Both the position numbers and the translations under genes were made by a program. A DNA stretch of 64,000 bases, taken from positions 26,292 through 90,291 of IMG/VR virus record IMGVR_UViG_3300025889_009691. One strand, written 5' to 3'. This DNA is from a virus. Below, in pieces: positions 1-64,000 of the stretch (its first letter is position 1; every line of letters starts with the position of its first letter). The notes below the pieces were generated by a model. That model searched no databases, was not told the DNA's origin, and was given only the letters and a program-made list of their open reading frames with translations.

Positions 1-2
1 AG

Positions 3-3000
3 GCGTATAAGGCTGTTGAGAAGGCTGCGAATACTGAGGCTGGTCGCTTGTCTGATAATCCTCCTCGTACTCCTGAGCAGCGGAGTCGGCAGGATGGTAT
101 TCTTGGTTTCTTGAGAGAGTTGATTTTGCGTTTCTTGGGTCTTTGGAATGAAGACTTTGAGCGTGAGCGTGCTGGTCGTCGTGATCGGGATGTTGTTCCG
201 GGTGATGAGGGTGTGCCGGGTGGCCCTGGTGGTGGCGGTCCTCGTCGTCCTAGAGCGCCGGGTGTGCCGGGTGATGGTCCTGATAGTCGTGCTCCTGATG
301 GTCGTACTCCTGATGGCCGCACTCCTGATCCTGATGATATTCCAGAGGCGCTTCAGCCCAAACCTGTTGGGGAGATGACTGATGGAGAGCTAGTTAGAGA
401 ATTCTTCAGATTACGGCATGGTAGCCCGGGGCTTCTCATTCCGGGTCAGCGTGACGAAGAAATGGATAGACGTAGGCTTCGTGAAATCAACGCTGAGCTT
501 CGCCGTAGAAATATTGACCCGTATAATCCTCAGACAATAACTTATACCCCTGCTGATGATGCTGACGATCCTGAAAAAATAATGGACGAGTTTGCACGAA
601 TTCTTCAAGAGTTCCGTGAGCGGGCTGAAGAATACAGAGTTTCTGGTGGCGGCAGAACCCTAGATTTTGTTGAGTCACTAGATGATGACGATTTAGATAA
701 ATACATCAATGCGTTTGAAACTGCTGCTGAGGCTATGGCTGACAACCCACAGTTTGATGATATTCGTGCGGCTTTGGAGCGTTTACGGGCTGAAAGAGAT
801 CGCCGCAACAGAAGCCGTAGTCTTGTTAATGCTAACTTGCGAGATCGTTTTGATCTTGAAACTGAAGAGGGCATGGCGGAAGCAATTCAGCATTTTTATG
901 ATCTAGCTGAGGAATATAACGCTAGAGACGCTATGACTGTAGAATTCATTCAACTTCTTAATGACGACGAAGTCGCTTTCTTCCAAGACGTATTTGATCA
1001 AGCGATTATTCAGTTCCCTGAGGTAGCGCAGCGTGATAATGCGTTTATGAAGATTGCTGCCCGCTTAGCGGATGAACGAGATCGTCGTGACCGCCTAAAC
1101 AAGGTGCCTGCCTCAGAGATTAAACCTGAAGATTATCAACGGGTCCTTGCTGAGATGGAAGCGCATATGGAGCGTTACAGGGTTGCTGGCGGCGGCATGA
1201 CTCTTGACTTCTTTAATGCTATTTCTGATGATGATTTGATTAAGTATCGGCGTGCTGTCCGTGATGCTATAGATGCTAATGCGGTTCCGGCTGATGAAAT
1301 CGGAAACTTGCAAGAGTTGCTGAAGCGTATGGATAACGAGTTTGATCGTCGTTTCCAAGGCCCAGGTAAGCGTCCTCGTATTGAGTCGGAAGAAAACAAC
1401 ATTAAGGATAAGTTTGATCTAGACGAAAACGCTGATTTGTTTGCGGTTATTGCCGAGTTCGAGAAGCGGGCTGCAGACTTTAAGGTTTCTGGCGGCGGCA
1501 TGACTCAAAACATGTTAGAGACTTTGAGTGATGACGAACTTGACGTTTTCTTTAATGCTCATCTGCGGCTATCGGACCTTTACGCAGCTGAAGGCCGTGA
1601 GGGGTTAGAAGACCTTGAGGAACTTATTGGCCGTCTTGCGGCGGAGCGTGATCGTCGTAGACTGCAGCAGGCTGCTTTTGATCCGGGGTCCCGATCTGAC
1701 CCTGATAGCCGTTCGTTGCGGAATGTAAATAATAGGTTCCCACGTAATGGTTTGCCGGGTCGTGCTTATTGGCGTGATGATGATTATAACGGTACTGATG
1801 CTGCTGAGTTGGATAGGCGTTTTGGTGGTTACTATGATGCTGATGGCAATTTGAATGATCGTGGCCGTGAGGTTAATCGTCGTCTTCGTCCTAGTGATCC
1901 TACTGATCCTAATGCTGGTGCCGGTGGTGCGCCGGAGCCGCCTGATCCGAATGATCCTGATGTTCTTGATCGGTTTAGTGATGATGAGCTTAGGGCGTTG
2001 ATTGAGGCTGGCGATGATTTTCCTTTCAATCTTCAACGTATTTCTGATGATGACTTGGTTCGTCTGGATAATATTACCGGCGAGATGGCGAGAGAAAACA
2101 TAAACGCTGGCAATCTGCGCAACTGGCGAGCGATCAGAGCCGAGTATAATGCTCTTGAGGATGGTACAAGAGACCCGAATCGTTTAGGTGTGAATGTTCC
2201 TGGGTCTGCGTCTAACAGGCCGCAGCGTCTGCCGGAATACAGAAATGACCCAGGCTTTAATACTCAGGGCCGGAGAGACCCTGTAAACATGCCTGAGCTT
2301 GATAATCTGACTCCTGAGCAGATTGATAACGTGGCGGGTGCGGCTGTTCGTGAGCATCAAGAAGTTCTGCAATTGATTCTCAATGAGGTTGGTCCTCTTC
2401 AGGATGGTTGGAATGTTGCTGATCTTGAAGCGGCAGTTCGTAGGAGGATAGAGGAGGAGGACTTCCCTCAGGCCGGTGCTCGCCTACTTACGTTACGACT
2501 TCAAGCGTTCCGTGAGTTGAACCAAATGGTTGATGGTCTACGGTTTGTTCGTGAAGAAGAAAGTTTTGATGCAAATGATACTGCTGCTCGTGCGGCTCGT
2601 GATTTAGATGTTTTGAAAGAGTATCTGCCATATCTTGCCCTAAATCGCCGTGAAGGTATTATGAATTTGCGTGATAACCCAGATGCGGCTCTTTCTCGAA
2701 TTGATCCAGACTTTGAGTTCCTTGTTGATGGTGCCCCTTCAGCTAATCGGGTAGTTGACGAACCAGAGGTTGATATTATATTTAACCGGGTTGATCCTGA
2801 TTATGATGATGCGCTTAATAGGTATGACGCTGACCCAGATCGCTTCCTTTCTGATCTTGATTTGTATTCTGCTGGAGACTTGTTAGACATGTTTGACGCT
2901 AGAGTCGGCGCTGGCGAAGTCGTTGATCCTAGCTTAAGAGCAGCATTAAAAGCCAGATATGCTGATTTGTTAAATATTAACGACGGCGATGTGGATGATC

Positions 3001-6000
3001 TGGCACGACGCATGGCGAACATGGATGATGCGATGCTGGATGATATGAGTCCTCGTGATCGTGCACTCCGGCAAGCCCGTTTGCGTGCAGGCAATGCGGG
3101 CCGTCCTCCGTCTAGAGCGGCTGCAGAGCAGGCTGACCGGTTGCGTGCTGCTGATCAGCGTCGTGCTGATGCTGACAGAGGCGGCATTCCTTCAGGGGGT
3201 CCTTTCGAGTTTACGGAAGGAATGACTAGCCGTGAGCGGTTTGATGCTGTTATTGATGCAGCAGATGCTGATCCTGCGGGCGTGAGATTACAGGGGTACT
3301 TAGAAAATATGTCTCCTGAAGAGTTTGGGCGTTTCGAACGTGAGTATGGTTCGTTATTGGCTTTTGCGGCTCAGCGTGACGCTAATGGCCTTTCTGAAGA
3401 TGATGTTCAACGGTATTTTGACTACTTAAGTGACGCTATGGACCGTGAGCGTGCTAGGCGTGGAAACATTAACCGTTTCCAGTTGGACAGAGATTTGCAG
3501 GATCGTTCCGATGAAGCTTTGGAAGCACACATAGAGCACTTACAAAACAGCAAAGCTTGGGGTCTTGACACGCTGGGTAGAGATGTTGATGAATTAGATG
3601 CTTTGATTAATAGACTTCAGAGTGAGGTAGAAGCTAGAAGACTTAGGAACCTGGGTAGTGTTACTCCTGACCTTGTGGATCAGCCTCGGCAGGGCGATGC
3701 CGCTGTAAGGGTGAGACTTAGAGACGCAATGTTTGAAGATAATATGAATGCTGATAAGATACCCGGTGCGAAAGCTATGCTGAGAAACGAACTTATGCTG
3801 GCAGAAGCTTCAACTAATGAAATGTTGCGGTATAGAGAACGCATTCTAAACAGCACGAATCTTTCTGACAGTCAGAAAGATGATCTGATGCGATCTTGGA
3901 ACCGTGCAATGCGGATCAGAGGAGATAGAAGTTTTGAAAGAAACCTTCCTCTGAATGAAAGGTCAGTTGAGGCTATTGATCGTCATTTAGAGTATGTTCA
4001 AGAACGTCTTGACAACATGGACCCAAACATCATAGACGAAAATGGTCTTCTTACTTTACGTGAGGAGCTTCTTGATGGTCGTGCGGTTGCGTCGGCTCGG
4101 GCGAATCTTGGAGACGCTGTTGATAACAAGCCGCAGTTGTCTGATAGATGGCGTAAGGTGGGTAGATGGAACTTCCTCAAAGCTAGACGGCAGCGTCAGC
4201 AGAAGCGTGAGCAGAAGATTAAAGACATTGCTGAGCGTCGTTATGGTGATAGGGAAACGCAGCCGTGGGATATTGGCGGGCGTGATGGCCTGAGTGCGAT
4301 GACTGATGCGCAAGTTGAATCACGAATCAGAGATGCGTTCTTGTTGGATACGGATCAGCCGGTTCAGGTTGGGTCTGTAGAGATTAATGGTAAGACGTAC
4401 ACGAAGCAGATTATTCCCACGACTGATGGCCGTGGCGATGGTGTTTTCATTTCTCGTGACGGCCCTCGTGGAGATATTCTGCAGATTGATGTTCAGTCTA
4501 GTATGAAATTCCAACTATTAGATTCTGATGGTAATGTTGTTGCTGAAGAAACTTATTCCGAAAACGATGGAGGGTTCCGGCTAGGCAGAATGTCTCGTAC
4601 CATCACTTGGGATGCGCAAGGTGACGGTAAGGTTAAGCATAATTTGTTAGGTACGAGCCGTGTTATACAGTTTGAGGGACAAGACATTTCGTTTGCCGGT
4701 GGCGGTTTCACTGAAGAGATGTTTAACAACAACTTGTTGTTCTATAGAAATATGGGTGTTAGCAAAGTTAAGGTTGGTGCTGTTGATGATGGCCGGGTTG
4801 TTTGGCCTCGCATTGGGTTTAGAGATGATAATCCTAACCATATTAGGAACCTTAACGAGGGTATGGTTGAGGTTTTGAAAGATTACAATGGCTATAAAGA
4901 AGCGAAACGTACAGGTATTGAACCTACGTTGAAGCAGCGTGCCGCAAAGGCTCTTATTCAGGATGATGTGAGGGCTGAACGTATTGAGGCTATGGTTGAG
5001 CCTTTATTGAACGTTGATGACCCAGTACGGGTGCTGGCTTCCATGGATGCTAGAGAAATTAATGAACTGCCAGACATGCATGATTTCATGTTGGCGTTGG
5101 AAGGCGAGGGTATTAGAAACTCTGTTGCGTTCCAGATGTTTAGAGGCGGTGGAGTTTACATCGGTAGAAACGTCGGTGACGACCCCGCTAACAATATTGG
5201 TGCTTTAGATGGAGATATGGTTGATCAGTTGCTTGCTGATGACCCTGAGCTAGCAGGTTTGACGCTTCCCAACCCGTTTAGGGGCACCACGTTCAGTGAC
5301 GGTACTTGGGATATTACAGATATTTTGAGTGATGCTGACGGCGATCCACGTCAGGTAACACCTGATTTGATTGATCCTTATGATCGTCCTCCAGAGCCGT
5401 CGATTCCTTCGATTCCTTCGGTACCTTCAGGACCTACTCCTCCTCCTCGTCAGAGCGACGCCAGACCGAATCAGAAATTAGACCCGAACTTTGATAGGGG
5501 CGAGCAGCGTCCGCTTCCAGCGGTTCCTGTGGGGGCGAATGGTATTGAGTCTGTTGATCAAGGTGCTGAGTGGATGAGAGATGGTAATAATGATGTTTCT
5601 GGTGTTCCTGATGAGTTCCTTAATCCTGTGGTTCTGGCGGTGTCTGATATTGGAGAAGACCGTTTAGGTCAGTATTCAAATGAGATGCTTGAAGAGTTGG
5701 TTGAAGAGTCTTTGGATGATTTGCCTTTTGATGTTACTCGTTTGTCTGATAATGACTTACAGCGGCTTGTGGGAGTAGTTGATCGTTTGTACGGTCAGAA
5801 CGGTTCAGGGTATAGACATGGGCAAGCGATTCGTGATGAACAAAACCGTGTCTTGCGACGTGACGACCGTGAACCAAATGCAAGGTTTGAAATGTTGGTT
5901 CCTGGGATGGGCATGGATGACGGTGGGGGTGTCAATAACAGAGGTAATGCAATAAATGGTGCGCAGCTTATAGTAGATACTGCTACTGGTCAGATATTTA

Positions 6001-6872
6001 TGATTAAGTTTAATGATGGGCGTTCATATGGTCGTGACGAAGACGGTAACGAACTAGTTGGCCGTGCGTTGATGATTCGTCTGGGCTTTGTTCAAGGGCA
6101 GATGAGGTTAGATGGGCCTGCAAATCCAAACGCTGCTAACCGAGACCCGTGGGATGATCCTGCTATTAACCCCGCTCGTGGCTTGATGGGTGAGGCTTTG
6201 CAGAATTACCTTCCTGAAGGCGCTACCGATATTATGATAGGTAGACGGAACCCGGGACAGTATGATTTCTCTAATGAGAACACTCTAGACGATGCAACTC
6301 ACATGATGCTGGGTGACGCTTTGTTGTTTAACAGTGATAGGCATGGTAGCAACTGGCTTCAGTACACGGATCGTGACGGAAATGTTAGACTTGTTCCTAT
6401 TGACATGGGCCTGACTTTGGGTGGCCGTGACGGAGAAGATGGGACTGATAATGACTTCTTTGGGGTTGAGTACCGTGATCCACGGACGGGTGACCTCGTA
6501 AGACTTAGCCCTGAAGAACAATTTGCTGCTCGTGCCGCTAATAGCAGAGGTCCCCGTTTAAGTGGCGATCTTTATAGTCAACTTGCAGCTGCTTCAGCAT
6601 CTGATCGGGCCGCTGTTGCGGCATCGTTTGATCGTGCCCTTGAAAGATTGCGGGCGGCTCAGAGTGCGGAAGATATGGAAAAGGTAATTGGCGATATTGT
6701 TGGTGCGCACGGTAACCTTGATAGCGATGGGTGGAAGCGATCTCAGGAGATGTTCTTAGAACGGTACGGCTGGTTAATGGAAACAGATTATACCGGAGAA
6801 GAACTTATGGACCTAGTTTTGTTTGGCAATTACAGAGGTATGCCTCAACGCCAGAGTAACGTTGGACTTTAG
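3..6872 (+). CDS. Giant repeat protein with C-terminal PI3/PI4-kinase-like domain (5' end outside window)
   Basis: The frame is open to the left edge, so the gene starts upstream. The TTG at 48 is only the first possible start codon inside the window. At least 2,289 residues are visible. The N-terminal part is rich in Pro/Gly/Arg. Four degenerate units of about 90-100 residues follow near nt 640, 920, 1185 and 1487, each with a (V/A)SGGGMT-like turn, an LSDDDL-type acidic motif and an ERDRR end. A different acidic unit occurs twice, near nt 1970-2060 and 5670-5760. A proline-rich linker lies near nt 5400. The C-terminal 300 residues look like a PI3/PI4-kinase fold: a strand with Lys (MIKF, nt ~6005), a helix with Glu (ELVGRAL), DRHGSNW (nt ~6335) and PIDMG (nt ~6400), matching DRHxxN...DxG. 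Its place before the capsid genes suggests a virion protein, perhaps the C-terminal extension of a portal. The substrate is unknown. Confidence 0.85.
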   Translation, partial: AYKAVEKAANTEAGRLSDNPPRTPEQRSRQDGILGFLRELILRFLGLWNEDFERERAGRRDRDVVPGDEGVPGGPGGGGPRRPRAPGVPGDGPDSRAPDGRTPDGRTPDPDDIPEALQPKPVGEMTDGELVREFFRLRHGSPGLLIPGQRDEEMDRRRLREINAELRRRNIDPYNPQTITYTPADDADDPEKIMDEFARILQEFRERAEEYRVSGGGRTLDFVESLDDDDLDKYINAFETAAEAMADNPQFDDIRAALERLRAERDRRNRSRSLVNANLRDRFDLETEEGMAEAIQHFYDLAEEYNARDAMTVEFIQLLNDDEVAFFQDVFDQAIIQFPEVAQRDNAFMKIAARLADERDRRDRLNKVPASEIKPEDYQRVLAEMEAHMERYRVAGGGMTLDFFNAISDDDLIKYRRAVRDAIDANAVPADEIGNLQELLKRMDNEFDRRFQGPGKRPRIESEENNIKDKFDLDENADLFAVIAEFEKRAADFKVSGGGMTQNMLETLSDDELDVFFNAHLRLSDLYAAEGREGLEDLEELIGRLAAERDRRRLQQAAFDPGSRSDPDSRSLRNVNNRFPRNGLPGRAYWRDDDYNGTDAAELDRRFGGYYDADGNLNDRGREVNRRLRPSDPTDPNAGAGGAPEPPDPNDPDVLDRFSDDELRALIEAGDDFPFNLQRISDDDLVRLDNITGEMARENINAGNLRNWRAIRAEYNALEDGTRDPNRLGVNVPGSASNRPQRLPEYRNDPGFNTQGRRDPVNMPELDNLTPEQIDNVAGAAVREHQEVLQLILNEVGPLQDGWNVADLEAAVRRRIEEEDFPQAGARLLTLRLQAFRELNQMVDGLRFVREEESFDANDTAARAARDLDVLKEYLPYLALNRREGIMNLRDNPDAALSRIDPDFEFLVDGAPSANRVVDEPEVDIIFNRVDPDYDDALNRYDADPDRFLSDLDLYSAGDLLDMFDARVGAGEVVDPSLRAALKARYADLLNINDGDVDDLARRMANMDDAMLDDMSPRDRALRQARLRAGNAGRPPSRAAAEQADRLRAADQRRADADRGGIPSGGPFEFTEGMTSRERFDAVIDAADADPAGVRLQGYLENMSPEEFGRFEREYGSLLAFAAQRDANGLSEDDVQRYFDYLSDAMDRERARRGNINRFQLDRDLQDRSDEALEAHIEHLQNSKAWGLDTLGRDVDELDALINRLQSEVEARRLRNLGSVTPDLVDQPRQGDAAVRVRLRDAMFEDNMNADKIPGAKAMLRNELMLAEASTNEMLRYRERILNSTNLSDSQKDDLMRSWNRAMRIRGDRSFERNLPLNERSVEAIDRHLEYVQERLDNMDPNIIDENGLLTLREELLDGRAVASARANLGDAVDNKPQLSDRWRKVGRWNFLKARRQRQQKREQKIKDIAERRYGDRETQPWDIGGRDGLSAMTDAQVESRIRDAFLLDTDQPVQVGSVEINGKTYTKQIIPTTDGRGDGVFISRDGPRGDILQIDVQSSMKFQLLDSDGNVVAEETYSENDGGFRLGRMSRTITWDAQGDGKVKHNLLGTSRVIQFEGQDISFAGGGFTEEMFNNNLLFYRNMGVSKVKVGAVDDGRVVWPRIGFRDDNPNHIRNLNEGMVEVLKDYNGYKEAKRTGIEPTLKQRAAKALIQDDVRAERIEAMVEPLLNVDDPVRVLASMDAREINELPDMHDFMLALEGEGIRNSVAFQMFRGGGVYIGRNVGDDPANNIGALDGDMVDQLLADDPELAGLTLPNPFRGTTFSDGTWDITDILSDADGDPRQVTPDLIDPYDRPPEPSIPSIPSVPSGPTPPPRQSDARPNQKLDPNFDRGEQRPLPAVPVGANGIESVDQGAEWMRDGNNDVSGVPDEFLNPVVLAVSDIGEDRLGQYSNEMLEELVEESLDDLPFDVTRLSDNDLQRLVGVVDRLYGQNGSGYRHGQAIRDEQNRVLRRDDREPNARFEMLVPGMGMDDGGGVNNRGNAINGAQLIVDTATGQIFMIKFNDGRSYGRDEDGNELVGRALMIRLGFVQGQMRLDGPANPNAANRDPWDDPAINPARGLMGEALQNYLPEGATDIMIGRRNPGQYDFSNENTLDDATHMMLGDALLFNSDRHGSNWLQYTDRDGNVRLVPIDMGLTLGGRDGEDGTDNDFFGVEYRDPRTGDLVRLSPEEQFAARAANSRGPRLSGDLYSQLAAASASDRAAVAASFDRALERLRAAQSAEDMEKVIGDIVGAHGNLDSDGWKRSQEMFLERYGWLMETDYTGEELMDLVLFGNYRGMPQRQSNVGL

Positions 6873-6893
6873 CGTTTGTTGAGTACAGAAGTT

Positions 6894-6922
6894 TTGCTAT
6901 TTTCAGAAGATTAAGGTAGACT
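6894..6922 (+). promoter_or_regulatory. Leaderless-type promoter for the gene at 6929
   Basis: TTGCTA (6894-6899), 17-nt spacer, TAGACT (6917-6922), then exactly 6 nt to ATG. There is no Shine-Dalgarno sequence. The spacing would place transcription start at or next to the ATG. Confidence 0.7.
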
Positions 6923-6928
6923 AACAAC

Positions 6929-7165
6929 ATGAAAAAATTTGGATTTTATGACTTAGACAACACTCTTGAAGGGACTGTTACTGAAACACCTGACGGCCTT
7001 GTTGCGGAAAATGTAGATAACCCGAAGTTTAAAGAGTTTATAGATTTTTTAATTGAATCTGATGGCGGGCAAGCTAGGACTGTAAGACAACTCACACGAT
7101 CAGGGTTCTCATACACAAGTATTAGAGAAATTCGAGATAAGCCTAAAGGTGGTGCAGCAACATGA
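6929..7165 (+). CDS. Small hypothetical head-region protein
   Basis: A 78-residue protein of unknown function. It begins with MKKFGFYDLDNTLEG and has a mixed charged sequence with no membrane segment. The start is fixed by the 6-nt distance from a TAGACT -10 box. Its stop overlaps the next gene start (ATG at 7162), which indicates translational coupling. Its position between the giant repeat protein and the capsid genes suggests a head assembly role, but no family is recognised. Confidence 0.7.
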   Translation: MKKFGFYDLDNTLEGTVTETPDGLVAENVDNPKFKEFIDFLIESDGGQARTVRQLTRSGFSYTSIREIRDKPKGGAAT

Positions 7166-7779
7166 TTAAACACTACATTTTAACGAAAAACGCTACGATG
7201 CTGCTTACCGTTTCTAGTCTTAACTCTGTAGAGTTTTTTGTTAAGCGTGGCTTTGAAGAAGAGGCAGCCGAACTTGAACTAGAGATGAGTATTCGGGCTA
7301 CCCGTGAGCCTGATACTGACATGTATACGCCCACAAGAATTAAGCGACGTTTTCCAGATGCTATTGAAGTAGATTCAGCTAAGTTTGAAGATGCTCGCAA
7401 AAAAGTTGAGCAGTTTAACGCTGATTATGATGATAATGTTGCTGAGCTTGAAGCTATGTCTTTAGAAGACTTAAAAACTTATATCTCCACGGCTCCTGCT
7501 AGAATGCCGAAACTAGTGAACTATAAGCAACTTAACGAGTTGTGGCAGGTGTTGTATGCTAGTAGTGAATCAGGGTTTATGGCTATTGATGAAGAGGACA
7601 GAGAAGACGAAGAAGTTAGAGAAGATATTCATGCGTTGTATACGTTGTTGAAAGATGCTGAGATTACTAACGACAACTCTTCGATTAAAGAAGTTTTGAA
7701 ATTAGCGAAGTTTGTTTCTCCTGATGCTATAGGTGTTACTTTTGAGGCAATTGAGCCGGAGGCTGAGGCTGATGGCTAA
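7162..7779 (+). CDS. Hypothetical acidic head-region protein
   Basis: A 205-residue acidic protein, predicted mostly helical, with a Glu/Asp-rich C-terminal third. It overlaps the preceding stop by 4 nt, and its own stop overlaps the next start (ATGGCTAA, 7772-7779), so three genes form one coupled unit. No catalytic motif or known domain is seen. A scaffold-like or assembly role fits the acidity and the position before the capsid gene, but this is inference only. Confidence 0.75.
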   Translation: MIKHYILTKNATMLLTVSSLNSVEFFVKRGFEEEAAELELEMSIRATREPDTDMYTPTRIKRRFPDAIEVDSAKFEDARKKVEQFNADYDDNVAELEAMSLEDLKTYISTAPARMPKLVNYKQLNELWQVLYASSESGFMAIDEEDREDEEVREDIHALYTLLKDAEITNDNSSIKEVLKLAKFVSPDAIGVTFEAIEPEAEADG

Positions 7780-9286
7780 GGACCCTTTAGAAGGACAGAC
7801 AGTACCCACGAAAGAAATGGCGGAAAACCTATCCGACATTTTAGGCTGTACGGGTGCTCACAAAGTCGGTGATGACGCTTGGGGTCCTTGCGAGTCCGCT
7901 GAAGATTTGCAGCAGCTTATCAAGCTAGGTAATCCTGCTTTTCGTGAATGGAAAGAACGGCAGGGAAAGAAAACTGGCAGTAAAGAAATGCTGCGGTTGA
8001 AAGCCGCTAAAGGAAAGAGCGTGTTTTCTTCTCGGGCTGAAGCGGAGCAGGCTGCTGTCAAGTTAGGTTGTTTTGGGGCGCATCAAACTGCTCAAGGCAA
8101 GTGGGCACCTTGTGCTACACCTGAAGAGCGTAATGCTGCCCAAGGTAACGGCGGCAATGGGTCTGCGAGAGTTATTCGTGCTCAGCGGCCTGCCCGCAGA
8201 ACTGTAACTAATGAGCGTAGGTGGGAGAATCTGCGTGAGCGTGGCCCACGTGGTATTGAAACTCTTCCCGGTGGCGGGCTTGTTTCTGGCAAGGCAGGTG
8301 TTTCGGATTCTTTTAAGCCGACTGCTGGTATGGTGTCGGAGGCTAAGAAGGGTTTGGAGTGGCGTAAAGAGTTTGGTCGTGGCGGCACTATGGTTGGTGT
8401 TGCTCGTGCTCGTGATATTGCGAACGGGAAGAACTTGCCGTATCGTACTGTGAAGCGGGTTAAGGCTTATTTTGATCGTCATCAGAGCGATTCAAAAGCT
8501 GGGGGTTACCGTCCGGGCGAGAAGGGGTTTCCTTCTAATGGGCGCATTGCTTGGGCTTTGTGGGGTGGCGATGCCGGTTATACTTGGGCGAAGGCTATTG
8601 TTCGTCGTGTAGAGGGCGGCGAGAAGACGACGTTTGACACTATTGAGGAAAAGCGGTTCTATACGCAGAAGCGTCGGGAAGAGTACGCTAAGCGGGGTTG
8701 GGCGCTTCCTGACGGGTCGTATCCGATTAGAGATGTTGGTGATTTGCGGAACGCTATCCAAGCTTACGGTTTAGGTAAAGATAGAGAGGCCGCTAAGCGT
8801 CACATTATGAAACGTGCCCGTGCTTTGGGTAGGACTGAGTTGATTCCAGATAATTGGAAAGTTCGTGAGAAGGCTGCTAGAAAGTATGGGCCGAATGATC
8901 CGAAGACTCCTGCTAAACCGTCTGAACGTATTAGCGGTTCACGTCGAAACAAGCCGGGTACTGCTGCAAATACTCGTGGGGGGATTAAACTTTCGGCTGC
9001 GGTTGAAAAGTCTTTGAAAGAAAAGGTTAAGACTCACAACGAGAAGATGACGAAACGGAATAAAGATAGCCGTAAAGTTACGCTCGGCATGTTAAAAGCT
9101 GTGTGGCGAAGAGGCGCTGGAGCGTTTTCGCAGACTCATCGCCCGAAGATGGGGCGGCAGCAATGGGCTATGGGCCGTGTCAATGCGTTTCTTAAGTTAA
9201 CGTCTAGCGGAAAACCATCAAATCCGAAGTATACAACCGACAACGACTTGCTTCCTAAAGGTCATCCACGGTCTACTCGCAAGTAG
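7772..9286 (+). CDS. Head-associated multidomain phage protein with Cys/His repeats and DUF6582-like segment
   Basis: 504 residues from ATG 7772, which overlaps the upstream stop; a longer reading from 7733 would add 13 unlikely residues. Two copies of a C-x2-GAH-x(7-8)-W-x-PC motif lie near residues 24-42 and 95-113, perhaps metal-binding. The middle carries a conserved phage block (WRKEFGRGGTMVGVARARD ... GRIAWALWGGDAG). Next comes a segment like DUF6582 seen at the end of prohead proteases (LPDGSYPIRDVGDLRNAI ... KRARALG), then a basic C-terminal block (GAFSQTHRPKMGRQQWAMGR) found in marine phage head proteins. The family names are from memory. No protease catalytic residues could be pointed to. 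The position directly before the capsid gene supports a head maturation or assembly role. Confidence 0.8.
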   Translation: MAKDPLEGQTVPTKEMAENLSDILGCTGAHKVGDDAWGPCESAEDLQQLIKLGNPAFREWKERQGKKTGSKEMLRLKAAKGKSVFSSRAEAEQAAVKLGCFGAHQTAQGKWAPCATPEERNAAQGNGGNGSARVIRAQRPARRTVTNERRWENLRERGPRGIETLPGGGLVSGKAGVSDSFKPTAGMVSEAKKGLEWRKEFGRGGTMVGVARARDIANGKNLPYRTVKRVKAYFDRHQSDSKAGGYRPGEKGFPSNGRIAWALWGGDAGYTWAKAIVRRVEGGEKTTFDTIEEKRFYTQKRREEYAKRGWALPDGSYPIRDVGDLRNAIQAYGLGKDREAAKRHIMKRARALGRTELIPDNWKVREKAARKYGPNDPKTPAKPSERISGSRRNKPGTAANTRGGIKLSAAVEKSLKEKVKTHNEKMTKRNKDSRKVTLGMLKAVWRRGAGAFSQTHRPKMGRQQWAMGRVNAFLKLTSSGKPSNPKYTTDNDLLPKGHPRSTRK

Positions 9287-9474
9287 TATCGCTGGATTAA
9301 GGTTTGCGATATACATTAGAATAGTACTGTTGCTTGCCGCAAGAGAATCTTGGGAAAGTTCCCGTGAACCCCTTTACGTAGGTGATAGCATAATACTTGA
9401 CTGGTGTCACCAGATTGTTGGGTCGCCTGTCATTAAAGTAAACATGTTAAACTCAAACCTTAAGGAGACTAAAC
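9287..9474 (+). promoter_or_regulatory. Capsid gene leader with three consecutive dyads
   Basis: This 188-nt gap holds perfect inverted repeats at 9340-9352 (CAAGA-GAA-TCTTG), 9352-9363 (GGGAA-AG-TTCCC) and 9401-9413 (CTGGTG-T-CACCAG). The last overlaps a TTGACT at 9397-9402. No well-spaced -10 box was found. A clear Shine-Dalgarno AAGGAG lies 7 nt before the capsid ATG. The dyads may be operators, RNA hairpins or processing sites. Confidence 0.4.
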
Positions 9475-10761
9475 ATGAGTTTTGATGAAAGCCGACTCAA
9501 CGAGCTGAAGTCTGCTCTTACCCAAAAGATGGATGAGCAGAAGCAGATCGCTGATTCGATGCAATTTGAGGGCACAACCCTCATCGCTGATGACGAAAAG
9601 AAGTCAGCATTCCAGAATAACATGACCCAGATTCGTGAGATCAAGGGTCTTATTGAGGACATGAGCACTCTTCGTGACGTGTCCGCTTGGTCTTCAGAGG
9701 CCGAGTACAAGTCAGTTGCTGCTGAGGTTGCTGCTGGCGTTGAGTCAGAGGTTTCTCGTCACCGTTCAGTCGGTGATGCGTTCCTTAACTCAGAGGAGTT
9801 CAAGTCACTTCAGGGTGGCAAGGCTGGCGTAAACATGACCTCTCCGTTCATGGCCAAGTCGCTTCAGCAGAAGGACCTTTACTCAGGTCTTCCTACTGGC
9901 ACTCCTGACGCTTTCGGCGCTATTGAGCGTGACGGTATCGTCCCGATTGCTCAGCGTCGTAGCCGTGTGCGTGACCTTTTCCCGGCACGTACCACCAACT
10001 CAGCGGTTGTTGAGTACTTCCGTCAGACCGGCTTCACGAACAACGCTTCAGTTGTTCCTGAGTACTCGTCAGGCAACTTCGGTGCCAAGCCTCAGTCAAC
10101 GATGACCTTCGTTGGTGAGCAGGCTCCGGTGCGGACGATTGCTCACTGGGAAGCCGCTCACCGTAACGTTCTTGCCGATGAGCCGCAGCTGCGTTCAATC
10201 ATCGACAACGAGCTTCTTTACGGTCTTCGTCTGACCGAGGATGCCCAGATTCTTTCCGGTGCTGGCACTGGTGAGGACCTTACTGGTATTCTCAACACCA
10301 CTGACATCCAGACCTACGCATGGTCTGATGGCGCAACTTCACCTGTTGCTGACACCAAGGCCGATGCTCTCCGTCGTGCGGCTACTCTGGCATACCTTGC
10401 CTACTACGAGCCGACCGGCATCATCGTCCACCCGTCAGACTGGGAAGACATTGAGCTTACCAAGAACTCACAGGGCACGTACCTTCTTGCCATGTCAGTT
10501 GCTGGTGGCGCTGAGTCACGTGTCTGGCGTATCCCCGTCATTGACACTCCGGCCATCGCTGAGGGTACCGCTCTTGTCGGTGCGTTCGGTACTGGCGCTC
10601 AGCTGTACGACCGTGAGGCTGCTTCAATCCGTATTTCGGAACAGCACTCAGACTTCTTCGTCCGCAACGCCATCGTGGTGCTTGCTGAAGAGCGTCTTGC
10701 CCTCGCTGTCAAGCGTCCCGAGGCGTTTGTGAAGGTCACCTTCGACGCCGAACCGAGCTGA
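9475..10761 (+). CDS. Major capsid protein, HK97 fold
   Basis: 428 residues. The first ~100 residues are helical and charged, like an HK97 delta/scaffold domain. The shell region follows (VEYFRQTGF, VPEYSSGNFGAKPQSTMTF, LADEPQLRSIIDNELLYGL, DAQILSGAG), with the typical C-terminal strand pattern. It assembles the head shell. The start has an AAGGAG site. Codon use differs from its neighbours: many C-ending codons (GAC, GTC, ATC, TTC), as expected for the most highly expressed virion gene. A strong terminator follows at once. Confidence 0.93.
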   Translation: MSFDESRLNELKSALTQKMDEQKQIADSMQFEGTTLIADDEKKSAFQNNMTQIREIKGLIEDMSTLRDVSAWSSEAEYKSVAAEVAAGVESEVSRHRSVGDAFLNSEEFKSLQGGKAGVNMTSPFMAKSLQQKDLYSGLPTGTPDAFGAIERDGIVPIAQRRSRVRDLFPARTTNSAVVEYFRQTGFTNNASVVPEYSSGNFGAKPQSTMTFVGEQAPVRTIAHWEAAHRNVLADEPQLRSIIDNELLYGLRLTEDAQILSGAGTGEDLTGILNTTDIQTYAWSDGATSPVADTKADALRRAATLAYLAYYEPTGIIVHPSDWEDIELTKNSQGTYLLAMSVAGGAESRVWRIPVIDTPAIAEGTALVGAFGTGAQLYDREAASIRISEQHSDFFVRNAIVVLAEERLALAVKRPEAFVKVTFDAEPS

Positions 10762-10810
10762 TCCTAGAGATCAACTTAAGAGTTGCTAAAACTTAGCGAC
10801 TAGTTCAAAG

Positions 10811-10838
10811 GCCCCCCGGCTTCGGTCGGGGGGCTTTT
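10811..10838 (+). terminator. Terminator after the capsid gene
   Basis: A 10-bp stem (GCCCCCCGGC / GTCGGGGGGC, one G-U pair) with a TTCG tetraloop, then TTTT. The -10 box of the next gene begins 2 nt after the U-tract, so termination and re-initiation are packed together. Confidence 0.92.
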
Positions 10839-10840
10839 GC

Positions 10841-10846
10841 TATAAT
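10841..10846 (+). promoter_or_regulatory. -10 box directly after the capsid terminator
   Basis: TATAAT is followed by 5 nt and ATG at 10852, with no Shine-Dalgarno sequence. Any -35 box would fall inside the terminator stem, where only a poor match is seen. Confidence 0.55.
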
Positions 10847-10851
10847 AGGGT

Positions 10852-11589
10852 ATGCCTATCTTTGAAGAAGATTCAGATTTGCCTATACCTACGTGGACTC
10901 GTGATGAAGTAGTGGTGCTTGAGTCTATTGATGAGTTTTATTCTGCTGGTATTATCAACATGCTTCAGTTTTTGGTTGCTGAAGAAGGCGCTGTTCTGGA
11001 TGAGACAATTGATTTGACTTTGGTCATGCACTCTGTTGTTAATGCTCACAATGATAAGTATTCGTTTGATCAGACAGATATTTTGTTGGCGTTGGCAAGC
11101 GAGTTTTGTTTGATTGATTCGGTTCATGACCGGCAGGTGCTGGCGGGTATTGAGTTGCTGGACAATGCTGTTCTGTACTTAGCGATGCACGACGAGCCTG
11201 ACTATGCGTTAGAGGCGGCTGTGTGTCTCAGTCAAAGCAGCAGATCAATTATGCAAGTGTCAGCGGTACTTCCGTCTTTGTCGTTGTTTGGGCATTGGGA
11301 AGAATTTGCTGCTGTAATCATTAGTTCTATATTGACGCAGCGTGCCACATGTAGTAGAATGTCTGTACTGTACTCTGCTATAGAAACTCTAAATGTAGGG
11401 GTTGACAGCAAAGTTGACTTTGTGGATTACATCCGAAAGTTGTGTGCTGTCAATTTGCTTTCTCTGGAGATGCCGAAGTCATCTCAAGGAGAAGCATCAG
11501 TTCATTTAAATACCCAGGCAGCTGGGTTGTTTTTGCTCTTCTCTAACAGAGTGGAGTTAGCGAAAGAACTAGCAAGCTTGTCAGTTTGA
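10852..11589 (+). CDS. Hypothetical helical protein
   Basis: 245 residues, acidic N-terminus, predicted almost all alpha-helical with Leu/Ala-rich segments. No motif, signal peptide or clear transmembrane run is recognised. It appears to have its own near-leaderless promoter and opens the non-structural block inserted between capsid and head-completion genes. Function unknown. Confidence 0.75.
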   Translation: MPIFEEDSDLPIPTWTRDEVVVLESIDEFYSAGIINMLQFLVAEEGAVLDETIDLTLVMHSVVNAHNDKYSFDQTDILLALASEFCLIDSVHDRQVLAGIELLDNAVLYLAMHDEPDYALEAAVCLSQSSRSIMQVSAVLPSLSLFGHWEEFAAVIISSILTQRATCSRMSVLYSAIETLNVGVDSKVDFVDYIRKLCAVNLLSLEMPKSSQGEASVHLNTQAAGLFLLFSNRVELAKELASLSV

Positions 11590-11615
11590 CATGCTGCCAC
11601 GTTCATGGTAGCATG
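11590..11615 (+). terminator. Hairpin after the 10852 gene, possible terminator
   Basis: CATGCTGCCA / TGGTAGCATG stem of 10 bp (one G-U) with a 6-nt loop, immediately after the stop codon. The T-run comes only 11 nt later (ATTTTT), so it may terminate weakly or stabilise the 3' end. Confidence 0.45.
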
Positions 11616-11639
11616 ATCTAGCAAGATTTTTGCAACTCT

Positions 11640-11682
11640 CACAATGACTTGACGATTGTAGTTCATTGTGGGTGGCTACAAT
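11640..11682 (+). promoter_or_regulatory. nrdJ promoter region with operator-like dyad
   Basis: A perfect 8-bp inverted repeat CACAATGA (11640-11647) / TCATTGTG (11663-11670) brackets TTGACG (11649-11654). TACAAT at 11677-11682 is a plausible -10, but its distance from TTGACG is 22 nt; a weaker TTGTAG gives 15. The dyad could bind a repressor of the reductase gene. It does not match the NrdR box as I know it. Confidence 0.4.
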
Positions 11683-11733
11683 AGTAAAACCATTATTTTT
11701 ATACACACGTTCACAGCCATAGGAGGACATAAG

Positions 11734-13689
11734 GTGAACCCTTTTTTCATTTCAGACGACCACGCTAACGACTACGCAGACAAGATGCCTCCTTGGGGTT
11801 TCAACGGTCTGGGGTATGTAACGTATAAGCGTACTTATGCCCGACCTATTTTTGAAGGCAACACTGACGTTATTGAACGCACTGAGGAATGGCATGAGAC
11901 TATTCAGCGAGTTGTTAACGGTGCACAGAACATTGGTGCCCAGTTGACACAGGATGAGGCTGAGCGTCTGTATGATTACTTGTTTAACTTGAAGGGTTCT
12001 GTTGCTGGTCGAATGCTTTGGCAGTTAGGTACTCCTAACAACCAGCGTTTGGGCGGCGACTCACTTGTGAACTGCTGGTTTGTTGACGTTCAGAAGCCTT
12101 CAGATTTTTCGTGGTCTGTTGAGCGCCTTATGCTTGGCGGCGGCGTAGGATTCTCATGCGATAAGCCTGAGCGTCTTGGTGTCGTCCGTAGTGCGTGGGT
12201 TTCCCATCAGGATGAGAACGATTCAGATTTCATTGTTCCTGATACTCGTGAGGGATGGGCTGAACTGATCCGTAAGGTGTTTGAATGCTACCTTGGCGAT
12301 GATGACAACCCTCGCTGGATGACATATGCAACTCATTTGATTCGTCCCGCTGGAGTTCCCATTAAGACGTTTGGTGGAACTGCTTCAGGACCTGAAATTC
12401 TTATCTCTGGTGTTGAAAAGATTTGCAAGGTGCTAGACGGTGCTGTTGGCCGCACGCTTACTTCCGTTGAGGTTCTTGACTGCATGAACATCATTGGCTC
12501 TATTGTTGTTGCCGGTAACGTTCGTCGCAGCGCTGAAATTGCGGTTGGCCGTCTTGACGATGAAGATTACCTGATGGCGAAGCGTTGGGACCTTGGCGAT
12601 ATTCCTATTGAGCGGGCCATGTCGAACAATACTGTTTTTGTTTCTCCTGAAGAAATGAAGGATATGCCTGATTTGATTTGGGAAGGGTACAAGGGCAACG
12701 GCGAACCTTACGGGTTCTTTAACCTAGAAGCTTCACGTCAGTTTGGCCGCATGGGCGAAGAGCGTCCTGATCCTTCAATTGTTGGCGTTAACCCTTGCGC
12801 TGAAATCCCTCTGGCTAACCGTGAGTCGTGCAATCTGTCTGAGATTTTCCTTCCCATGATTGATTCACCTGAGCAGCTTAAGGATGTTGCCAAGTTGCTG
12901 TACAAGGTCCAGAAGGCTACTGCCGCTTTGTCGTACCTTGATCCTGCGTCTGATAAGATCACTTCTCAGAACATGCGTTTGGGTCTTGGTATTACTGGTG
13001 TTGCTCAGGCTCTTGACAAGATTGATTGGCTAGATGAGACTTACACTGAACTGCGTGAGTTGGATGCTGCGTGGTCAGAGGAGCGTGGCTGGCCTGAGTC
13101 TGTTCGTCTTACCACGATTAAGCCTTCTGGTACGCTTAGCCTTCTTCCCGGTGTGACCCCCGGTGTTCACCCCGGCTTTAGCCAGTACTTCGTTAAGCGT
13201 ATGCGTATGTCTGCTACGGATGTGCTTGTAAACTACTGCAGGTCAAAGGGGTTCTATGTAGAGCCTCTGCGTAACTTTGATGGTTCAGAAGATCATCGGA
13301 CGGTGGTTGTAGAGTTCCCTTGTGCGTTCCCTGAGGGCACTGTGTTGGCTGAGGATATGACTGCTATTGAGCAGATGGACCTTGTTCGCCGTTTGCAGAA
13401 GGTTTGGGCAGACAACGCTATTTCGGTGACTGTCTACTACAAGAGCGAAGAGCTTGACGGTATCCGTGAGTACCTTGCGGAGCATTGGAGCGAGATGAAG
13501 TCTGTTTCGTTCTTGCTGCATAGCGAGCACGGGTTTGATCAGGCCCCTATGGGGGAGTTGACGAAGGACGAGTATGAAACCGTGCTTAAGACCACTTCGC
13601 CTCTTGGAGAGAAGCTTACTGGTTCAACTATCATGTCGGACGACGAGTTCGATGCGGAGTGCGCCACTGGAGCTTGCCCTATCCGATAA
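11734..13689 (+). CDS. nrdJ: Adenosylcobalamin-dependent (class II) ribonucleotide reductase
   Basis: 651 residues from GTG 11734, chosen because AGGAGG sits 7 nt upstream; the longer reading from 11668 would translate promoter DNA. It resembles monomeric ribonucleoside-triphosphate reductase (Lactobacillus leichmannii type, 739 residues). The active-site strand NPCAEIPL (nt ~12794) carries the thiyl Cys with Asn and Glu at the usual spacing. A second Cys eleven residues on (ESCNL) and the Cys in LVNCWF match the redox pair (C408, C419, C119 in that enzyme). The C-terminal CATGAC is the shuttle Cys pair reduced by thioredoxin. It makes deoxynucleotides for phage DNA and needs coenzyme B12. 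It is shorter than the bacterial enzyme, apparently between the LGITG and LTTIKPSG motifs. Confidence 0.93.
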   Translation: MNPFFISDDHANDYADKMPPWGFNGLGYVTYKRTYARPIFEGNTDVIERTEEWHETIQRVVNGAQNIGAQLTQDEAERLYDYLFNLKGSVAGRMLWQLGTPNNQRLGGDSLVNCWFVDVQKPSDFSWSVERLMLGGGVGFSCDKPERLGVVRSAWVSHQDENDSDFIVPDTREGWAELIRKVFECYLGDDDNPRWMTYATHLIRPAGVPIKTFGGTASGPEILISGVEKICKVLDGAVGRTLTSVEVLDCMNIIGSIVVAGNVRRSAEIAVGRLDDEDYLMAKRWDLGDIPIERAMSNNTVFVSPEEMKDMPDLIWEGYKGNGEPYGFFNLEASRQFGRMGEERPDPSIVGVNPCAEIPLANRESCNLSEIFLPMIDSPEQLKDVAKLLYKVQKATAALSYLDPASDKITSQNMRLGLGITGVAQALDKIDWLDETYTELRELDAAWSEERGWPESVRLTTIKPSGTLSLLPGVTPGVHPGFSQYFVKRMRMSATDVLVNYCRSKGFYVEPLRNFDGSEDHRTVVVEFPCAFPEGTVLAEDMTAIEQMDLVRRLQKVWADNAISVTVYYKSEELDGIREYLAEHWSEMKSVSFLLHSEHGFDQAPMGELTKDEYETVLKTTSPLGEKLTGSTIMSDDEFDAECATGACPIR

Positions 13690-13690
13690 T

Positions 13691-13719
13691 TTGACTTCCG
13701 CCAAAGGGGCGGGTATAAT
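13691..13719 (+). promoter_or_regulatory. Leaderless-type promoter of the peroxiredoxin gene
   Basis: TTGACT, 17-nt spacer, perfect TATAAT at 13714-13719, then 6 nt to ATG 13726. The spacer contains a CCGCC-AAAGG-GGCGG dyad (13698-13712) that could be an operator. Confidence 0.75.
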
Positions 13720-13725
13720 ATGTTC

Positions 13726-14238
13726 ATGATTGGATTGAATGAACAGTTTCCCCCCTTTGGCGCAGTCGGTGTTACGGCGTCAAACGAATTTACTAATGTA
13801 AGCCTAGACGACTTTGATGGTCGTTGGAAGGTATTCTATTTTTACCCTAAGGACTTTACGTTTATCTGTCCTACTGAGATTAAGGAAATGGATCGTGTTC
13901 TTGATGAGGATGCGGTTGTTGTTGGTTTCAGTGGCGACAATGAGTTCTGCAAGTTGAATTGGAAGAAGTCCAACGACCTGATTAGAGACATCAGGCATAC
14001 TCTTGTGGCTGATACAGGTCTGTATTTGGCTGAGTACTTGGGTGTGGTTGATGACTCAGAAGGCGTCGCTTTGCGTGCCACGTTTATTGTTGACCCTATG
14101 AATGTCATCAGGTCAATTACTGTAAACGATGTGGACACTGGCCGTAACGTAGATGAGACTATTCGTACTCTAAACGCTATTCGTGCGGGCGGTCTTACTG
14201 GGTGTTCTTGGACTCCCGGCGACACGTTTGTTGGCTGA
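13726..14238 (+). CDS. AhpC/2-Cys-type peroxiredoxin
   Basis: 170 residues. It reduces hydrogen peroxide and organic peroxides. The peroxidatic Cys lies in YPKDFTFICPTE, and a second Cys near the C-terminus (TGCSWTPGD) is placed as a resolving Cys; the motif order is that of AhpC. ATG 13726 is preferred over ATG 13720 because 13720 directly follows the -10 hexamer while 13726 keeps the 6-nt rule of this genome. Thioredoxin encoded at 57.8 kb could recycle it. A peroxiredoxin is unusual in a phage; a role in protecting the infected cell, or the reductase radical chemistry encoded just upstream, is inference. Confidence 0.9.
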   Translation: MIGLNEQFPPFGAVGVTASNEFTNVSLDDFDGRWKVFYFYPKDFTFICPTEIKEMDRVLDEDAVVVGFSGDNEFCKLNWKKSNDLIRDIRHTLVADTGLYLAEYLGVVDDSEGVALRATFIVDPMNVIRSITVNDVDTGRNVDETIRTLNAIRAGGLTGCSWTPGDTFVG

Positions 14239-14260
14239 TTTTTTATTATAGTCAGTAAAC

Positions 14261-14425
14261 TTGCACTGTTGTGCAACTTGGGGATATAGATTATTTCTTG
14301 TACCGGCAAGAATGACTAACCCCAAGGAGGTTGATTGTGGATATCGGTTAAGACGCCGGTAACCGATATGCGATCAAGTATCTGAGCGGGGTTCGGTCAT
14401 TGCACCGGACCCCGTTCTTGTTTTA
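14261..14425 (+). ncRNA. Candidate structured RNA or sRNA with terminator
   Basis: A gene-free stretch after the peroxiredoxin with dense base-pairing: TTGCAC/GTGCAA (14261-14276), CTTGGGG/CCCCAAG (14277-14283 with 14320-14326) enclosing TTCTTG/CAAGAA, a perfect 10-bp hairpin ATATCGGTTA/TAACCGATAT (14341-14369), and a terminator (14387-14414). An AAGGAGG at 14324 is followed by GTG but the frame ends after four codons. TTGCAC-18-TATAGA (14285-14290) could start a transcript of about 130 nt. No known RNA family is recognised. Confidence 0.45.
14387..14424 (+). terminator. Terminator overlapping the next promoter
   Basis: An 11-bp stem CGGGGTTCGGT / ACCGGACCCCG (one G-U), loop CATTGC, then TTCTTGTTTT. 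The -35 box of the following gene (TTGCAC, 14400-14405) is inside the loop and descending arm. Confidence 0.88.
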
Positions 14426-14429
14426 GAAT
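14400..14429 (+). promoter_or_regulatory. Leaderless-type promoter for the gene at 14436
   Basis: TTGCAC, 18-nt spacer, TAGAAT (14424-14429), 6 nt, ATG. It is superimposed on the upstream terminator hairpin. Confidence 0.7.
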
Positions 14430-14435
14430 ATTGTT

Positions 14436-14801
14436 ATGACTTCGCTTCAAGAACTGCACGAGCATAAGCTACACGTGGACTTAATGTATCTTGCTGATAT
14501 GGTGGAAGTTGCTGGAGTTTCTCAAACGGTTCCTGTCGATGCTGAGGGGGCCGTTTCTTTGTCTTATGCGATAGCCATGCTGTGTGGTGCGACTGCATAT
14601 CCGCATGTAGATGACTTTGCTCATTTGTTGGAGATTGTGCCTGCGGTTAATCGCCGCAGGTTTATTTATTGTTGGGATGCGTTAGAGTTTGAGTTTGGTA
14701 GCGATATTGTGTCTTGGTCTGAGCATGTTGGAACCGTAGCTACTGTTAAAGGTATTCGTCGTTTAGCAAAAGAAATTGAGCATTTCAAAGTTTCCCCTTG
14801 A
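14436..14801 (+). CDS. Hypothetical protein
   Basis: 121 residues, helical, acidic, without recognised motifs or membrane segments. The start is set by the 6-nt distance from TAGAAT. Its stop codon is embedded in the TTGACA box of the next promoter. It belongs to the small regulatory or metabolic block between capsid and head-completion genes. Function unknown. Confidence 0.7.
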   Translation: MTSLQELHEHKLHVDLMYLADMVEVAGVSQTVPVDAEGAVSLSYAIAMLCGATAYPHVDDFAHLLEIVPAVNRRRFIYCWDALEFEFGSDIVSWSEHVGTVATVKGIRRLAKEIEHFKVSP

Positions 14802-14826
14802 CATGGTAGACGCTATTCACTAATAT
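14798..14826 (+). promoter_or_regulatory. Leaderless-type promoter for the HA-HTH gene
   Basis: TTGACA, 17-nt spacer, TAATAT (14821-14826), then 6 nt to ATG 14833. The -35 box is a perfect consensus. Confidence 0.78.
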
Positions 14827-14832
14827 AGTTCT

Positions 14833-15222
14833 ATGAATCATGATATGAGATGGCGAAGGCACTATGAAGCCTTACTTCAATACAATGATCGTTTTGGAGA
14901 CGCACTAGTTCCGAGCGGCCACGTTGAGTTTTTAGACTCCGGGGAAGAACTGAATTTAGGGAACTGGGTAAGTTACATGCGGACACGGTATCGACAAAAC
15001 GCATTGCCAGCCCAACGAGTTGCTCTGCTAGAATCTATTCCTTCATGGGAGTGGGGGCCGGTGCGACCGGGACCAAAATCTAGAGATGTTGTATTAGTAA
15101 GAAATAACGAAATTATATCCAAGCACATGTCGGGCGGTGTGCCGTTGTCTACGTTAGCCCGAGAGTATGGTTTATCACGCCAAAGAATTCATCAAATAAT
15201 TAAGGAGAACACAAATGCGTAA
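14833..15222 (+). CDS. Helicase-associated (HA) domain protein with C-terminal HTH
   Basis: 129 residues. Residues ~6-76 fit the helicase-associated domain pattern (W..HYEALLQY...GDALVP...LGNWVSYMRTRYRQ...L.SIPSWEW). Residues ~95-128 form a helix-turn-helix with a sigma-region-4-like end (VPLSTLAREYGLSRQRIHQII). Both parts suggest DNA binding, so a phage regulator is likely. HA domains usually repeat at the end of helicases; a single one fused to an HTH without a helicase is uncommon. Its stop overlaps the next gene start by 8 nt. Confidence 0.8.
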   Translation: MNHDMRWRRHYEALLQYNDRFGDALVPSGHVEFLDSGEELNLGNWVSYMRTRYRQNALPAQRVALLESIPSWEWGPVRPGPKSRDVVLVRNNEIISKHMSGGVPLSTLAREYGLSRQRIHQIIKENTNA

Positions 15223-15514
15223 TTCAGAAGAATGGGAACGAGTACTAAATCAGATGACTGAAAACAGTCAGCCAAAACCTAAGGTTACCCTGGGTATCTT
15301 GATCTCTGCTTTAATTTCAGTAGCAGCGATTAGTGCTTTTGGCGGTATGGCTATCATGCTGCTAAATATGGTCGTAAACAGTGCGTGGCCCAACCTAGAC
15401 GTTTTGCGTCCCGGTATCGGCTATCGTCACGGAGCAGCTATTTTTGCTATCTGGTTTATCTGGTTTGGTTTTAAGACGCAGGTTGCAAACAACATTACTA
15501 AGGGAGAAGGCTAA
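15215..15514 (+). CDS. Small membrane protein with two helices
   Basis: 99 residues. A charged N-terminus is followed by two hydrophobic segments (around residues 32-53 and 69-85) and a short polar tail. The gene overlaps both neighbours (ATGCGTAA upstream, TAATG downstream), so it is translated as part of the 14833-16023 operon. Topology suggests both ends on the same side. A holin-like or membrane-modifying role is possible but unsupported. Confidence 0.75.
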   Translation: MRNSEEWERVLNQMTENSQPKPKVTLGILISALISVAAISAFGGMAIMLLNMVVNSAWPNLDVLRPGIGYRHGAAIFAIWFIWFGFKTQVANNITKGEG

Positions 15515-16023
15515 TGTCTGTAGTTTCTGACGTAGCCACCTGGGATGCTGCGGCCAAAGAGCGACTTAAAGATGTATGGCTTTTTCATGCAGCCACGGTT
15601 TTCCAAGGTGAAGATTCATTAGAGCATATCCTTGTAAACTTGCGCAGCCATTTAGATGAGCTTATTGATACTTACTTTGGTACAAACGAAAGCCCTGAAA
15701 AGCATGAGTGGGTTATCACGGCAAAGTATGCCCTTTTGGCTGATAGTGGTCTGGCGGATGAGCCGGAGGATATGTGGCGGACTTTGTGCTCGAAACAGAA
15801 TGACTATGGTCCGAATAACATTGCAAGGTTTGGCTCGTCGGGGGTTTTGCTGCGCATGCATGACAAGGTTGCCCGGTTAGAGAACTTGATTGGGAATGGC
15901 CTGACTGTTGAGAACGAATCGTTGCACGATACGTATTTAGACCTTGTTGGTTATTCTGTGATTGGTATGATGTTAGACGACGGCAGTTTCTTTTACCCTA
16001 TGGGGGAGGACTGGCAGAAGTAA
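15514..16023 (+). CDS. Nmad1/DUF1599-like nucleotide-modification-associated protein
   Basis: 169 residues. The C-terminal half has the pattern KQNDYGPNNIARFG ... RMHDKVARLENLIGNG ... NESLHDTYLDLVGYSVIG, which I recognise from the DUF1599/Nmad1 family. That family is all-helical, MazG-like in style and often linked to nucleotide or base metabolism in phages. The acidic residues in NESLHDTYLDL could bind metal. It follows the membrane protein with a TAATG overlap. The exact reaction cannot be given. Confidence 0.72.
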   Translation: MSVVSDVATWDAAAKERLKDVWLFHAATVFQGEDSLEHILVNLRSHLDELIDTYFGTNESPEKHEWVITAKYALLADSGLADEPEDMWRTLCSKQNDYGPNNIARFGSSGVLLRMHDKVARLENLIGNGLTVENESLHDTYLDLVGYSVIGMMLDDGSFFYPMGEDWQK

Positions 16024-16088
16024 TCGTGGGGTAGGGCTTAGGTACGGTATTATAGTAGTAATGTACGTTCCGATGGAGGAGAAAGCAT

Positions 16089-16229
16089 ATGCCCCCGACA
16101 ACTGATAAGCCAGACACTGAAACGCCTAGACCTAGAGGGCTTATTGAGCGAGTTCTAGACGCTATTGATGCAGGCCGACGTGATGGTCTGTTGCCCCCTA
16201 ATCCCAATAATAGACCGCAGGCCGGTTAA
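16089..16229 (+). CDS. Short hypothetical protein (46 aa)
   Basis: 46 residues, proline- and arginine-rich (MPPTTDKPDTETPRPRGL...), preceded by a strong GGAGGAG 7 nt before the ATG. A TATTAT/TATAGT -10-like sequence lies at 16048-16056. The strong ribosome site is the main reason to accept it. It sits just before the head-completion genes; function unknown. Confidence 0.65.
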   Translation: MPPTTDKPDTETPRPRGLIERVLDAIDAGRRDGLLPPNPNNRPQAG

Positions 16230-16287
16230 GCGGATTTTTAGTCGTCACTTAGCTATTTAGCTTTGTATTATTCTTGGCAGGTCGTGA

Positions 16288-16929
16288 ATGGCTCTTATTA
16301 CAGTTTCTGATATTACAACATATATGGACATTACGCTCAGTAATGTGCAAGAAGACGCTGCTGAGATTGTCATTGACGGCCTACAAGCAGAGTTAGAAGC
16401 ATACCTGCGCAGACCTATTGAGCAGCAGTCCTTTACTGAAACCTATCGAATCCCTGATGTAGGGCGTGGAGTAGTGAATCAGCAGTACTATTACAACTAC
16501 ACTACTGATCCTTCCACGACGCTTACGTCTCCGGGTATTATCTATACTCCGATGTATACGTTGTATTTGGATAATAGTCCGGTTATTTCGGTTTCTTCTG
16601 TTTCGATTACTCCTGCTTCTGCTTCTGCTACAGCGACTGATCAGGTGGCTGAGAGAGATTACATAACTCGTGATTATGGCATTGAGTTGTTTAATGCTTT
16701 TGCTAATGACCGTGTTACGATAACATACACGGCTGGCCTAGATGGTGCCAACATCAAAGTTTTTAAGTTGCTGTTGTTGAGAGCGGCTGCCCGTGAGATG
16801 CAGAACATGCATGACGATGTGGTTGGTTTGAAGGATTTGACGACAAGAAATGTTGCACCTTTGGAGACTGGGTTTTCTGAGCGTGAGCTTATGAGCATTA
16901 AAAAGTACCGTAGAGTTAGGGTGGCCTAA
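16288..16929 (+). CDS. Head-tail connector/adaptor protein
   Basis: 213 residues. The N-terminus (MALITVSDITTYMDITLSNVQ..., DGLQAELEAYLRRPIE) is typical of gp6/gp15-type head-tail adaptors, which form a ring under the portal. The helical C-terminal part ends in ...ERELMSIKKYRRVRVA. It is followed 1 nt later by the tail completion gene, the usual order. The ribosome site is weak (GGCAGG). Confidence 0.78.
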   Translation: MALITVSDITTYMDITLSNVQEDAAEIVIDGLQAELEAYLRRPIEQQSFTETYRIPDVGRGVVNQQYYYNYTTDPSTTLTSPGIIYTPMYTLYLDNSPVISVSSVSITPASASATATDQVAERDYITRDYGIELFNAFANDRVTITYTAGLDGANIKVFKLLLLRAAAREMQNMHDDVVGLKDLTTRNVAPLETGFSERELMSIKKYRRVRVA

Positions 16930-16930
16930 C

Positions 16931-17440
16931 ATGGCTGCTCAAGTACGTGTCAAAAAAGTCCGAACTGGACCTCTAAAGCGTCGATTTGCTACGATGGTGC
17001 GCAGGTCAAATAACTTTAAGCCTGTGTTTCGTTGGGCTATGCGTGAGCTTGCGAATGCCCACGAGCAGTTGTTTGCGACAGAGGGTGCGGCTGCTGGTGG
17101 GCGGTGGGAGCGCCTTAACGAAGAGTATGCCTCGTGGAAGTTAGAGAACTACGGGGCAAACGGTATTCTTGTTGCTGATGGCTCATTGCGCCGGTCTTTA
17201 ACTGCGATCAATTCAGGGCGTGGCGTTGTTCGTGATATTGGTGCTTCAAAAGCACAGTTTGGTACGTCAATTCCTTACGCTGACTACCACTTTACGGGAA
17301 CTCGCAAGATGCCTGAACGCAGACCACTTTTTGTTCCGAGAACGTTTTCTGACAGAACCGCATTTATAGTTGGCCGATATATTATGGACGGGCAAAAGGG
17401 TATTGATGCGGCGGCTGCTGCGGCAAAGGTGACGATCTAA
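16931..17440 (+). CDS. Virion morphogenesis / tail completion protein (gpS/gpG-like)
   Basis: 169 residues, basic. The pattern RWERLNEEYASWKLENYGANGILVADGSLRRSL followed by FGTSIPYADYHFTGTRKMPERRPLF is characteristic of the phage virion morphogenesis family (P2 gpS, Mu gpG), which completes the neck or tail. It follows the connector by 1 nt and precedes the next gene by 1 nt, a tight translational unit. Confidence 0.85.
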   Translation: MAAQVRVKKVRTGPLKRRFATMVRRSNNFKPVFRWAMRELANAHEQLFATEGAAAGGRWERLNEEYASWKLENYGANGILVADGSLRRSLTAINSGRGVVRDIGASKAQFGTSIPYADYHFTGTRKMPERRPLFVPRTFSDRTAFIVGRYIMDGQKGIDAAAAAAKVTI

Positions 17441-17441
17441 A

Positions 17442-18314
17442 ATGATGTCAGGACCTAGATTAGCAAAATCATATGTGTCGAATTATCTCGTTAATGACAT
17501 TCCGGGTAGGCTGCTTACGTATCGGAATCATTGGGGATTGAGTTCTTCTCAGCTTCCTGAGCCACGTAAGTATTTGTCGTATGAGCCGTTTGCTTTGGAT
17601 GCTTGGCCGACGTTAATTACGTTGGCTATTAGTACCGGCAATATTGAGCGGACTGATTATGCTGTTGATGCTGATCCTATTTTTAGGGTGACGTATCAAA
17701 TGCGTACTTATGTTTGGGTGCGTGATAGCGGTGGTCAGATTGTGACTGATCAGCGAGATAATCTTGTTGCTGTTGTTCGTGAAGCGCTTATGGACGGACC
17801 TTCGTTGTCTGCGTATGACTCGTCTGTTCCGTGCTATCCGAAGATTGATGAGTCTTCAATTCGTGAAGAGTTTTCTGATTTGACTTTGATCAAGGGTGAG
17901 CGTTTGCTAGCTGGCGCTTTTGTAGGTTATGATCTGTCTTTGGAAGAACGTGTAGATCATGATCCTCTTGGTGTGATGCAGTCTACGCAGGTAACTGTAG
18001 AGAAGATGGCGATCACCGCTAATGCTCCCACGAATCTTATTGCGGTTGCTGGAGATACTGAAGTTACTTTGTCTTGGACAGATTCAACATGGAACGGCGG
18101 CGTGTACGATATTACTGGATATAACATTCAGCAGTCTTCAGATTCTGGTTCTACGTGGACGACTGTTGTGAGCGATACTGATTCTTTGGATACGGCTTAT
18201 ACTGTTACGGGTTTGACTAATGGCACGTCGTATCAGTTTAGGGTTGCTTCTGTTAATCAGGCTGGAGTGGGAGCGTATTCGGCTAGTAGCCTTGCTAAAA
18301 CACCGACTGCGTGA
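17442..18314 (+). CDS. Tail terminator-region protein with C-terminal fibronectin type III domain
   Basis: 290 residues. The first ~190 residues resemble a neck or tail-terminator protein by position and by the pattern of short strands (YQMRTYVWVRDSGG...VREALMDGPSL), though the family is not certain. Residues ~195-288 are a clear FN3 domain (APTNLIAVAGDTEVTLSW ... YTVTGLTNGTSYQFRVASVN). FN3 domains on phage particles are thought to make weak contacts with cell surface carbohydrate. ATG 17442 and 17445 are both possible. Confidence 0.75.
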   Translation: MMSGPRLAKSYVSNYLVNDIPGRLLTYRNHWGLSSSQLPEPRKYLSYEPFALDAWPTLITLAISTGNIERTDYAVDADPIFRVTYQMRTYVWVRDSGGQIVTDQRDNLVAVVREALMDGPSLSAYDSSVPCYPKIDESSIREEFSDLTLIKGERLLAGAFVGYDLSLEERVDHDPLGVMQSTQVTVEKMAITANAPTNLIAVAGDTEVTLSWTDSTWNGGVYDITGYNIQQSSDSGSTWTTVVSDTDSLDTAYTVTGLTNGTSYQFRVASVNQAGVGAYSASSLAKTPTA

Positions 18315-18320
18315 TAGGAT
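18292..18320 (+). promoter_or_regulatory. Leaderless-type promoter for the 955-residue ART-like protein
   Basis: TTGCTA, 17-nt spacer, TAGGAT (18315-18320), then 6 nt to ATG. It lies inside the 3' end of the preceding gene. Confidence 0.7.
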
Positions 18321-18326
18321 AATACT

Positions 18327-21194
18327 ATGGCTATTGGTAGTGGTAGATGGGGCGGGTTGCGTCAAGAGCCGTATAATCCTAACCCTAAAGATGCTGATAA
18401 TGACGGTATTGTTCAAGAAGGTACGCCGTTTGAGCGGCCTATTGGCACCCGGTATTTGAATGCTGCGGGCGAGGAAATTTCTAGTCTCTTAAACGGGTCT
18501 AATGTTTCTCAGTTGGACGGATTGCGCCTGGTTGATGCTAACGATAATCCTGTTGAGTATCGACAGTCGTGGCGGAGCGAAAATCTTGCGTTGGGTGAAC
18601 GTCAGGAGACTATTGGTCAGTCGTTGGGGACTGTTGGGCAAACGCTGGGGACTGTTGATGAAGTTCCTGCTACTGGTGATTATAGGATTGAGCATCGTCC
18701 GCCTGGAAGGGGAGAAGGTGCACCGTTGCATGCTTTGGATCAGATTTATCCACCGGATGTTTATTCTGCGGACGCTATGAGGCTGTATGGGTCTGGTGTG
18801 CGGGCGGATGCTGCTAAAGATCGTGAGATGGCTGAAGTTATTAGTCGTGTTCGTGGTAACCCTGACGCTGAAGTGATTATGTATCGTGCTGTACCTGTGG
18901 ATGGTGTGGATACTATTAACGCTGGTGATTGGGTTACCCCTTCTAGGTTGTATGCTGTTGAACATGGTGAGGGTCCGATGCGTGGCGAGTATCGTATCAT
19001 TGAGATGCGTGTGCGTGCCGGTGACTTACATACGGACGGTAACTATATTTACGAGTTTGGTTATGATCCGATGCCTACGGCAAAACCAATTGATGACCGT
19101 GACTTGAGTCCTGCAGCTAAAGAGTTGCATGACGATATCATTCCGTCGTGGAGGTCAGGTGATGAAGCATGGGCTGATTTCCCCGATCTAGAAGAACGTG
19201 GTATTGCTCTCATCGACGCTTACGAAAACGGCGAGATTGACGTTTATGACTATGAGTCTAGTTACATTGAAATAGTGACTGAAGGTTTAGAGCGTCGGTT
19301 GGAATCTATTAGACAAGTGTATGGTGCAGAAACTGGTGACGTGTTAGACGCTTGGGTGCGTGGCGACTACGGGGCGACCGAAAGTATCCGTGACGGCATC
19401 AGTGAGGGGCAGTATAGTGGCTTAATTGAATTAATTGATGATTCGCCGCCTCAAGAAACGCTGTGGCGTGGCATGATGATTGATGCTGAGACGCAGCAGC
19501 GTATGGAAGCTGCGGGGGTTATCTCTATGCCTTTAGGTGCCACGTCTTCAAATGAGAGAGCTGCTGGCGAGTATGCTGGCTTGTCGGTTACTGGCGGTGG
19601 GCCGTCATCTGTTATGATTAAGGTTGAGGGCGCTAATGCGTTTCCTGCGAGAACTATTTCGCCTGTAGAGTCTGATGATGAGTGGCTGGTTGCTGGCGAT
19701 TTTGAGATTGTTTCTGTTGATGAGTATGTTCAGCCGGGTGCGTTTGCTGACGCTACTCCGATTAAGCAGTGGACTGTTCGTCCTCGCCGTAAGTCTGATC
19801 CTGAAAGTCCGAGAGCTAATGTTCCGAAGGCTAAGGAGATGCGTCCCCAGGACAAAGGTGTGATGTTTTCTTCTTTGGATAAGGATGGTGTTAGATCGAC
19901 GGATGACAAGGTTGTTCACCCTAATGGCACGTTGTCAATTGAGGGTATGAATGCTGATGGGTCTTTTGTTGAGTTTAGTGAAGAGTTAGAAAAGAAACTT
20001 GATGCCCGTTTTGAAGAGTTGGGTATTAGCCGAGATGAACTTACTTTGAACTTGGCTCATTCCGCCATGATAGCAATGGGTTATGACCCTGTTACTGGTG
20101 AGTTTGATCCTGAAAAAGTTAAAGAGGGTTTAGAAAAGTCACGGTGGTATTCAGAGCAAGGTGATCGGCTTCGTGCTTTGGCTGATGCACAAGATGTGGA
20201 TTTGGAACGTGTAGTAGCGGCGGCCACGGTAATGTCTGCGGGTCGTCTATGGGATGGTCCTGCTAACGGCAATTATGAGAGTACTGAACGACTTATCAAC
20301 ATTTTGAAAGCTGATGAACCTATTGAGATTACTCCAGCTATGGCAGAGTTTCTGGCTTGGCGTAAGGGTAAAGCAACTAAGAAGACAAGCAGTTTGGGTT
20401 TTCACCAAGATTTAAAGCCGGGTCAGTCTATTCGTCCGTCTGAGTTAGACTCTGCACAGTTAGTTGAAGTTTTGTATGCCGCTAATAGCATGCGAGGCTA
20501 CACTTCGTTTAAGGATTGGAAGCGAGATTCTGATACTGGTACGAAAACCCCTAAAGGTTATACGGGTGTTGAGTCTCCGTATCCGTTGTTTACGTCTAAG
20601 GGTACACTGCAGGTTAAGCAAGCTGTTGCTGTTTTGCGTGGCGATGTGACAGTACGTGATGCTATTTCTGGGCCAAAGTATTCTAGTTTTTATTCCAATC
20701 TTTTGCGCCCTGATCTTGATTATAGTTCGACCAATGATACTTGGCATTACAGGGTAATGGCCGGTAATGCGGTATTGAATCCGCTTACGAATAAAAATAA
20801 GCTTGGTTCGGGTACCATGCGAGAACTAACACTAAAAACTGAGGCAAAGTTTGGGCATTGGGAAATTGATGAAGAAACAGGCGTAAGAACGTGGAAGGCT
20901 TACACGGCTACAGCACAGGATTTGTTCCAGAGTGGTTTATCTTCAAAACCAAATGGGCTTGGTTCTGGCGACTTAATGTTCCGTGATAGCACAAAAATTT
21001 CAAGAGGGGCATTAGCTTCGCTTAAAGCGGCTCACCCAGAAATTTTTGGAGATATGACATTACACGAAATGCAAGCATTAGTTTGGGTTCACTATGGCGG
21101 AGGCACTATGAGCGCTGATGAGGGCCTGGATATTTGGGGTGATGCTTTGAGTAAGTTGCCTGTTGACGGGGCCTGGATTGACCTGATAGACTAG
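18327..21194 (+). CDS. Large protein with two ADP-ribosyltransferase-like regions
   Basis: 955 residues. N-terminus: a short acidic Ca-loop-like motif DADNDGIVQEGT (~27-38). Residues ~183-255 have a phage-type block (MYRAVPVDGV ... GDWVTPSRLYAVEHGEG ... YEFGYDP) seen in ART-like virion proteins. Residues ~340-470 fit the R-S-E ADP-ribosyltransferase pattern: LWRGM (Arg), GATSSNERAAGEYA (S-T-S region), then ESDDEWLVAGDFEIVS (catalytic Glu region before a closing strand). Residues ~620-820 resemble an uncharacterised phage domain (NYESTERLI ... GPKYSSFYSNLL ... WHYRVMAGNA). It may modify host or virion proteins by NAD-dependent ADP-ribosylation. It lies between neck and sheath genes, suggesting it may be packaged. 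Activity is not proven. Confidence 0.75.
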   Translation: MAIGSGRWGGLRQEPYNPNPKDADNDGIVQEGTPFERPIGTRYLNAAGEEISSLLNGSNVSQLDGLRLVDANDNPVEYRQSWRSENLALGERQETIGQSLGTVGQTLGTVDEVPATGDYRIEHRPPGRGEGAPLHALDQIYPPDVYSADAMRLYGSGVRADAAKDREMAEVISRVRGNPDAEVIMYRAVPVDGVDTINAGDWVTPSRLYAVEHGEGPMRGEYRIIEMRVRAGDLHTDGNYIYEFGYDPMPTAKPIDDRDLSPAAKELHDDIIPSWRSGDEAWADFPDLEERGIALIDAYENGEIDVYDYESSYIEIVTEGLERRLESIRQVYGAETGDVLDAWVRGDYGATESIRDGISEGQYSGLIELIDDSPPQETLWRGMMIDAETQQRMEAAGVISMPLGATSSNERAAGEYAGLSVTGGGPSSVMIKVEGANAFPARTISPVESDDEWLVAGDFEIVSVDEYVQPGAFADATPIKQWTVRPRRKSDPESPRANVPKAKEMRPQDKGVMFSSLDKDGVRSTDDKVVHPNGTLSIEGMNADGSFVEFSEELEKKLDARFEELGISRDELTLNLAHSAMIAMGYDPVTGEFDPEKVKEGLEKSRWYSEQGDRLRALADAQDVDLERVVAAATVMSAGRLWDGPANGNYESTERLINILKADEPIEITPAMAEFLAWRKGKATKKTSSLGFHQDLKPGQSIRPSELDSAQLVEVLYAANSMRGYTSFKDWKRDSDTGTKTPKGYTGVESPYPLFTSKGTLQVKQAVAVLRGDVTVRDAISGPKYSSFYSNLLRPDLDYSSTNDTWHYRVMAGNAVLNPLTNKNKLGSGTMRELTLKTEAKFGHWEIDEETGVRTWKAYTATAQDLFQSGLSSKPNGLGSGDLMFRDSTKISRGALASLKAAHPEIFGDMTLHEMQALVWVHYGGGTMSADEGLDIWGDALSKLPVDGAWIDLID
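21163..21192 (+). promoter_or_regulatory. Leaderless-type promoter for the small gene at 21199
   Basis: TTGACG, 18-nt spacer, TAGACT (21187-21192), then 6 nt to ATG. It is embedded in the last codons of the preceding gene. Confidence 0.7.
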
Positions 21195-21198
21195 ATTT

Positions 21199-21375
21199 AT
21201 GAATCCTAATAATTCCCCCATGACAGATGACGGCAGTTTTGATTTTGACAGTCTGGAAGATGACGATGAGCGTTGGGAATATGCACAGTACATCGTAAAC
21301 ACTCCTGCTGAAGACCGGCCTGAAATTTCTGAAGAAGATGCTGCAGCCGCTTTAGAATGGTTACGTTATTCTTAG
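21199..21375 (+). CDS. Small acidic protein (58 aa)
   Basis: 58 residues, very acidic (many Asp/Glu, e.g. SLEDDDERWEY and EISEEDAAAALEWLRYS). No domain is recognised. Support comes from a well-formed leaderless promoter at exactly 6 nt and an open frame ending just before the sheath promoter region. Acidic small proteins next to virion genes may act as chaperones or DNA mimics; nothing here decides that. Confidence 0.6.
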   Translation: MNPNNSPMTDDGSFDFDSLEDDDERWEYAQYIVNTPAEDRPEISEEDAAAALEWLRYS

Positions 21376-21387
21376 AGATTAGTTACA

Positions 21388-21418
21388 TTGACCACTAGAC
21401 GCTGCGTGGTAATATAAT
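21388..21418 (+). promoter_or_regulatory. Promoter of the tail sheath operon
   Basis: TTGACC (21388-21393) with overlapping -10 candidates TAATAT (16-nt spacer) and TATAAT (19-nt spacer). Transcription would give a leader of about 75 nt carrying GGAGG before the sheath ATG. Confidence 0.55.
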
Positions 21419-21498
21419 ACTTGACAGAGCAGACGCTAAGTCTAGCCCTCAGGGCAAGTCAATACGGTATTGAACGACAACGAAATTGGAGGCTAAAG

Positions 21499-23007
21499 AT
21501 GCCGGGAGTTAACGTCACCACTGCAGTACGCACTGGTCCTGTGGGTACTACAGATGTCGTGGCAGGTCAAGTATTTATGGTCGGTGAGACTGAGCGGGGT
21601 CCTACAGATGAACCCACGCTTCTTCGATCTTTTAACGACTATACGACCTACTACGGAAATTATGAATCAGGATCACTTTACAGCCATGTCAAGACTTTCT
21701 TTGATGAGGGCGGTTCTCGGTGCTATGTGCAGCGTGTCCTAACCAATAGTACAGACACGCCTAGTGCGGCTGGTTCTATCACTCTTACCGATTCTTCCGG
21801 TTCGGCTACTATGGTTGCTACCGCAAAGAATGCTGGTGATTGGTCAGACAATCTAGATATTGAGATTGCTGCTGCTGACGTTTCGGGTTTCAAGGTTAAG
21901 GTGTATCTAGATGATGCTCTCCTCCTTTCAACTCGTGACCTTACGTCAGTTACAGACGCAATCAACGTGGTGAACAGTTCAGCAGTTTCGCATCTTGTTG
22001 AACTTACTGACGATGATACGTCGTCTTCTAACCCAGCTACTTCTGCGGCTACTGCTCTTTCTGGTGGTAGTGATGGTCTTGCGGTTGCGGATTCAGACTA
22101 TGTGACAGCAATTGCTGTAGCGACTACTAACATTACACCCAACCTTGGCACGGGCGCTATTTGTGCTCCGGGCCGTTATGGTTCTGATGTTTGGGATGCG
22201 CTTCGGGATCATGCGGCTGAGCATAATCGTGTAGCGCTCTTGGGGTTTGATGACGTTGCTGCCGCTTCAGCACGAAGCTCAGCAGCAGACTACTACGCTG
22301 ATGATAAAGCAAGCTACATGGCGTTCTACTGGCCACACATCAAGGTTCCGTCACCGAACGCTGCGGAGCTGGCTTCAGGTCAGTCATCGGTTGCTGGCGC
22401 AACGGTCACGATTTCACCTGAGGCGTTTGCTGCAGGTGCTCGTGCTAGAGCAATTCAGCAGAGCGGTGGCCCGTGGCGTGCAGGTGCTGGACAGATTTCT
22501 CAGGCTCGAACTGTTAGTGCCCTGTCAAAGGATGTTACTGCTGCGACCGGCGAAACAATGGATGCGGCCCGAGTTAACGTGATTCGCAAAATTGGTAACG
22601 GAATCCGTGTTTACGGTGCCCGCTCAGTATCAAACGATGAGGCTAACTGGCGCTACATTACGATGCGTGACACCATGAACTACATTGTGACTGGTGTTGA
22701 GGCCCGTATGGAAGAGTACGTGTTTGAGACGGTAGACGCCCGAGGCAACTTGTTCGGTCGTATCCGTGGCTCAATCAAGGCTTTCTTGGAGCCGATCCGT
22801 GCTGCTGGTGGCCTTTACGAAGCGTTTGATGATGATGGCGTGATGATTGACCCCGGCTTCAATGTCGTGGTTGACAGCACTCTTAATCCAGCGACGCAAC
22901 TTGCCAACGGTCTTGTTAAGGCCCAGGTTGGGGTCCGGGTTTCCGGGGTTGCGGATTTAATTGATATAGTAATCACTAAGAGCAATCTTTCGGCTCCCGT
23001 AATCTAA
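21499..23007 (+). CDS. Contractile tail sheath protein
   Basis: 502 residues from ATG 21499, which has GGAGG 6 nt upstream; a longer reading from 21421 lacks a ribosome site. The N-terminus MPGVNVTTAVRTGPVG...TERGPTDEPTLLRSFNDY and the C-terminal region (NVIRKIGNGIRVYGARSVS...NYIVTGVEARMEEYVFETVD...SIKAFLEPIRAAGGLY) match phage and R-pyocin-type sheaths. It forms the contracting outer tube. This gene defines the phage as a myovirus type. Confidence 0.92.
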   Translation: MPGVNVTTAVRTGPVGTTDVVAGQVFMVGETERGPTDEPTLLRSFNDYTTYYGNYESGSLYSHVKTFFDEGGSRCYVQRVLTNSTDTPSAAGSITLTDSSGSATMVATAKNAGDWSDNLDIEIAAADVSGFKVKVYLDDALLLSTRDLTSVTDAINVVNSSAVSHLVELTDDDTSSSNPATSAATALSGGSDGLAVADSDYVTAIAVATTNITPNLGTGAICAPGRYGSDVWDALRDHAAEHNRVALLGFDDVAAASARSSAADYYADDKASYMAFYWPHIKVPSPNAAELASGQSSVAGATVTISPEAFAAGARARAIQQSGGPWRAGAGQISQARTVSALSKDVTAATGETMDAARVNVIRKIGNGIRVYGARSVSNDEANWRYITMRDTMNYIVTGVEARMEEYVFETVDARGNLFGRIRGSIKAFLEPIRAAGGLYEAFDDDGVMIDPGFNVVVDSTLNPATQLANGLVKAQVGVRVSGVADLIDIVITKSNLSAPVI

Positions 23008-23017
23008 GGAGATATAA

Positions 23018-23467
23018 ATGGCTAAAGCAACTCAGAGGCAGATTGTCGCAGAGATTTCAGCGGTTAGAGATGTTCCCGGCCATATTCCGGGTCCGTCTTT
23101 CGCCACGTACTTTGCTACAGTCAGCGGCGGCGAAATCAGCGCTGCAGTAGAGAAGGTGTATGACGGGGGATCGACGTTCCCTGAGGTTCTTTGTGCTCCT
23201 TCAGAAATTGGTGACATCACTCTCAGCAGGTTCTATAATCCTGATGACGATGCTGATAGATTGAACAACCTTCGTCAGTTGGTCGGTTCAACCTATTATG
23301 ATGTCAAGATTTACACGCTTAATTGTGATCTGGCTGAGCCTGGGTCTGAGCGTGTGTATCCGAAGTGCTTGCTTGTTGGGCTTACTGAGCCTGATGGTGA
23401 TGCTTCTTCAGGTGCTCCTGCTTCTTTCTCGCTCACGTTCTCAGTGAGCCGGGTAAGCGCTATCTGA
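23018..23467 (+). CDS. Tail tube protein
   Basis: 149 residues, directly after the sheath with a GGAGA ribosome site. Strand-rich pattern typical of gp19-like tubes (GGEISAAVEKVYDGGS ... ITLSRFYNPDDDADRLNNLRQLVG ... FSLTFSVSRVSA). It forms the inner tail tube through which DNA passes. A strong terminator follows. Confidence 0.88.
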   Translation: MAKATQRQIVAEISAVRDVPGHIPGPSFATYFATVSGGEISAAVEKVYDGGSTFPEVLCAPSEIGDITLSRFYNPDDDADRLNNLRQLVGSTYYDVKIYTLNCDLAEPGSERVYPKCLLVGLTEPDGDASSGAPASFSLTFSVSRVSAI

Positions 23468-23498
23468 TCCTCGCATAAACATAATTGAATAAAGATTG

Positions 23499-23529
23499 GG
23501 CGCTGCTTCGGTAGCGCCTTTTCTTTTTT
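23499..23529 (+). terminator. Terminator after sheath and tube genes
   Basis: An 8-bp stem GGCGCTGC / GTAGCGCC (one G-U) with a TTCG tetraloop, then TTTTCTTTTTT. It is the same UUCG-loop design as the capsid terminator. Confidence 0.93.
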
Positions 23530-23599
23530 ACATTGCTTGCGTGGGAGTGTAGATTTTTATATGCTATTGTTGATATGTATTGTCTACATGAGGTTAATC

Positions 23600-24337
23600 A
23601 TGAGTATTCCAACAGTTAGTAGTCGGGTCAATGTTAAAGACCTGCACCCTAAGTTTAAGGCCCGTCTGGAAGCGTTCTTTGCTGATCCACGTATTGCGGG
23701 CAAGGTTGCTGTTGTGTCTGGTGTTCGCACCTACCAGCAGCAGAAGTACCTGTATGATGGCTATAAGAGCCGTAAGCCCGGTTTCAATCTGGCAGCTAAC
23801 CCGGACCGTGTAAACAGCGCCGGGTTTCAGGGTTCGTATCATATGAGCCAGCCGAAGTTTGATGGTTACGGTTATGCGGTTGACTTCCGTATCATCAAGC
23901 GGGGTTCTATCTCTACCACGCAGGTGAATAAGATTGCTGAAGAGTATGGTATTCGTAAGACCGTGGCTTCGGAGTGGTGGCATCATCAGCCGTGTCGTGT
24001 GAGCGGTTCGAAGATGGATTGGTTCCCTGTTAAGGGCGATATCAAGGTTCCGAAGGCTGCGTCGGTTAAGTCTGAGCAGGCTCAGGCGCTTGAGTTTATT
24101 GCGGCGTGTTTTAAGACTGTTGTGCGTCGTGGCGATAAGGGGCCGGTTGTTGAGTTCCTTCAGAAGCTTCTGGATAAGAACGGTTACAAGCTGACTTCTC
24201 GTCCTCGTAAGAATTCTGGCGTTGACGGCGACTTCGGTGCTAAGACGTTGAAGGCTGTGAAGCAGTTCCAGCGTGATGAGGGTCTTGCTGCGGACGGTGT
24301 TGTTGGTCCCAAGACTTGGGCAGCGCTTGCTGACTAA
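23600..24337 (+). CDS. M15-family peptidase with C-terminal peptidoglycan-binding domain (lysin)
   Basis: 245 residues from ATG 23600 (GAGG 6 nt upstream); earlier starts from 23537 would add an unsupported hydrophobic run. Residues ~35-135 fit an M15 D-Ala-D-Ala/LD-peptidase: SGVRTYQQQKYLYDGY, SYHMSQ..DGYGYAVDFRI (His and Asp zinc ligands) and SEWWHHQP (Glu and His). Residues ~165-245 are a peptidoglycan-binding domain (DKGPVVEFLQKLL ... GVDGDFGAKTLKAVKQFQ ... DGVVGPKTW). It cuts cell-wall peptides. Its place between tube and tail chaperone is odd for an endolysin and leaves open a tail-associated role. Confidence 0.88.
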   Translation: MSIPTVSSRVNVKDLHPKFKARLEAFFADPRIAGKVAVVSGVRTYQQQKYLYDGYKSRKPGFNLAANPDRVNSAGFQGSYHMSQPKFDGYGYAVDFRIIKRGSISTTQVNKIAEEYGIRKTVASEWWHHQPCRVSGSKMDWFPVKGDIKVPKAASVKSEQAQALEFIAACFKTVVRRGDKGPVVEFLQKLLDKNGYKLTSRPRKNSGVDGDFGAKTLKAVKQFQRDEGLAADGVVGPKTWAALAD

Positions 24338-24350
24338 TGTGTCTTGCTAG

Positions 24351-24379
24351 TTGACTTGATTCTAGGAAAGGAATAGTAT
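24351..24379 (+). promoter_or_regulatory. Leaderless-type promoter of the tail chaperone gene
   Basis: TTGACT, 17-nt spacer, TAGTAT (24374-24379), then 6 nt to ATG 24386. Confidence 0.75.
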
Positions 24380-24385
24380 ATAAAC

Positions 24386-24898
24386 ATGAGCACAGAAAAT
24401 GAAATTATTGAGGTTGCAGGTTCCGCACCTGCTGCCGCACAGAAAAAGGCCAGCAAGGTTACTTTGCTGGATCAGTTGAAGACGGAGATTGCTAAAGAAG
24501 TTACCCGTCCTGAGATTGAGATTCCTATTCCTGAGCGTAAGGGCGTTACTGTCCGTTACTCTCCTAACATTACAAACGACCAGTTGAAGGCTTGGCGTCG
24601 CAACTCTACTAACCGCAAGACTGAAGAACTTGACTCAATTAAGTTCTCTTGTTATGTGGTTGGGCAGACTGTGACTGGCATTTTCTTCAACAACGAGCTT
24701 GTTCTGGATGATGACGGGAATGCGATTACGTTTGCATCGCCGGTCGTTATGGAGATGACGGACACTGATCGTCCTTTGCCTGATGCTATCAGGGCGTTCT
24801 TTGCTGTTGATCCACACCTTGAGAGCACCGCTCTTAAGATTCTTGACCATGCTGGTTATGGTGACGACGTGGACATGGAGGACCCTACGAAGGGCTAG
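24386..24898 (+). CDS. Tail assembly chaperone (gpG-like)
   Basis: 170 residues. The charged N-terminus and the pattern (IPERKGVTVRYSPNITNDQLKAWRRNS ... GYGDDVDMEDPTKG) fit the small chaperone that binds the tape measure during tail assembly. It lies directly before the tape measure gene. The stop is at 24896. The -1 frame is open from before this stop and runs on for 64 codons, the arrangement that makes the longer GT product in many phages. Confidence 0.85.
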   Translation: MSTENEIIEVAGSAPAAAQKKASKVTLLDQLKTEIAKEVTRPEIEIPIPERKGVTVRYSPNITNDQLKAWRRNSTNRKTEELDSIKFSCYVVGQTVTGIFFNNELVLDDDGNAITFASPVVMEMTDTDRPLPDAIRAFFAVDPHLESTALKILDHAGYGDDVDMEDPTKG

Positions 24899-25089
24899 TT
24901 GATAGCCTTTCGGAAGATGTCCGAATCAAATCAGCGGCCCGTCTAGGTGAAACGTTCCACGTTGACCCTATCCAGTTATTAGATTCCACGAATGATGAGT
25001 GGTTGATTCGTATGGCTTGTGCGCAGGCATTGGCTAGGGATCAGGCGGAAAGAGAAAGACAAAGAAAGGCCATGCAAGGTGGCTACTAA
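24895..25089 (+). CDS. Frameshift extension of the tail chaperone (gpGT-like T part)
   Basis: About 64 codons in the -1 frame relative to the chaperone, with no start codon of its own near the junction. It encodes ...SLSEDVRIKSAARLGETFHVD ... DEWLIRMACAQALARDQ..., a typical T-domain pattern. A -1 slip near CCCTACGAAGGGC just before the TAG would fuse it. No textbook heptamer is seen; a single-tRNA slip at GGG or CCC is the best guess. Confidence 0.75.
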   Translation, partial: LVDSLSEDVRIKSAARLGETFHVDPIQLLDSTNDEWLIRMACAQALARDQAERERQRKAMQGGY

Positions 25090-25092
25090 GCA

Positions 25093-25140
25093 CCGGGGAT
25101 TTCTGTAGAATATCTATAGGAATTCCCGGTTCTTCTTTTT
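25093..25140 (+). terminator. Terminator between chaperone and tape measure
   Basis: An 11-bp stem CCGGGGATTTC / GGAATTCCCGG with two G-U pairs and a 15-nt loop that contains TAGAAT, then TTCTTCTTTTT. It would reduce readthrough into the tape measure gene. Confidence 0.8.
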
Positions 25141-25150
25141 AGGGGCAGTT

Positions 25151-28100
25151 ATGGCTGAAGCTAGAGAACGTGTTGTAATTGAGGTTGAGATCGATGCTGA
25201 TATTAGCGGCGATCTTGCTGCTATTGAGCGTAGGTTGAAGGCGTTAGAGGATCGTCAGAACGCTTTGGGTCGTGCGACTCGTGGCGCTGCTAACGCTAAC
25301 CGAGATTTTGATCGCACAAACCGTCGTCTAAATAAAACAGCTGATTCAAATACACGCAAGTTTGACCGGTTCCGTAAGGTAATGGACGGGTTTAAGAACG
25401 GCCTTATGAAGGTTACCGGAGTCTTAAAGAAATTTTTGATGACTTTTTCTAAGTTGTCGTTTATTGCGATTGCTGCTGAAATTGCTATTTTTTCGGCTGC
25501 GTTGTTAGCTGTTAAAGGCTTGTTAGTTAGTGGTAGGGTTGCTGTTAAAGGTTACCAGATAGCCCTTAAAGGTTTGTCAGCGGCGGCTGCTGGTGTTGCT
25601 ACTGGTTTGGCGGTGGCGGCTGCGGCTATTAGAGAATTTCAGGAAGTGCAGCTTACGCCGTTCTTTGGTGGTGGTCAGCAAGGTGCTCGTGGTGCCCGTC
25701 AGTTAAGTCGTAGTTTTACTTCGCAGACTCGTTCGTTGTTGGGTGAGTCTACTGGGGCTGTTGCTGGTTCGTTTGCGCAGGCGGGCATTCGCCGTGGTAA
25801 TGTTTTGGCTAACCAGTTGTTTAACTTGTCTGGCGGTGATGCTAAGGCGGTGCAGTCGTTGGCTGCGGCTTTTGCGTCTGCACAGAAGTCTGGCGATACG
25901 GCTGGCCTTATTACGGCGTTGCAGGGTGCTAGGGGTTTTCGTGCTGAGTCTATTGCTGAGGGTGCGTCTTTAAGTAGTATTATTGGTACTGTTTCTAGAG
26001 GTGGTGCCACGGCTGATGCGTTCCAGGGTTTGGGTGATGCTTTTGCGGGGACGTTTATTGGTACGTTGAAGGCTGAAGCCGAGTCGTTTAAAAGTATTTT
26101 TGCAAACATTGGTGAGCCGTTACTGAAGCCGTTCCGTGATTCGTTTTTGCAGATTAGTCAGATTATTAAAAACGATGTGTTGGGTATTGCTCAGATTATG
26201 CGGGAGTTTGGCCCGGATTCGATGGCTCCTGCGTTGGTTGGTTTTACGGATGCGGTAAGTGAGTTTATTCGTTCTAACATTGTGCAGAATGTTAGCGATA
26301 TTGCGGGTGCTGCTGATAAGTTTATTAACTTCTTTAGGTCTGTTGGTGATTTCTTTACTGGTTTTGGTGATTGGCTTCGTAGTTATGAGGGTGCTGCTGA
26401 TGTTGTTATGGACATGCTTAGGGCAATGTTTAGTAGTTCTGAGGGTGGGCTGTTTCGGTCTTTCTCAAATTTGCTTGAAGAGAACAGAGAGGCGTTTATT
26501 GCCTTTGGTGATGCCTTAGGTAATGTGATAAATGCATTTAAGCAGGGCTTTGCGCAAGGAAATAGTGGTTTCTTTAATGCTCTTCCGAGGCTGGTTGATA
26601 CGTTGAATGTGGTGGCTACGAGTGTGTTGCCTAACTTGTTTGAAGTGTTTGGTGCTATGACGCCGCTGTTTGAGCGGTTCCCTGAGATTATTCGTGATAT
26701 TACTGAAACGCTTGGGCCTATGTTGGTGCGTATTTTTGAGGCGATGGAACCTATTTTTGATAAGTTACCTGATGCGTTCAAGGGATTGTTGAAGGTGTTG
26801 TCTGCTCTTGAGCCTCTTATCATGTTGTTGATTAAGGCTGTTGATTTGTTGGCTTCTGCTCTTCTCGCTATTCCGGGTGGGGATATGGTGTTGGGTCTTG
26901 GCGGCTTGTATGCGTTTGGTAAGGGCAAGTCTGCCCTGAATGCTAGAAAAAATCCTGCCGCTGCAGCCCGTCGTGCCAATCGTGGTCCTAGCTTTTTCTC
27001 TCGTGGAGTTAGTGCCTTAGATGACACTATGTATAACAGAACTGGGCCTGTCGCTAACCGTTATCTAAATATGCGCACAAATCCTAATGGCATGTTTTCT
27101 GCGGGTACAAGCAAAGCTGCGTTTGCTTCAAAATTGTTAACTCCACTCGCTGGCGCTTTAGGTGCTAAAAACTTTTATGACGCATATCAGGCGGGTGTGG
27201 CAGAAGGGGGCGGAGGACGAAGCTCTAACGCCTTCGGCCTTGATCGTGGTCTTAGCATGGATGGTCTGAGGGGTATTTCTAATTACATGGAGAATGATCC
27301 TATTGGTGCTGGTTTTTCTGCTGCTGGTATGGCTGCCACTGCGGCTTTGTTTGGCGCAAATCCGGCTTTGGCTGCAGTGATAGGCGGCGGTGTGACTACT
27401 TATGGTGCCGGTAAGCAAGCCCTGAGTCAAGGTTCGTCTATGGGAAACACACTTACAGGCATTGCAGGGTCCACGGTTATGGGTGCCGGTTTAGGGCAAA
27501 TGCTGATTCCGATTCCCGGTGTAGGCGCATTAATAGGTGCGGGTGCGGGTGCTATTGCTGGCACTATTGCGTTTGGCGGCACGCATGTGCTTCAATCGAT
27601 GGGCTTCTTGGGCGGCACAAAAGGTGATAGGCAAAGACAACGAAACGAAGATTTCGCAGCAGGCATGTCAACAAACCTGTCATCGATTGCGGCTAACGGC
27701 GGAACCGACGCACAGTTCATGGAAGCACAATCGTTGTTACAAAGCGCTGAAGCAGCCATGATGGCAGGCATGACCGCAGAAGGTTTCACTGAAGGCGACA
27801 CGAACGCTATGAGAACGTTCCTTATGCAAGCTCAAAGTTCTGGGCTGTTAGCGGGCACAGAGTTCGCTAATATGGACTTTACGCAAATGCATTTAGATGA
27901 CTTTATTCAGAATGAACTTGGTGGCGTAATGGATTCGTTAACAAAGACGATTGAATCTGAAACTGCTCGTCGCCAACGTGAGGAAGAAGAAAGACTCCGC
28001 AAGATCAATATTGCTGTTGGTGACTTGTCTGAAACGTTAGAGGTTTCTCGTGGCGAAATTGAACGGTTTGTTTCAGAGTTTGGTATTGCGTTGGATACAG

Positions 28101-28990
28101 CAAACTTGGCGGGTGTTGAAACTCTCTTTGAGTTGTATAACGCTCCTATGATTGATTTGGCTCAAGGTTTCTTGCCTGACCTTACCACGACTACTGCTTA
28201 TGGTATGGAAGCGAAAGCTAGTGCAAACGCTGCGTTAAATGCGTTGGCTGATGCAGATAAACTAGGCCAGTATAACACTGCTGATTTGCAGCAGTTTATC
28301 AGTGACTATACTTCTACGGAGGTTGCGTTTGGTGGTAACGCTGCTGTTTCTGGTTTGTCTGCGATTATGGAGTTGAAGCGTCAGGTAGAAACTGGCGGTT
28401 TGAGTGAAGAGTTTGCCTCCATGTTTAACCTTGATGAGTTGTTGGCTAGTACTGCCCTAGAGATGGCCACGACGTTTGGTGTTCCGGTTGAGAACATAAT
28501 GGCTGCGATTGAAACGGGTAATGTTGATAACGTGACGGCTTACCTTGAGGAGACTGATAGGACGAGAGAGATTGCTCGTGCGGGCGTGTTTGGTACGGGA
28601 ACTTATGGTCAGCAGCAGGCGTATCTTGATGAGAACGCTGCTTCTTTGGTTCAGGATTCTAGGTTCCGTGAGATTTTGATGAATTCGTATGATATGTTCT
28701 CTGGTATGGAGGACGCTGATATCGCTATGATGCAGCGGGGCGGTCTTGATTATGAGCAGATTTTGCGGAGCGCAGCTGAGGAAGGTAGTTTGCCTGCGAT
28801 TATGCAGCAGTACCTTTCAGAGGTGGGCAACGATAATGATGCGAGCCTTGCAGCGCTGCAGGCGATTGAGACTGCAATTGAGGGGGTTGCTCCGATGGTT
28901 TCATTGAATGGTGAACCTGCAACACGAGTTTCTCAGAATGGTTCAGAGTACTCTTTCACTATAAACGTCGCACCAGTTTCAACTGAGTAA
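25151..28990 (+). CDS. Tape measure protein
   Basis: 1,279 residues, starting after AGGGG. Charged helical N-terminus with coiled-coil character (LAAIERRLKALEDRQNALG). A hydrophobic stretch (~residues 95-165) and a Gly/Ala-rich hydrophobic region (~690-810) are typical of segments that reach the host membrane. It is the longest tail gene and lies after the chaperones. It sets tail length and is ejected with DNA. Codon use inside the gene is patchy: nt ~27,600-27,850 is rich in A/C-ending codons, unlike the T-ending codons around it. Confidence 0.92.
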   Translation: MAEARERVVIEVEIDADISGDLAAIERRLKALEDRQNALGRATRGAANANRDFDRTNRRLNKTADSNTRKFDRFRKVMDGFKNGLMKVTGVLKKFLMTFSKLSFIAIAAEIAIFSAALLAVKGLLVSGRVAVKGYQIALKGLSAAAAGVATGLAVAAAAIREFQEVQLTPFFGGGQQGARGARQLSRSFTSQTRSLLGESTGAVAGSFAQAGIRRGNVLANQLFNLSGGDAKAVQSLAAAFASAQKSGDTAGLITALQGARGFRAESIAEGASLSSIIGTVSRGGATADAFQGLGDAFAGTFIGTLKAEAESFKSIFANIGEPLLKPFRDSFLQISQIIKNDVLGIAQIMREFGPDSMAPALVGFTDAVSEFIRSNIVQNVSDIAGAADKFINFFRSVGDFFTGFGDWLRSYEGAADVVMDMLRAMFSSSEGGLFRSFSNLLEENREAFIAFGDALGNVINAFKQGFAQGNSGFFNALPRLVDTLNVVATSVLPNLFEVFGAMTPLFERFPEIIRDITETLGPMLVRIFEAMEPIFDKLPDAFKGLLKVLSALEPLIMLLIKAVDLLASALLAIPGGDMVLGLGGLYAFGKGKSALNARKNPAAAARRANRGPSFFSRGVSALDDTMYNRTGPVANRYLNMRTNPNGMFSAGTSKAAFASKLLTPLAGALGAKNFYDAYQAGVAEGGGGRSSNAFGLDRGLSMDGLRGISNYMENDPIGAGFSAAGMAATAALFGANPALAAVIGGGVTTYGAGKQALSQGSSMGNTLTGIAGSTVMGAGLGQMLIPIPGVGALIGAGAGAIAGTIAFGGTHVLQSMGFLGGTKGDRQRQRNEDFAAGMSTNLSSIAANGGTDAQFMEAQSLLQSAEAAMMAGMTAEGFTEGDTNAMRTFLMQAQSSGLLAGTEFANMDFTQMHLDDFIQNELGGVMDSLTKTIESETARRQREEEERLRKINIAVGDLSETLEVSRGEIERFVSEFGIALDTANLAGVETLFELYNAPMIDLAQGFLPDLTTTTAYGMEAKASANAALNALADADKLGQYNTADLQQFISDYTSTEVAFGGNAAVSGLSAIMELKRQVETGGLSEEFASMFNLDELLASTALEMATTFGVPVENIMAAIETGNVDNVTAYLEETDRTREIARAGVFGTGTYGQQQAYLDENAASLVQDSRFREILMNSYDMFSGMEDADIAMMQRGGLDYEQILRSAAEEGSLPAIMQQYLSEVGNDNDASLAALQAIETAIEGVAPMVSLNGEPATRVSQNGSEYSFTINVAPVSTE

Positions 28991-29007
28991 AGTAAAGGGT
29001 AAAGATT

Positions 29008-29880
29008 ATGGCAGCAAGTACAATTATAGCTTTATCGGGAAACCCGATTGCGTTTCCTGAGTGGACTACGGTTGATGTTAAGCGTGCGATTTTGCGTGCA
29101 AGTACCTCAAGGGGGCCGAGCGGTACACCGCCGGACCCGGAGCCGCTACTGGCCCGTGCGGTATCAGCACCACGAGACCGTCTTTCGGCTCCGTTCGAAA
29201 CGCTTGACGCTGAAGAAGCTCCTGCAGAGGAACCGCTGCCAGAGTTCTTGGAAGTAGTGTTTCCGTTTGGTCCACAAAACTTACAGCACCAAAACTATGG
29301 CGGAACTTACCAGCAAATTCAGCGACCCTACCTTAAACCGTTAAACGTCTATTCAACTCCACAGTTGCGTACTGTCACGTTTAATGCGGTCATTGCTCAC
29401 CGCCCAAGCGGCGGCATGTCGGTTGGACCTCTGAACGAAGACGGCGATTCGGTACAGGGTGTTGTTGACACGTTAGAGCAAATTGCTAGTTCTGGTTTTC
29501 CATGTGAGTTTATTTACGGTACGCAGGCTTTGCCGTTTTTGTCGTTCTTGACACAATTTTCGTATACGGTTAAGTATCGTAATAAAGATGGTGAGCCTTT
29601 ACGTATTGAGGCTAGTATTCAGTTGACTGAGCGGGTGGAGTATAGGCCGTTGACGGAGGAGTTGCCGTTGATTGAAAGACCTCCTAAAGCGGTGGGGGTT
29701 GGATCACCTCCTCCTGCTGACCCGTTAAATTATGCTGATCTTGCTGTAAAATACGGTCAAGATGCGGCGGAGATGGAGGCATTTTTAATAGATGTTTCCG
29801 TAACAGCCACCACACAATACGGTTTAAGCGATACAGAGGCTTACGAAACACTCGCTAGCATTGGCGAACTAGCGTTTTAA
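29008..29880 (+). CDS. Baseplate/tail hub-associated protein
   Basis: 290 residues following the tape measure with an AAGGG ribosome site. A proline/acid-rich linker (~residues 70-85) is followed by a strand-rich domain (FLEVVFPFGPQNLQHQNYGG ... TVTFNAVIAHRP ... FSYTVKYRNKDGEPLRIEASIQLTE). It is the gene usually found between tape measure and hub, where XkdP/gp53-like proteins lie. The family assignment rests on position and general pattern. Confidence 0.65.
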   Translation: MAASTIIALSGNPIAFPEWTTVDVKRAILRASTSRGPSGTPPDPEPLLARAVSAPRDRLSAPFETLDAEEAPAEEPLPEFLEVVFPFGPQNLQHQNYGGTYQQIQRPYLKPLNVYSTPQLRTVTFNAVIAHRPSGGMSVGPLNEDGDSVQGVVDTLEQIASSGFPCEFIYGTQALPFLSFLTQFSYTVKYRNKDGEPLRIEASIQLTERVEYRPLTEELPLIERPPKAVGVGSPPPADPLNYADLAVKYGQDAAEMEAFLIDVSVTATTQYGLSDTEAYETLASIGELAF

Positions 29881-29888
29881 GGTTAAAT

Positions 29889-31352
29889 ATGAACTTTTTA
29901 CCTCTAGACAGTCTACTCATCGGTGAACTTGACGAAACCGAACTGAAAGAAATCAAAGAAGGCATCATGAACCTATCTATTGATCTCACAAGCAAAATGG
30001 TAAGCGAGCTAAAGTTCACAGTCTACGACAACAACTTTAACATGTTTACCAACAACTACTTTATCATTGGGCGAAGAGTTACTTTCCTTAATGAAGAGTA
30101 CGAAATTGCTGAAGCGTCGCTAAACTTCAATGCCCGCAACCGCAACATTACAGTTCGTGCAAGGTCACGAGCAACAGAACAGATGCGGAAAGATAAAGGC
30201 GCAAAGTCGTTTGGTAACATTTCGCCTTCAATTTTTGCTGCCAACATGGCTGAAAAGTTTGGGTTGCAAATTTTTGCTGAAGATAGTCCACGGAAAGCGA
30301 TCAAACGAGAAGCTTCGGAGAATAAAGAAGAGTCTACGTGGGATGTTCTTGTTCGGTTGGCTAGAGAGTTAGAGTTTATGTGTTTTGAGGCTAGAGGGGT
30401 GTTGTTCTTTGCGTCTCAGGATTTTATTGCGGATCATGCTCCTGAGGTTACTATTTCGACTCCTCCGTTTCAAATTAACACATATGGTGAGTTGGATTAT
30501 TCTAGGATTTCGGGTGAGAATCCGTTGGAGGCTACTTCGCTTGATTTTAAAGCTTCGCAGGATGAGGAGAAGCCTTATAATGGTTCTTTGTCGTTGTTGA
30601 CGAATGCTACTAGTAGGTCTTTTTATCCGGGTGTGGTTGTTAAGCTTCCAGATTTGACTGCAAAGTATGGTAATCCTCGTTTGATGGTTGAGCGTGTGAG
30701 TGTGGAGGCTGGTGTTGATAAGTTGGTGAGGATTACTTGTTCGTCTGTTGATTCGTTAGAGGAGCTTGAGTGTAAGTTGAAAACATTTGAGAGGGGTGCG
30801 TCTGGTGATTGTGTTAAGCGTATTCAGCGTGCTGTTAAAACTCAGGTTGATGGGAAGTTTGGTCCGGCTACGGAGGCGGCGGTGAAGCGGTTCCAGGCGT
30901 ATGTTGGTTTGCCTGAGACTGGTGTTGTGGATGCTGCGACGTGGGATAAGATTGAGAGCACTACGGTTGATTTCCCGTTGCAGACGAGTAGTGGCATTAC
31001 GAGTCGCTCAGCTAGTACGTCTACTACGGATGATGGTGGGGTTTCAGAAGCGGAACGGCTGGCAGCTGCTAGAAGGCGGCAAACTGAATTGGAAGATCGT
31101 GAGAGGAGATTACGTTCGCCGGGTATTACAGCAACTAAAAAAGTATTGTCTCCTACGGACGCTGAAATTGAAGCGGGTGTTCTTAGAGTAAAGAAGGCTG
31201 CTAGTGCGATTGTGGACAATTTCTTGGAGATTGTGTCCCCGCCTCGAACGAATCCTACGGTACCGAATGAGGTATTAACTGACTTTTGGAATAGTCCACA
31301 GGGTATCGCTTTGGCTGAACACCACAAAGAAAAAGGGAACATACTACCTTAG
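29889..31352 (+). CDS. Tail hub protein (XkdQ/gpD-like) with peptidoglycan-binding domain
   Basis: 487 residues. Residues ~1-290 resemble the XkdQ/late-control-D type hub (LSIDLTSKMVSELKFTVYDNN ... RNITVRARSRATEQMR ... STWDVLVRLARELEFMCFEARGVLFF). Residues ~300-365 are a peptidoglycan-binding domain (GDCVKRIQRAV ... VDGKFGPATEAAVKRFQ ... GVVDAATWDKI). The C-terminal tail is charged. The hub caps the tube end and holds the spike; the added wall-binding domain would anchor it in peptidoglycan during entry. Confidence 0.78.
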   Translation: MNFLPLDSLLIGELDETELKEIKEGIMNLSIDLTSKMVSELKFTVYDNNFNMFTNNYFIIGRRVTFLNEEYEIAEASLNFNARNRNITVRARSRATEQMRKDKGAKSFGNISPSIFAANMAEKFGLQIFAEDSPRKAIKREASENKEESTWDVLVRLARELEFMCFEARGVLFFASQDFIADHAPEVTISTPPFQINTYGELDYSRISGENPLEATSLDFKASQDEEKPYNGSLSLLTNATSRSFYPGVVVKLPDLTAKYGNPRLMVERVSVEAGVDKLVRITCSSVDSLEELECKLKTFERGASGDCVKRIQRAVKTQVDGKFGPATEAAVKRFQAYVGLPETGVVDAATWDKIESTTVDFPLQTSSGITSRSASTSTTDDGGVSEAERLAAARRRQTELEDRERRLRSPGITATKKVLSPTDAEIEAGVLRVKKAASAIVDNFLEIVSPPRTNPTVPNEVLTDFWNSPQGIALAEHHKEKGNILP

Positions 31353-31365
31353 GATAGATTGAATT

Positions 31366-34300
31366 ATGGTTTCTAGAGCAATAAACACAGCATACTCTAC
31401 AGGCGGCGGCGCTAACGGTCTTTGGCGTGCCATCGTACAAGCAGTAAACGACAACTCTCTTAACGTTACTATTCCACGTTTGGGTCAAAACAACGTGTAC
31501 GAAAACGTGCCGTATATTGGTTTCACTCCGCAGGTTGGTGACCGTATTTGGGTTGGGTTTATTGAGGGTCGTTCTTTTGAGCCTGTGGCGTTTGTTGGCG
31601 CTAATAACACTTCTGGTGATCCCGCAGAGGCTGATATAACAGAGGTGATCGCTGGGCTTGGTTTAAGCGGCGGAGGCGATACTGGTTCGGTTACGATTGA
31701 CTTTGAACCAAGCGAACTCACAACCGTGACATTAGCATACGACGACAAAGTAGTCATCAGTGATGACAGCGATAGCGGCGAACCTAAGCTCGTTCCTATC
31801 TCTGAAGTGATCACAACCGCTAATGGTGACGGCGGCGAGCCTATCGGTCATGAAGACAAATCCGAGAGCGTTATCTCTTTTGATTATTCCACGAGAACTT
31901 TTACGATTGCCCCCGTAAGCGACAGTTATGTGGTTTGGTGTGCCGGTCAGAAGTTTGTTAAGACAGATTCTGAGAGCGTAGTTATCGGTAGTTCTTCGGA
32001 TTTGTACTACATTTCGTTTGACGCTGAAGGCGTGTTGCAGGCTACTACGACATTTTACCAGTGGGATTCGGAAACCCCTACTGCTTACATTCATTACAAC
32101 TCTGGTGAGCCTGCTAAGTACATGCTGTTTGATGAGCGGCACGGTATTGTTTTGGATTGGCAGACGCATGAGTATTTGCATCGAACCCGTGGAGCGGCGA
32201 TTGCTAATGGCTTTGATGCGTCTAATTTTGATGTTTCTACACAGAATGGTAGCACTGACGATCAGGCGTATATTGATATTGCTGATGGTACGTTCTTTGA
32301 TGAGGACTTGCAGGTAGATATTGTTCATTCTAATACTCCCACGGCGAATACGTGGGAGCAAGATTTGCAGGGGCCTGCTCAGATTCCTGTGTTTTATCAG
32401 AGCGGCACGACTGGGTGGACTTATGATGCTCCAACTAACTTCCCTTTGAAGTATGGTGGTACTCCTAGTCCGACTTATAATTTGAATTCTGGTGGCACGT
32501 GGAGCACTCCTGAGATCACTTCAAACAATTATGGTATCAGTTGGATCGTGGCAACTAACCAGTTGAATTATCCTGTGATTGCGATTATGGGTCAGGATTA
32601 TTACACGAATGTGGGTGATGCTGAGGCGGTGACTTGGGATTCAATGAATCTTGACGATTTGCCTGTGGTTGAGTTGCGGGTATTGTATAAGGTTATTTAT
32701 CGTGCTTCTGGGTCGAACACTCCGGGCGCTTATTTTGTTGAGGTTGATGATTATCGTAGGGCGTTGTCGTCTGCTACGAGTACTGCTGCGGCTGTGGTGG
32801 ATCATGGTAATTTGACTGGTTTGGGTGATGATGATCATACGCAGTATTTGTTGGTTGATGGTTCTCGTGATGCTGTTGAGTTGACGGTTACTGGTGATCT
32901 TGTGGTTGATACGGACACGTTGCATGTGGATGCAACGAATGATCGTGTTGGTATCGGCACTACGTCTCCTGCTGCGGCTCTTGATGTGGCAGCGACTGGG
33001 GCGGATGCTGTTCACCTTCATGGTCAGGTTCGTATTGATGGCGCTGACCCTAGCCGTTTGACTATTGGTGCGAAGGATTCAAGCAACCTCTGGAATCTGG
33101 ACAACAACAACGGGACGCTTCGGATTTTCCGTGAAAACTGGGCTGCTTCGGGCACTGGCTCAAGCGGTAGCACCAAAATCACCATAACCGATGACGGTGA
33201 TGTGGCGTTTGATACGGACACGTTGTTTGTGGATGCAACGAATGATCGTGTGGGTATCAACACTACCTCTGTGACTGCTGGTCATGTTTTGGAGACAAGA
33301 GGAGCAGTCCTCATCTCGTCTACGGCTGGCGTTGGCAACACGCACTTCCCGTTCACCGACGGACGGTTCTATTACACCGCCGACCCGGAGACGGGCGGCA
33401 CAGGTGACCATGTGTTCCGTCATTACAGTGGTGGTTCGTATGTAGAGCAGATGCGGATTTTGGAGGGTGGCAAGGTCGGCATCGGCACTAATTCGCCTGT
33501 TGCCGGGTTGGATATTGCTACGACTGCTGGCGACACATGGACGACTAACGGTTGGGATTCGGGCCTGATTCTCAACGCAGCTTCGGCGCTGCGTTGGCGG
33601 ACCGCCAACGGTGTCGATTGGGGAATCGGCAACTCCGGCTCGACCCTCTACTTCATGTCGTCTACGAGTTCTACTACGGGTGCGGCTGCTGATTATCGGA
33701 TGGTCATAAACGGAAGCGGTCAGGTGGGCATTGGCACCACGGCGCCTACTGCGGGTTATGAGTTGGACGTTATCGGAGATGGCCGGTTCAGCAGCAGTGT
33801 CTACGCACAGCTCCACAACTCAAACAGCAACCAATCACGAGACAAGCTGCGGGTGTGGGATAGCTCTCCGTTTACCATTGGTATGAAGACCGGCTACTCG
33901 TTCGGATACCTCGGCGGTGTGACCACCGGCACCGATTACGCCATGTCGTTCCAGATGAGTAACAACGCTAACCGTGGCTGGTGGTGGGGCGATACTGGTC
34001 ACACCGACGCTCAAGGTGCGATGTCGCTGACGACGCAAGGACAGCTCTACGTTGCCACTCGTATTCATGTCGGTGGTGGCGAGTCAAGGACCGATCCGCT
34101 GACGACGTACAACTTCGTCAACAGTGGCACGTCGTACCTGTACGGCAATGTTTCAGCACCCGGCATTTACAATCTCACGACAGTAGCGACCACGCCATAC
34201 ATCCATTTGAGTTCAGGCACCTACGCCTACAAGCTTTACCGCTCAACCTCGACGCTTGCGTCCAAGCGGAACATCGAAGAGTTGAGCGACACTTACGCCG

Positions 34301-34608
34301 ACCTCATGCTTCAGTCTCGGCCTGTTTGGTATCAGTCGGCTGTTGAGACTGACGACCCTGGCTGGTCATGGCTCGGCTTGATCGCTGAAGAACAAGCCGC
34401 TCTTGATCCTCACCTTGCCAACTGGCAGGTGCGGGAAGATTGGGAAGGCGAGGAGTTTGAGCACCTGTCGATGTACCCAGCCGAAGCACTTGAAGTTTCA
34501 GGTGTTCCCTACGAAAGATTGTCGGTGCCTTTGTTGTTGCTGTGCCAGCGTCAGCAGCGAGAGATTGACGACCTTCAAGCACGACTAGCTGCGCTAGAGG
34601 CACAGTAA
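31366..34608 (+). CDS. Spike-fibre fusion: gp5/gpV-like OB domain and C-terminal S74 chaperone
   Basis: 1,080 residues. The N-terminal ~90 residues look like a gp5/gpV OB domain (LWRAIVQAVNDNSLNVTIPRLGQ ... QVGDRIWVGFIEG). A long fibre-like region holds repeats such as DTLHVDATNDRVGIGTTSP (nt ~32,915 and ~33,215) and KVGIGTNSPV. The last ~110 residues fit a peptidase S74 intramolecular chaperone (LASKRNIEELSDTYADLML ... WLGLIAEEQAALDPHL), which trims itself after folding. DNA from about nt 33,050 to the end is richer in G+C and in NNC codons than the first half, suggesting a fibre tip of different origin. Confidence 0.8.
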   Translation: MVSRAINTAYSTGGGANGLWRAIVQAVNDNSLNVTIPRLGQNNVYENVPYIGFTPQVGDRIWVGFIEGRSFEPVAFVGANNTSGDPAEADITEVIAGLGLSGGGDTGSVTIDFEPSELTTVTLAYDDKVVISDDSDSGEPKLVPISEVITTANGDGGEPIGHEDKSESVISFDYSTRTFTIAPVSDSYVVWCAGQKFVKTDSESVVIGSSSDLYYISFDAEGVLQATTTFYQWDSETPTAYIHYNSGEPAKYMLFDERHGIVLDWQTHEYLHRTRGAAIANGFDASNFDVSTQNGSTDDQAYIDIADGTFFDEDLQVDIVHSNTPTANTWEQDLQGPAQIPVFYQSGTTGWTYDAPTNFPLKYGGTPSPTYNLNSGGTWSTPEITSNNYGISWIVATNQLNYPVIAIMGQDYYTNVGDAEAVTWDSMNLDDLPVVELRVLYKVIYRASGSNTPGAYFVEVDDYRRALSSATSTAAAVVDHGNLTGLGDDDHTQYLLVDGSRDAVELTVTGDLVVDTDTLHVDATNDRVGIGTTSPAAALDVAATGADAVHLHGQVRIDGADPSRLTIGAKDSSNLWNLDNNNGTLRIFRENWAASGTGSSGSTKITITDDGDVAFDTDTLFVDATNDRVGINTTSVTAGHVLETRGAVLISSTAGVGNTHFPFTDGRFYYTADPETGGTGDHVFRHYSGGSYVEQMRILEGGKVGIGTNSPVAGLDIATTAGDTWTTNGWDSGLILNAASALRWRTANGVDWGIGNSGSTLYFMSSTSSTTGAAADYRMVINGSGQVGIGTTAPTAGYELDVIGDGRFSSSVYAQLHNSNSNQSRDKLRVWDSSPFTIGMKTGYSFGYLGGVTTGTDYAMSFQMSNNANRGWWWGDTGHTDAQGAMSLTTQGQLYVATRIHVGGGESRTDPLTTYNFVNSGTSYLYGNVSAPGIYNLTTVATTPYIHLSSGTYAYKLYRSTSTLASKRNIEELSDTYADLMLQSRPVWYQSAVETDDPGWSWLGLIAEEQAALDPHLANWQVREDWEGEEFEHLSMYPAEALEVSGVPYERLSVPLLLLCQRQQREIDDLQARLAALEAQ

Positions 34609-34630
34609 CGCCACGTTTATGGAAACAGGG

Positions 34631-34659
34631 TTGCTTCTTTAACCCGTATCCACTATACT
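34631..34659 (+). promoter_or_regulatory. Promoter of the lipoprotein lysin gene
   Basis: TTGCTT, 17-nt spacer, TATACT (34654-34659). A leader of about 20 nt carries GGAG 6 nt before ATG 34686, so this gene is not leaderless. Confidence 0.7.
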
Positions 34660-34685
34660 ATTGGAAGCAACCAATGGAGTAGAAC

Positions 34686-35420
34686 ATGTTTCCCAAAACG
34701 TTTACGCAACTGTTTGCGTCTTTAACCGCAGCCTTCTTGCTTATAGGCTGTGCTGCTGATGATCCGCTAGACATCAACGACCCTGAGCCTAACCCTGAGC
34801 CTGTTGTGGAAGAAGTAGAAGAACCTGTTTCTACTCCACGGCGAGTAGAAGACTATTCGTCTGTAGCGCCTGCCAATTTGAGCGCTCTAGAACCTGTTAT
34901 TGACGTTCTACTAGACGAATATACGTGGGGCCGTGGAGACAACGTAGAAGCCTTACAGAGAGTCTTGGGCGTCACAGCAGACGGCCAGTATGGCCCTAAA
35001 ACCAAAGCAGCCCATATCGAACTGTTAGAAGGCATGGGGTGGAGTACAGACAACGTTCCAGGGTCTCCTGTGGTAAGTTCAACGGCGTCTAACACGAACC
35101 CTACTCCGCTGTGTACTGAATGGTGGGATGTGGCTCGTTCTGCGGGGTGGGCTGAAGAAGATTTGCCTAAACTTGGGCAGATCATGTTTGAGGAGTCCAC
35201 GTGCAGGCCCGGAGCTATTAGTCCTACGAGAGATTATGGTTTGACTCAGATTAACTGGGCGGCACACGGAGGTAGGCTGACAGGTCTTGGTTTGACTCGT
35301 GAAGATTTGCTTGATCCGTACACTAATTTGGTGCAAGCCAAGTACATTGCGGATTCGGCTGCTAGTTGGGCTGGCTGCAAGTGGCAGCCTTGGTATATGA
35401 GCGGCAGTTGGTGCGGCTAA
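34686..35420 (+). CDS. Lipoprotein with peptidoglycan-binding and lysozyme/transglycosylase-like domains
   Basis: 244 residues. The N-terminus is a lipoprotein signal (FASLTAAFLLIGC, lipobox LIGC, Cys ~22), followed by an acidic/proline linker. A peptidoglycan-binding domain lies at ~residues 75-118 (DNVEALQRVLGVTADGQYGPKT). The C-terminal ~100 residues look like a lytic transglycosylase/lysozyme fold (GQIMFEESTCRPGAISPTRDYGLTQINW ... LLDPYTNLVQAKYIAD), with Glu in FEES as probable catalytic acid. It would be exported and tethered outside the membrane, cleaving wall glycan. A lipid-anchored lysin is unusual for a phage; a role in lysis or in blocking superinfection is possible. Confidence 0.82.
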   Translation: MFPKTFTQLFASLTAAFLLIGCAADDPLDINDPEPNPEPVVEEVEEPVSTPRRVEDYSSVAPANLSALEPVIDVLLDEYTWGRGDNVEALQRVLGVTADGQYGPKTKAAHIELLEGMGWSTDNVPGSPVVSSTASNTNPTPLCTEWWDVARSAGWAEEDLPKLGQIMFEESTCRPGAISPTRDYGLTQINWAAHGGRLTGLGLTREDLLDPYTNLVQAKYIADSAASWAGCKWQPWYMSGSWCG

Positions 35421-35459
35421 TGTGGTATACTAGGTGTGTAACCTATTTTGGAGTTTGTT

Positions 35460-35744
35460 ATGGCTAGAAAGAAAGCTGTTAAAAAGACTGTTAAAAAGAC
35501 TGTTAAAAAGACTGTTCAGTCTCAGCCCGCAGTTGAAGAGTACATTGCGCCAGAGTATCTAGGCGTTTTACGTAACGGGTCTAGAGATGCATCTGTAAAT
35601 CACGTGCAAGAAAAGCTAGGAATTACGGGAGACGGATGGTACGGGCGAGAAACCACTCGTGCTGTCCGAAAGTACCAGCAAAACAACAAACTCTATAATG
35701 ACGGTATTGTTGGCCCTAAAACATGGAAGCACATGTTCGGATAG
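35460..35744 (+). CDS. Small cationic peptidoglycan-binding protein
   Basis: 94 residues from ATG 35460, chosen for the GGAG 6 nt upstream (an ATG at 35448 would add four residues). The N-terminus carries three near-identical KTVKK units made by an exact repeat in DNA (AAAAAGACTGTT, nt ~35,482-35,516). Residues ~37-94 are a peptidoglycan-binding domain (VNHVQEKLGITGDGWYGRETTRAVRKYQ ... DGIVGPKTW). There is no catalytic domain and no signal peptide. It may bind wall or DNA/RNA through the Lys repeats. Confidence 0.78.
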   Translation: MARKKAVKKTVKKTVKKTVQSQPAVEEYIAPEYLGVLRNGSRDASVNHVQEKLGITGDGWYGRETTRAVRKYQQNNKLYNDGIVGPKTWKHMFG

Positions 35745-35752
35745 CCATAGGC

Positions 35753-35782
35753 TTGACAGACTAACCTGCTTTGGGGTAGACT
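35753..35782 (+). promoter_or_regulatory. Leaderless-type promoter for the gene at 35789
   Basis: TTGACA, 18-nt spacer, TAGACT (35777-35782), 6 nt, ATG. Confidence 0.78.
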
Positions 35783-35788
35783 ACCTCT

Positions 35789-36304
35789 ATGGATAAAAAG
35801 ATTGTCAGAGAAGCCGTAGCACCCGCTGCGATCCCGACTTTAGCGGAGAATACGCATCGGGCTATTGAGCTACTGATTGCAAAAGACGGCGTGTTCCGAA
35901 CCGACGAGTCTTGGGTGTACACTGCTCTGCAGCCGCTAATTAAAAGCGGCCACGTTGACGTTGACGGAACTACCATTTCAATCGGTAAGGACTTTGAACC
36001 GTTCCTGCTAAACATGGCTGACCGTTCTGCAATTTACAACACAACTCTAAAGAACTACAGACAGTTGGTTGCGTCTAATGCTGAAAAGTATGATGTAACC
36101 AATTTTGACGTTATGGACAAAGTTGCTTCAATACATAACACTGATGAGAAAATTGTTTACCTCACAAGTGTTTTGGCTGAAACTTTCGGCAAGCTAGAAG
36201 AAGCTTTGAATCGAACTTCTTATTTGGAAAACCTTTGTAAAGAGATGGATATTTCGTTATCTGTCATGGAGTCTATGACTTTTGATGAGAGTTCTGACAG
36301 TTAA
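35789..36304 (+). CDS. Hypothetical protein, probable regulator partner
   Basis: 171 residues, largely helical. Residues ~20-70 have a winged-helix-like arrangement (HRAIELLIAKDGVFRTDESWVYTALQPLIKSGHVDVDGTTISI). No family is confidently assigned. The next gene, a winged-helix protein, begins inside its 3' end, so the two are probably co-translated. Start chosen from the leaderless promoter. Confidence 0.72.
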   Translation: MDKKIVREAVAPAAIPTLAENTHRAIELLIAKDGVFRTDESWVYTALQPLIKSGHVDVDGTTISIGKDFEPFLLNMADRSAIYNTTLKNYRQLVASNAEKYDVTNFDVMDKVASIHNTDEKIVYLTSVLAETFGKLEEALNRTSYLENLCKEMDISLSVMESMTFDESSDS

Positions 36305-36548
36305 TGCACGAGTTCTGCTCGCCGTGCTGGAGCATCCTGATATGACTCAGAAGCAAATAGCTGACGAGTTGGGGATGCGCTACCAGCATGTTTGGCGGGC
36401 GTTAGACCGACTAGTAAAGGAAGGAATACTGCGGAAGGAACGTCAAAATAGACGGACCTACTTTTTTGCAGATGAAGGGTTTTACAGCCTTGATGACATT
36501 CAACGCTTACAGGCTTGCATGTCGCTGCAACATGTGGTAAACTCATAG
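36285..36548 (+). CDS. Winged-helix (MarR/ArsR-like) DNA-binding protein
   Basis: 87 residues. HTH pattern NARVLLAVLEHPDMTQKQIADELGMRYQHVWRALDRLVKEGILRKERQNRRTYFF: helix-turn-helix followed by a wing ending in an aromatic strand. It is a likely transcription regulator. ATG 36285 lies within the upstream gene (20-nt overlap); a TTG at 36282 is the only nearby alternative. Confidence 0.82.
   Translation: MRVLTVNARVLLAVLEHPDMTQKQIADELGMRYQHVWRALDRLVKEGILRKERQNRRTYFFADEGFYSLDDIQRLQACMSLQHVVNS
36515..36543 (+). promoter_or_regulatory. Promoter for the exonuclease-like gene
   Basis: TTGCAT (36515-36520), 17-nt spacer, TAAACT (36538-36543), then 8 nt to ATG 36552 and no Shine-Dalgarno. It deviates by 2 nt from the 6-nt rule. 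Confidence 0.55.
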
Positions 36549-36551
36549 ATT

Positions 36552-37313
36552 ATGGCTAAGATACTGTATTACGATATAGAGACGGCACCGAACCTAAGTA
36601 TGGTTTGGGGCCACTACGAGCAGAATGTGATTACACATGAGCGAGAGTGGTATATGCTTTGTGTCTCTTACCGTTGGGAGCACGAGAAGAAGTCTCATGT
36701 GACTTCGCTGGTTGACTTCCCTGCGGACTATAAGAAAGACCCTGAGAACGACTTCCACGTGGTTAAGAAGCTGTGGGAGTTGTTTGATGAGGCTGACATT
36801 GTGATTGCTCACAACGGTGACAAGTTTGATATGCGTAAGGCTAACGCTCGTTTCGTGGCCCACGGTTTAGGTCCTGCGTCGCCTGTTAAGTCAATAGACA
36901 CGTTGAAGGTTGCCCGTAAGTACTTTATGTTCAACAGCAACAAGCTAGATCATCTGGGCGATCATTTGGGCGTTGGCCGTAAGGTTTCTACCGGAGGGTT
37001 TGAAACCTGGGCCGGTTGTATGCGTGGCGATATGAAGTATTGGAAGTTGATGATTAAGTATGCTAAGCAGGATGTTGATTTGCTTCGAAAAGTTTATCTT
37101 CAGTTGCGTCCTTGGATGACGAATCATCCTAACCTTAACATCTTTGATGGTACGAATGCGTGTCCTACGTGTGGGTCTAAGCGCTTGCAGAAGCGGGGTA
37201 CTAAACGTACACAGGTGTCGGTTTACCAGCAGTATCAATGTAACGACTGTGGGTCTTATTCTCGTCAGCGAGTCGCTGATGCTGACGCTATCAAGCCTGA
37301 GATTGTTCCCTGA
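36552..37313 (+). CDS. DnaQ/RNase H-like 3'-5' exonuclease with C-terminal zinc ribbon
   Basis: 253 residues. Exonuclease motifs: ILYYDIETAPN (ExoI, Asp-Glu), IVIAHNGDKFDMRKANARF (ExoII, Asp), and IKYAKQDVDLLRKVY (ExoIII, Asp). The layout is that of YprB/RNase_H_2-type nucleases. Residues ~203-240 form a zinc ribbon (CPTCGSKR ... YQCNDCGSYSRQR) that could hold nucleic acid. It probably acts in DNA or RNA processing during replication; the polymerase gene 2 kb downstream has its own exonuclease domain. Confidence 0.85.
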   Translation: MAKILYYDIETAPNLSMVWGHYEQNVITHEREWYMLCVSYRWEHEKKSHVTSLVDFPADYKKDPENDFHVVKKLWELFDEADIVIAHNGDKFDMRKANARFVAHGLGPASPVKSIDTLKVARKYFMFNSNKLDHLGDHLGVGRKVSTGGFETWAGCMRGDMKYWKLMIKYAKQDVDLLRKVYLQLRPWMTNHPNLNIFDGTNACPTCGSKRLQKRGTKRTQVSVYQQYQCNDCGSYSRQRVADADAIKPEIVP

Positions 37314-37324
37314 TTTAGATTGTT

Positions 37325-37558
37325 ATGTTTACATCAGACGATCTGTATGGAATGGCTCCAGACAAGTTACTAGTTTCTGACGACTTTACTGTCTGGTACG
37401 CCTTTTATGACGATGAACTATCCGTGCTGTCCAATGCTGAGGGCACGCTTGAAGCTTACAGTTACGACAATAAGTCGGAGTATCGTGAAGTTCGTCGGTT
37501 TATTAAAGAGCAGTATCCTGTGAAAGAGACAAATGCGTACACCTACGATGAAGATTAG
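37325..37558 (+). CDS. Hypothetical acidic protein
   Basis: 77 residues, rich in Asp/Glu/Tyr (LYGMAPDKLLVSDDFTVWYAFYDDELSVL...). No motif is recognised. It overlaps the start of the guaB-like gene, so translation is probably coupled. A TAGATT lies 3 nt before the ATG, too close for the usual leaderless pattern. Confidence 0.65.
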   Translation: MFTSDDLYGMAPDKLLVSDDFTVWYAFYDDELSVLSNAEGTLEAYSYDNKSEYREVRRFIKEQYPVKETNAYTYDED

Positions 37559-38582
37559 ACCCAAAGCTTACACGTTTGATGATGTGCTAATTGTTCCGAA
37601 GTATTCGGAAGTGCGAAGTCGAACAGATGTAGACTTGTCCGTAAAACTAGGCAAGCATCATTTAACGATGCCGTTGATCGCCGCCAACATGGACACAGTA
37701 TGTGGTCCTATCATGGCTAGCGAAATGGATCGTTTGGGTAGCTTTGGGGTCATGCACCGAAACATGCCTCTTACTTCCAGTGGTGACCCGTTGACAAGTA
37801 CACGGTTTGGTTCCGTTGCTGGACGAACTATTAGGTCAGCAGTTGCTTTTGGAGTTAACGAAGACCTAGACCTTGTTGTGAGTGAAGCAAACAGTTGGCG
37901 TACCCAAATTCTGGTACTAGATATTGCTCACGGTCACAGCAAGCACGCTTTGAATGCCCTGCAGTACGTCATGTCAGGGATTGAACATGAAGCCACGTTT
38001 ATTGGCGGAAATGTTGCTACTCGTTCAGCTGTTGAAGATTTTGCTAAGATTGGTGCAGATGTAGTGAAGGTCGGCATTGGTCCTGGCAGCGTGTGCTCTA
38101 CACGGGTGGTTGCAGGCGTTGGTGTTCCGCAGTTGACGGCTATTGCAGATTGCTCTATAGTAGCAGATGCGGTAGGCATTCAGGTTATTGCTGACGGCGG
38201 AATCAAGACGCCTGGAGATGCTGCTAAGGCTATTGCTGCAGGTGCTGATGCTGTCATGATCGGCGGCATGTTTGCTGGAACTGACGAAGCCCCCGGAAAG
38301 AAGTTTACTCTGGAAGACGGCACTGTGGTCAAAGAGCACCGTGGCATGGCGTCTGCTGAGGCAGGCTCTGCTTTCCCTGAGGGTGTTTCAGGGGTTGTGG
38401 CATCAAAGGGGCCGGTTGCGGATGTAGTGGAGTCGATTAACCGAGGTATCCGCTCTGCTTGTAGTTATGTTGGTGCTAGCTCACTGGCGGAGTTGCAGTC
38501 TAATGCAGAGTTTGTTGAAATATCTCCGGCTGGTTTGCGAGAATCCGCTCCGCATGATATAATCAACGCTAACTTATGGTAA
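37533..38582 (+). CDS. guaB: IMP dehydrogenase/GMP reductase family enzyme without CBS domains
   Basis: 349 residues (345 if ATG 37548 is used). The N-terminus [18 protein letters not shown], the catalytic loop [20 protein letters not shown] with the active-site Cys, the phosphate site [25 protein letters not shown] and the C-terminal ...[16 protein letters not shown]...[11 protein letters not shown] are classic. IMPDH turns IMP into XMP; GMP reductase runs GMP back to IMP. The HRGMAS flap and C-terminal pattern favour IMPDH, but the length without CBS domains resembles GMP reductase. It would enlarge guanine nucleotide pools for phage DNA. It overlaps the polymerase start by 7 nt. Confidence 0.9.
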
Positions 38583-40510
38583 ACGAAGACTCTATTACAC
38601 TTTTTGATGACTGGCTACATGCGACCGCACACGGCGACAACGCTTTAGGAGAAGTCGTTCTGGTTCGTTCAGACGACGCCTTTAGTGATTTTCGTGACTG
38701 GTTGCTTGAGCGGCAGCGCCCTTTGGCCTACGACATTGAAGCGAGCGGCCTTGATACGTATTCGCCTGAATGGGTAATTAAGAGTATTCAGTGGGGCGAC
38801 CAAGACAAGGCGTTTGTTTTTATCTGGAACGAACCGTGGTTTCAGAAGTCCATTGATCTGGTTATGAGCGAGACAGACTATAGGCTTCTCGCACACAATG
38901 CCACATTCGATGCGCTAGGTCTAGATCGTCACAACCACGTTGATGCTATAGAGCTTCTGGCTCGCACATATGACACGAAGATTTTGGCGCATTTGGCTGA
39001 TCCTCGCAGCCGTCAAGAAGGCGGCGTGGGACACGGCTTGAAGAACTTGGCTGCCCATCATGTAGATAAGTCTGCACCTGACTCTGACTCTGCTTTGAAA
39101 GAAGTGTTTCAACAAAACAAATGGTCAGTTCAGCAGGGTTGGAAAAACATCCCTGCGACTCACCCTACTCTTGTGCAGTATGCAGGTATGGATGTTATTT
39201 TGACTGCGAGACTTTTTCCTAAGTTGCGTCAGGAGATTAAGCGTCAAACGATGGATCATCTTGTGAAGTATGAGCATCAAATTCTTATGCTTGTTGCTGG
39301 TATGGAACGACGTGGTATGCGTATTGATATTGAATACGCTAAGCGTTTGGTAGAAGACATGACTAAGGAAGAGCATCGCAATATTGATATTGTGAAGAGC
39401 TTTGGTGTTGCTAATCACAACGCCACGAAAGATGTGGCGGCTGGGTTGCAGGCGTTAGGCGTGAAGCTACTTGAGACTACGAATTCAGGCGCTTTGAAGG
39501 TTGATAAGACTATCTTAAACGCTATTTGCGATGATGAGGATGCGGGCGATGCTAGAGTTCTTGCTCAGGCTGTTATGGCCGCAAAGAACAATGCAAAGTG
39601 GCGTGATTCTTATGTAACTGCGTCTCTGGCGTCTATGGATTCTAACGGCAGAGTTCACCCTAAAATTAACAGTTTGCAGGCGAGAACTGGTAGAATGTCT
39701 ATCAACAATCCTCCTTTGCAGCAGTTGCCTTCAGGAGGCGATGCTATACGTCGAATGTTCTTAGCAGAAGAGGGTTGCCGAATGGCTTCAATTGACTTTT
39801 CTGGTGTAGAGTTGCGTGTATTAGCGGCCCTATCTCAAGACCCTGTTATGCTAAAAGTCTTTAAGGAGGGCGCTGACCTTCACCAGACTACGGCGGACAA
39901 CACGGGCGTGACTCGTAAAGTAGCCAAGACTGTTAACTTTGGTAAGGTTTACGGGGCAGGACCTAAAACTTTGGCTCGTCAATCAGGTCTAACTGTTGAA
40001 GAAGCCCAGAAGGTTTGTGACTTGTTTGACAGCACATATCAAGGTGTAACCAAGTTTTCGCACCAGTTAGCGTTTCCTGTTAAGAAAGGTCAGCGTAGTT
40101 ACGTTGTGACCCACACTGGACGTAAACTGCCGGTAGACGAAGAGCGCCCCTATGCCGCCCTGAACTACTGTATTCAGTCCACGGCTAGAGATGTGCTTGG
40201 TAGAGCGATGCTGAAGGTGCATGATGCGGGCCTGTGGGATTACGCTGTTCTTCCCATCCACGATGAAATTTTGTTTAGTTTCCCTGAAGACAAGGCTGAA
40301 GAGCTTTGCCGTGAAGCAGGTGTAGTTATGGAGATGATTCTGAAAGATGTCCACATTTCAACAGAGCCTGACTTGGGTGGAAGTTCTTGGGGAACGTTAT
40401 ATACAGAAGGCGAACACGACGTGATTGAGTTGAACGATGAGGACCGCAGAACGTATGGCGACGAGCATCTCATTAAGCACCTGTTTGAGTCGCAAACGTT
40501 CGAGTTTTAG
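38576..40510 (+). CDS. polA: Family A DNA polymerase with 3'-5' exonuclease
   Basis: 644 residues. Exonuclease: YDIEASGL (ExoI), LLAHNATFDALGL (ExoII), VQYAGMDVILTARL (ExoIII), all acidic ligands present. Polymerase: motif A IDFSGVELRVLAAL, motif B RKVAKTVNFGKVYG and motif C LPIHDEILFSF. The residue equivalent to E. coli Pol I 762 is Phe. There is no 5'-3' exonuclease domain. It is the probable replicative polymerase of the phage. Its start overlaps the guaB-like stop, linking precursor supply and DNA synthesis in one operon. Confidence 0.95.
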   Translation: MVNEDSITLFDDWLHATAHGDNALGEVVLVRSDDAFSDFRDWLLERQRPLAYDIEASGLDTYSPEWVIKSIQWGDQDKAFVFIWNEPWFQKSIDLVMSETDYRLLAHNATFDALGLDRHNHVDAIELLARTYDTKILAHLADPRSRQEGGVGHGLKNLAAHHVDKSAPDSDSALKEVFQQNKWSVQQGWKNIPATHPTLVQYAGMDVILTARLFPKLRQEIKRQTMDHLVKYEHQILMLVAGMERRGMRIDIEYAKRLVEDMTKEEHRNIDIVKSFGVANHNATKDVAAGLQALGVKLLETTNSGALKVDKTILNAICDDEDAGDARVLAQAVMAAKNNAKWRDSYVTASLASMDSNGRVHPKINSLQARTGRMSINNPPLQQLPSGGDAIRRMFLAEEGCRMASIDFSGVELRVLAALSQDPVMLKVFKEGADLHQTTADNTGVTRKVAKTVNFGKVYGAGPKTLARQSGLTVEEAQKVCDLFDSTYQGVTKFSHQLAFPVKKGQRSYVVTHTGRKLPVDEERPYAALNYCIQSTARDVLGRAMLKVHDAGLWDYAVLPIHDEILFSFPEDKAEELCREAGVVMEMILKDVHISTEPDLGGSSWGTLYTEGEHDVIELNDEDRRTYGDEHLIKHLFESQTFEF

Positions 40511-40573
40511 GTCTTCATTAGAAACAAAACTGTGGTGTTACTAACAAAGCTAGTCATTTACCCGCAAAAGTTA

Positions 40574-40625
40574 CTGGTCGGGCTTGACTGTACTACTGAT
40601 TTGGTGTAAAATCGGACCCGACTAG
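40574..40625 (+). promoter_or_regulatory. Sigma factor promoter bracketed by an inverted repeat
   Basis: TTGACT (40584-40589), 17-nt spacer, TAAAAT (40607-40612). CTGGTCGGG (40574-40582) just upstream and CCCGACTAG (40617-40625) at the start point form a 9-bp inverted repeat with one G-U/mismatch, enclosing the promoter. A regulator bound at both arms could block it. Confidence 0.65.
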
Positions 40626-40696
40626 TGTCCAAACACAGTCAAATACCTACCATCGTCATATATACGGCCACTTTGGCCAAAGAAAGGAGTACGTTA

Positions 40697-41620
40697 ATGT
40701 CAGGATACAAGAGGAGTTCAAAGCACAAAATTCTTACCAGAGAAGAAGAAGTTGTGTTAGGGCGTACAGTCATTGAAGGGCAGGAGGCCGCTAAAGCATT
40801 GAATGATGCGCATATCGAAGGTATCAACTTAGATTTTAGTGAGCGCCGCAAGCTGCAAGTGGCTGTTCGTGAAGGTAAACGGGCCAAGGACACATTTGTG
40901 GAGCACAACCTTAGGCTAGCCATGGATACGGCTGCAAAGTACGCTAGGTCCCAGTCTCGTCTTGAGTACGAAGATTTGATCCAAGAAGCCACTATTGGTC
41001 TTATGCGGGCAGTAGATAAGTTTGACCCTGAGCGTGGATTCAAGTTCTCTACATATGCCACGTGGTGGTGTCGTCAGGCTTGTCAGCGGGCAATTGCCAA
41101 TTATGGCCGTGCTATACGTCTACCTATGCATGTTGAGGCTGATGTGCGTAAGTTGGCTGCTGTTGTTGATGAGTTTTCTACTTATCAAGATACTGTGTCT
41201 CGGCATGAGGTAGCAGAGTTTTTGGGCTGGGAGTTTGACTATTTGGAAGACATTTGGGAACACATGGACAACTCCAAGCTTGAATCTTTAGATAATCCTT
41301 TGTCTGAAGAGAGCGGTATCACGTATGCCGACACTCTTGTAGACAGCGATCAAACTCCCGTGGAAGATGTCGGAACTGAGTCTTCGTTCGCTAATGACAT
41401 TCTGAAGGCTTTGTCAATTCTTCCTGAACGTGAGTACAACGTGCTTGTCATGCACCACGGCCTTGCTGGCTTGCAGGAGCCTATGACTCTACAAGACATT
41501 GGCAACCATATGGGGCTGACTCGTGAGCGTGTGCGACAGTTGGAAGCTAAAGCTATTGCACGGTTGAGGCATCCCTCGTCTGGTGTTGCTTGGGCATTTA
41601 CGCAGAGCGAAGAAAACTAA
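40697..41620 (+). CDS. Sigma-70 family RNA polymerase sigma factor
   Basis: 307 residues from ATG 40697 (AAAGGAG 7 nt upstream; an earlier frame from 40625 begins at the transcription start). Region 2: EDLIQEATIGLMRAVDKFDPERGFKFSTYATWWCRQACQRAI, including the -10 recognition helix. Region 3: HEVAEFLGWEF. Region 4: LPEREYNVLVMHHGL ... TLQDIGNHMGLTRERVRQLEAKAIARL, the -35 HTH. It is closer to primary-type sigma factors than to T4 gp55. It probably steers host RNA polymerase to phage promoters. A GGCCA-CTT-TGGCC hairpin (40665-40677) sits just before the ribosome site. Confidence 0.93.
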   Translation: MSGYKRSSKHKILTREEEVVLGRTVIEGQEAAKALNDAHIEGINLDFSERRKLQVAVREGKRAKDTFVEHNLRLAMDTAAKYARSQSRLEYEDLIQEATIGLMRAVDKFDPERGFKFSTYATWWCRQACQRAIANYGRAIRLPMHVEADVRKLAAVVDEFSTYQDTVSRHEVAEFLGWEFDYLEDIWEHMDNSKLESLDNPLSEESGITYADTLVDSDQTPVEDVGTESSFANDILKALSILPEREYNVLVMHHGLAGLQEPMTLQDIGNHMGLTRERVRQLEAKAIARLRHPSSGVAWAFTQSEEN

Positions 41621-41662
41621 TATTTGCATGACTGCCTGACTAGTGCTATACTTATAGCCCTA

Positions 41663-41745
41663 GCCCCCGTGGCGGAATTGGCATACGCAGCGGACTTAAA
41701 ATCCGTCACCTTTATGGTTTGTGGGTTCGAGTCCCACCGGGGGTA
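41663..41745 (+). tRNA. tRNA-Leu (anticodon TAA)
   Basis: 83 nt. Cloverleaf with acceptor GCCCCCG / CGGGGGT (G1-U72 wobble), anticodon loop CTTAAAA giving UAA, long variable arm and T loop GGTTCGAGTCC; discriminator A. CCA is not encoded. It reads UUA, a rare Leu codon in many Actinobacteria. Confidence 0.93.
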
Positions 41746-41764
41746 CTACTATTGAAAGGAAAAC

Positions 41765-42307
41765 ATGAACATATTTGTAGTAGACCAAGACCCTGTTGTA
41801 GCAGCTAACTCGTTGTGCGACAAGCATGTACCTAAGATGATTGTGGAAACCACGCAGATGCTTGTGTCTGCTTTGCGTCGCCATGGTGCATCAGATGACG
41901 ATGTTCCTTTAACAAAGTCAGGTACCCCTCACAAGGGCGGTTACCCTAATCATCCTGCGACCCGATGGGTGGGTGACTCTCGCACTAATGCTGCGTGGTT
42001 GTTAGAGCACGGCTTTGGCTTGTGTTCGCAGTTTGAACTTCGCTTCAATAAAGAGCATGCGTGTTTTACGCAACTTGAAACAGTGATGGACACTCTAGAC
42101 TTCATTCCTGACCACGGTTTAACTGATGTGGCGTTGTGTGTTGGTGAAGAACTTCAGAATGGCCGCACCCATGCCCCTATTGATGATGCTGTGCATGTTT
42201 ATAGAAATTTCTATAGAATAGACAAGGCTGAGTTTGCTAAGTGGGACAAGGGTGTAGATGCCCCTGTCTGGTGGCAGGCGAACCAACTAGTTGACACGAC
42301 GATTTGA
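41765..42307 (+). CDS. Conserved phage protein of the MNIF...DKHVxKM family
   Basis: 180 residues. The signature MNIFVVDQDPVVAANSLCDKHVPKMIVETTQML and later NHPATRWVGDSRTNAAWLLEHG and YRIDKAEFAKW are known to me from many T4-like and marine phages, where function is uncertain. Conserved His, Lys and Asp residues suggest an enzyme. It follows tRNA-Leu by 19 nt, with AAAGGA as ribosome site, so its mRNA may be released by tRNA processing. Confidence 0.75.
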   Translation: MNIFVVDQDPVVAANSLCDKHVPKMIVETTQMLVSALRRHGASDDDVPLTKSGTPHKGGYPNHPATRWVGDSRTNAAWLLEHGFGLCSQFELRFNKEHACFTQLETVMDTLDFIPDHGLTDVALCVGEELQNGRTHAPIDDAVHVYRNFYRIDKAEFAKWDKGVDAPVWWQANQLVDTTI

Positions 42308-42319
42308 GAAAGATAACAT
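42291..42319 (+). promoter_or_regulatory. Leaderless-type promoter for the gene at 42326
   Basis: TTGACA, 17-nt spacer, TAACAT (42314-42319), 6 nt, ATG. The -35 box lies in the last codons of the preceding gene. Confidence 0.75.
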
Positions 42320-42325
42320 ATACAC

Positions 42326-42490
42326 ATGAGTGACATAAATATTGACCCAAACCTAGTAATTGCTGACCTACTTGACCAGATTAAGAAGCTGTCGGGTGAT
42401 AACGCTGTGCTTCGTAGTGCGCTTACGCAACTTCAAAACAGCATGGCAGAAGATACTTCAGCGATTGTGTCTAAGTCCGACGAAGACTGA
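42326..42490 (+). CDS. Small helical protein (54 aa)
   Basis: 54 residues, one long amphipathic helix likely to form a coiled coil (LVIADLLDQIKKLSGDNAVLRSALTQLQ). No domain is known. Accepted because of the clean leaderless promoter at 6 nt and because the frame ends before the next gene's ribosome site. Confidence 0.6.
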   Translation: MSDINIDPNLVIADLLDQIKKLSGDNAVLRSALTQLQNSMAEDTSAIVSKSDED

Positions 42491-42527
42491 TAATTTCTTC
42501 AGTATACTATAACTGAGGAGGTTTGTT

Positions 42528-42872
42528 ATGTCTGCCGGTTCTTACAATTTTACCTGCGAGCAGGGCGCTACGTTTAGTAGAACTTTAACTGTCAAAGATA
42601 GTAATGGTGACGCACGTGATCTGAGTGATTACACTGCACGGATGCAAGTGCGGCGGCGTTTAACCGATACGTCAACCCTGATTGAGTTGACTACTGAGAA
42701 TGGTCGAATTTCGTTAAACAGCGAGGGTGAAGTCAGTCTGAGTATTGGTGCTACAGCAACAGCAGCGTTGTCTGATGGCGGCGTCTACGATTTAGAGCTT
42801 ATTGCGTCTGATGGCACTGTTGAGCGAGTTATTGAAGGCAACTTTGTTCTGTCTCTAGAGGTGACAAGATAA
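42528..42872 (+). CDS. Baseplate/fibre adaptor-like beta protein, copy 1
   Basis: 114 residues behind a strong GAGGAGG. It begins with a compact beta domain (YNFTCEQGATFSRTLTVKDSNGDARDLSDYTARMQVRR ... LIELTTENGRISL ... YDLELIASDGTVERVIEGNFVLS). This matches the 51942 gene in motif order and length, so the two are paralogues. Similar N-terminal domains occur in BppU-like receptor-binding adaptors. It opens the wedge/fibre cluster. Confidence 0.75.
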   Translation: MSAGSYNFTCEQGATFSRTLTVKDSNGDARDLSDYTARMQVRRRLTDTSTLIELTTENGRISLNSEGEVSLSIGATATAALSDGGVYDLELIASDGTVERVIEGNFVLSLEVTR

Positions 42873-43093
42873 TGTTTACTTATGACCACGGCATGTTAGC
42901 TGATGTAGCGTGGAGTGAATATATTGCTGTCAAGAAAGAAAACCTTGATTTGCGCTGCCAGTTAGAAACAGCCAAGCAGACTGTTGAGGCTTTGCGTACA
43001 CAGATTGATTCGTTAGCCTCCATGGTTGAAGCGCTGCAGGCTGATGCAGATGAAAGTGCTGATTGGGATGCAGAGTCTAAACTGGAACGTTGA
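42872..43093 (+). CDS. Small coiled-coil protein
   Basis: 73 residues, overlapping the previous stop by 1 nt. Residues ~20-60 form a strong heptad pattern (KKENLDLRCQLETAKQTVEALRTQIDSLASMVEALQ). No other motif. Possibly a small structural or assembly factor for the baseplate. Confidence 0.7.
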   Translation: MFTYDHGMLADVAWSEYIAVKKENLDLRCQLETAKQTVEALRTQIDSLASMVEALQADADESADWDAESKLER

Positions 43094-43400
43094 CGGGCAC
43101 AGACTCGTTTTAAACATAACGAAAAGCAATGTTGATATTGCCCCCGGTATCTGCCCTCATGGGGCAGTGCAGGGGGCACCTTGCTATCATGCAGGGGTTG
43201 ATGGTTGTGTCGTTAACTACTTTATTAATGTGTTTGGTTTAGAGACCAACACTGGCACTGTTCCTGCTTCGCCTTCTATTGAGATTGCTTGGTGCTCGGA
43301 GGGTAGCGAATGGGACGTTGATTTAGTTGAGTTTCTTATGATTCCGGTAGAGGACCCTCACTTTAAAGATTGGTTTGATTCTCAGCAGAGTAGTGCTTGA
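43068..43400 (+). CDS. Cys-containing hypothetical protein
   Basis: 110 residues if ATG 43068 is used (26-nt overlap with the coiled-coil gene); ATG 43026 or 43044 are alternatives without better ribosome sites. The centre has Cys/His residues (GICPHGAVQGAPCYHAGVDGC) that might bind metal. The C-terminal half is acidic. No family recognised. Promoter TTGAGA-18-TAGAAT for the next gene follows its stop. Confidence 0.6.
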   Translation: MQSLNWNVDGHRLVLNITKSNVDIAPGICPHGAVQGAPCYHAGVDGCVVNYFINVFGLETNTGTVPASPSIEIAWCSEGSEWDVDLVEFLMIPVEDPHFKDWFDSQQSSA

Positions 43401-43426
43401 GAAAGCCCCCAAGTTTTCGGTAGAAT
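43397..43426 (+). promoter_or_regulatory. Promoter of the baseplate wedge operon
   Basis: TTGAGA, 18-nt spacer, TAGAAT (43421-43426). The leader of about 23 nt contains GGAGGAG before GTG 43456. Confidence 0.62.
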
Positions 43427-43455
43427 CATAGTAGAAGTTTTATTGGAGGAGTACC

Positions 43456-43761
43456 GTGGCACACGTAGGGCTTTCGTACCCGTTTAGGGTAGATAATGAC
43501 AATCGACGTTTTGGTACCGTTGCTAGCGATACGGACACATACAAGGCTGAGCAGATTCAGAGTTTTATTCGCACGCACAGAAACGAGCGTCTGATGTTCC
43601 CGGCGTTTGGTATTGTTGATCCCACGTTTGATAAGTTTGATGCAAGCACGTTTACAGAAGGCTTCAGCAACTTTTATAAGAGTAATGATATAAAGATCAC
43701 TAATGTTAGTACGGCGTCTTATCAGGGTGCTGTTACTGATGTTCTAATTGATTTCGAGTGA
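43456..43761 (+). CDS. Baseplate wedge protein, gp25/gpW-like
   Basis: 101 residues, starting with GTG after GGAGGAG. The pattern GLSYPFRVDNDNRRFGTVASDTDTYKAEQIQSFIRTHRNERLMFPAFGI is typical of the T4 gp25 family (lysozyme-like fold without activity), which starts sheath assembly at the baseplate. It overlaps the next gene's upstream region and is followed by the gpJ/gp6-like gene in the usual order. Confidence 0.88.
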   Translation: MAHVGLSYPFRVDNDNRRFGTVASDTDTYKAEQIQSFIRTHRNERLMFPAFGIVDPTFDKFDASTFTEGFSNFYKSNDIKITNVSTASYQGAVTDVLIDFE

Positions 43762-43768
43762 GGGTAAG

Positions 43769-45388
43769 ATGGCTGATTCACCTGATGTTAGAGAGTATAT
43801 AGACTTAACAATTTTTGACGAAAACCCTGTCACGATTTTGAATGATATTCTGACAACTGGCCGTGGTTTGCTTCCAGAATGGCAGCCGCAGGTTGGTCAG
43901 ATTGAAGTGGTGTTGGCGGAGGCGTTTGCTGTCAGGTCGGCTGAAGTTGTGAACGCAATCAATCGTATCCCTGCTGCCACGACTGAAGTGTTACTGCAGT
44001 TGTTTGGGCTTACTCGTTCTGATGGTGTTAAGGCTACCGCTACTCTTAGTTTGACTTTTACTGAGACAGCGACGTTGCCTGCTGGTACAGAGTTTTTGTA
44101 CGTTAACGCAGTTTCTGGCGTGTCGTACATTTTTACGCTAGATGAAGATGCTTCTTTGACGGTAACTGCTCCGGCTGAGACAGCTACTGGCACGTTTGCG
44201 GTCACGGCTCAGACTGTAGGTACTGCGTATAATTTCTCCGCTGACGGTAACTCGCTTGCGTTGCTGGCTCGTACCGCTACCTTCTTAGAGTCAGCGTCGT
44301 TTTCGGTAAGCCCCTCTGGTGGCAAGAACGCTGAGACCGATACTGAGTACTTTAGTCGTGGTGTGACTCTTTTAGCAAGTTACACTTCTGCGGCTACTAC
44401 TGCTAACCAAATTAAGTATTATACTTCAGGCAATAAAACGTATGCGAACCGTGTGGGTGTGTTTAATCGCCGCAGGTACCGTGATCGTGACACTACGGCT
44501 GATTCTTATGGTTTCCACGATGGTTCGGTTTTGGTTGCTGTGGGTCAAACTGTGTCTAATGCGGCTTCAGCTACGCAAGAGCTTACTGTATCTGCAAGTA
44601 ACCTGAATGATCTTTATGAGTCGTTGGATGAGCGCACTCCTTCTGGGTTGACGATTGATGTGATGTCTGCTGAGCTTGCTGAGATTGATGTTACGGCTAC
44701 GGTTCAGAAGAAAACTGGTTTCACGGCTAGCACGGTTCAGACTGCTATTACGAATGCGCTTAAGGCTTATATTGAGCCTAACACTTGGGATTTTGATCAT
44801 TCTACTGTTCGACGTAATGAGATCATTGCGTTGATTGATGGTGTTGAAGGTGTGGATTATGTTTCGTCTTTGACTATGAACGGAAAGTCTTTGGTTGGGT
44901 CGGATAATGTGGGGTATTTTGCGGATGCTGGTGGTTCAAAGGCTTCGTTTACTATTGACGTAAACTCTGACGCAGCGTCTAAGACTTATATTGCGGGCGC
45001 TGCAGCTATTTTCTACGTTGATTCTACTAGTTCATCAGAAACTCCAGTTGTTTACTTGTACACAAATGAGGAATTCACAACGGACGGATCGGGTAATGCA
45101 ACCGGTGTGGCTTACACTGCTGTGGCTAACGGCCTTCTGTACAATGATGAAACCCGTGGTGGCTCTATTCCAGATGGCACCACTTCGTTTACTGCGGTTG
45201 CTGGCGATTGGGAGGATGCAACTACAGTCACGTTTGCTAGCACATCCACGATTAGCGGCGGTAGCGCTGACTCGTCTACGTTTACCCCGCTAGACTCCGA
45301 CACAGACCCCGCAGTCTCTACAGACATTGCGTTACGAAATCTGGGTACGCTTGTAATTTATGGTGACCTTTCCATAACAGTGGTGTAA
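43769..45388 (+). CDS. Baseplate wedge protein, gpJ/gp6-like, with extra C-terminal beta domain
   Basis: 539 residues from ATG 43769. The first ~370 residues fit the baseplate J family (LPEWQPQVGQIEVVLAEAFAVRSAEVVNAINRIP...LLQLFGL ... GGKNAETDTEYFSRGVTLL ... NALKAYIEPNTWDFDHSTVRRNEIIALIDGVEGVDYV). Residues ~385-510 form a different domain (ASFTIDVNSDAASKTYIAGAAAI ... NEEFTTDGSGNATGV ... GDWEDATTVTF...ISGGS) that recurs at the N-terminus of the next protein. Confidence 0.87.
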   Translation: MADSPDVREYIDLTIFDENPVTILNDILTTGRGLLPEWQPQVGQIEVVLAEAFAVRSAEVVNAINRIPAATTEVLLQLFGLTRSDGVKATATLSLTFTETATLPAGTEFLYVNAVSGVSYIFTLDEDASLTVTAPAETATGTFAVTAQTVGTAYNFSADGNSLALLARTATFLESASFSVSPSGGKNAETDTEYFSRGVTLLASYTSAATTANQIKYYTSGNKTYANRVGVFNRRRYRDRDTTADSYGFHDGSVLVAVGQTVSNAASATQELTVSASNLNDLYESLDERTPSGLTIDVMSAELAEIDVTATVQKKTGFTASTVQTAITNALKAYIEPNTWDFDHSTVRRNEIIALIDGVEGVDYVSSLTMNGKSLVGSDNVGYFADAGGSKASFTIDVNSDAASKTYIAGAAAIFYVDSTSSSETPVVYLYTNEEFTTDGSGNATGVAYTAVANGLLYNDETRGGSIPDGTTSFTAVAGDWEDATTVTFASTSTISGGSADSSTFTPLDSDTDPAVSTDIALRNLGTLVIYGDLSITVV

Positions 45389-45397
45389 GGCGGAACT

Positions 45398-48300
45398 ATG
45401 TCCCATAGAGTTATCAACGCCTTTTCTAGAACAAATCGAGATTTTGACAACACCGGCAACTTCGCTACAAGCTTTGCTTCGTTTACGATAGATGTTGATA
45501 CAGACTTAAGTTCTGAGACAACTTTTGCTGCAGGCGACGCTAGTATTTCATTCACAGATTCCGGCACCGGTATCGTCTACTATTACGATAACGAAGAATT
45601 CACGACAGACGCTTCAGGGGATGCAGTAGGTGTGCAGTTTACGGCCACAGTTGCGGGCGCTACAGAAAACGACACCAACTACGGTGGTTACGTTACAGCA
45701 GGAACAACTAGTTGGGACAGAGTTTCAGGAGATTGGTCTGGTGTAACATCGTCCACGTTCTCAAACATTTCAGCCATTTCTGGTGGCTCCACTGCAAATG
45801 GTGAGTGGAAGATGTTGAAGGGTGACCGTGATAATCGATTAAAGGTTATTGACTTTCCCCTGTACCCTACATACATTCCGAATGAAGCAGCACCATATAG
45901 ACTTAACTCTTTAGTGGTGCGTGCAGGCGTTCAAGACCCTGTAAGCGATATTGTTATTGTTTCGCCGTATGTGGCTGTTGAGGCGGAGAAAGATTTTAAT
46001 GCGGGCATTGCTGCCGTGGCGGTTATTGGAGGATTTGATTTTACACTAGATGTTGAGTTTGCAGCTAACACTTCTGGATCGGCTGAAGACATTATTGCTC
46101 ATACAACTACGACTAGTGCGACTGAAGCCGCAGAAAGCAAGGCTTTTCCGCTGTTTGGTTACTTCAAGTCGCCGGTTGGTGCGCAGTATGCACGGTTGAA
46201 GGTTACGGTCAGCGGCATTGACACGGCGGCAATTTCTCGTAACGACATGTTTGCGTTGTTTGATCCGTTCATGACTTCTATCGGTATAGAAGAAATGGGG
46301 GATGTCTCAGCTAGTATTTACAACTCTCTACCGTCTTTCATGTTGTTAGACGACTTAAACATTAACGATCTTGTGTCTTCATCAGCCGGTTTTCAAGCTA
46401 ACCAGCCGCTACGACGCTACTTAGAAACTCTGGCTACTAAAGTAGACGAAGTTTATACAGAGTTAAAAGAATTTCGGTATGATCGTGCCATCGCAGGAAC
46501 AGAACACAAATCTAAACTAACTGATCCTGATACTGCCCTGTCAGCGTATCTATTCTGGCTTGCGTCGGTTACCGGCTCCACGTTGCTCATTAATTCGAGT
46601 GGGTTCTCACCGTGGGCTGCCCTGGAAGAGTATGAAGGTGCACCTGTATCTGGCGACCCTGGCGAATGGGAAGACTTAGAAAGTCTAGATGACTGGCTAG
46701 CTCTGCAAGACGTTGACCCAGACTTCTTTGATACCACACAAAGTTTCCGAGATCAGTTGCGTACAGGCTTTACCGGCTTAAACGGTGGCCGTCCAGACAC
46801 TATTGAAACTTTTGTGCGGACAATGCTTCAATCAGCTACAGCATCAACAGACGCTGTTGTTGTTAGAAACGAAGATATGGACAACCCCTTCAGGGTTGAA
46901 GTTTTGATTGACCCTAACTCTGATCCTGATCCTACTGGGTCGCTGGTTGCGGATGCGGTAAATAATGGGTTGTCGGCTGGAACGTTTGGTACAAAAACTA
47001 CTCAGGTAATGCAGTCGGGCCGTGGCACATATGATTTCTCTGAAGTAGTGTATCCCAATACGGAATCCGATGAGAATGCAGCAGGGTCGGTTATCTACGG
47101 GCAGCCTCTAATATCTGACTACGACAACCACATACGGCACATTGTGCTGAACACTACGTCAGCTTCTGCTTCAATTCCTGAGCTTGGCGGCGGCGTTGCA
47201 GACAGCCACTATGCTGCCGAGTCTGCTTACTTCTATGGTGATGTAAGTTCGTCCACACCTGGGTCGCTTACCACGGCTTCAAGCAGCCTTGCTGACTTGA
47301 GTGCCGCAACTTCCTACGACATTATTGCTGTCTTAACTGATGTAACTCCTCCGACGGCGGCAGTTTACTCAGGCACAGGTACCGGTACTCCTGACCCGTA
47401 TCTGTTTAGAGAGAAGCGGCTCATTGTTGCGGGGACCGACTCGTCAGGGTCAGACAATGACTGGGCGTTGTACATGGTGTCCGGGTTAACTCCTTCTGCT
47501 GACAACTCCGCACGGTTGTTGTTTGTCGATGGGTTCCAAACCGAAAACTCTACTAACTACGCTTACTCTGATCCGATTGACGGAACGATCTTTAGCCAGC
47601 ACAAAGACATTTGTGTTCGGTTCACGAAAGACGCTTCAAACAACTACACGTTTGCGATTCAGAATACTCTGTATGACGATTGGTCAGACAACACTATTGG
47701 TACGGGTTCGTTCACTCCTGTTTCGGCTTCAGGTGGTGCAGATTCAGGCGTGCAGGTTTTGGGTGAGTTAGACAACAGTTTGTGGTCTGACGCTAGCCCG
47801 CTGTCTTGCGCCGTGAAGCGGGTTATGTTGTTTAATTCAGAAATTGTGTTTACGGGAGAAAGCGATACTTCGTCTGCTGACCATGCTGTTGTGAACGGCG
47901 ATTCTGTTGATGACTACGGGTTGTTCTCGTACACTCCAACTATTGACATTGATCTTAGTGCCGTAACGAAATATGCGTCAACGTTCAATGCGACTTCTTA
48001 CGACTCAGGCACTACAGGCTCCTTGGCCGTTACCGTAAACACAGCGTCTTCAAACGACATTGATATTTTGGCAATGCGTAAGCACTCGACTTACGGATCG
48101 TTGTGGCATTTCGGCAACACTTACGGGTCAGGCAACGGCGACGATTTAGTGGTTTCAGGGTTGACTTCTGGTACATACGACTGGACGGTTTTCAAGATTA
48201 CTCCAAGCACGGGCGCTATTGATAGCTCCAGCACAGGTACTACAGGTGCAGGCGTTACATCTATTACGTTCAGCGCTGATGACTATAGTGGAAACACTGT

Positions 48301-49015
48301 GCTGTCTATTGAAGTTGTTGCGACCGGAGACGCTTTTGGTACAGGTACTGCTGCTGGCGGTAACGCTGTAGCATTCTTTGAGCCTGACACTATCGACACA
48401 ATTGATAGCGCTACAGAGTCTAGCGGTACTGACGATCAGGGAGCTACTTGGACTTTGACACGTGGCTGGCCTACAGGCGGCACATACTCTCCCAGTCAGC
48501 CTATTGACAAAGACATGATTCATATGTATGAATCGTCACCTAAAATTGCTAACGCTCCTTCCCTTGAGCATTGGTCTCCGTTCTCTGTAGTGATGCACGT
48601 GCGTAGGTTCTGGACTGGTACTGAAGGCGTTGATACGTTTGATGTTTTAAAAATTCAAAATGCTGATGGCCACGGCCTGCACATCTACTACGACGGGCCT
48701 AAACTTAAAGCAGACTATACTGATGGTACGGAGACTGAATCTGTAGAGTGGACTGAATCCCCTGATTACGGTTCTTGGCATCGGGTTGTTGTGCGTCGAA
48801 ACAAAACAAATCTAAGTTTGGTGGTTGATGGCACTAGTATTGATACGGCTTCTGTTGCTTTAACTTCGCCGTTCTCAGCAGAAACTAGTCTGGCATTTTT
48901 GAGCGAAGGAGCGTTGAGTTCTTGGGTTCCTCGTTTCGGTTTGGCCCATTTTGGTTTCTTCTCTAGGTACCTTGAAGATAATGAAATAACGCTTCTTGAG
49001 AGCGAAATTTCATAG
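45398..49015 (+). CDS. gpI-like baseplate protein with shared beta domain and C-terminal LamG-like domain
   Basis: 1,205 residues. Residues ~20-130 repeat the domain ending the previous protein (ASFTIDVDTDLSSETTFAAGDASI ... NEEFTTDASGDAVGV ... GDWSGVTSSTF...ISGGS). Residues ~290-510 fit a phage tail protein I region (IYNSLPSFMLLDD ... QPLRRYLETLATKVDEVYTEL ... SAYLFWLASVTG). After a long beta-rich region with bacteria-surface-type composition, residues ~1050-1205 look like a LamG/concanavalin domain (GLHIYYDGPKLKADYTDGTETE ... WHRVVVRRNKTNLSLVVDG), likely to bind glycans. It links wedge to fibres. Confidence 0.8.
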   Translation: MSHRVINAFSRTNRDFDNTGNFATSFASFTIDVDTDLSSETTFAAGDASISFTDSGTGIVYYYDNEEFTTDASGDAVGVQFTATVAGATENDTNYGGYVTAGTTSWDRVSGDWSGVTSSTFSNISAISGGSTANGEWKMLKGDRDNRLKVIDFPLYPTYIPNEAAPYRLNSLVVRAGVQDPVSDIVIVSPYVAVEAEKDFNAGIAAVAVIGGFDFTLDVEFAANTSGSAEDIIAHTTTTSATEAAESKAFPLFGYFKSPVGAQYARLKVTVSGIDTAAISRNDMFALFDPFMTSIGIEEMGDVSASIYNSLPSFMLLDDLNINDLVSSSAGFQANQPLRRYLETLATKVDEVYTELKEFRYDRAIAGTEHKSKLTDPDTALSAYLFWLASVTGSTLLINSSGFSPWAALEEYEGAPVSGDPGEWEDLESLDDWLALQDVDPDFFDTTQSFRDQLRTGFTGLNGGRPDTIETFVRTMLQSATASTDAVVVRNEDMDNPFRVEVLIDPNSDPDPTGSLVADAVNNGLSAGTFGTKTTQVMQSGRGTYDFSEVVYPNTESDENAAGSVIYGQPLISDYDNHIRHIVLNTTSASASIPELGGGVADSHYAAESAYFYGDVSSSTPGSLTTASSSLADLSAATSYDIIAVLTDVTPPTAAVYSGTGTGTPDPYLFREKRLIVAGTDSSGSDNDWALYMVSGLTPSADNSARLLFVDGFQTENSTNYAYSDPIDGTIFSQHKDICVRFTKDASNNYTFAIQNTLYDDWSDNTIGTGSFTPVSASGGADSGVQVLGELDNSLWSDASPLSCAVKRVMLFNSEIVFTGESDTSSADHAVVNGDSVDDYGLFSYTPTIDIDLSAVTKYASTFNATSYDSGTTGSLAVTVNTASSNDIDILAMRKHSTYGSLWHFGNTYGSGNGDDLVVSGLTSGTYDWTVFKITPSTGAIDSSSTGTTGAGVTSITFSADDYSGNTVLSIEVVATGDAFGTGTAAGGNAVAFFEPDTIDTIDSATESSGTDDQGATWTLTRGWPTGGTYSPSQPIDKDMIHMYESSPKIANAPSLEHWSPFSVVMHVRRFWTGTEGVDTFDVLKIQNADGHGLHIYYDGPKLKADYTDGTETESVEWTESPDYGSWHRVVVRRNKTNLSLVVDGTSIDTASVALTSPFSAETSLAFLSEGALSSWVPRFGLAHFGFFSRYLEDNEITLLESEIS

Positions 49016-49021
49016 TAGAAT
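48993..49021 (+). promoter_or_regulatory. Promoter of the fibre gene at 49045
   Basis: TTCTTG (48993-48998), 17-nt spacer, TAGAAT (49016-49021). GGAAAGG lies downstream as ribosome site, 9 nt from the ATG. Confidence 0.5.
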
Positions 49022-49044
49022 ACTTGTAGGAAAGGACTATTCTC

Positions 49045-50484
49045 ATGGCTGTTACGCAAACAACTCGCTTCCAACTATATCGCTGGAGTTCTGGTGCTGA
49101 CCAGTTTACCCGTGCACAGATGACCGAATCTCATGATAACCTTGAGGCGGAAGGTGCAGGTTATTCTCAGGCAGGGTCACGTCCTGCTGCGGCTGCAGAG
49201 TACGAAGGCTTCTTCCATTATGACTCTACAGACAGTTCTGTAGGCACGTTGTCGTACTGTAACGGTACGGCTTGGTTTGATGTGGGCGCTCCAGGGTCTG
49301 TTACTTCTCTGGATGGTGCCACGAGTGATGGTACGTCTAACTTTTTTGCACGTGCGGATCATACCCACGCTTTGGATGACAGTATTGTCACTACAGCTAA
49401 GCTTAATGATTTAGCGGTTACGACTGGTAAGCTAAATGATCTGGCTGTCACGACTGGCAAGATCGCTGCTTCTGCTGTTACTAACGCCAAGCTTGGTTCC
49501 GATTTGGATGCTTCTAAGTTGACGGCTGGTACATTACCGGCTGCCCGTATTGGTTCTGCCGCTATCACGAACGATAAGTTGGCTTCTGATTTGGATGCCA
49601 CGAAGTTATCTACTGGCGAGTTGTCTATGGATCGTATTGCGACTAGCGCAATTACTCATGAGAAAATTGAGGATTCTGTTGGTTTGTCGGTGGTGGGTCG
49701 TTCAGCTAACTCTACGGGTGTTGTAGCAGATATTACGGCGGCTTCTGATAATCAGGTGCTTCGACGTAGCGGTACTTCTATCGGGTTTGGTACGGTAGCT
49801 ACTGATGGTATTGCTGCTAATGCTGTGACTGTTGATAAGGTGGAGCAGGTTGCTGGGCATGGTATTTTGGCTCGTGTGGCTGGTACGACTGGTAATTTGT
49901 CTGAGTTGACTGCTGGCACGAACACTGTTTTGAATCGTGGTGCTTCTGGCAATCTGCAGTTTACTTCTGTTACGAACGATATGCTTGCTGGTAGTATTAC
50001 TAGTGATAAGATAACTTCTCTTGATGCGACTAAGTTGACTGGTACTATTGATTCTGCTCGTCTTCCTGCAGACGTTGAGTTGGGTACGAACACTACAGGT
50101 AATTATGCTGCGGCAGTTGCTGTGTCAGGGTCTGGTCTTGACATTTCTGGAACAGCCGGTGAAGGCACAATCTTTACCCTTTCACACGCTGATACTTCTA
50201 CAATTGCAGGAAATCAGGGTGGACTTACTGACAGTGGTATTGTTATTGAAGATATTACTGTTGACGGTTTTGGTCATGTTACTGCGGTAGATACCGTTAA
50301 CCTTAACAACATCTACTATACAAGAGAACTCGCAGAGAGTTTGTTCACAGACACCGCCAGAAAATCGTATGGCGGCTCCACGACCACTTCTCGAAACTCA
50401 AACGCTTACCACAACATTTTCGTTACCGGGTCCACACCGTCTACGTCTGGTGCGAAGGCTGGCGATATTTGGTTTGAGACATAA
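49045..50484 (+). CDS. Tail fibre protein with short repeats
   Basis: 479 residues. The N-terminus FQLYRWSSGADQFTRAQMTESHDNLEAEG and then a run of degenerate ~9-20-residue repeats (ITTAKLNDLAVTTGK, SAVTNAKLGSDLDASKL, SAAITNDKLASDLDATKL), a common shaft design. The C-terminal part (FTLSHADTSTIAGNQGG ... TSGAKAGDIWFET) is a fibre end. It is followed 11 nt later by another surface protein. Confidence 0.85.
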   Translation: MAVTQTTRFQLYRWSSGADQFTRAQMTESHDNLEAEGAGYSQAGSRPAAAAEYEGFFHYDSTDSSVGTLSYCNGTAWFDVGAPGSVTSLDGATSDGTSNFFARADHTHALDDSIVTTAKLNDLAVTTGKLNDLAVTTGKIAASAVTNAKLGSDLDASKLTAGTLPAARIGSAAITNDKLASDLDATKLSTGELSMDRIATSAITHEKIEDSVGLSVVGRSANSTGVVADITAASDNQVLRRSGTSIGFGTVATDGIAANAVTVDKVEQVAGHGILARVAGTTGNLSELTAGTNTVLNRGASGNLQFTSVTNDMLAGSITSDKITSLDATKLTGTIDSARLPADVELGTNTTGNYAAAVAVSGSGLDISGTAGEGTIFTLSHADTSTIAGNQGGLTDSGIVIEDITVDGFGHVTAVDTVNLNNIYYTRELAESLFTDTARKSYGGSTTTSRNSNAYHNIFVTGSTPSTSGAKAGDIWFET

Positions 50485-50495
50485 GGAGCACTAGT

Positions 50496-51278
50496 ATGGG
50501 TATTCACTATATGCCTACTGATGGTGGTTCTTGGACTGAAATTCCTGCTGGCGACGCTAAATACTATGATTCTTCAAGCGGCACGTGGAAAGTAATTAAA
50601 AAGGGCTATTATATGCCGACTGATGGCGGTTCGTGGACACAGTTCTACACTGGTTCTGATCCGATCACGATAACGATGCGTCCAAATGGTTTCAGTTCGT
50701 ATCCGACACGATTTGCTCGTGGTTCAAGTTGGGGCACCACTTCTAACGGTCCTGCAGGCGGTACTGAGGGCGTTAGAACAATTGCTTGCGGCAGGTACTT
50801 TACTGGGGCAAACACGCAGAGATACTACGGCGTGATGAACTTTGCGTTCACGAGCAACGCCACGTTTCTGCAGGATGAGCTTGATGAACGCCCGGTTGTA
50901 TCATCCGCTACGCTTCGACTTACACGAGACACTGTGACGCATGGAAAGTCCATTCCGGGCAGTAGTACTATTTACATTTCGCCTTATAACGGAAACACGA
51001 CGACTTCTTCGCCTAACACTTCCGATGTTGACTTGTCAAAAAGAGTGTCAGCTTCGTCAACCGGGTTAACTAGAGGCTCTGATATTACAATCGATTTGAA
51101 TCAAACGATTATTGACGAGTTGGCTTCAACTGGGAATCTTGCTATCACAAACGTCAGCTCTGGTTTAGCTGACTACGGGGCAAGTTTAGATGAAAACTAT
51201 TTGTGGTTCTTTGGCATCAACAACACGTCAGATGCAAACAAGCAGCCGCTTATCACAATGACATTAGACTACACCTAA
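50496..51278 (+). CDS. Virion surface protein, beta-sandwich
   Basis: 260 residues with GGAG ribosome site. The N-terminus carries two copies of the short unit YMPTDGGSWT (residues ~5-14 and ~39-48). The rest is beta-rich, with a pattern like DNRLRE/CBM-type domains (TRFARGSSWG ... YGVMNFAFTSNATFL ... ATLRLTRDTVTHG ... LAITNVSSGLADYG...WFFGINNTSD). It probably sits on the fibre or baseplate and binds cell surface sugars; this is inference. Confidence 0.7.
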   Translation: MGIHYMPTDGGSWTEIPAGDAKYYDSSSGTWKVIKKGYYMPTDGGSWTQFYTGSDPITITMRPNGFSSYPTRFARGSSWGTTSNGPAGGTEGVRTIACGRYFTGANTQRYYGVMNFAFTSNATFLQDELDERPVVSSATLRLTRDTVTHGKSIPGSSTIYISPYNGNTTTSSPNTSDVDLSKRVSASSTGLTRGSDITIDLNQTIIDELASTGNLAITNVSSGLADYGASLDENYLWFFGINNTSDANKQPLITMTLDYT

Positions 51279-51323
51279 CAGCCTCCAAGGAGGTAAGGTT
51301 ACAACAAACAAAGGAGGGCTGAC

Positions 51324-51623
51324 ATGTGGTCAGAATTTATGAACATGACTATACCTGCCCTCGTAGGCTCAGGCGTCACTTTCACCGGCCTTATACTTTC
51401 AAGCAGACTAAAAAGCAAAAAACTAAACATGGAAGTAGACGCTGCACAAGACTTTGTGTGGCTAGATTTAGTCAAGCAAAGTCGTATAGAATACGCTTTA
51501 CAGCGAAAAGAAAACAACAGGCTGCGGTACATTGTTCATCATTTGCAAGAAGAAATTTCAGACCTTGAACGCAAAAACGCAGACCTAACTCAGCAAATAG
51601 TTGATCTAAAATCCCAAACATAG
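51324..51623 (+). CDS. Membrane protein with one helix and a coiled coil
   Basis: 99 residues behind a very strong AAGGAGG. One N-terminal membrane helix (~residues 9-27, PALVGSGVTFTGLILSS), then a basic stretch, then a C-terminal coiled coil (LRYIVHHLQEEISDLERKNADLTQQIVDLK). The layout recalls Rz-like or holin-accessory proteins. No holin with several helices is next to it. Function open. Confidence 0.75.
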   Translation: MWSEFMNMTIPALVGSGVTFTGLILSSRLKSKKLNMEVDAAQDFVWLDLVKQSRIEYALQRKENNRLRYIVHHLQEEISDLERKNADLTQQIVDLKSQT

Positions 51624-51636
51624 TCAGGAACATAAC

Positions 51637-51945
51637 ATGAGCGAGCCAGTACCATTCAACGAAAGAGACGACGAAGACTCTGTAGACGATTTGCTGGCTA
51701 TGCTAGCAGATGCAGTTACAGACACTGACAGTCCTCAAGATATGGTCCACGAACTAGTCAACAACGTCTTTGAATCTACTGACCAGATCGCTGTGCTAGG
51801 TAACTTTGTTTTTATCGGTGAAATTGTCGATGAAGAAGGTTTATCACGTTTGATGGTTGTAACGTCTGACAATTTACCGGAGTGGATTGCTCGTGGCATG
51901 ATGTCTACGGCTGAAGACTATATTATGGGTGGGCCGTTAGAATGA
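51637..51945 (+). CDS. Hypothetical acidic protein
   Basis: 102 residues, strongly acidic N-terminus (FNERDDEDSVDDLLAMLADAVTDTDS). No domain seen. Its stop overlaps the next start by 4 nt (ATGA), so it is coupled to the adaptor-like gene. Unknown role in the fibre cluster. Confidence 0.7.
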   Translation: MSEPVPFNERDDEDSVDDLLAMLADAVTDTDSPQDMVHELVNNVFESTDQIAVLGNFVFIGEIVDEEGLSRLMVVTSDNLPEWIARGMMSTAEDYIMGGPLE

Positions 51946-52283
51946 CAGCCGGTAGATACGACATTGACTGTGTGAAAGGTTCTCCGTTATCTAAAACATT
52001 AACGATCAAGAATCCAGACAACCAAAACGCTGATTTGAATATTTGGGCTTCCCGTATGCAGTTGCGGAAAACTTCTGCGTCTCCCACGGCAACTTTAGAG
52101 CTTACAACTTCTAATGGTAGACTAGAGCATGATGTGGATGCTGCTACAATAAGTATAAGCCTATCGTCCGACGAAACAGATGAGTTGGCTGTGGGTAGTT
52201 ACGTTTATGATTTGGAGTTATACACAACTGAGGGGTCTCCTACAGTCCTTCGGTTGGTTCAAGGGTTCTTTACGGTGAGTTAA
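51942..52283 (+). CDS. Baseplate/fibre adaptor-like beta protein, copy 2
   Basis: 113 residues, paralogue of the 42528 gene: YDIDCVKGSPLSKTLTIKNPDNQNADLNIWASRMQLRK ... TLELTTSNGRLEHD ... YDLELYTTEGSPTVLRLVQGFFTVS. The next gene starts one nt after its stop, as in a fibre operon. The two copies, 9.4 kb apart, bracket the main fibre genes and could adapt two different fibres. Confidence 0.75.
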   Translation: MTAGRYDIDCVKGSPLSKTLTIKNPDNQNADLNIWASRMQLRKTSASPTATLELTTSNGRLEHDVDAATISISLSSDETDELAVGSYVYDLELYTTEGSPTVLRLVQGFFTVS

Positions 52284-52793
52284 ATGTCAGATTACACGGT
52301 GAGTATTGTAGAAGCTGAATCCAATACCATTTCGGTTGAAGAGCAAGCGTCTGCTAACGTTACAATTCAAGATATTCTTAACTCGGTTACGGTGTCCGAA
52401 ACTGACGCTAATAGCGTTACTGTCGTGGCGTCTACGTTTGTTAACTCTGAAGGTTCTGCGTCTAGCCTTTATTATTCGACAGGCGACCCTTCTGATGCTT
52501 TGGGGTCTGAAGGTGATTTTTATATTGATACGTCAATTGGTAAACTGTGGGGACCGAGGAGTGAATCTTCTTGGGCGTCTGACCCGTTGCCGCTTATTCC
52601 TAAACGACACACTCATACGCAATCGGTTGCTTCTAGCAGTTGGACTATTTCGCATGCTTTGGACGGTTATCCGTCGGTAACTGTTGTTGATTCTGCAGGG
52701 ACAGTTGTTGTCGGTAAGGTATCATATAATAGTACCAGTAGTGTCACGGTTGACTTTCAAGGGTCTTTTACTGGTTTGGCTTATTTAACTTAA
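52284..52793 (+). CDS. Fibre-associated beta protein
   Basis: 169 residues. Beta-rich; a short collagen-free stalk-like region and the YYSTGDPSDALGSEGDFYIDTSIGKLWGPR block are typical of phage fibre proteins. The C-terminal ~60 residues (HTHTQSVASSSWTISHALDGYPSVTVVDSAGTVVVGKV...) resemble the tip of the next fibre. It starts directly after the adaptor-like gene. Confidence 0.72.
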   Translation: MSDYTVSIVEAESNTISVEEQASANVTIQDILNSVTVSETDANSVTVVASTFVNSEGSASSLYYSTGDPSDALGSEGDFYIDTSIGKLWGPRSESSWASDPLPLIPKRHTHTQSVASSSWTISHALDGYPSVTVVDSAGTVVVGKVSYNSTSSVTVDFQGSFTGLAYLT

Positions 52794-52803
52794 TGGAGGA
52801 AAA

Positions 52804-54474
52804 GTGGCCCAAAAATTCTTAACTAATCTTGATTTGAATAAAAATGAGCTGCAGAATGCTAAGGTTCAGAACCTGGCTACGGCTCCTTCAAGTCCTGCTA
52901 CTGGTCAAATCTACTTTGACACGGTAGATGGTGAGCTTTATGTTTATGACGGTTCTTCGTGGGTTGGCCTGCAGGAGCAGGGTGACATCACGGCTGTTAC
53001 TGCTGGCACTAACCTTAACGGCGGCGGCACGACAGGTGCTGTCACTGTAAACCTAGATACTACGATCACTGGGCTTACTTCTGTAACGTCAACCGGCTTT
53101 ACTGGTGCTCTTACGGGTAATGCTGACACGGCTACTGCTCTTGAGACTGCCCGTACCATTGGTGGCGTTTCGTTTGATGGTTCTGCAAACATTGACCTTC
53201 CGGGCGTAAACACTTCAGGCACTCAGGACACGAGCGGTAATGCTGCGACGGCCACGGCCCTGGAAACAGCTAGAACGATCGCTGGCACCTCCTTTGACGG
53301 AACCGCAAATATCGACATTGACGCAAATAACCTGACAGGGAACACTCTTAACTCTGGCGTTACTGCTTCTTCTCTGACAAGCGTCGGCACGCTTACAGGC
53401 TTGACTGTATCCGGTCTTATTACCGCTAACGGTGGCCTAACGATTCAAGCCACGGATACGTTTACGTTTGATAGCGTGGCGTTGACCACGGTCCAGACAA
53501 GCGGCGAGTCTTTTGCTGATAACGATACGTCGTTGATGACTTCAGCAGCGATCAACGACTTGGTTGGTTCGAGCGGCGTCACGAGCCTTACTGGTACCGC
53601 AGGCGAGGTTGAAGTAGATACTACTACCGGCGATATTACGATTGGGTTGCCGGACAACGTTACTATCTCGGGCAACCTTACGGTAAATGGTGATACTACC
53701 ACGGTAAACACAGCTACTCTTTCTGTTGAAGACCCGCTGATTGTTCTTGCTAACGGAAACAACGCTACCGACTCGGTAGACATTGGTTTCTACGGCCTGT
53801 ATGACACTTCTGGTTCGCAGGACCTTTACGCTGGCCTTTTCCGTGACGCTAACGACAGCGGCAAGTTCAAGCTGTTCGCTGATCTCCAGGCTGAGCCTAC
53901 CACTACGGTTGATACTGGTGGTGCGGGTTACACGGCGGCTACGCTGGTCGTGGGCACGCTGGAAGGTGCTGTCACTGGTAACGTGACTGGTGATGTTACG
54001 GGTAACGCTGATACTGCTACGGCTCTTGAGACTGCACGCACGATCAACGGCACGTCGTTCGACGGTACAGCTAACATCGTAGTTACCGCAGCAGCAGACA
54101 CTCTTACTGAAACTGAACTAAACTCGTCGGTTGTTACTTCGTCGTTGACGGCTGTGGGCACAATCGCTACGGGCGTGTGGCAAGCAACTGATGTTGGAGT
54201 TGCCCACGGTGGTACAGGCGCTTCGACCGCTGCCGGTGCAAAAACTAACCTCGGCTTCGTTGGTCGGCACGCTGAAACGATCGGTGATAACGCCGCTACG
54301 TCTATTGCTGTCACACATAACTTCGGGACCGATGATGTTGTCGTAGAGGTCTACGATGCTTCCACGAAGGAAACTGTCATTTGTGACGTTGATCGAACAA
54401 GCACGAATGCGGTCACGTTGACGTTCTCTACAGCCCCTGACACTGACTCTCTCCGAGTGGTTGTTATTGGCTGA
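52804..54474 (+). CDS. Tail fibre protein with TATALETARTI repeats
   Basis: 556 residues, GTG start after GGAGG. Typical shaft repeats (TATALETARTIGGVSFDGSANIDLPG, TATALETARTIAGTSFDGTANIDI, TATALETARTINGTSFDGTANIVV) recur three times. The C-terminal head (IGDNAATSIAVTHNFGTDDVVVEVYDASTKETVI) is a common fibre tip. It is a host-recognition fibre. Codon choice in nt ~53,100-54,450 is richer in C-ending codons than neighbouring genes. Confidence 0.87.
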   Translation: MAQKFLTNLDLNKNELQNAKVQNLATAPSSPATGQIYFDTVDGELYVYDGSSWVGLQEQGDITAVTAGTNLNGGGTTGAVTVNLDTTITGLTSVTSTGFTGALTGNADTATALETARTIGGVSFDGSANIDLPGVNTSGTQDTSGNAATATALETARTIAGTSFDGTANIDIDANNLTGNTLNSGVTASSLTSVGTLTGLTVSGLITANGGLTIQATDTFTFDSVALTTVQTSGESFADNDTSLMTSAAINDLVGSSGVTSLTGTAGEVEVDTTTGDITIGLPDNVTISGNLTVNGDTTTVNTATLSVEDPLIVLANGNNATDSVDIGFYGLYDTSGSQDLYAGLFRDANDSGKFKLFADLQAEPTTTVDTGGAGYTAATLVVGTLEGAVTGNVTGDVTGNADTATALETARTINGTSFDGTANIVVTAAADTLTETELNSSVVTSSLTAVGTIATGVWQATDVGVAHGGTGASTAAGAKTNLGFVGRHAETIGDNAATSIAVTHNFGTDDVVVEVYDASTKETVICDVDRTSTNAVTLTFSTAPDTDSLRVVVIG

Positions 54475-54478
54475 TAAG

Positions 54479-54538
54479 ATGTCACGGGGAAATACTCGTG
54501 GCGCTACTGCGGGTCCAGACGACAGTTGGGATCAGTAG
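54479..54538 (+). CDS. Possible very short ORF (19 aa)
   Basis: ATG just after the fibre stop, 19 codons (MSRGNTRGATAGPDDSWDQ) and TAG. There is no clear ribosome site, but reinitiation after the upstream stop (5 nt away) is conceivable. Low confidence. Confidence 0.2.
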   Translation: MSRGNTRGATAGPDDSWDQ

Positions 54539-54574
54539 TTACTCCGCCGTGCAGGCAGGAAATACCCGACAGGG

Positions 54575-54613
54575 GGCGGAACTGGTTGTAGAACTGGTTC
54601 CGCCTCTTGTGTT
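54575..54613 (+). terminator. Terminator before the collar fibre gene
   Basis: Perfect 8-bp stem GGCGGAAC / GTTCCGCC with a 14-nt loop, followed by TCTTGTGTT. The next -10 box (TATAAT at 54613) begins right after it. Confidence 0.65.
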
Positions 54614-54618
54614 ATAAT
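54613..54618 (+). promoter_or_regulatory. -10 box 6 nt before a mini-ORF start
   Basis: TATAAT followed by 6 nt and GTG at 54625. It is the leaderless layout applied to a 15-codon leader peptide. The -35 region is poor (TTGTAG at 21 nt). Confidence 0.5.
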
Positions 54619-54624
54619 AGAGTT

Positions 54625-54672
54625 GTGAGCTTTATGACTGTGATGTGGAAGGGCGGTTGGTGCCGTGGCTAA
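54625..54672 (+). CDS. Leaderless leader peptide (15 aa) coupled to the fibre gene
   Basis: GTG 54625 to TAA 54672: MSFMTVMWKGGWCRG, with two Trp and two internal Met codons. Its stop overlaps the GTG of the collar fibre gene (GTGGCTAA, 54665-54672). The fibre gene itself has only a weak ribosome site, so it is probably translated by coupling. It may only serve to deliver ribosomes. Confidence 0.45.
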   Translation: MSFMTVMWKGGWCRG

Positions 54673-55696
54673 AAGTTTTAAGACTGGTCTTACTGCTGAC
54701 GGTACAGTTTCAGCAACGGCTTTAGAAGTTACTGGCGAGTTTACGCTTCCCACTGCTGACGGTTCTTTAGATCAGGTTTTGGTAACGAATGGTTCTGGTA
54801 CGGTTACGTGGCAGGATCAGTCTGGCGGTGGTGGTGGCACAACTATTCCTGCGGGTACTGTAGTCATGTATGGTGGCGGTACGGCACCTTCGGGTTGGTT
54901 GGTGTGTGACGGCTCTGCTGTTTCTCGAACAACCTATTCTAGCTTGTTTACGGCGATCAGTACCCGTTATGGTACGGGTGATGGCTCTACCACGTTTAAT
55001 CTTCCTGGGACTTCGGCGCTTGTTCCTGTTGGTATTGCTGCGAGCGGTAATGCTGATGGTACTACGGTTAGTGGTTCGTCTACGTTGAACGCTTTGGCTT
55101 TGGGGGATCAGTCAGCGGATCATGCTCATACGATTACTTCTAACGCAGGTGATCAGTCTGCTGACCACTCTCATACGATTACTGTAGCTAACGCTAACGC
55201 CAACCATTCGCATACGATCACGGTTGCTAACGCTAACGCTAACCACTCGCATACGATTACGGTTGCTAACGCTAATGCTAATCATAGCCATTCTTGGTCG
55301 AAGAACTTTAACACGACAAACCAGAACGCTTCTCATACGCACGGTTATTTTAAGACTAACAACAGCAACGTTGATGCCAACACAAATAACCAGAATGCTT
55401 CGCACTCTCACAACTTCAACTCTGGTACTGTGAACACGAACGCTGCGAACGCTGGCCACTCCCACAACGCTAACTCAGCCGCTGCTAACGCTGGACACTC
55501 TCACGATGCTAACTCAGCCGCCGCTAACGCCAATCATAGCCATAACGCCAGCTCAGGCAACAATTCCGCTAACCATAACCATACGATTACGTCAAACGCT
55601 GGTAACCAGTCTGCCAACCACAATCACGCATTGACATCTTCAACAGTTTCAACTACTATAAACGTAGAACCGTTCCTGTTTATTATTAAGACCTGA
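54665..55696 (+). CDS. Tail collar-domain fibre protein with His-rich repeats
   Basis: 343 residues, GTG start. Residues ~60-120 are a tail collar domain (IPAGTVVMYGGGTAPSGWLVCDGSAVSRTTYSSLFTAIS ... GDGSTTFNLPG). Residues ~155-330 contain repeats with HSHTIT and HSHN motifs; the 13-residue unit HSHTITVANANAN occurs three times, then NAGHSHNANSAAA-type units. HxH pairs in such fibres usually hold iron along the trimer axis. The end (TINVEPFLFIIKT) is the usual terminus of this class. Confidence 0.87.
   Translation: MAKSFKTGLTADGTVSATALEVTGEFTLPTADGSLDQVLVTNGSGTVTWQDQSGGGGGTTIPAGTVVMYGGGTAPSGWLVCDGSAVSRTTYSSLFTAISTRYGTGDGSTTFNLPGTSALVPVGIAASGNADGTTVSGSSTLNALALGDQSADHAHTITSNAGDQSADHSHTITVANANANHSHTITVANANANHSHTITVANANANHSHSWSKNFNTTNQNASHTHGYFKTNNSNVDANTNNQNASHSHNFNSGTVNTNAANAGHSHNANSAAANAGHSHDANSAAANANHSHNASSGNNSANHNHTITSNAGNQSANHNHALTSSTVSTTINVEPFLFIIKT
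55162..55290 (+). repeat. Tandem 39-bp coding repeats in the collar fibre
   Basis: Three units of 39 bp coding for HSHTITVANANAN. DNA copies differ mostly at third codon positions, so the protein sequence is kept by selection. Confidence 0.8.
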
Positions 55697-55711
55697 TGGA
55701 GAAAAATTGTA

Positions 55712-56467
55712 ATGCCGTTTTCAGAACACCCTGAACATCTGGGCGGGGTAGGTTACTTCAACAAGCTACCCGCTAGAACTGTTACACAAGACGGATCAAC
55801 GTGGACCATTGACAATACAAAAGGACTTTTTGCATTTACGCAGCTAGTTCCAGACATTCCTGTAGAAGCAGCAGTCGATGGTGACGGGCAAGCTATTGAG
55901 CGTTGCGACGCTGGCCGTAATCAGCACGGGCCGATTGCGTTTCACACTTGGGACGAAACTGCTCAAGAGTGCAGTTGCGGTGCAGACACTGCGGCTGATC
56001 CTTTGACTGGTAATCATTTCATCCTTTTCCACGAAATTACTTTTGTTGGTTCTGTGTTTGGTAGTGCTGCTATTGGCGGTCAGGTTATTTATCTTGAGTC
56101 TTCAGATGCTGACGCTGAGGTACTTACGGTTGCTAATCGCCACTCTGCCTCGGCACGTACTATTCAAGAGCTGCTTCGGTTGATGATGGAGTGGGAGATT
56201 GCTGGCACCGATTTTGGTTCTACGGAAGCCATGGTTGGTGTTGCTACGGAAATGCTGTCAGGTCTAAACATGCCGGATGATGTTAGAGACTGGATTTGGA
56301 CGAACGTTCCTCCCAACAAGGTGCAGAAGTATCTAGAAGGGCGTGAGGATGCTCAGGTTGCTGACCCGCCACCTGACATCACCGGAACAATTGTTGAAGA
56401 TTGGCTTGTGCCTCTCATTACTGAATCGCCACAGATTGGCTTCATGCCAACGGGGAGTGGATCGTGA
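55712..56467 (+). CDS. Hypothetical protein downstream of fibres
   Basis: 251 residues, acidic, with a GGAG-type site upstream. It includes QHGPIAFHTWDETAQECSCG and helical segments toward the C-terminus; no family recognised. The next gene (oxygenase) begins 4 nt before its stop, so the two are coupled. It could be a tail-associated protein or a substrate/partner of the oxygenase. Confidence 0.7.
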   Translation: MPFSEHPEHLGGVGYFNKLPARTVTQDGSTWTIDNTKGLFAFTQLVPDIPVEAAVDGDGQAIERCDAGRNQHGPIAFHTWDETAQECSCGADTAADPLTGNHFILFHEITFVGSVFGSAAIGGQVIYLESSDADAEVLTVANRHSASARTIQELLRLMMEWEIAGTDFGSTEAMVGVATEMLSGLNMPDDVRDWIWTNVPPNKVQKYLEGREDAQVADPPPDITGTIVEDWLVPLITESPQIGFMPTGSGS

Positions 56468-57207
56468 ATATAGAGTTTCCGTTAGGAAAGTGGTCAGGCA
56501 TCGGGATTTACGACGATGTTGTAGACAAGGCCGCATGTCAGAACATTATTGATCTAGTTGAACGTCATTGGAACCGGCTAGAAGAAATGCAAGTTCTGAA
56601 CCCCGGTAAAATGGTCGGTGGTGTGGACCAATCTATCAAAAACTCAACCGACATGAACATCTCTGCCGCCATGGGAGACGAACTGTACTCCATGGGTGGA
56701 GGCTGGTCCGAGCAAGACATTCACGCCGGACTAGTAAAGTGCGTTAACCACTACGTCAACCAGTACCCTGGGCTAAGCCAGCAGTGCTTCCCCCTGCAAG
56801 ACATGGGTTACCAGTTCCAAAAGTACGATGTTGGCTACGGCAAGTACGACGAACATATCGACGGTGGACCTTTCGGCAGTTCATTTGACAGAATGCTGGC
56901 TGTCATTGTTTACCTTAACGACGTTGACGAAGGTGGAGAAACTACCTTCACCCGTCAGGAGCTTTCCGTTAAGCCCGTAGCAGGCAGAGTGCTTATTTTC
57001 CCGTGCCACTGGCTGTACCCGCACCGTGGTGAGATTTCGTTTGATAAAGACAAGTACATTATTACTACGTTTATTATGCAGGAAGACATGAATCATTTGA
57101 TTCAGCGTCCTGATGAGATGCAAGGTCATTTCCACGATCATTTCAATGAAGAGGACCTTCCTAACTATCACGGTCCTGATCACGACCACGATCACGTTCA
57201 TGAGTGA
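56464..57207 (+). CDS. 2-oxoglutarate/Fe(II)-dependent oxygenase (prolyl 4-hydroxylase-like)
   Basis: 247 residues, GTG start overlapping the previous stop. The double-stranded beta-helix core shows YDEHIDGG (His-x-Asp iron ligands, ~residues 130-137), RMLAVIVYLNDVDEGGETTF, and PHRGEISFDKDKYIITTF (distal His and the 2OG-binding Lys). It hydroxylates protein side chains or oxidises DNA bases in related families. The C-terminus is rich in His/Asp (HDHFNEEDLPN ... DHDHDHVHE), which may bind metal. Location next to fibre genes hints at fibre modification. Confidence 0.88.
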   Translation: MNIEFPLGKWSGIGIYDDVVDKAACQNIIDLVERHWNRLEEMQVLNPGKMVGGVDQSIKNSTDMNISAAMGDELYSMGGGWSEQDIHAGLVKCVNHYVNQYPGLSQQCFPLQDMGYQFQKYDVGYGKYDEHIDGGPFGSSFDRMLAVIVYLNDVDEGGETTFTRQELSVKPVAGRVLIFPCHWLYPHRGEISFDKDKYIITTFIMQEDMNHLIQRPDEMQGHFHDHFNEEDLPNYHGPDHDHDHVHE

Positions 57208-57751
57208 AAAAGATTTTAAGTTTCTACAATGGGCAGATCAGGGAGCCAAGCTTTTCTCTACCTGTTCTAAAAGCCAGTACATGGCTATCATTGTTGACTC
57301 TGAAGGTTTTGTTCTTGGTGTAGGCTACAACGGTTCTCCTCGTGGCGCTGCTCACTGCAACGAAGGTGCATGTCCTCGTGCTCTTGCAGGAAGCGATCAT
57401 AAGTCATCTGACTACAGTGACTGCATCGCTGTTCACGCTGAAGCTAATGCGTTGCTCCACAGCGACTTTAACGCCCGTGCCCGCATGGGCGGTGTTGCGA
57501 TGTATGTTAACGGTGAGCCTTGCCTTGAGTGCGCTAAGCTTATTGCGAACAGCGGCGTCAGGATTGTGTATGGTATTAGAGAAAACCGTCCGGCGCTTTC
57601 TAAGGTAGAGGAAGTGTTTGTTGCGTCTAGCATTGATTTGATTCTGTATGATAGGGATGAAGTTATGCCGGTACCGAAGCCTGAGATGAAGTATGCTGAT
57701 TCTCATTCGTTTACTCGGTGGAAAGAATGGTCTAGGCCGGGTAAAAGTTGA
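57200..57751 (+). CDS. Deoxycytidylate (dCMP) deaminase
   Basis: 183 residues from ATG 57200, overlapping the oxygenase stop by 8 nt; an earlier in-frame reading lies inside that gene. Zinc motifs: HAEANALLH (catalytic Glu) and GEPCLECAKLI (PCxxC). The GYNGSPRGAAHC block and second Cys/His group (HCNEGACPRA) match dCMP deaminases with an extra zinc site. It turns dCMP into dUMP for thymidylate synthesis. Confidence 0.92.
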   Translation: MSEKDFKFLQWADQGAKLFSTCSKSQYMAIIVDSEGFVLGVGYNGSPRGAAHCNEGACPRALAGSDHKSSDYSDCIAVHAEANALLHSDFNARARMGGVAMYVNGEPCLECAKLIANSGVRIVYGIRENRPALSKVEEVFVASSIDLILYDRDEVMPVPKPEMKYADSHSFTRWKEWSRPGKS

Positions 57752-57752
57752 C

Positions 57753-57781
57753 TTGCCTAGTAAGAGGCTAAGTGATAGGAT
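57753..57781 (+). promoter_or_regulatory. Leaderless-type promoter of the thioredoxin gene
   Basis: TTGCCT, 17-nt spacer, TAGGAT (57776-57781), 6 nt, ATG 57788. Confidence 0.72.
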
Positions 57782-57787
57782 ATAAAC

Positions 57788-58174
57788 ATGCGAAGAAATG
57801 AAGAACCATCAAAAAGAGTAGTACTGGCTGAAGGGTACGCTGTACCTGTAGACGAGAAACAGTTTGAAAACATTATTTCAACATCTGCTAAGCCTGTGCT
57901 CGTAGACTTTTGGGCTGACTGGTGCGGCCCTTGCAAAGCGCAAGCACCCGTGCTTGACGAGTTTGCTGCAAAGTATGCAGACGAAATGCAAGTCATCAAA
58001 GTTGAGGCTGACCAAGCTCCTCTACTCATGGAGCGCTTTAACATCTCCAGCATTCCCACGCTGATGGTGTTTATTGACGGTAAAGCAGATCACAGTATGG
58101 TAGGTGCACGCCCACTAGACTTGCTAGAAAAAGAACTCGGCTCATACATCGACATTGAGACCAAGGAAGCCTAA
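57788..58174 (+). CDS. trxA: Thioredoxin
   Basis: 128 residues. Active site FWADWCGPCKAQAPVL (WCGPC), followed by the cis-Pro region (SSIPTLMVFIDGK). The N-terminal ~25 residues extend beyond the usual start. It reduces disulfides; NrdJ (C-terminal Cys pair) and the peroxiredoxin are likely clients in this genome. The stop overlaps the next ATG (TAATG). Confidence 0.93.
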   Translation: MRRNEEPSKRVVLAEGYAVPVDEKQFENIISTSAKPVLVDFWADWCGPCKAQAPVLDEFAAKYADEMQVIKVEADQAPLLMERFNISSIPTLMVFIDGKADHSMVGARPLDLLEKELGSYIDIETKEA

Positions 58175-58341
58175 TGCCTGACTTGTGGGATGATATTCCA
58201 ACAGAAATGCTTGGAGATCGTCCCCCGGTTGAGCACTTGTCTAAACAAGTAAAGCCTCCGGCTGAGGTAACAAAAAAAGAGCGAGGCCAGAATGTGGAAA
58301 AGAATCTGCGGAAAGTTTTTGGATCACCCGAAGTCAAATAA
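58174..58341 (+). CDS. Small hypothetical protein (55 aa)
   Basis: 55 residues, starting within the thioredoxin stop. Charged and Pro-rich (MPDLWDDIPTEMLGDRPPVEHL ...), with a basic C-terminal half (TKKERGQNVEKNLRKVFG). No family known. It belongs to the thioredoxin operon. Confidence 0.6.
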   Translation: MPDLWDDIPTEMLGDRPPVEHLSKQVKPPAEVTKKERGQNVEKNLRKVFGSPEVK

Positions 58342-58342
58342 C

Positions 58343-58501
58343 ATGACGTATGGTGACCATCTGATGTTTGCTGGTGGCCTTGCTGTAGAATTTGTTGTCA
58401 TTGGTTTCATGTTGCTAATCCATGCCGTGTTTCCGTTCTGGTTTAAGAACGATGCCTCAGAATTTGCTGAATACGCTAACGAGGTATTGAACGAGCACTA
58501 A
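58343..58501 (+). CDS. Small membrane protein (52 aa)
   Basis: 52 residues from ATG 58343; a longer reading from 58292 overlaps the previous gene. One membrane helix (GGLAVEFVVIGFMLLIHAVF) and an acidic tail. No known family; a holin-like or modifying role is possible. It starts 1 nt after the previous stop. Confidence 0.6.
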   Translation: MTYGDHLMFAGGLAVEFVVIGFMLLIHAVFPFWFKNDASEFAEYANEVLNEH

Positions 58502-58529
58502 TACTGTGCTATAATGCTGCTTACTGCAT

Positions 58530-58601
58530 GGGAGTGTAGCCAAGCGGTAAGGCAGCGGACTTTTAATCCGAAGAGCGTGGGTTCGATCCCCACCACTCCC
58601 A
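58530..58601 (+). tRNA. tRNA-Lys (anticodon TTT)
   Basis: 72 nt. Acceptor GGGAGTG / CACTCCC, anticodon loop CTTTTAA giving UUU, T loop GGTTCGATCC; discriminator A. CCA not encoded. Only 5 nt separate its 3' end from the next ATG. Confidence 0.92.
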
Positions 58602-58606
58602 CTACT

Positions 58607-58981
58607 ATGAGTACTACAGCGATGACATTAGCGGTCTCTATGGCCGAACAATCTAGCCACGCCAAGTGGAAGCTTGGTTCTGTCGTTTGGCGTGGTGGTT
58701 CTGTTTTAGGTAAGGGTTTTAACCGTTATAGGAATAACCCTTCTGTTGTAGAGCACGAGAAGTACTTTCATTGTTCAGTTCACGCAGAGGTTGACGCTAT
58801 CCGCAACGCTGGTGATACTGAAGGTGCTAAGTTGTTTGTTGCCCGTATTACTCGGGGCGGCAATTTGGCGCTTGCTAAGCCTTGTTCCCGGTGCATGGAA
58901 GTCATTAGGGAACATGGAATCAAGAAGGTTTACTATACTGATGAGAACGGTGAGTGGACTTTCTTTAGAGTCTGGCCTTGA
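58607..58981 (+). CDS. Cytidine/deoxycytidylate deaminase-fold protein
   Basis: 124 residues from ATG 58607; the longer frame from 58514 overlaps the tRNA and is not used. Zinc motifs HCSVHAEVDAIRN (catalytic Glu) and KPCSRCMEVI (PCxxC) fit the deaminase fold. The sequence differs from the dCMP deaminase at 57200, so the substrate may be another base, nucleoside or RNA. There is no ribosome site; the mRNA 5' end could be made by 3' processing of tRNA-Lys. The stop overlaps the next promoter. Confidence 0.82.
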   Translation: MSTTAMTLAVSMAEQSSHAKWKLGSVVWRGGSVLGKGFNRYRNNPSVVEHEKYFHCSVHAEVDAIRNAGDTEGAKLFVARITRGGNLALAKPCSRCMEVIREHGIKKVYYTDENGEWTFFRVWP

Positions 58982-59006
58982 CACACTGCGCCGAGGCTAG
59001 TATACT
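58978..59006 (+). promoter_or_regulatory. Near-consensus promoter for the gene at 59038
   Basis: TTGACA, 17-nt spacer, TATACT (59001-59006). The leader of about 25 nt contains AAGGAG directly before the ATG. Confidence 0.85.
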
Positions 59007-59037
59007 ACCCACAAGTCAACGACAAACAAAGGAGATT

Positions 59038-59325
59038 ATGTTGATTACGAAGAAGGCAATTATTGCGGCTGCGACTGAGGTTGCTGAGCGTGCCCCCACG
59101 GCCCGTAACCGTTCCTCAAAGATGGTGACGTACCGTCATCCTCGTGGCCTAATCGGCAATGCCCTGCACACTGCAGGTCTTTCGCCTCGTGAGATTCGTT
59201 CGCTTCAGGGCAACCGGAAGTATGATCGTTTCCTGAACCCTGCGGCTACCGCTTGGGTTCGTGAGGCTAACAGCCGTGCCAACAAGGGCATGGCTTGGGG
59301 TGAGGTAGTTTCTACTACCCGATGA
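59038..59325 (+). CDS. Small basic protein with helical repeats
   Basis: 95 residues from ATG 59038 with AAGGAG 3 nt upstream; the longer frame from 58978 would start in the promoter. Basic, helical (ITKKAIIAAATEVAERAPTARNRSSKMVTYRHPRGLIGNALHTAGLSPREIRSLQG). It may bind nucleic acid. Its strong promoter and C-rich codon use suggest high expression. Function unknown. Confidence 0.72.
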   Translation: MLITKKAIIAAATEVAERAPTARNRSSKMVTYRHPRGLIGNALHTAGLSPREIRSLQGNRKYDRFLNPAATAWVREANSRANKGMAWGEVVSTTR

Positions 59326-59330
59326 CCCTA

Positions 59331-59400
59331 GCGTCACTTCGGTGACGTAACATATAAGGAGGGGAAGGGCTATCCGTTGAAATTCTAGCGGGTAGCCCTT
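59331..59400 (+). other. Two hairpins and an orphan Shine-Dalgarno between gene and tRNA-Ser
   Basis: First hairpin GCGTCAC-TTCG-GTGACGT (59331-59348). AAGGAGG at 59356-59362 has no long frame after it (TTG then stop two codons later). Second hairpin AAGGGCTATCCG / CGGGTAGCCCTT (59365-59400), 12 bp with one G-U. There is no U-tract after either. The layout resembles the 14.3-kb element. Confidence 0.5.
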
Positions 59401-59409
59401 ACCCATCTT

Positions 59410-59497
59410 GGAGAGGTGCCAGAGCGGACGAATGGGTCGGTCTTGAAAACCGTTGAGGTGCAAGCCTCCGTGGGTTCGAATCCCACCCTCTCCGCCA
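59410..59497 (+). tRNA. tRNA-Ser (anticodon TGA)
   Basis: 88 nt including an encoded CCA. Acceptor GGAGAGG / CCTCTCC, anticodon loop CTTGAAA giving UGA, long variable arm (TTGAGGTGCAAGCCTC), T loop GGTTCGAATCC. Reads UCA. Confidence 0.93.
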
Positions 59498-59513
59498 ATA
59501 ACAGAAAGGTAAG

Positions 59514-60086
59514 ATGATGAATGATTTGTCCCCACTTGAGGATGATCCCCGGCCCGATGAGCTACGTAGTGTGAAAAGCCTCGTGGTGTTGAATACGGGC
59601 GATGGCCGTGGCAAGTCGTCGTCTGCTTTCGGAATTATGCTTCGTGCCAAGGCTAGAGATTGGCCTGTGGCTGTTGTGCAGTTCTTGAAGAGTCCTGATT
59701 GGGTTACTGGTGAGCAGAAGATGGCTGAACCTTTGGGCGTTGATTTCTGGTCGCTTGGTGACGGTTTCACTTGGGATAGTGAAGATTTGTCGCAGTCTGA
59801 GGCTGAAGCCCAGGAAGCTTGGCGTCATGGCAAGGCTCTTATTGAGAGCGGCGATTATCGCCTTATTGTGTTTGATGAGATCACCTACCCTATCAACTGG
59901 GGATGGATTGACGCTGAGGAGGTTCGTACAGCCATTGAGAGCCGCCCTGAGGGCACCTCGCTTGTTCTGACGGGCCGTGACGCCCCTGAGTGGCTTGTAG
60001 AGGTCTCTGACACTGTGACGGTCATGGAGAACCGTAAGCACGCTTATGAGCGTGGTATTGCCGCTAAGAAAGGTATTGACTACTAA
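59514..60086 (+). CDS. cobO: Cob(I)alamin adenosyltransferase (CobA/CobO/BtuR family)
   Basis: 190 residues. P-loop NTGDGRGKSSSAFG (ATP), then VVQFLKSPDWVTGEQ, FDEITYPINWGWID, LVLTGRDAPEWLVEVSDTVTVME and the KHAYERGIAAKKGIDY end, all in CobA/CobO order. It transfers the adenosyl group of ATP to cob(I)alamin, giving adenosylcobalamin, the cofactor of the class II reductase encoded at 11.7 kb. ATG 59514 or 59517 (AAAGG upstream). It lies between tRNA-Ser and tRNA-Arg. Confidence 0.93.
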   Translation: MMNDLSPLEDDPRPDELRSVKSLVVLNTGDGRGKSSSAFGIMLRAKARDWPVAVVQFLKSPDWVTGEQKMAEPLGVDFWSLGDGFTWDSEDLSQSEAEAQEAWRHGKALIESGDYRLIVFDEITYPINWGWIDAEEVRTAIESRPEGTSLVLTGRDAPEWLVEVSDTVTVMENRKHAYERGIAAKKGIDY

Positions 60087-60092
60087 CCACGT

Positions 60093-60169
60093 GCCCTCGT
60101 AGCTCAATTGGATAGAGTATCGGGTTTCTACCCCGCCGGTTGCAGGTTCGAGTCCTGCCGAGGGTGCCA
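60093..60169 (+). tRNA. tRNA-Arg (anticodon TCT)
   Basis: 77 nt including CCA. Acceptor GCCCTCG / CGAGGGT (G1-U72), anticodon loop TTTCTAC giving UCU, T loop GGTTCGAGTCC. Reads AGA, usually rare in Actinobacteria. Confidence 0.92.
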
Positions 60170-60170
60170 T

Positions 60171-60246
60171 GCCTCTGTAGCTCAGTTGGTAGAGCAGCTG
60201 TCTTGTAAACAGCAGGTCGCAGGTTCGATCCCTGTCGGAGGCTCCA
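60171..60246 (+). tRNA. tRNA-Thr (anticodon TGT)
   Basis: 76 nt including CCA, one nt after tRNA-Arg. Acceptor GCCTCTG pairs with CGGAGGC (one wobble pair), anticodon loop CTTGTAA giving UGU, T loop GGTTCGATCC. Reads ACA. Confidence 0.93.
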
Positions 60247-60249
60247 AGT

Positions 60250-60278
60250 TTGACTCCCACGTTGTAAATGGGTATAAT
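60250..60278 (+). promoter_or_regulatory. Strong promoter of the Hsp20 operon
   Basis: TTGACT, 17-nt spacer, TATAAT (60273-60278). A leader of about 60 nt follows with a six-codon ORF (ATGCCG...TGTAA, 60289-60309) and AGGAGG before the Hsp20 ATG. Confidence 0.82.
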
Positions 60279-60345
60279 AAGTGTAGAGGATGCCGTTTGG
60301 GTCCTTGTAAACATATAAACATAACTTTGCTTTTAGGAGGTTATT

Positions 60346-60768
60346 ATGGGCACAGAATTAAGTGTCTTGCACCGGCTTCGGCCATTTAGTATCGGATTTG
60401 ATTCTTTGTTTGATCATTTGGAATCAGTCCTTCAGTATGAGGAGTCATATAAGTCTTGGCCCCCGTACAATATTGTAAAGACAGACGATACGCATTTTGT
60501 TGTTGAGATTGCGGTCGCTGGCTTTTCAAAGGAAGATGTTAGCGTTGTGGTAGACGACGGTAAGTTGATTGTGTCTACTGAGAGCGATACTCGTGATGAT
60601 CGCAAGATCGTTCATCGTGGTATTGCAAGGCGGCATTTCAAGAAGGCATTTACACTTGCAGACAACGTGGAAGTTGTTTCTGCTTCAATGGCTGATGGTC
60701 TGTTGAGCATTACTGTGGAGAAGGTTATTCCTGAGTCTCAGCAGCCTCTGGAGATTGAGATAGTGTAA
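60346..60768 (+). CDS. Small heat shock protein (Hsp20/alpha-crystallin)
   Basis: 140 residues behind AGGAGG. The alpha-crystallin domain spans ~residues 35-130 (PPYNIVKTDDTHFVVEIAVAGFSKEDVSVVVDDGKLIVST ... RGIARRHFKKAFTLADNVEVVSASMADGLLSITVEK). The short N-arm and C-terminal tail are like IbpA. It holds unfolding proteins; phages, including T4-like ones, sometimes carry one, perhaps for capsid protein folding or stress during lysis. It overlaps the next gene by 1 nt. Confidence 0.92.
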   Translation: MGTELSVLHRLRPFSIGFDSLFDHLESVLQYEESYKSWPPYNIVKTDDTHFVVEIAVAGFSKEDVSVVVDDGKLIVSTESDTRDDRKIVHRGIARRHFKKAFTLADNVEVVSASMADGLLSITVEKVIPESQQPLEIEIV

Positions 60769-61130
60769 TGACGACCTCGGACTCGTATACGCCTCACGGG
60801 GTTCTTCGCACGCTGTCGATGGCGGAAGAAGTTCTGCGTAGCCAGAATCATGCTTTTGATGCTAATATTATGGCGTCAGCGTATGAAACTATTGTAGCGT
60901 TGCTGAATCATGGCGACGCTATGGCTCAGGCTGCACGCTGGAGCGAAGACCCTGTTATTAACGACGCTGTAGAAGGTTATGTTGATTACCGGAATCGTGG
61001 GGTTTCCCGTGAGGAAGGTGGGTCTGAAGAAGCTCCGTGGGCGTATACGAAGTCTGATGACCCTAGCAGCCCTAATCATTACTATTATCATGGTGATTTT
61101 TGGCGAGATGATGCAAGAGATATACAATGA
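60768..61130 (+). CDS. Hypothetical protein after Hsp20
   Basis: 120 residues. The helical N-terminal half (HGVLRTLSMAEEVLRSQNHAFDANIMASAYETIVALLNHGDAMAQAARW) and an acidic, Tyr-rich C-terminus (NHYYYHGDFWRDDARDIQ). No family recognised. Coupled to Hsp20 upstream (ATG overlaps its stop) and to a short frame downstream (ATGA). Confidence 0.68.
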   Translation: MTTSDSYTPHGVLRTLSMAEEVLRSQNHAFDANIMASAYETIVALLNHGDAMAQAARWSEDPVINDAVEGYVDYRNRGVSREEGGSEEAPWAYTKSDDPSSPNHYYYHGDFWRDDARDIQ

Positions 61131-61273
61131 AAGCGTTCCGTAGGTTAAGACATTGGGTACGGTACGGTAAACCAACTTACGAGATATACATTTATGGAAG
61201 AAAGCGAGAACTACCTGATGACCGAAACCGAGATTACGAAGACTCAAATAGAAGCGATGATTCAGCAAATTGA
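61127..61273 (+). CDS. Possible small basic ORF overlapping two genes
   Basis: 48 residues (MKAFRRLRHWVRYGKPTYEIYIYG...), starting in an ATGA overlap with the previous stop and running 80 nt into the next gene in another frame. The coupling favours it; the long overlap argues against it. Confidence 0.4.
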   Translation: MKAFRRLRHWVRYGKPTYEIYIYGRKRELPDDRNRDYEDSNRSDDSAN

Positions 61274-61385
61274 ATCAATGTTGAAAGATGTTTCCCACAA
61301 GAACATTGTGGAGGCATCAGAAGTCCAAGATGGGCTTCTTGACCTGCTGAATATGGCTAATTCGCTGGAAGGGGAAGAGCAGTGA
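61194..61385 (+). CDS. Small acidic helical protein
   Basis: 63 residues, helical and acidic (TEITKTQIEAMIQQIESMLKDVSHKNIVEASEVQDGLLDLLNMANSLEGEEQ), coiled-coil-like. ATG 61194 overlaps the 61127 frame; ATG 61218 would give 55 residues. No known family. Confidence 0.58.
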   Translation: MEESENYLMTETEITKTQIEAMIQQIESMLKDVSHKNIVEASEVQDGLLDLLNMANSLEGEEQ

Positions 61386-61388
61386 CAT

Positions 61389-61646
61389 ATGAGACGATTC
61401 TTAAAGTATTGCTATCGTTGGCAATTTTACACGCCTGCGCTAGCGTTGTGTATTGCTGTCATCCCCGGTGGGGCGCTGTTGCAAGCGGCTTTGACAAACG
61501 TTCTGGTGGCAGCTTTTTTCTATCACGCAGACACAAAGGTGTTCAAACACAACAGTCAGATGAATAAGCGTGTGATCGCTAATCATGAGTTTATTCCGTA
61601 TAGTTTCGTGACAACAGCTAAAAACAAGCTGAAGTTTTGGAAGTGA
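61389..61646 (+). CDS. Small membrane protein (85 aa)
   Basis: 85 residues. One or two hydrophobic helices (ALALCIAVIPGGALLQAALTNVLVAAFFY), a charged middle and a basic end. A GTG at 61382 in another frame also gives a hydrophobic 61-residue protein coupled to the previous stop (GTGA); this frame is preferred because it is longer and keeps a normal composition to the end. Function unknown. Confidence 0.6.
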   Translation: MRRFLKYCYRWQFYTPALALCIAVIPGGALLQAALTNVLVAAFFYHADTKVFKHNSQMNKRVIANHEFIPYSFVTTAKNKLKFWK

Positions 61647-61658
61647 GGTTACTACCAG

Positions 61659-62132
61659 ATGACCGAAAGCGCTTATAAGCAATTCGACCAGCAGCTACAT
61701 GACACCTATGATGTAGAGGGCCGGGAGATCGTTAAACACTACATCCACGCTACTTACCCCCACCTGAAAGCAGTAGACAACCCTGACCAGTATGCGGTAG
61801 ACTTATGTATCTACCGGGAAGATACGCTGGTAGGGTACGCTGAGGTAGAGGTTAGGACTAACTGGAAGTCAGAAGCTTTCCCTTTCAGGACGCTGCATGT
61901 GCCTGAAAGAAAGACAAAACTCCTCAACAATACTTTACCTACACTATTCTTTTCTATTAACGAACACATGACACACATGTTTTACTGTAAAGCACAGACC
62001 GTACTAGACTCACCTCTCGTCAACGTGCCTAACAAATACGTGTCAAACAACGAACATTTCTACGACGTACCAGTCAAAAACCTACACAAAACACCCACAA
62101 ACTGGGTACAAGGGTGGGGCGGAGATGCCTAA
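61659..62132 (+). CDS. Possible PD-(D/E)XK nuclease-like phage protein
   Basis: 157 residues. The core YAVDLCIYREDTLVGYAEVEVRTNWKS has the D-x(n)-E-x-E arrangement of PD-(D/E)XK folds (Asp in VDL, Glu-x-Glu), followed by FPFRTLHVPERKTKLL. This pattern is known to me from uncharacterised phage proteins. The catalytic Lys is replaced by Arg (VRTNW), so activity is uncertain. Codon use starts to shift to C/A-rich within this gene. Confidence 0.6.
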   Translation: MTESAYKQFDQQLHDTYDVEGREIVKHYIHATYPHLKAVDNPDQYAVDLCIYREDTLVGYAEVEVRTNWKSEAFPFRTLHVPERKTKLLNNTLPTLFFSINEHMTHMFYCKAQTVLDSPLVNVPNKYVSNNEHFYDVPVKNLHKTPTNWVQGWGGDA

Positions 62133-62310
62133 CAAACAACAAACCGGCACTGCAATGGTCACCGAAAAGACCCCTGCAAGAGCTAAAAGAGACAACAAAA
62201 AGTATCGAACACAAGAAGAACAGTGGGCTTCCCGATCCGGGCCAATCACCATAACCTACATGTGTATCTGCCCACGCCCTGAATGCAAAGCAGAAACCCA
62301 CAATGAGTAA
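62125..62310 (+). CDS. Small hypothetical protein
   Basis: 61 residues, overlapping the preceding stop by 8 nt and the next start by 8 nt. Basic middle part (ARAKRDNKKYRT) and a C-terminal CICPRPEC motif with two Cys that may bind metal. Unknown function. Confidence 0.65.
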   Translation: MPNKQQTGTAMVTEKTPARAKRDNKKYRTQEEQWASRSGPITITYMCICPRPECKAETHNE

Positions 62311-62581
62311 TGACCAGTACTGCTGCGTAAGTAGATGCAACAACTCAGCACAATACCACGTTCAATTCACCGATGACGTTGACAAACAAACATACATATC
62401 TCGTTCATACCCGTACTGTAGTGAACACACCCAAATCGGTTGGTATGTGCCACCCAAAAGCAAGAAAGAAAAAGGCAAATGGGTAGGCGGCTGGGTGCCC
62501 AAACGCATCTACAGCATTCACGACAACTACGGCGATAGCTTAAACGTGAAGGCAGTACGAGCAGCTACCAGACGTTTCTAA
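62303..62581 (+). CDS. Small Cys-rich, possibly zinc-binding protein
   Basis: 92 residues. N-terminal Cys/His set (YCCVSRCNNSAQYHVQF ... YPYCSEHTQIGW) looks like a small zinc finger. The C-terminus is basic. Probably nucleic acid- or protein-binding. Overlaps the previous gene (ATG within its last codons). Confidence 0.68.
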   Translation: MSNDQYCCVSRCNNSAQYHVQFTDDVDKQTYISRSYPYCSEHTQIGWYVPPKSKKEKGKWVGGWVPKRIYSIHDNYGDSLNVKAVRAATRRF

Positions 62582-62626
62582 ATAGTAACCAACAAACCCC
62601 AAAAACAGTAAGGAGTTAACCCCAAA

Positions 62627-62746
62627 ATGGCAACAATTCGAAAGTATCTACAGGAAGCAAAAGCCGTCTGGATCATGCTCGCAAGCATCCGATACGGCAT
62701 AAACCTCAAGCCCGAAACCGACAAAAACGAACTCCCTAATGACTAA
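62627..62746 (+). CDS. Very small protein (39 aa)
   Basis: 39 residues (MATIRKYLQEAKAVWIMLAS...) with AAGGAG 11 nt upstream. An amphipathic helix with a basic face may lie on the membrane. Overlaps the next start by 8 nt. Confidence 0.55.
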   Translation: MATIRKYLQEAKAVWIMLASIRYGINLKPETDKNELPND

Positions 62747-62849
62747 AACCGCAATTTTCGTTACAGTAATCTGGGCAGCCGGATACGCTGCCATACGAAA
62801 ACTCACCCAAATAGTTACCGAAGCAGAACCCGGAACACACCCCCAATAG
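62739..62849 (+). CDS. Very small membrane protein (36 aa)
   Basis: 36 residues with one N-terminal helix (TAIFVTVIWAAGYAAI) and a polar tail. Coupled to the 62627 gene. Function unknown. Confidence 0.5.
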   Translation: MTKTAIFVTVIWAAGYAAIRKLTQIVTEAEPGTHPQ

Positions 62850-62890
62850 ACGGCGGCTAACCCTGCCACGATCACAAAAGGAGCAAACCC

Positions 62891-63190
62891 ATGCATGAAC
62901 CACACGAACTACCCTTCGAATACGAACACGATAACCCCATAGTAACCATCAGCCTAAGCCGGGAACAGATGGAAAAGTTTGCTAAAACCGAACTCAAAAG
63001 GAACAGTCCAGACTCCGCCACCTACCGCTGGCTACTCACCGAAGCCACCCCAGAAGACCGAGAAAAGGTCGAAAAACTCGTACAAGACGAGATATGGACC
63101 CTCCTCACCGAAGGACTACACGACTTAGACGACCTCCTCTGCGGACTCTACGAAGCCTACGTCCAAGCCCACCTAGCCTCAAAAAAGTAA
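62891..63190 (+). CDS. Hypothetical acidic helical protein
   Basis: 99 residues with AAAGGAG upstream of ATG. Acidic, helical (SREQMEKFAKTELKRN ... PEDREKVEKLVQDEIWTLLTEGLHDLDDLLCGLYEAYVQAHLA). No family. Codons are strongly C- and A-ending. Confidence 0.68.
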   Translation: MHEPHELPFEYEHDNPIVTISLSREQMEKFAKTELKRNSPDSATYRWLLTEATPEDREKVEKLVQDEIWTLLTEGLHDLDDLLCGLYEAYVQAHLASKK

Positions 63191-63205
63191 AAGAAACTAC
63201 CCCCA

Positions 63206-63556
63206 ATGATCTACGAATTCACTGCCGAAGACAACTACTGGTACATAGATACCGACCGCAAATACGTCAAAATTACAGACAAAAACGACGGAACGGTCAT
63301 CAAAGAAACCGACCAGCTAAGCCTGCTAATCCAGATTAAGGAAGACAGAATAGCTGCCTACGATGACACACCCTACCCGATCAGCATCTCAGCCCCCATC
63401 GCAGACAACCACTTCTTCCTAGAAGACCTCAGCCACCGACCCGATTCGGACCACTCCATCATCTGGGCAGAAGACTACCGAGCCATCTGCCTCTTCTTCG
63501 ACGGATTCACCCAACTTGTCCGAGCCTACTCATCACCCCCAACAAACGACCGCTAA
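63206..63556 (+). CDS. Hypothetical protein
   Basis: 116 residues, mixed strands (YEFTAEDNYWYIDTDRKYVKITDKNDGTVIKET), acidic and aromatic-rich. No domain recognised. It starts 15 nt after the previous stop without a clear ribosome site. Confidence 0.65.
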   Translation: MIYEFTAEDNYWYIDTDRKYVKITDKNDGTVIKETDQLSLLIQIKEDRIAAYDDTPYPISISAPIADNHFFLEDLSHRPDSDHSIIWAEDYRAICLFFDGFTQLVRAYSSPPTNDR

Positions 63557-63616
63557 TCCTGCCACGTTACCAAAAGCACCCAAACACCCATATAGCACTA
63601 TACAGAAACACTCACT

Positions 63617-63703
63617 ATGGACCCTGTAGTAAAAGCATACACACTCGTTCTAGGAGTAATACTCCTCATGATGTTCATAGACCTGTTCCTACGAGACCAA
63701 TAA
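63617..63703 (+). CDS. Tiny membrane protein (28 aa)
   Basis: 28 residues, nearly all one membrane helix (AYTLVLGVILLMMFIDLFL) with an N-terminal MDPVVK and a basic-acidic end. No strong ribosome site; the next tiny ORF begins 3 nt after the stop. Confidence 0.45.
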   Translation: MDPVVKAYTLVLGVILLMMFIDLFLRDQ

Positions 63704-63706
63704 CAC

Positions 63707-63769
63707 ATGTCATACCTCATACCACTCCTCATCACCTGCACCCTCATGACAGCAATATACCTATGGTAG
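63707..63769 (+). CDS. Tiny membrane protein (20 aa)
   Basis: 20 residues, a single hydrophobic helix (YLIPLLITCTLMTAIYLW). Overlaps the next start by 7 nt. Support is only its position in a chain of coupled hydrophobic frames. Confidence 0.35.
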   Translation: MSYLIPLLITCTLMTAIYLW

Positions 63770-63885
63770 ACCTCCTCATCCCCCTCGCCTTCGGTGGAGG
63801 ATTCACCCTCCTCTGCTTCTACTGGGACCGAACCGAACAACAATATCAGGCACGCAAACGCCAAAAGAAACGAAACAAACACTAA
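63763..63885 (+). CDS. Small membrane protein (40 aa)
   Basis: 40 residues: one helix (VDLLIPLAFGGGFTLLCFYW) followed by a strongly basic tail (RKRQKKRNKH). The layout of helix plus Lys/Arg tail recalls small holin or antiholin proteins. Start overlaps the previous stop. Confidence 0.5.
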   Translation: MVDLLIPLAFGGGFTLLCFYWDRTEQQYQARKRQKKRNKH

Positions 63886-63897
63886 CCACCCACCCCT

Positions 63898-63927
63898 TGA
63901 CACCACCCCCAAACATGCAATAAAATA
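63898..63927 (+). promoter_or_regulatory. Promoter near the right edge
   Basis: TTGACA, 18-nt spacer, TAAAAT (63922-63927). An ATG at 63991 with AAAAGG upstream is probably the first codon of a gene that continues beyond the window. Confidence 0.6.
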
Positions 63928-64000
63928 ACACACATAAGGGAGCCTACTAGTAGCTACACTACCCGTAAACACTAGAAAAGGCAAAACCCAATGAACAGAC

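Follow-up and report, generated by a model that had tools for sequence, protein, structure and literature searches.

The J-type and I-type baseplate wedge proteins encoded side by side in the 64,000-nucleotide stretch analysed here (the window; positions 26,292 to 90,291 of IMG/VR virus record IMGVR_UViG_3300025889_009691) carry homologous copies of one beta domain. In both proteins the domain is an insertion into a site that is empty in relatives, and the J insert occurs at more loci than the I copy. The explanation that we hold, with good confidence, to be the right one as a whole is that the wing domain of J was duplicated within J, that the neighbouring I gene later received a copy of this second wing, and that the additional wings act as extra docking arms.

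Results

The J gene was found as a 546-aa open reading frame at 43748..45388 (+ strand), which by comparison with relatives probably starts at the ATG at 43769. Its product was identified as a J-type baseplate wedge protein from the Pfam family Baseplate_J (PF04865; E 6e-21, residues 85-359, 75.3 bits versus a curated cut-off of 21.1), from PDB wedge proteins and from homologues in Arthrobacter, Gordonia and Brevibacterium phages that are annotated as 'baseplate J protein'. The gene lies between a phrog_5026 baseplate gene directly upstream (43456..43761, +; E 1.7e-16) and a gpI-like core downstream, in a contractile-tail phage with a tail sheath gene at 21421-23007. The phrog_5026 gene stands where the gp25/gpW-like sheath initiator is usually found, and we infer its role from this gene order. 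Within J, the ordinary copy of the wing domain, found in all J proteins compared and termed core wing below, covers residues 86-201 (44003..44350, +). The putative second wing (residues 386-525; 44903..45322, +) resembles the core wing by profile and predicted fold; it is an insertion in the C-terminal (dimerization) region. Downstream of it, alignment and tail comparison place the conserved last strands of J, ALRNLGTLVIYGDLSITVV (45323..45388, +).

The I-type wedge protein (1205 aa; 45398..49015, +) begins 9 nt past the J stop and shares its frame with J. Both genes thus lie in one reading frame, with one stop codon and 9 nt between them (45386-45398), in the window as well as in the related locus L006; J and I are also in frame at 5 of the 14 other insert-bearing loci. 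The N-terminus of I (MSHRVINAFS..., 45398..45466, +) is the start of a CBM-like jelly roll, delimited by an empty-site alignment with the I proteins of 12 related loci. The third wing copy is inserted in this N-terminal module at residues ~24-134 (45467..45799, +; junctions accurate to about 5 residues) and was detected by BLASTP to the J insert. The remainder of the CBM-like jelly roll follows (residues 135-295; 45800..46282, +), as judged from a predicted model and Foldseek, and then the gpI-like core (residues ~302-530; 46301..46987, +). In an hhalign comparison, this core proved related (Prob 96.9, P 1.6e-10) to gpI-like proteins that come from other actinophages and from viral contigs. 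A search for Tail_P2_I (PF09684) with the core of the window I gave no match, and two of the gpI-like relatives match this family weakly, at ~1e-3, just below the cut-off.

According to a model of medium confidence, the module interrupted by the wing copy in I is a jelly roll of CBM-type fold. Foldseek matched the model in the PDB to CBM22, CBM4 and CBM16 (E 2e-6 to 1e-5, prob 1.00). Local pLDDT values were mostly 62-88 from residue 171 on; the model was used for the jelly roll only, since the region of the wing copy was poor (pLDDT ~40).

The initial annotation had proposed that the gpJ-like and gpI-like proteins contain related domains with a gene boundary between them. This was confirmed by BLASTP of the whole proteins (97.8 bits, E 4e-25, 48% identity over 136 columns) and by the profile comparison that had been named as a check, where I copies and J inserts matched with P 1.4e-16. 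The homologous stretches are J residues 399-506 (nt 44942-45265) and I residues 27-131 (nt 45476-45790), with a domain identity of 54% over 104 aligned columns; the cut-out domains gave a local score of 270 versus a maximum of 86 among 2000 shuffles. In DNA the two copies are ~56% identical, and the duplication is therefore old. A third close copy was sought across the whole 90 kb record and was not found. The C-terminal and N-terminal positions originally assigned to the domains did not hold, although their homology did: both copies are insertions. J continues for 40 residues past its copy, the conserved final strands included, and 26 residues, mostly native to I, precede the I copy, so that neither copy is a terminal domain.

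The J proteins of Brevibacterium phage Cantare, Gordonia phage UBSmoodge and Arthrobacter phage Hirko are 374-386 aa long and lack the insert. Compared with them, the window J has ~140 extra residues, which sit directly ahead of the final conserved strands LxxLGTxxITV. The survey of related phages suggested earlier, carried out by scans of viral contigs, yielded the insert in 16 distinct J proteins and the copy in two I genes. Past the common J region, insert-bearing proteins have tails of 153-168 aa, most others of 21-41 aa. Twelve related I genes have an uninterrupted N-terminal module with the pattern MSHR..NAFS..FG...GGW.....FY.KYVPG. When all ORFs of all fetched loci were searched with the domain profile (hmmsearch), the I copy was present in the window and L006 only; it was absent from the ORFs of the other 14 of the 16 loci with an insert-bearing J. 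The insert-bearing loci are metagenomic contigs with no cultured hosts, and neither cultured phages nor bacterial genome contigs yielded a relative of the domain when searched.

Another observation concerned the site of insertion in J. At the same C-terminal place, L024 (L024:1772-3493) has a different extra sequence of 119 aa in its J tail, and J of L079 (L079:6010-7338) a different one of 79 aa. These two cases suggest that domains may generally be accepted in the C-terminal loop of J.

Most likely, the repeated domain is an additional copy of the wing that J itself has; the insert was read as a second wing because of its profile matches and its Foldseek matches to J-type proteins. The insert profile repeatedly, if weakly, matches J's own residues ~80-190, and the profile-profile comparison of insert and J core is collinear over the entire domain. 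The hhalign score of this comparison was 38.3, versus a mean of 11.5 (SD 1.9, maximum 18.6) for permuted columns. With the cores of insert-free J proteins only, it was 26.6 versus a permuted maximum of 19.7. Owing to the shallow profiles, the corresponding hhalign probability amounts to only 28-58%. In 47 insert-free J proteins, all credible matches of the insert profile fell inside the core wing (L077 with E 9e-6, L083 with 0.002). The core region itself aligns with Mu gp47 residues 75-184 and matches by position domain II of XM1 gp16 (residues 87-178), which was called 'wing-like' (PMC10457771).

The structure of the insert, predicted from 17 sequences (pLDDT 76, pTM 0.69), pointed in the same direction. 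Foldseek matched it in the PDB mainly to J-type wedges (Pa193, phiCD508, E217, phi812, A-1(L), Mu and XM1) and in BFVD to 'Baseplate protein J-like' entries, with prob up to 1.00, weak E values (best 0.003 viral, 0.04 PDB) and TMq ~0.5, the matched region of the targets being unreported. On the sequence level, the I copy is tied to wings solely by way of the J insert: compared directly with the core wing it gave P 0.48 and no match, versus the P of 1.4e-16 obtained with the insert.

It appears improbable to us that the insert is an unrelated beta domain from outside that is merely wing-like. Its direct HMM scores are indeed low, and L024 exemplifies that the C-terminal loop of J elsewhere takes unrelated sequence, but the collinear full-length match of insert and core exceeds every permutation, matches of the insert profile are limited to the J wing, and J-type proteins dominate the Foldseek results. 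Furthermore, an outside source or relative of the insert was sought in phages, viral contigs and genome contigs, and none was found. A Pfam search with the insert gave a chance-level match to PGM1_C only, and a PDB sequence search with the insert profile found nothing.

In a maximum-likelihood tree of the 18 copies, the I copies were nested within the J-insert tree. They fell, together with the window, L006, L012 and L014 inserts, into a six-row clade with support 100/99, as sister to the window and L006 J inserts with moderate support (86/77) and on a long stem (0.91). Their exact branching among these four lineages is not fixed by the tree (p-AU 0.23), whereas a group of the window J and window I copies was rejected (p 6e-55). 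Among the window and L006 copies, 22 site patterns were of the ortholog type, 1 was concerted and 1 crossed. The I copy is old and predates the split of the window and L006. These site counts and the p of 6e-55 rule out that the copies evolved in concert or underwent recent gene conversion. I modules and J inserts were wrongly aligned by MAFFT when combined in one alignment, which was left out of the analysis.

Several other genes of the window were noted as well. A DNA polymerase exonuclease subunit, a dehydrogenase-family gene, a DNA polymerase and a sigma-70 factor (36552-41620) are flanked by tail-hub and baseplate wedge genes, and L006 has the last three in the same order. An endolysin-like gene with a peptidoglycan-binding domain (23537-24337) is flanked by the tail sheath and tail assembly chaperone genes, and a 955-aa protein with a 'ParB C-terminal domain' match (18327-21194; phrog_2579, E 4e-36) by head-tail adaptor and sheath genes. 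Different parts of two separate large proteins (31366-34608 and 52804-54474) match the same tail-fibre-type PHROGs, 3299 and 37852; these proteins may have fibre modules in common.

Discussion

Arguing by analogy, the best-supported function of the extra wings would be that of extra docking arms, because wings in solved baseplates dock to the hub, to a hydrolase, to the sheath or to tail fibres. Diffocin wings touch the hub hydrolase and those of phiCD508 touch sheath domain III. The wings of XM1 cover an inner Ig-like protein (PMC10457771), and the two conformers in A-1(L) use the wing differently, one to dock the hub and the other the long tail fibre (PMC10966104). Solved contractile baseplates have two J chains and one I chain per wedge (PMC10457771). 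With this composition, two extra arms would emanate from J and one from I in each wedge, and they could offer docking surfaces for tail fibres, for a hub-associated cell-wall-binding protein or for the distal sheath ring. As candidate partners, the window encodes the contractile sheath (21421-23007) and, in the tail region, a protein with a peptidoglycan-binding domain (29889-31352). We would only tentatively go further and regard the wing as a reusable docking cassette that is mobile between wedge proteins, with core wing, J insert and I copy as three generations; up to 18 additional wings per baseplate might then form an extra ring that re-wires the attachment of fibres or hub enzymes.

Two other functions had been put forward in the initial annotation, docking of the neighbouring proteins through like domains and display of a shared receptor module, and we give both a low probability. 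In the first, J insert and I copy would dock like with like, as a pseudo-dimer. Related machines do have J and I in one wedge, and the window and L006 keep both copies as distinct conserved paralogues, as seen from the 22 ortholog-type sites against a single concerted and a single crossed one. However, a partner copy in I is lacking for 14 of the 16 distinct J proteins with the insert, so that the insert functions without one, and known wings contact non-wing partners, namely hub, hydrolase, sheath and tail fibre. The proposal is weakened by both observations.

A receptor-binding module shown twice is just as doubtful. The fold matches of the insert are wedge scaffold proteins and not lectins or carbohydrate-binding modules, and between the window and L006 the I copy is 86% identical, compared with 80% for the rest of I, a variability no higher than that of its surroundings and unlike that of typical receptor tips. 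The idea of a shared receptor module is thus not supported by our data, even if the insertion loops are probably exposed, the I copy sits within a CBM-like fold and its long stem branch of 0.91 fits a changed constraint. To judge from the predicted model, the jelly roll of I would be a better receptor-binding candidate than the wing copy, with putative glycan binding. Residues 1071-1168 of I (48608-48901) gave a laminin-G-like match just below the Pfam cut-off, and this C-terminal end is possibly a second putative sugar-binding module in I.

The duplication itself, as postulated from the outset, was borne out, and tree and locus distribution now give it a direction. Copying from J to I is strongly supported because 16 J proteins carry the insert versus two I copies, which are nested in the J-insert tree. 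That the I copy was ancestral and was lost in other lineages is very unlikely, although the order within the window/L006/L012/L014 clade, only partly settled by the tree, speaks for it. The I copies would then have to lie outside the J-insert tree, or to have been lost several times, whereas they sit in one J subclade (support 100/99), and the module is uninterrupted in 12 other I genes. For the duplication from J to I we propose three steps. The wing would have been duplicated in J of the clade ancestor, into the last loop of the dimerization domain. In the common ancestor of the window and L006, the neighbouring I gene would then have received a copy of the second wing, within the first part of its CBM-like N-terminal module, and the J and I copies would subsequently have diverged.

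The window thus presents a polarised case of a structural domain that was duplicated within a baseplate protein and of which a copy then passed to the neighbouring protein, the empty sites being kept in relatives. It is a real case of part-reuse in a phage attachment machine, and the machine itself is of a familiar kind. Should fibres or hub proteins dock to the additional wings, domain reuse of this kind would be a route from simple to more elaborate baseplates, with the lineages of the window, of L006 and of L012 and L014 as a natural before-and-after series.

Comparison with known systems

The window J belongs to the same family (PF04865) as the J-type wedges Mu gp47, XM1 gp16, diffocin Tri2 and A-1(L) gp31. 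It shares with them the order of N-terminal helices, wing and dimerization domain, and also gp25-like and gpI-like neighbours. Every J-type wedge protein compared carries one wing, between the N-terminal helices and the dimerization domain; the window J differs from the known ones by the second wing inserted near its C-terminus. The window I likewise has, after J, a gpI-like core as in the gpI-type wedges (Tail_P2_I, XM1 gp17, diffocin Tri1). It differs from these by the CBM-like N-terminal module with the wing copy, together ~300 aa, and by its long C-terminal part, which gave a weak laminin-G-like match. A further parallel is the insertion (wing) domain of A-1(L) gp31, which, like the domain in the window, is a beta domain of a wedge protein, and which docks to the hub or the long tail fibre (PMC10966104). 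The wing of A-1(L) gp31, however, corresponds to the single ordinary wing of J, whereas the window has additional copies in both J and I.
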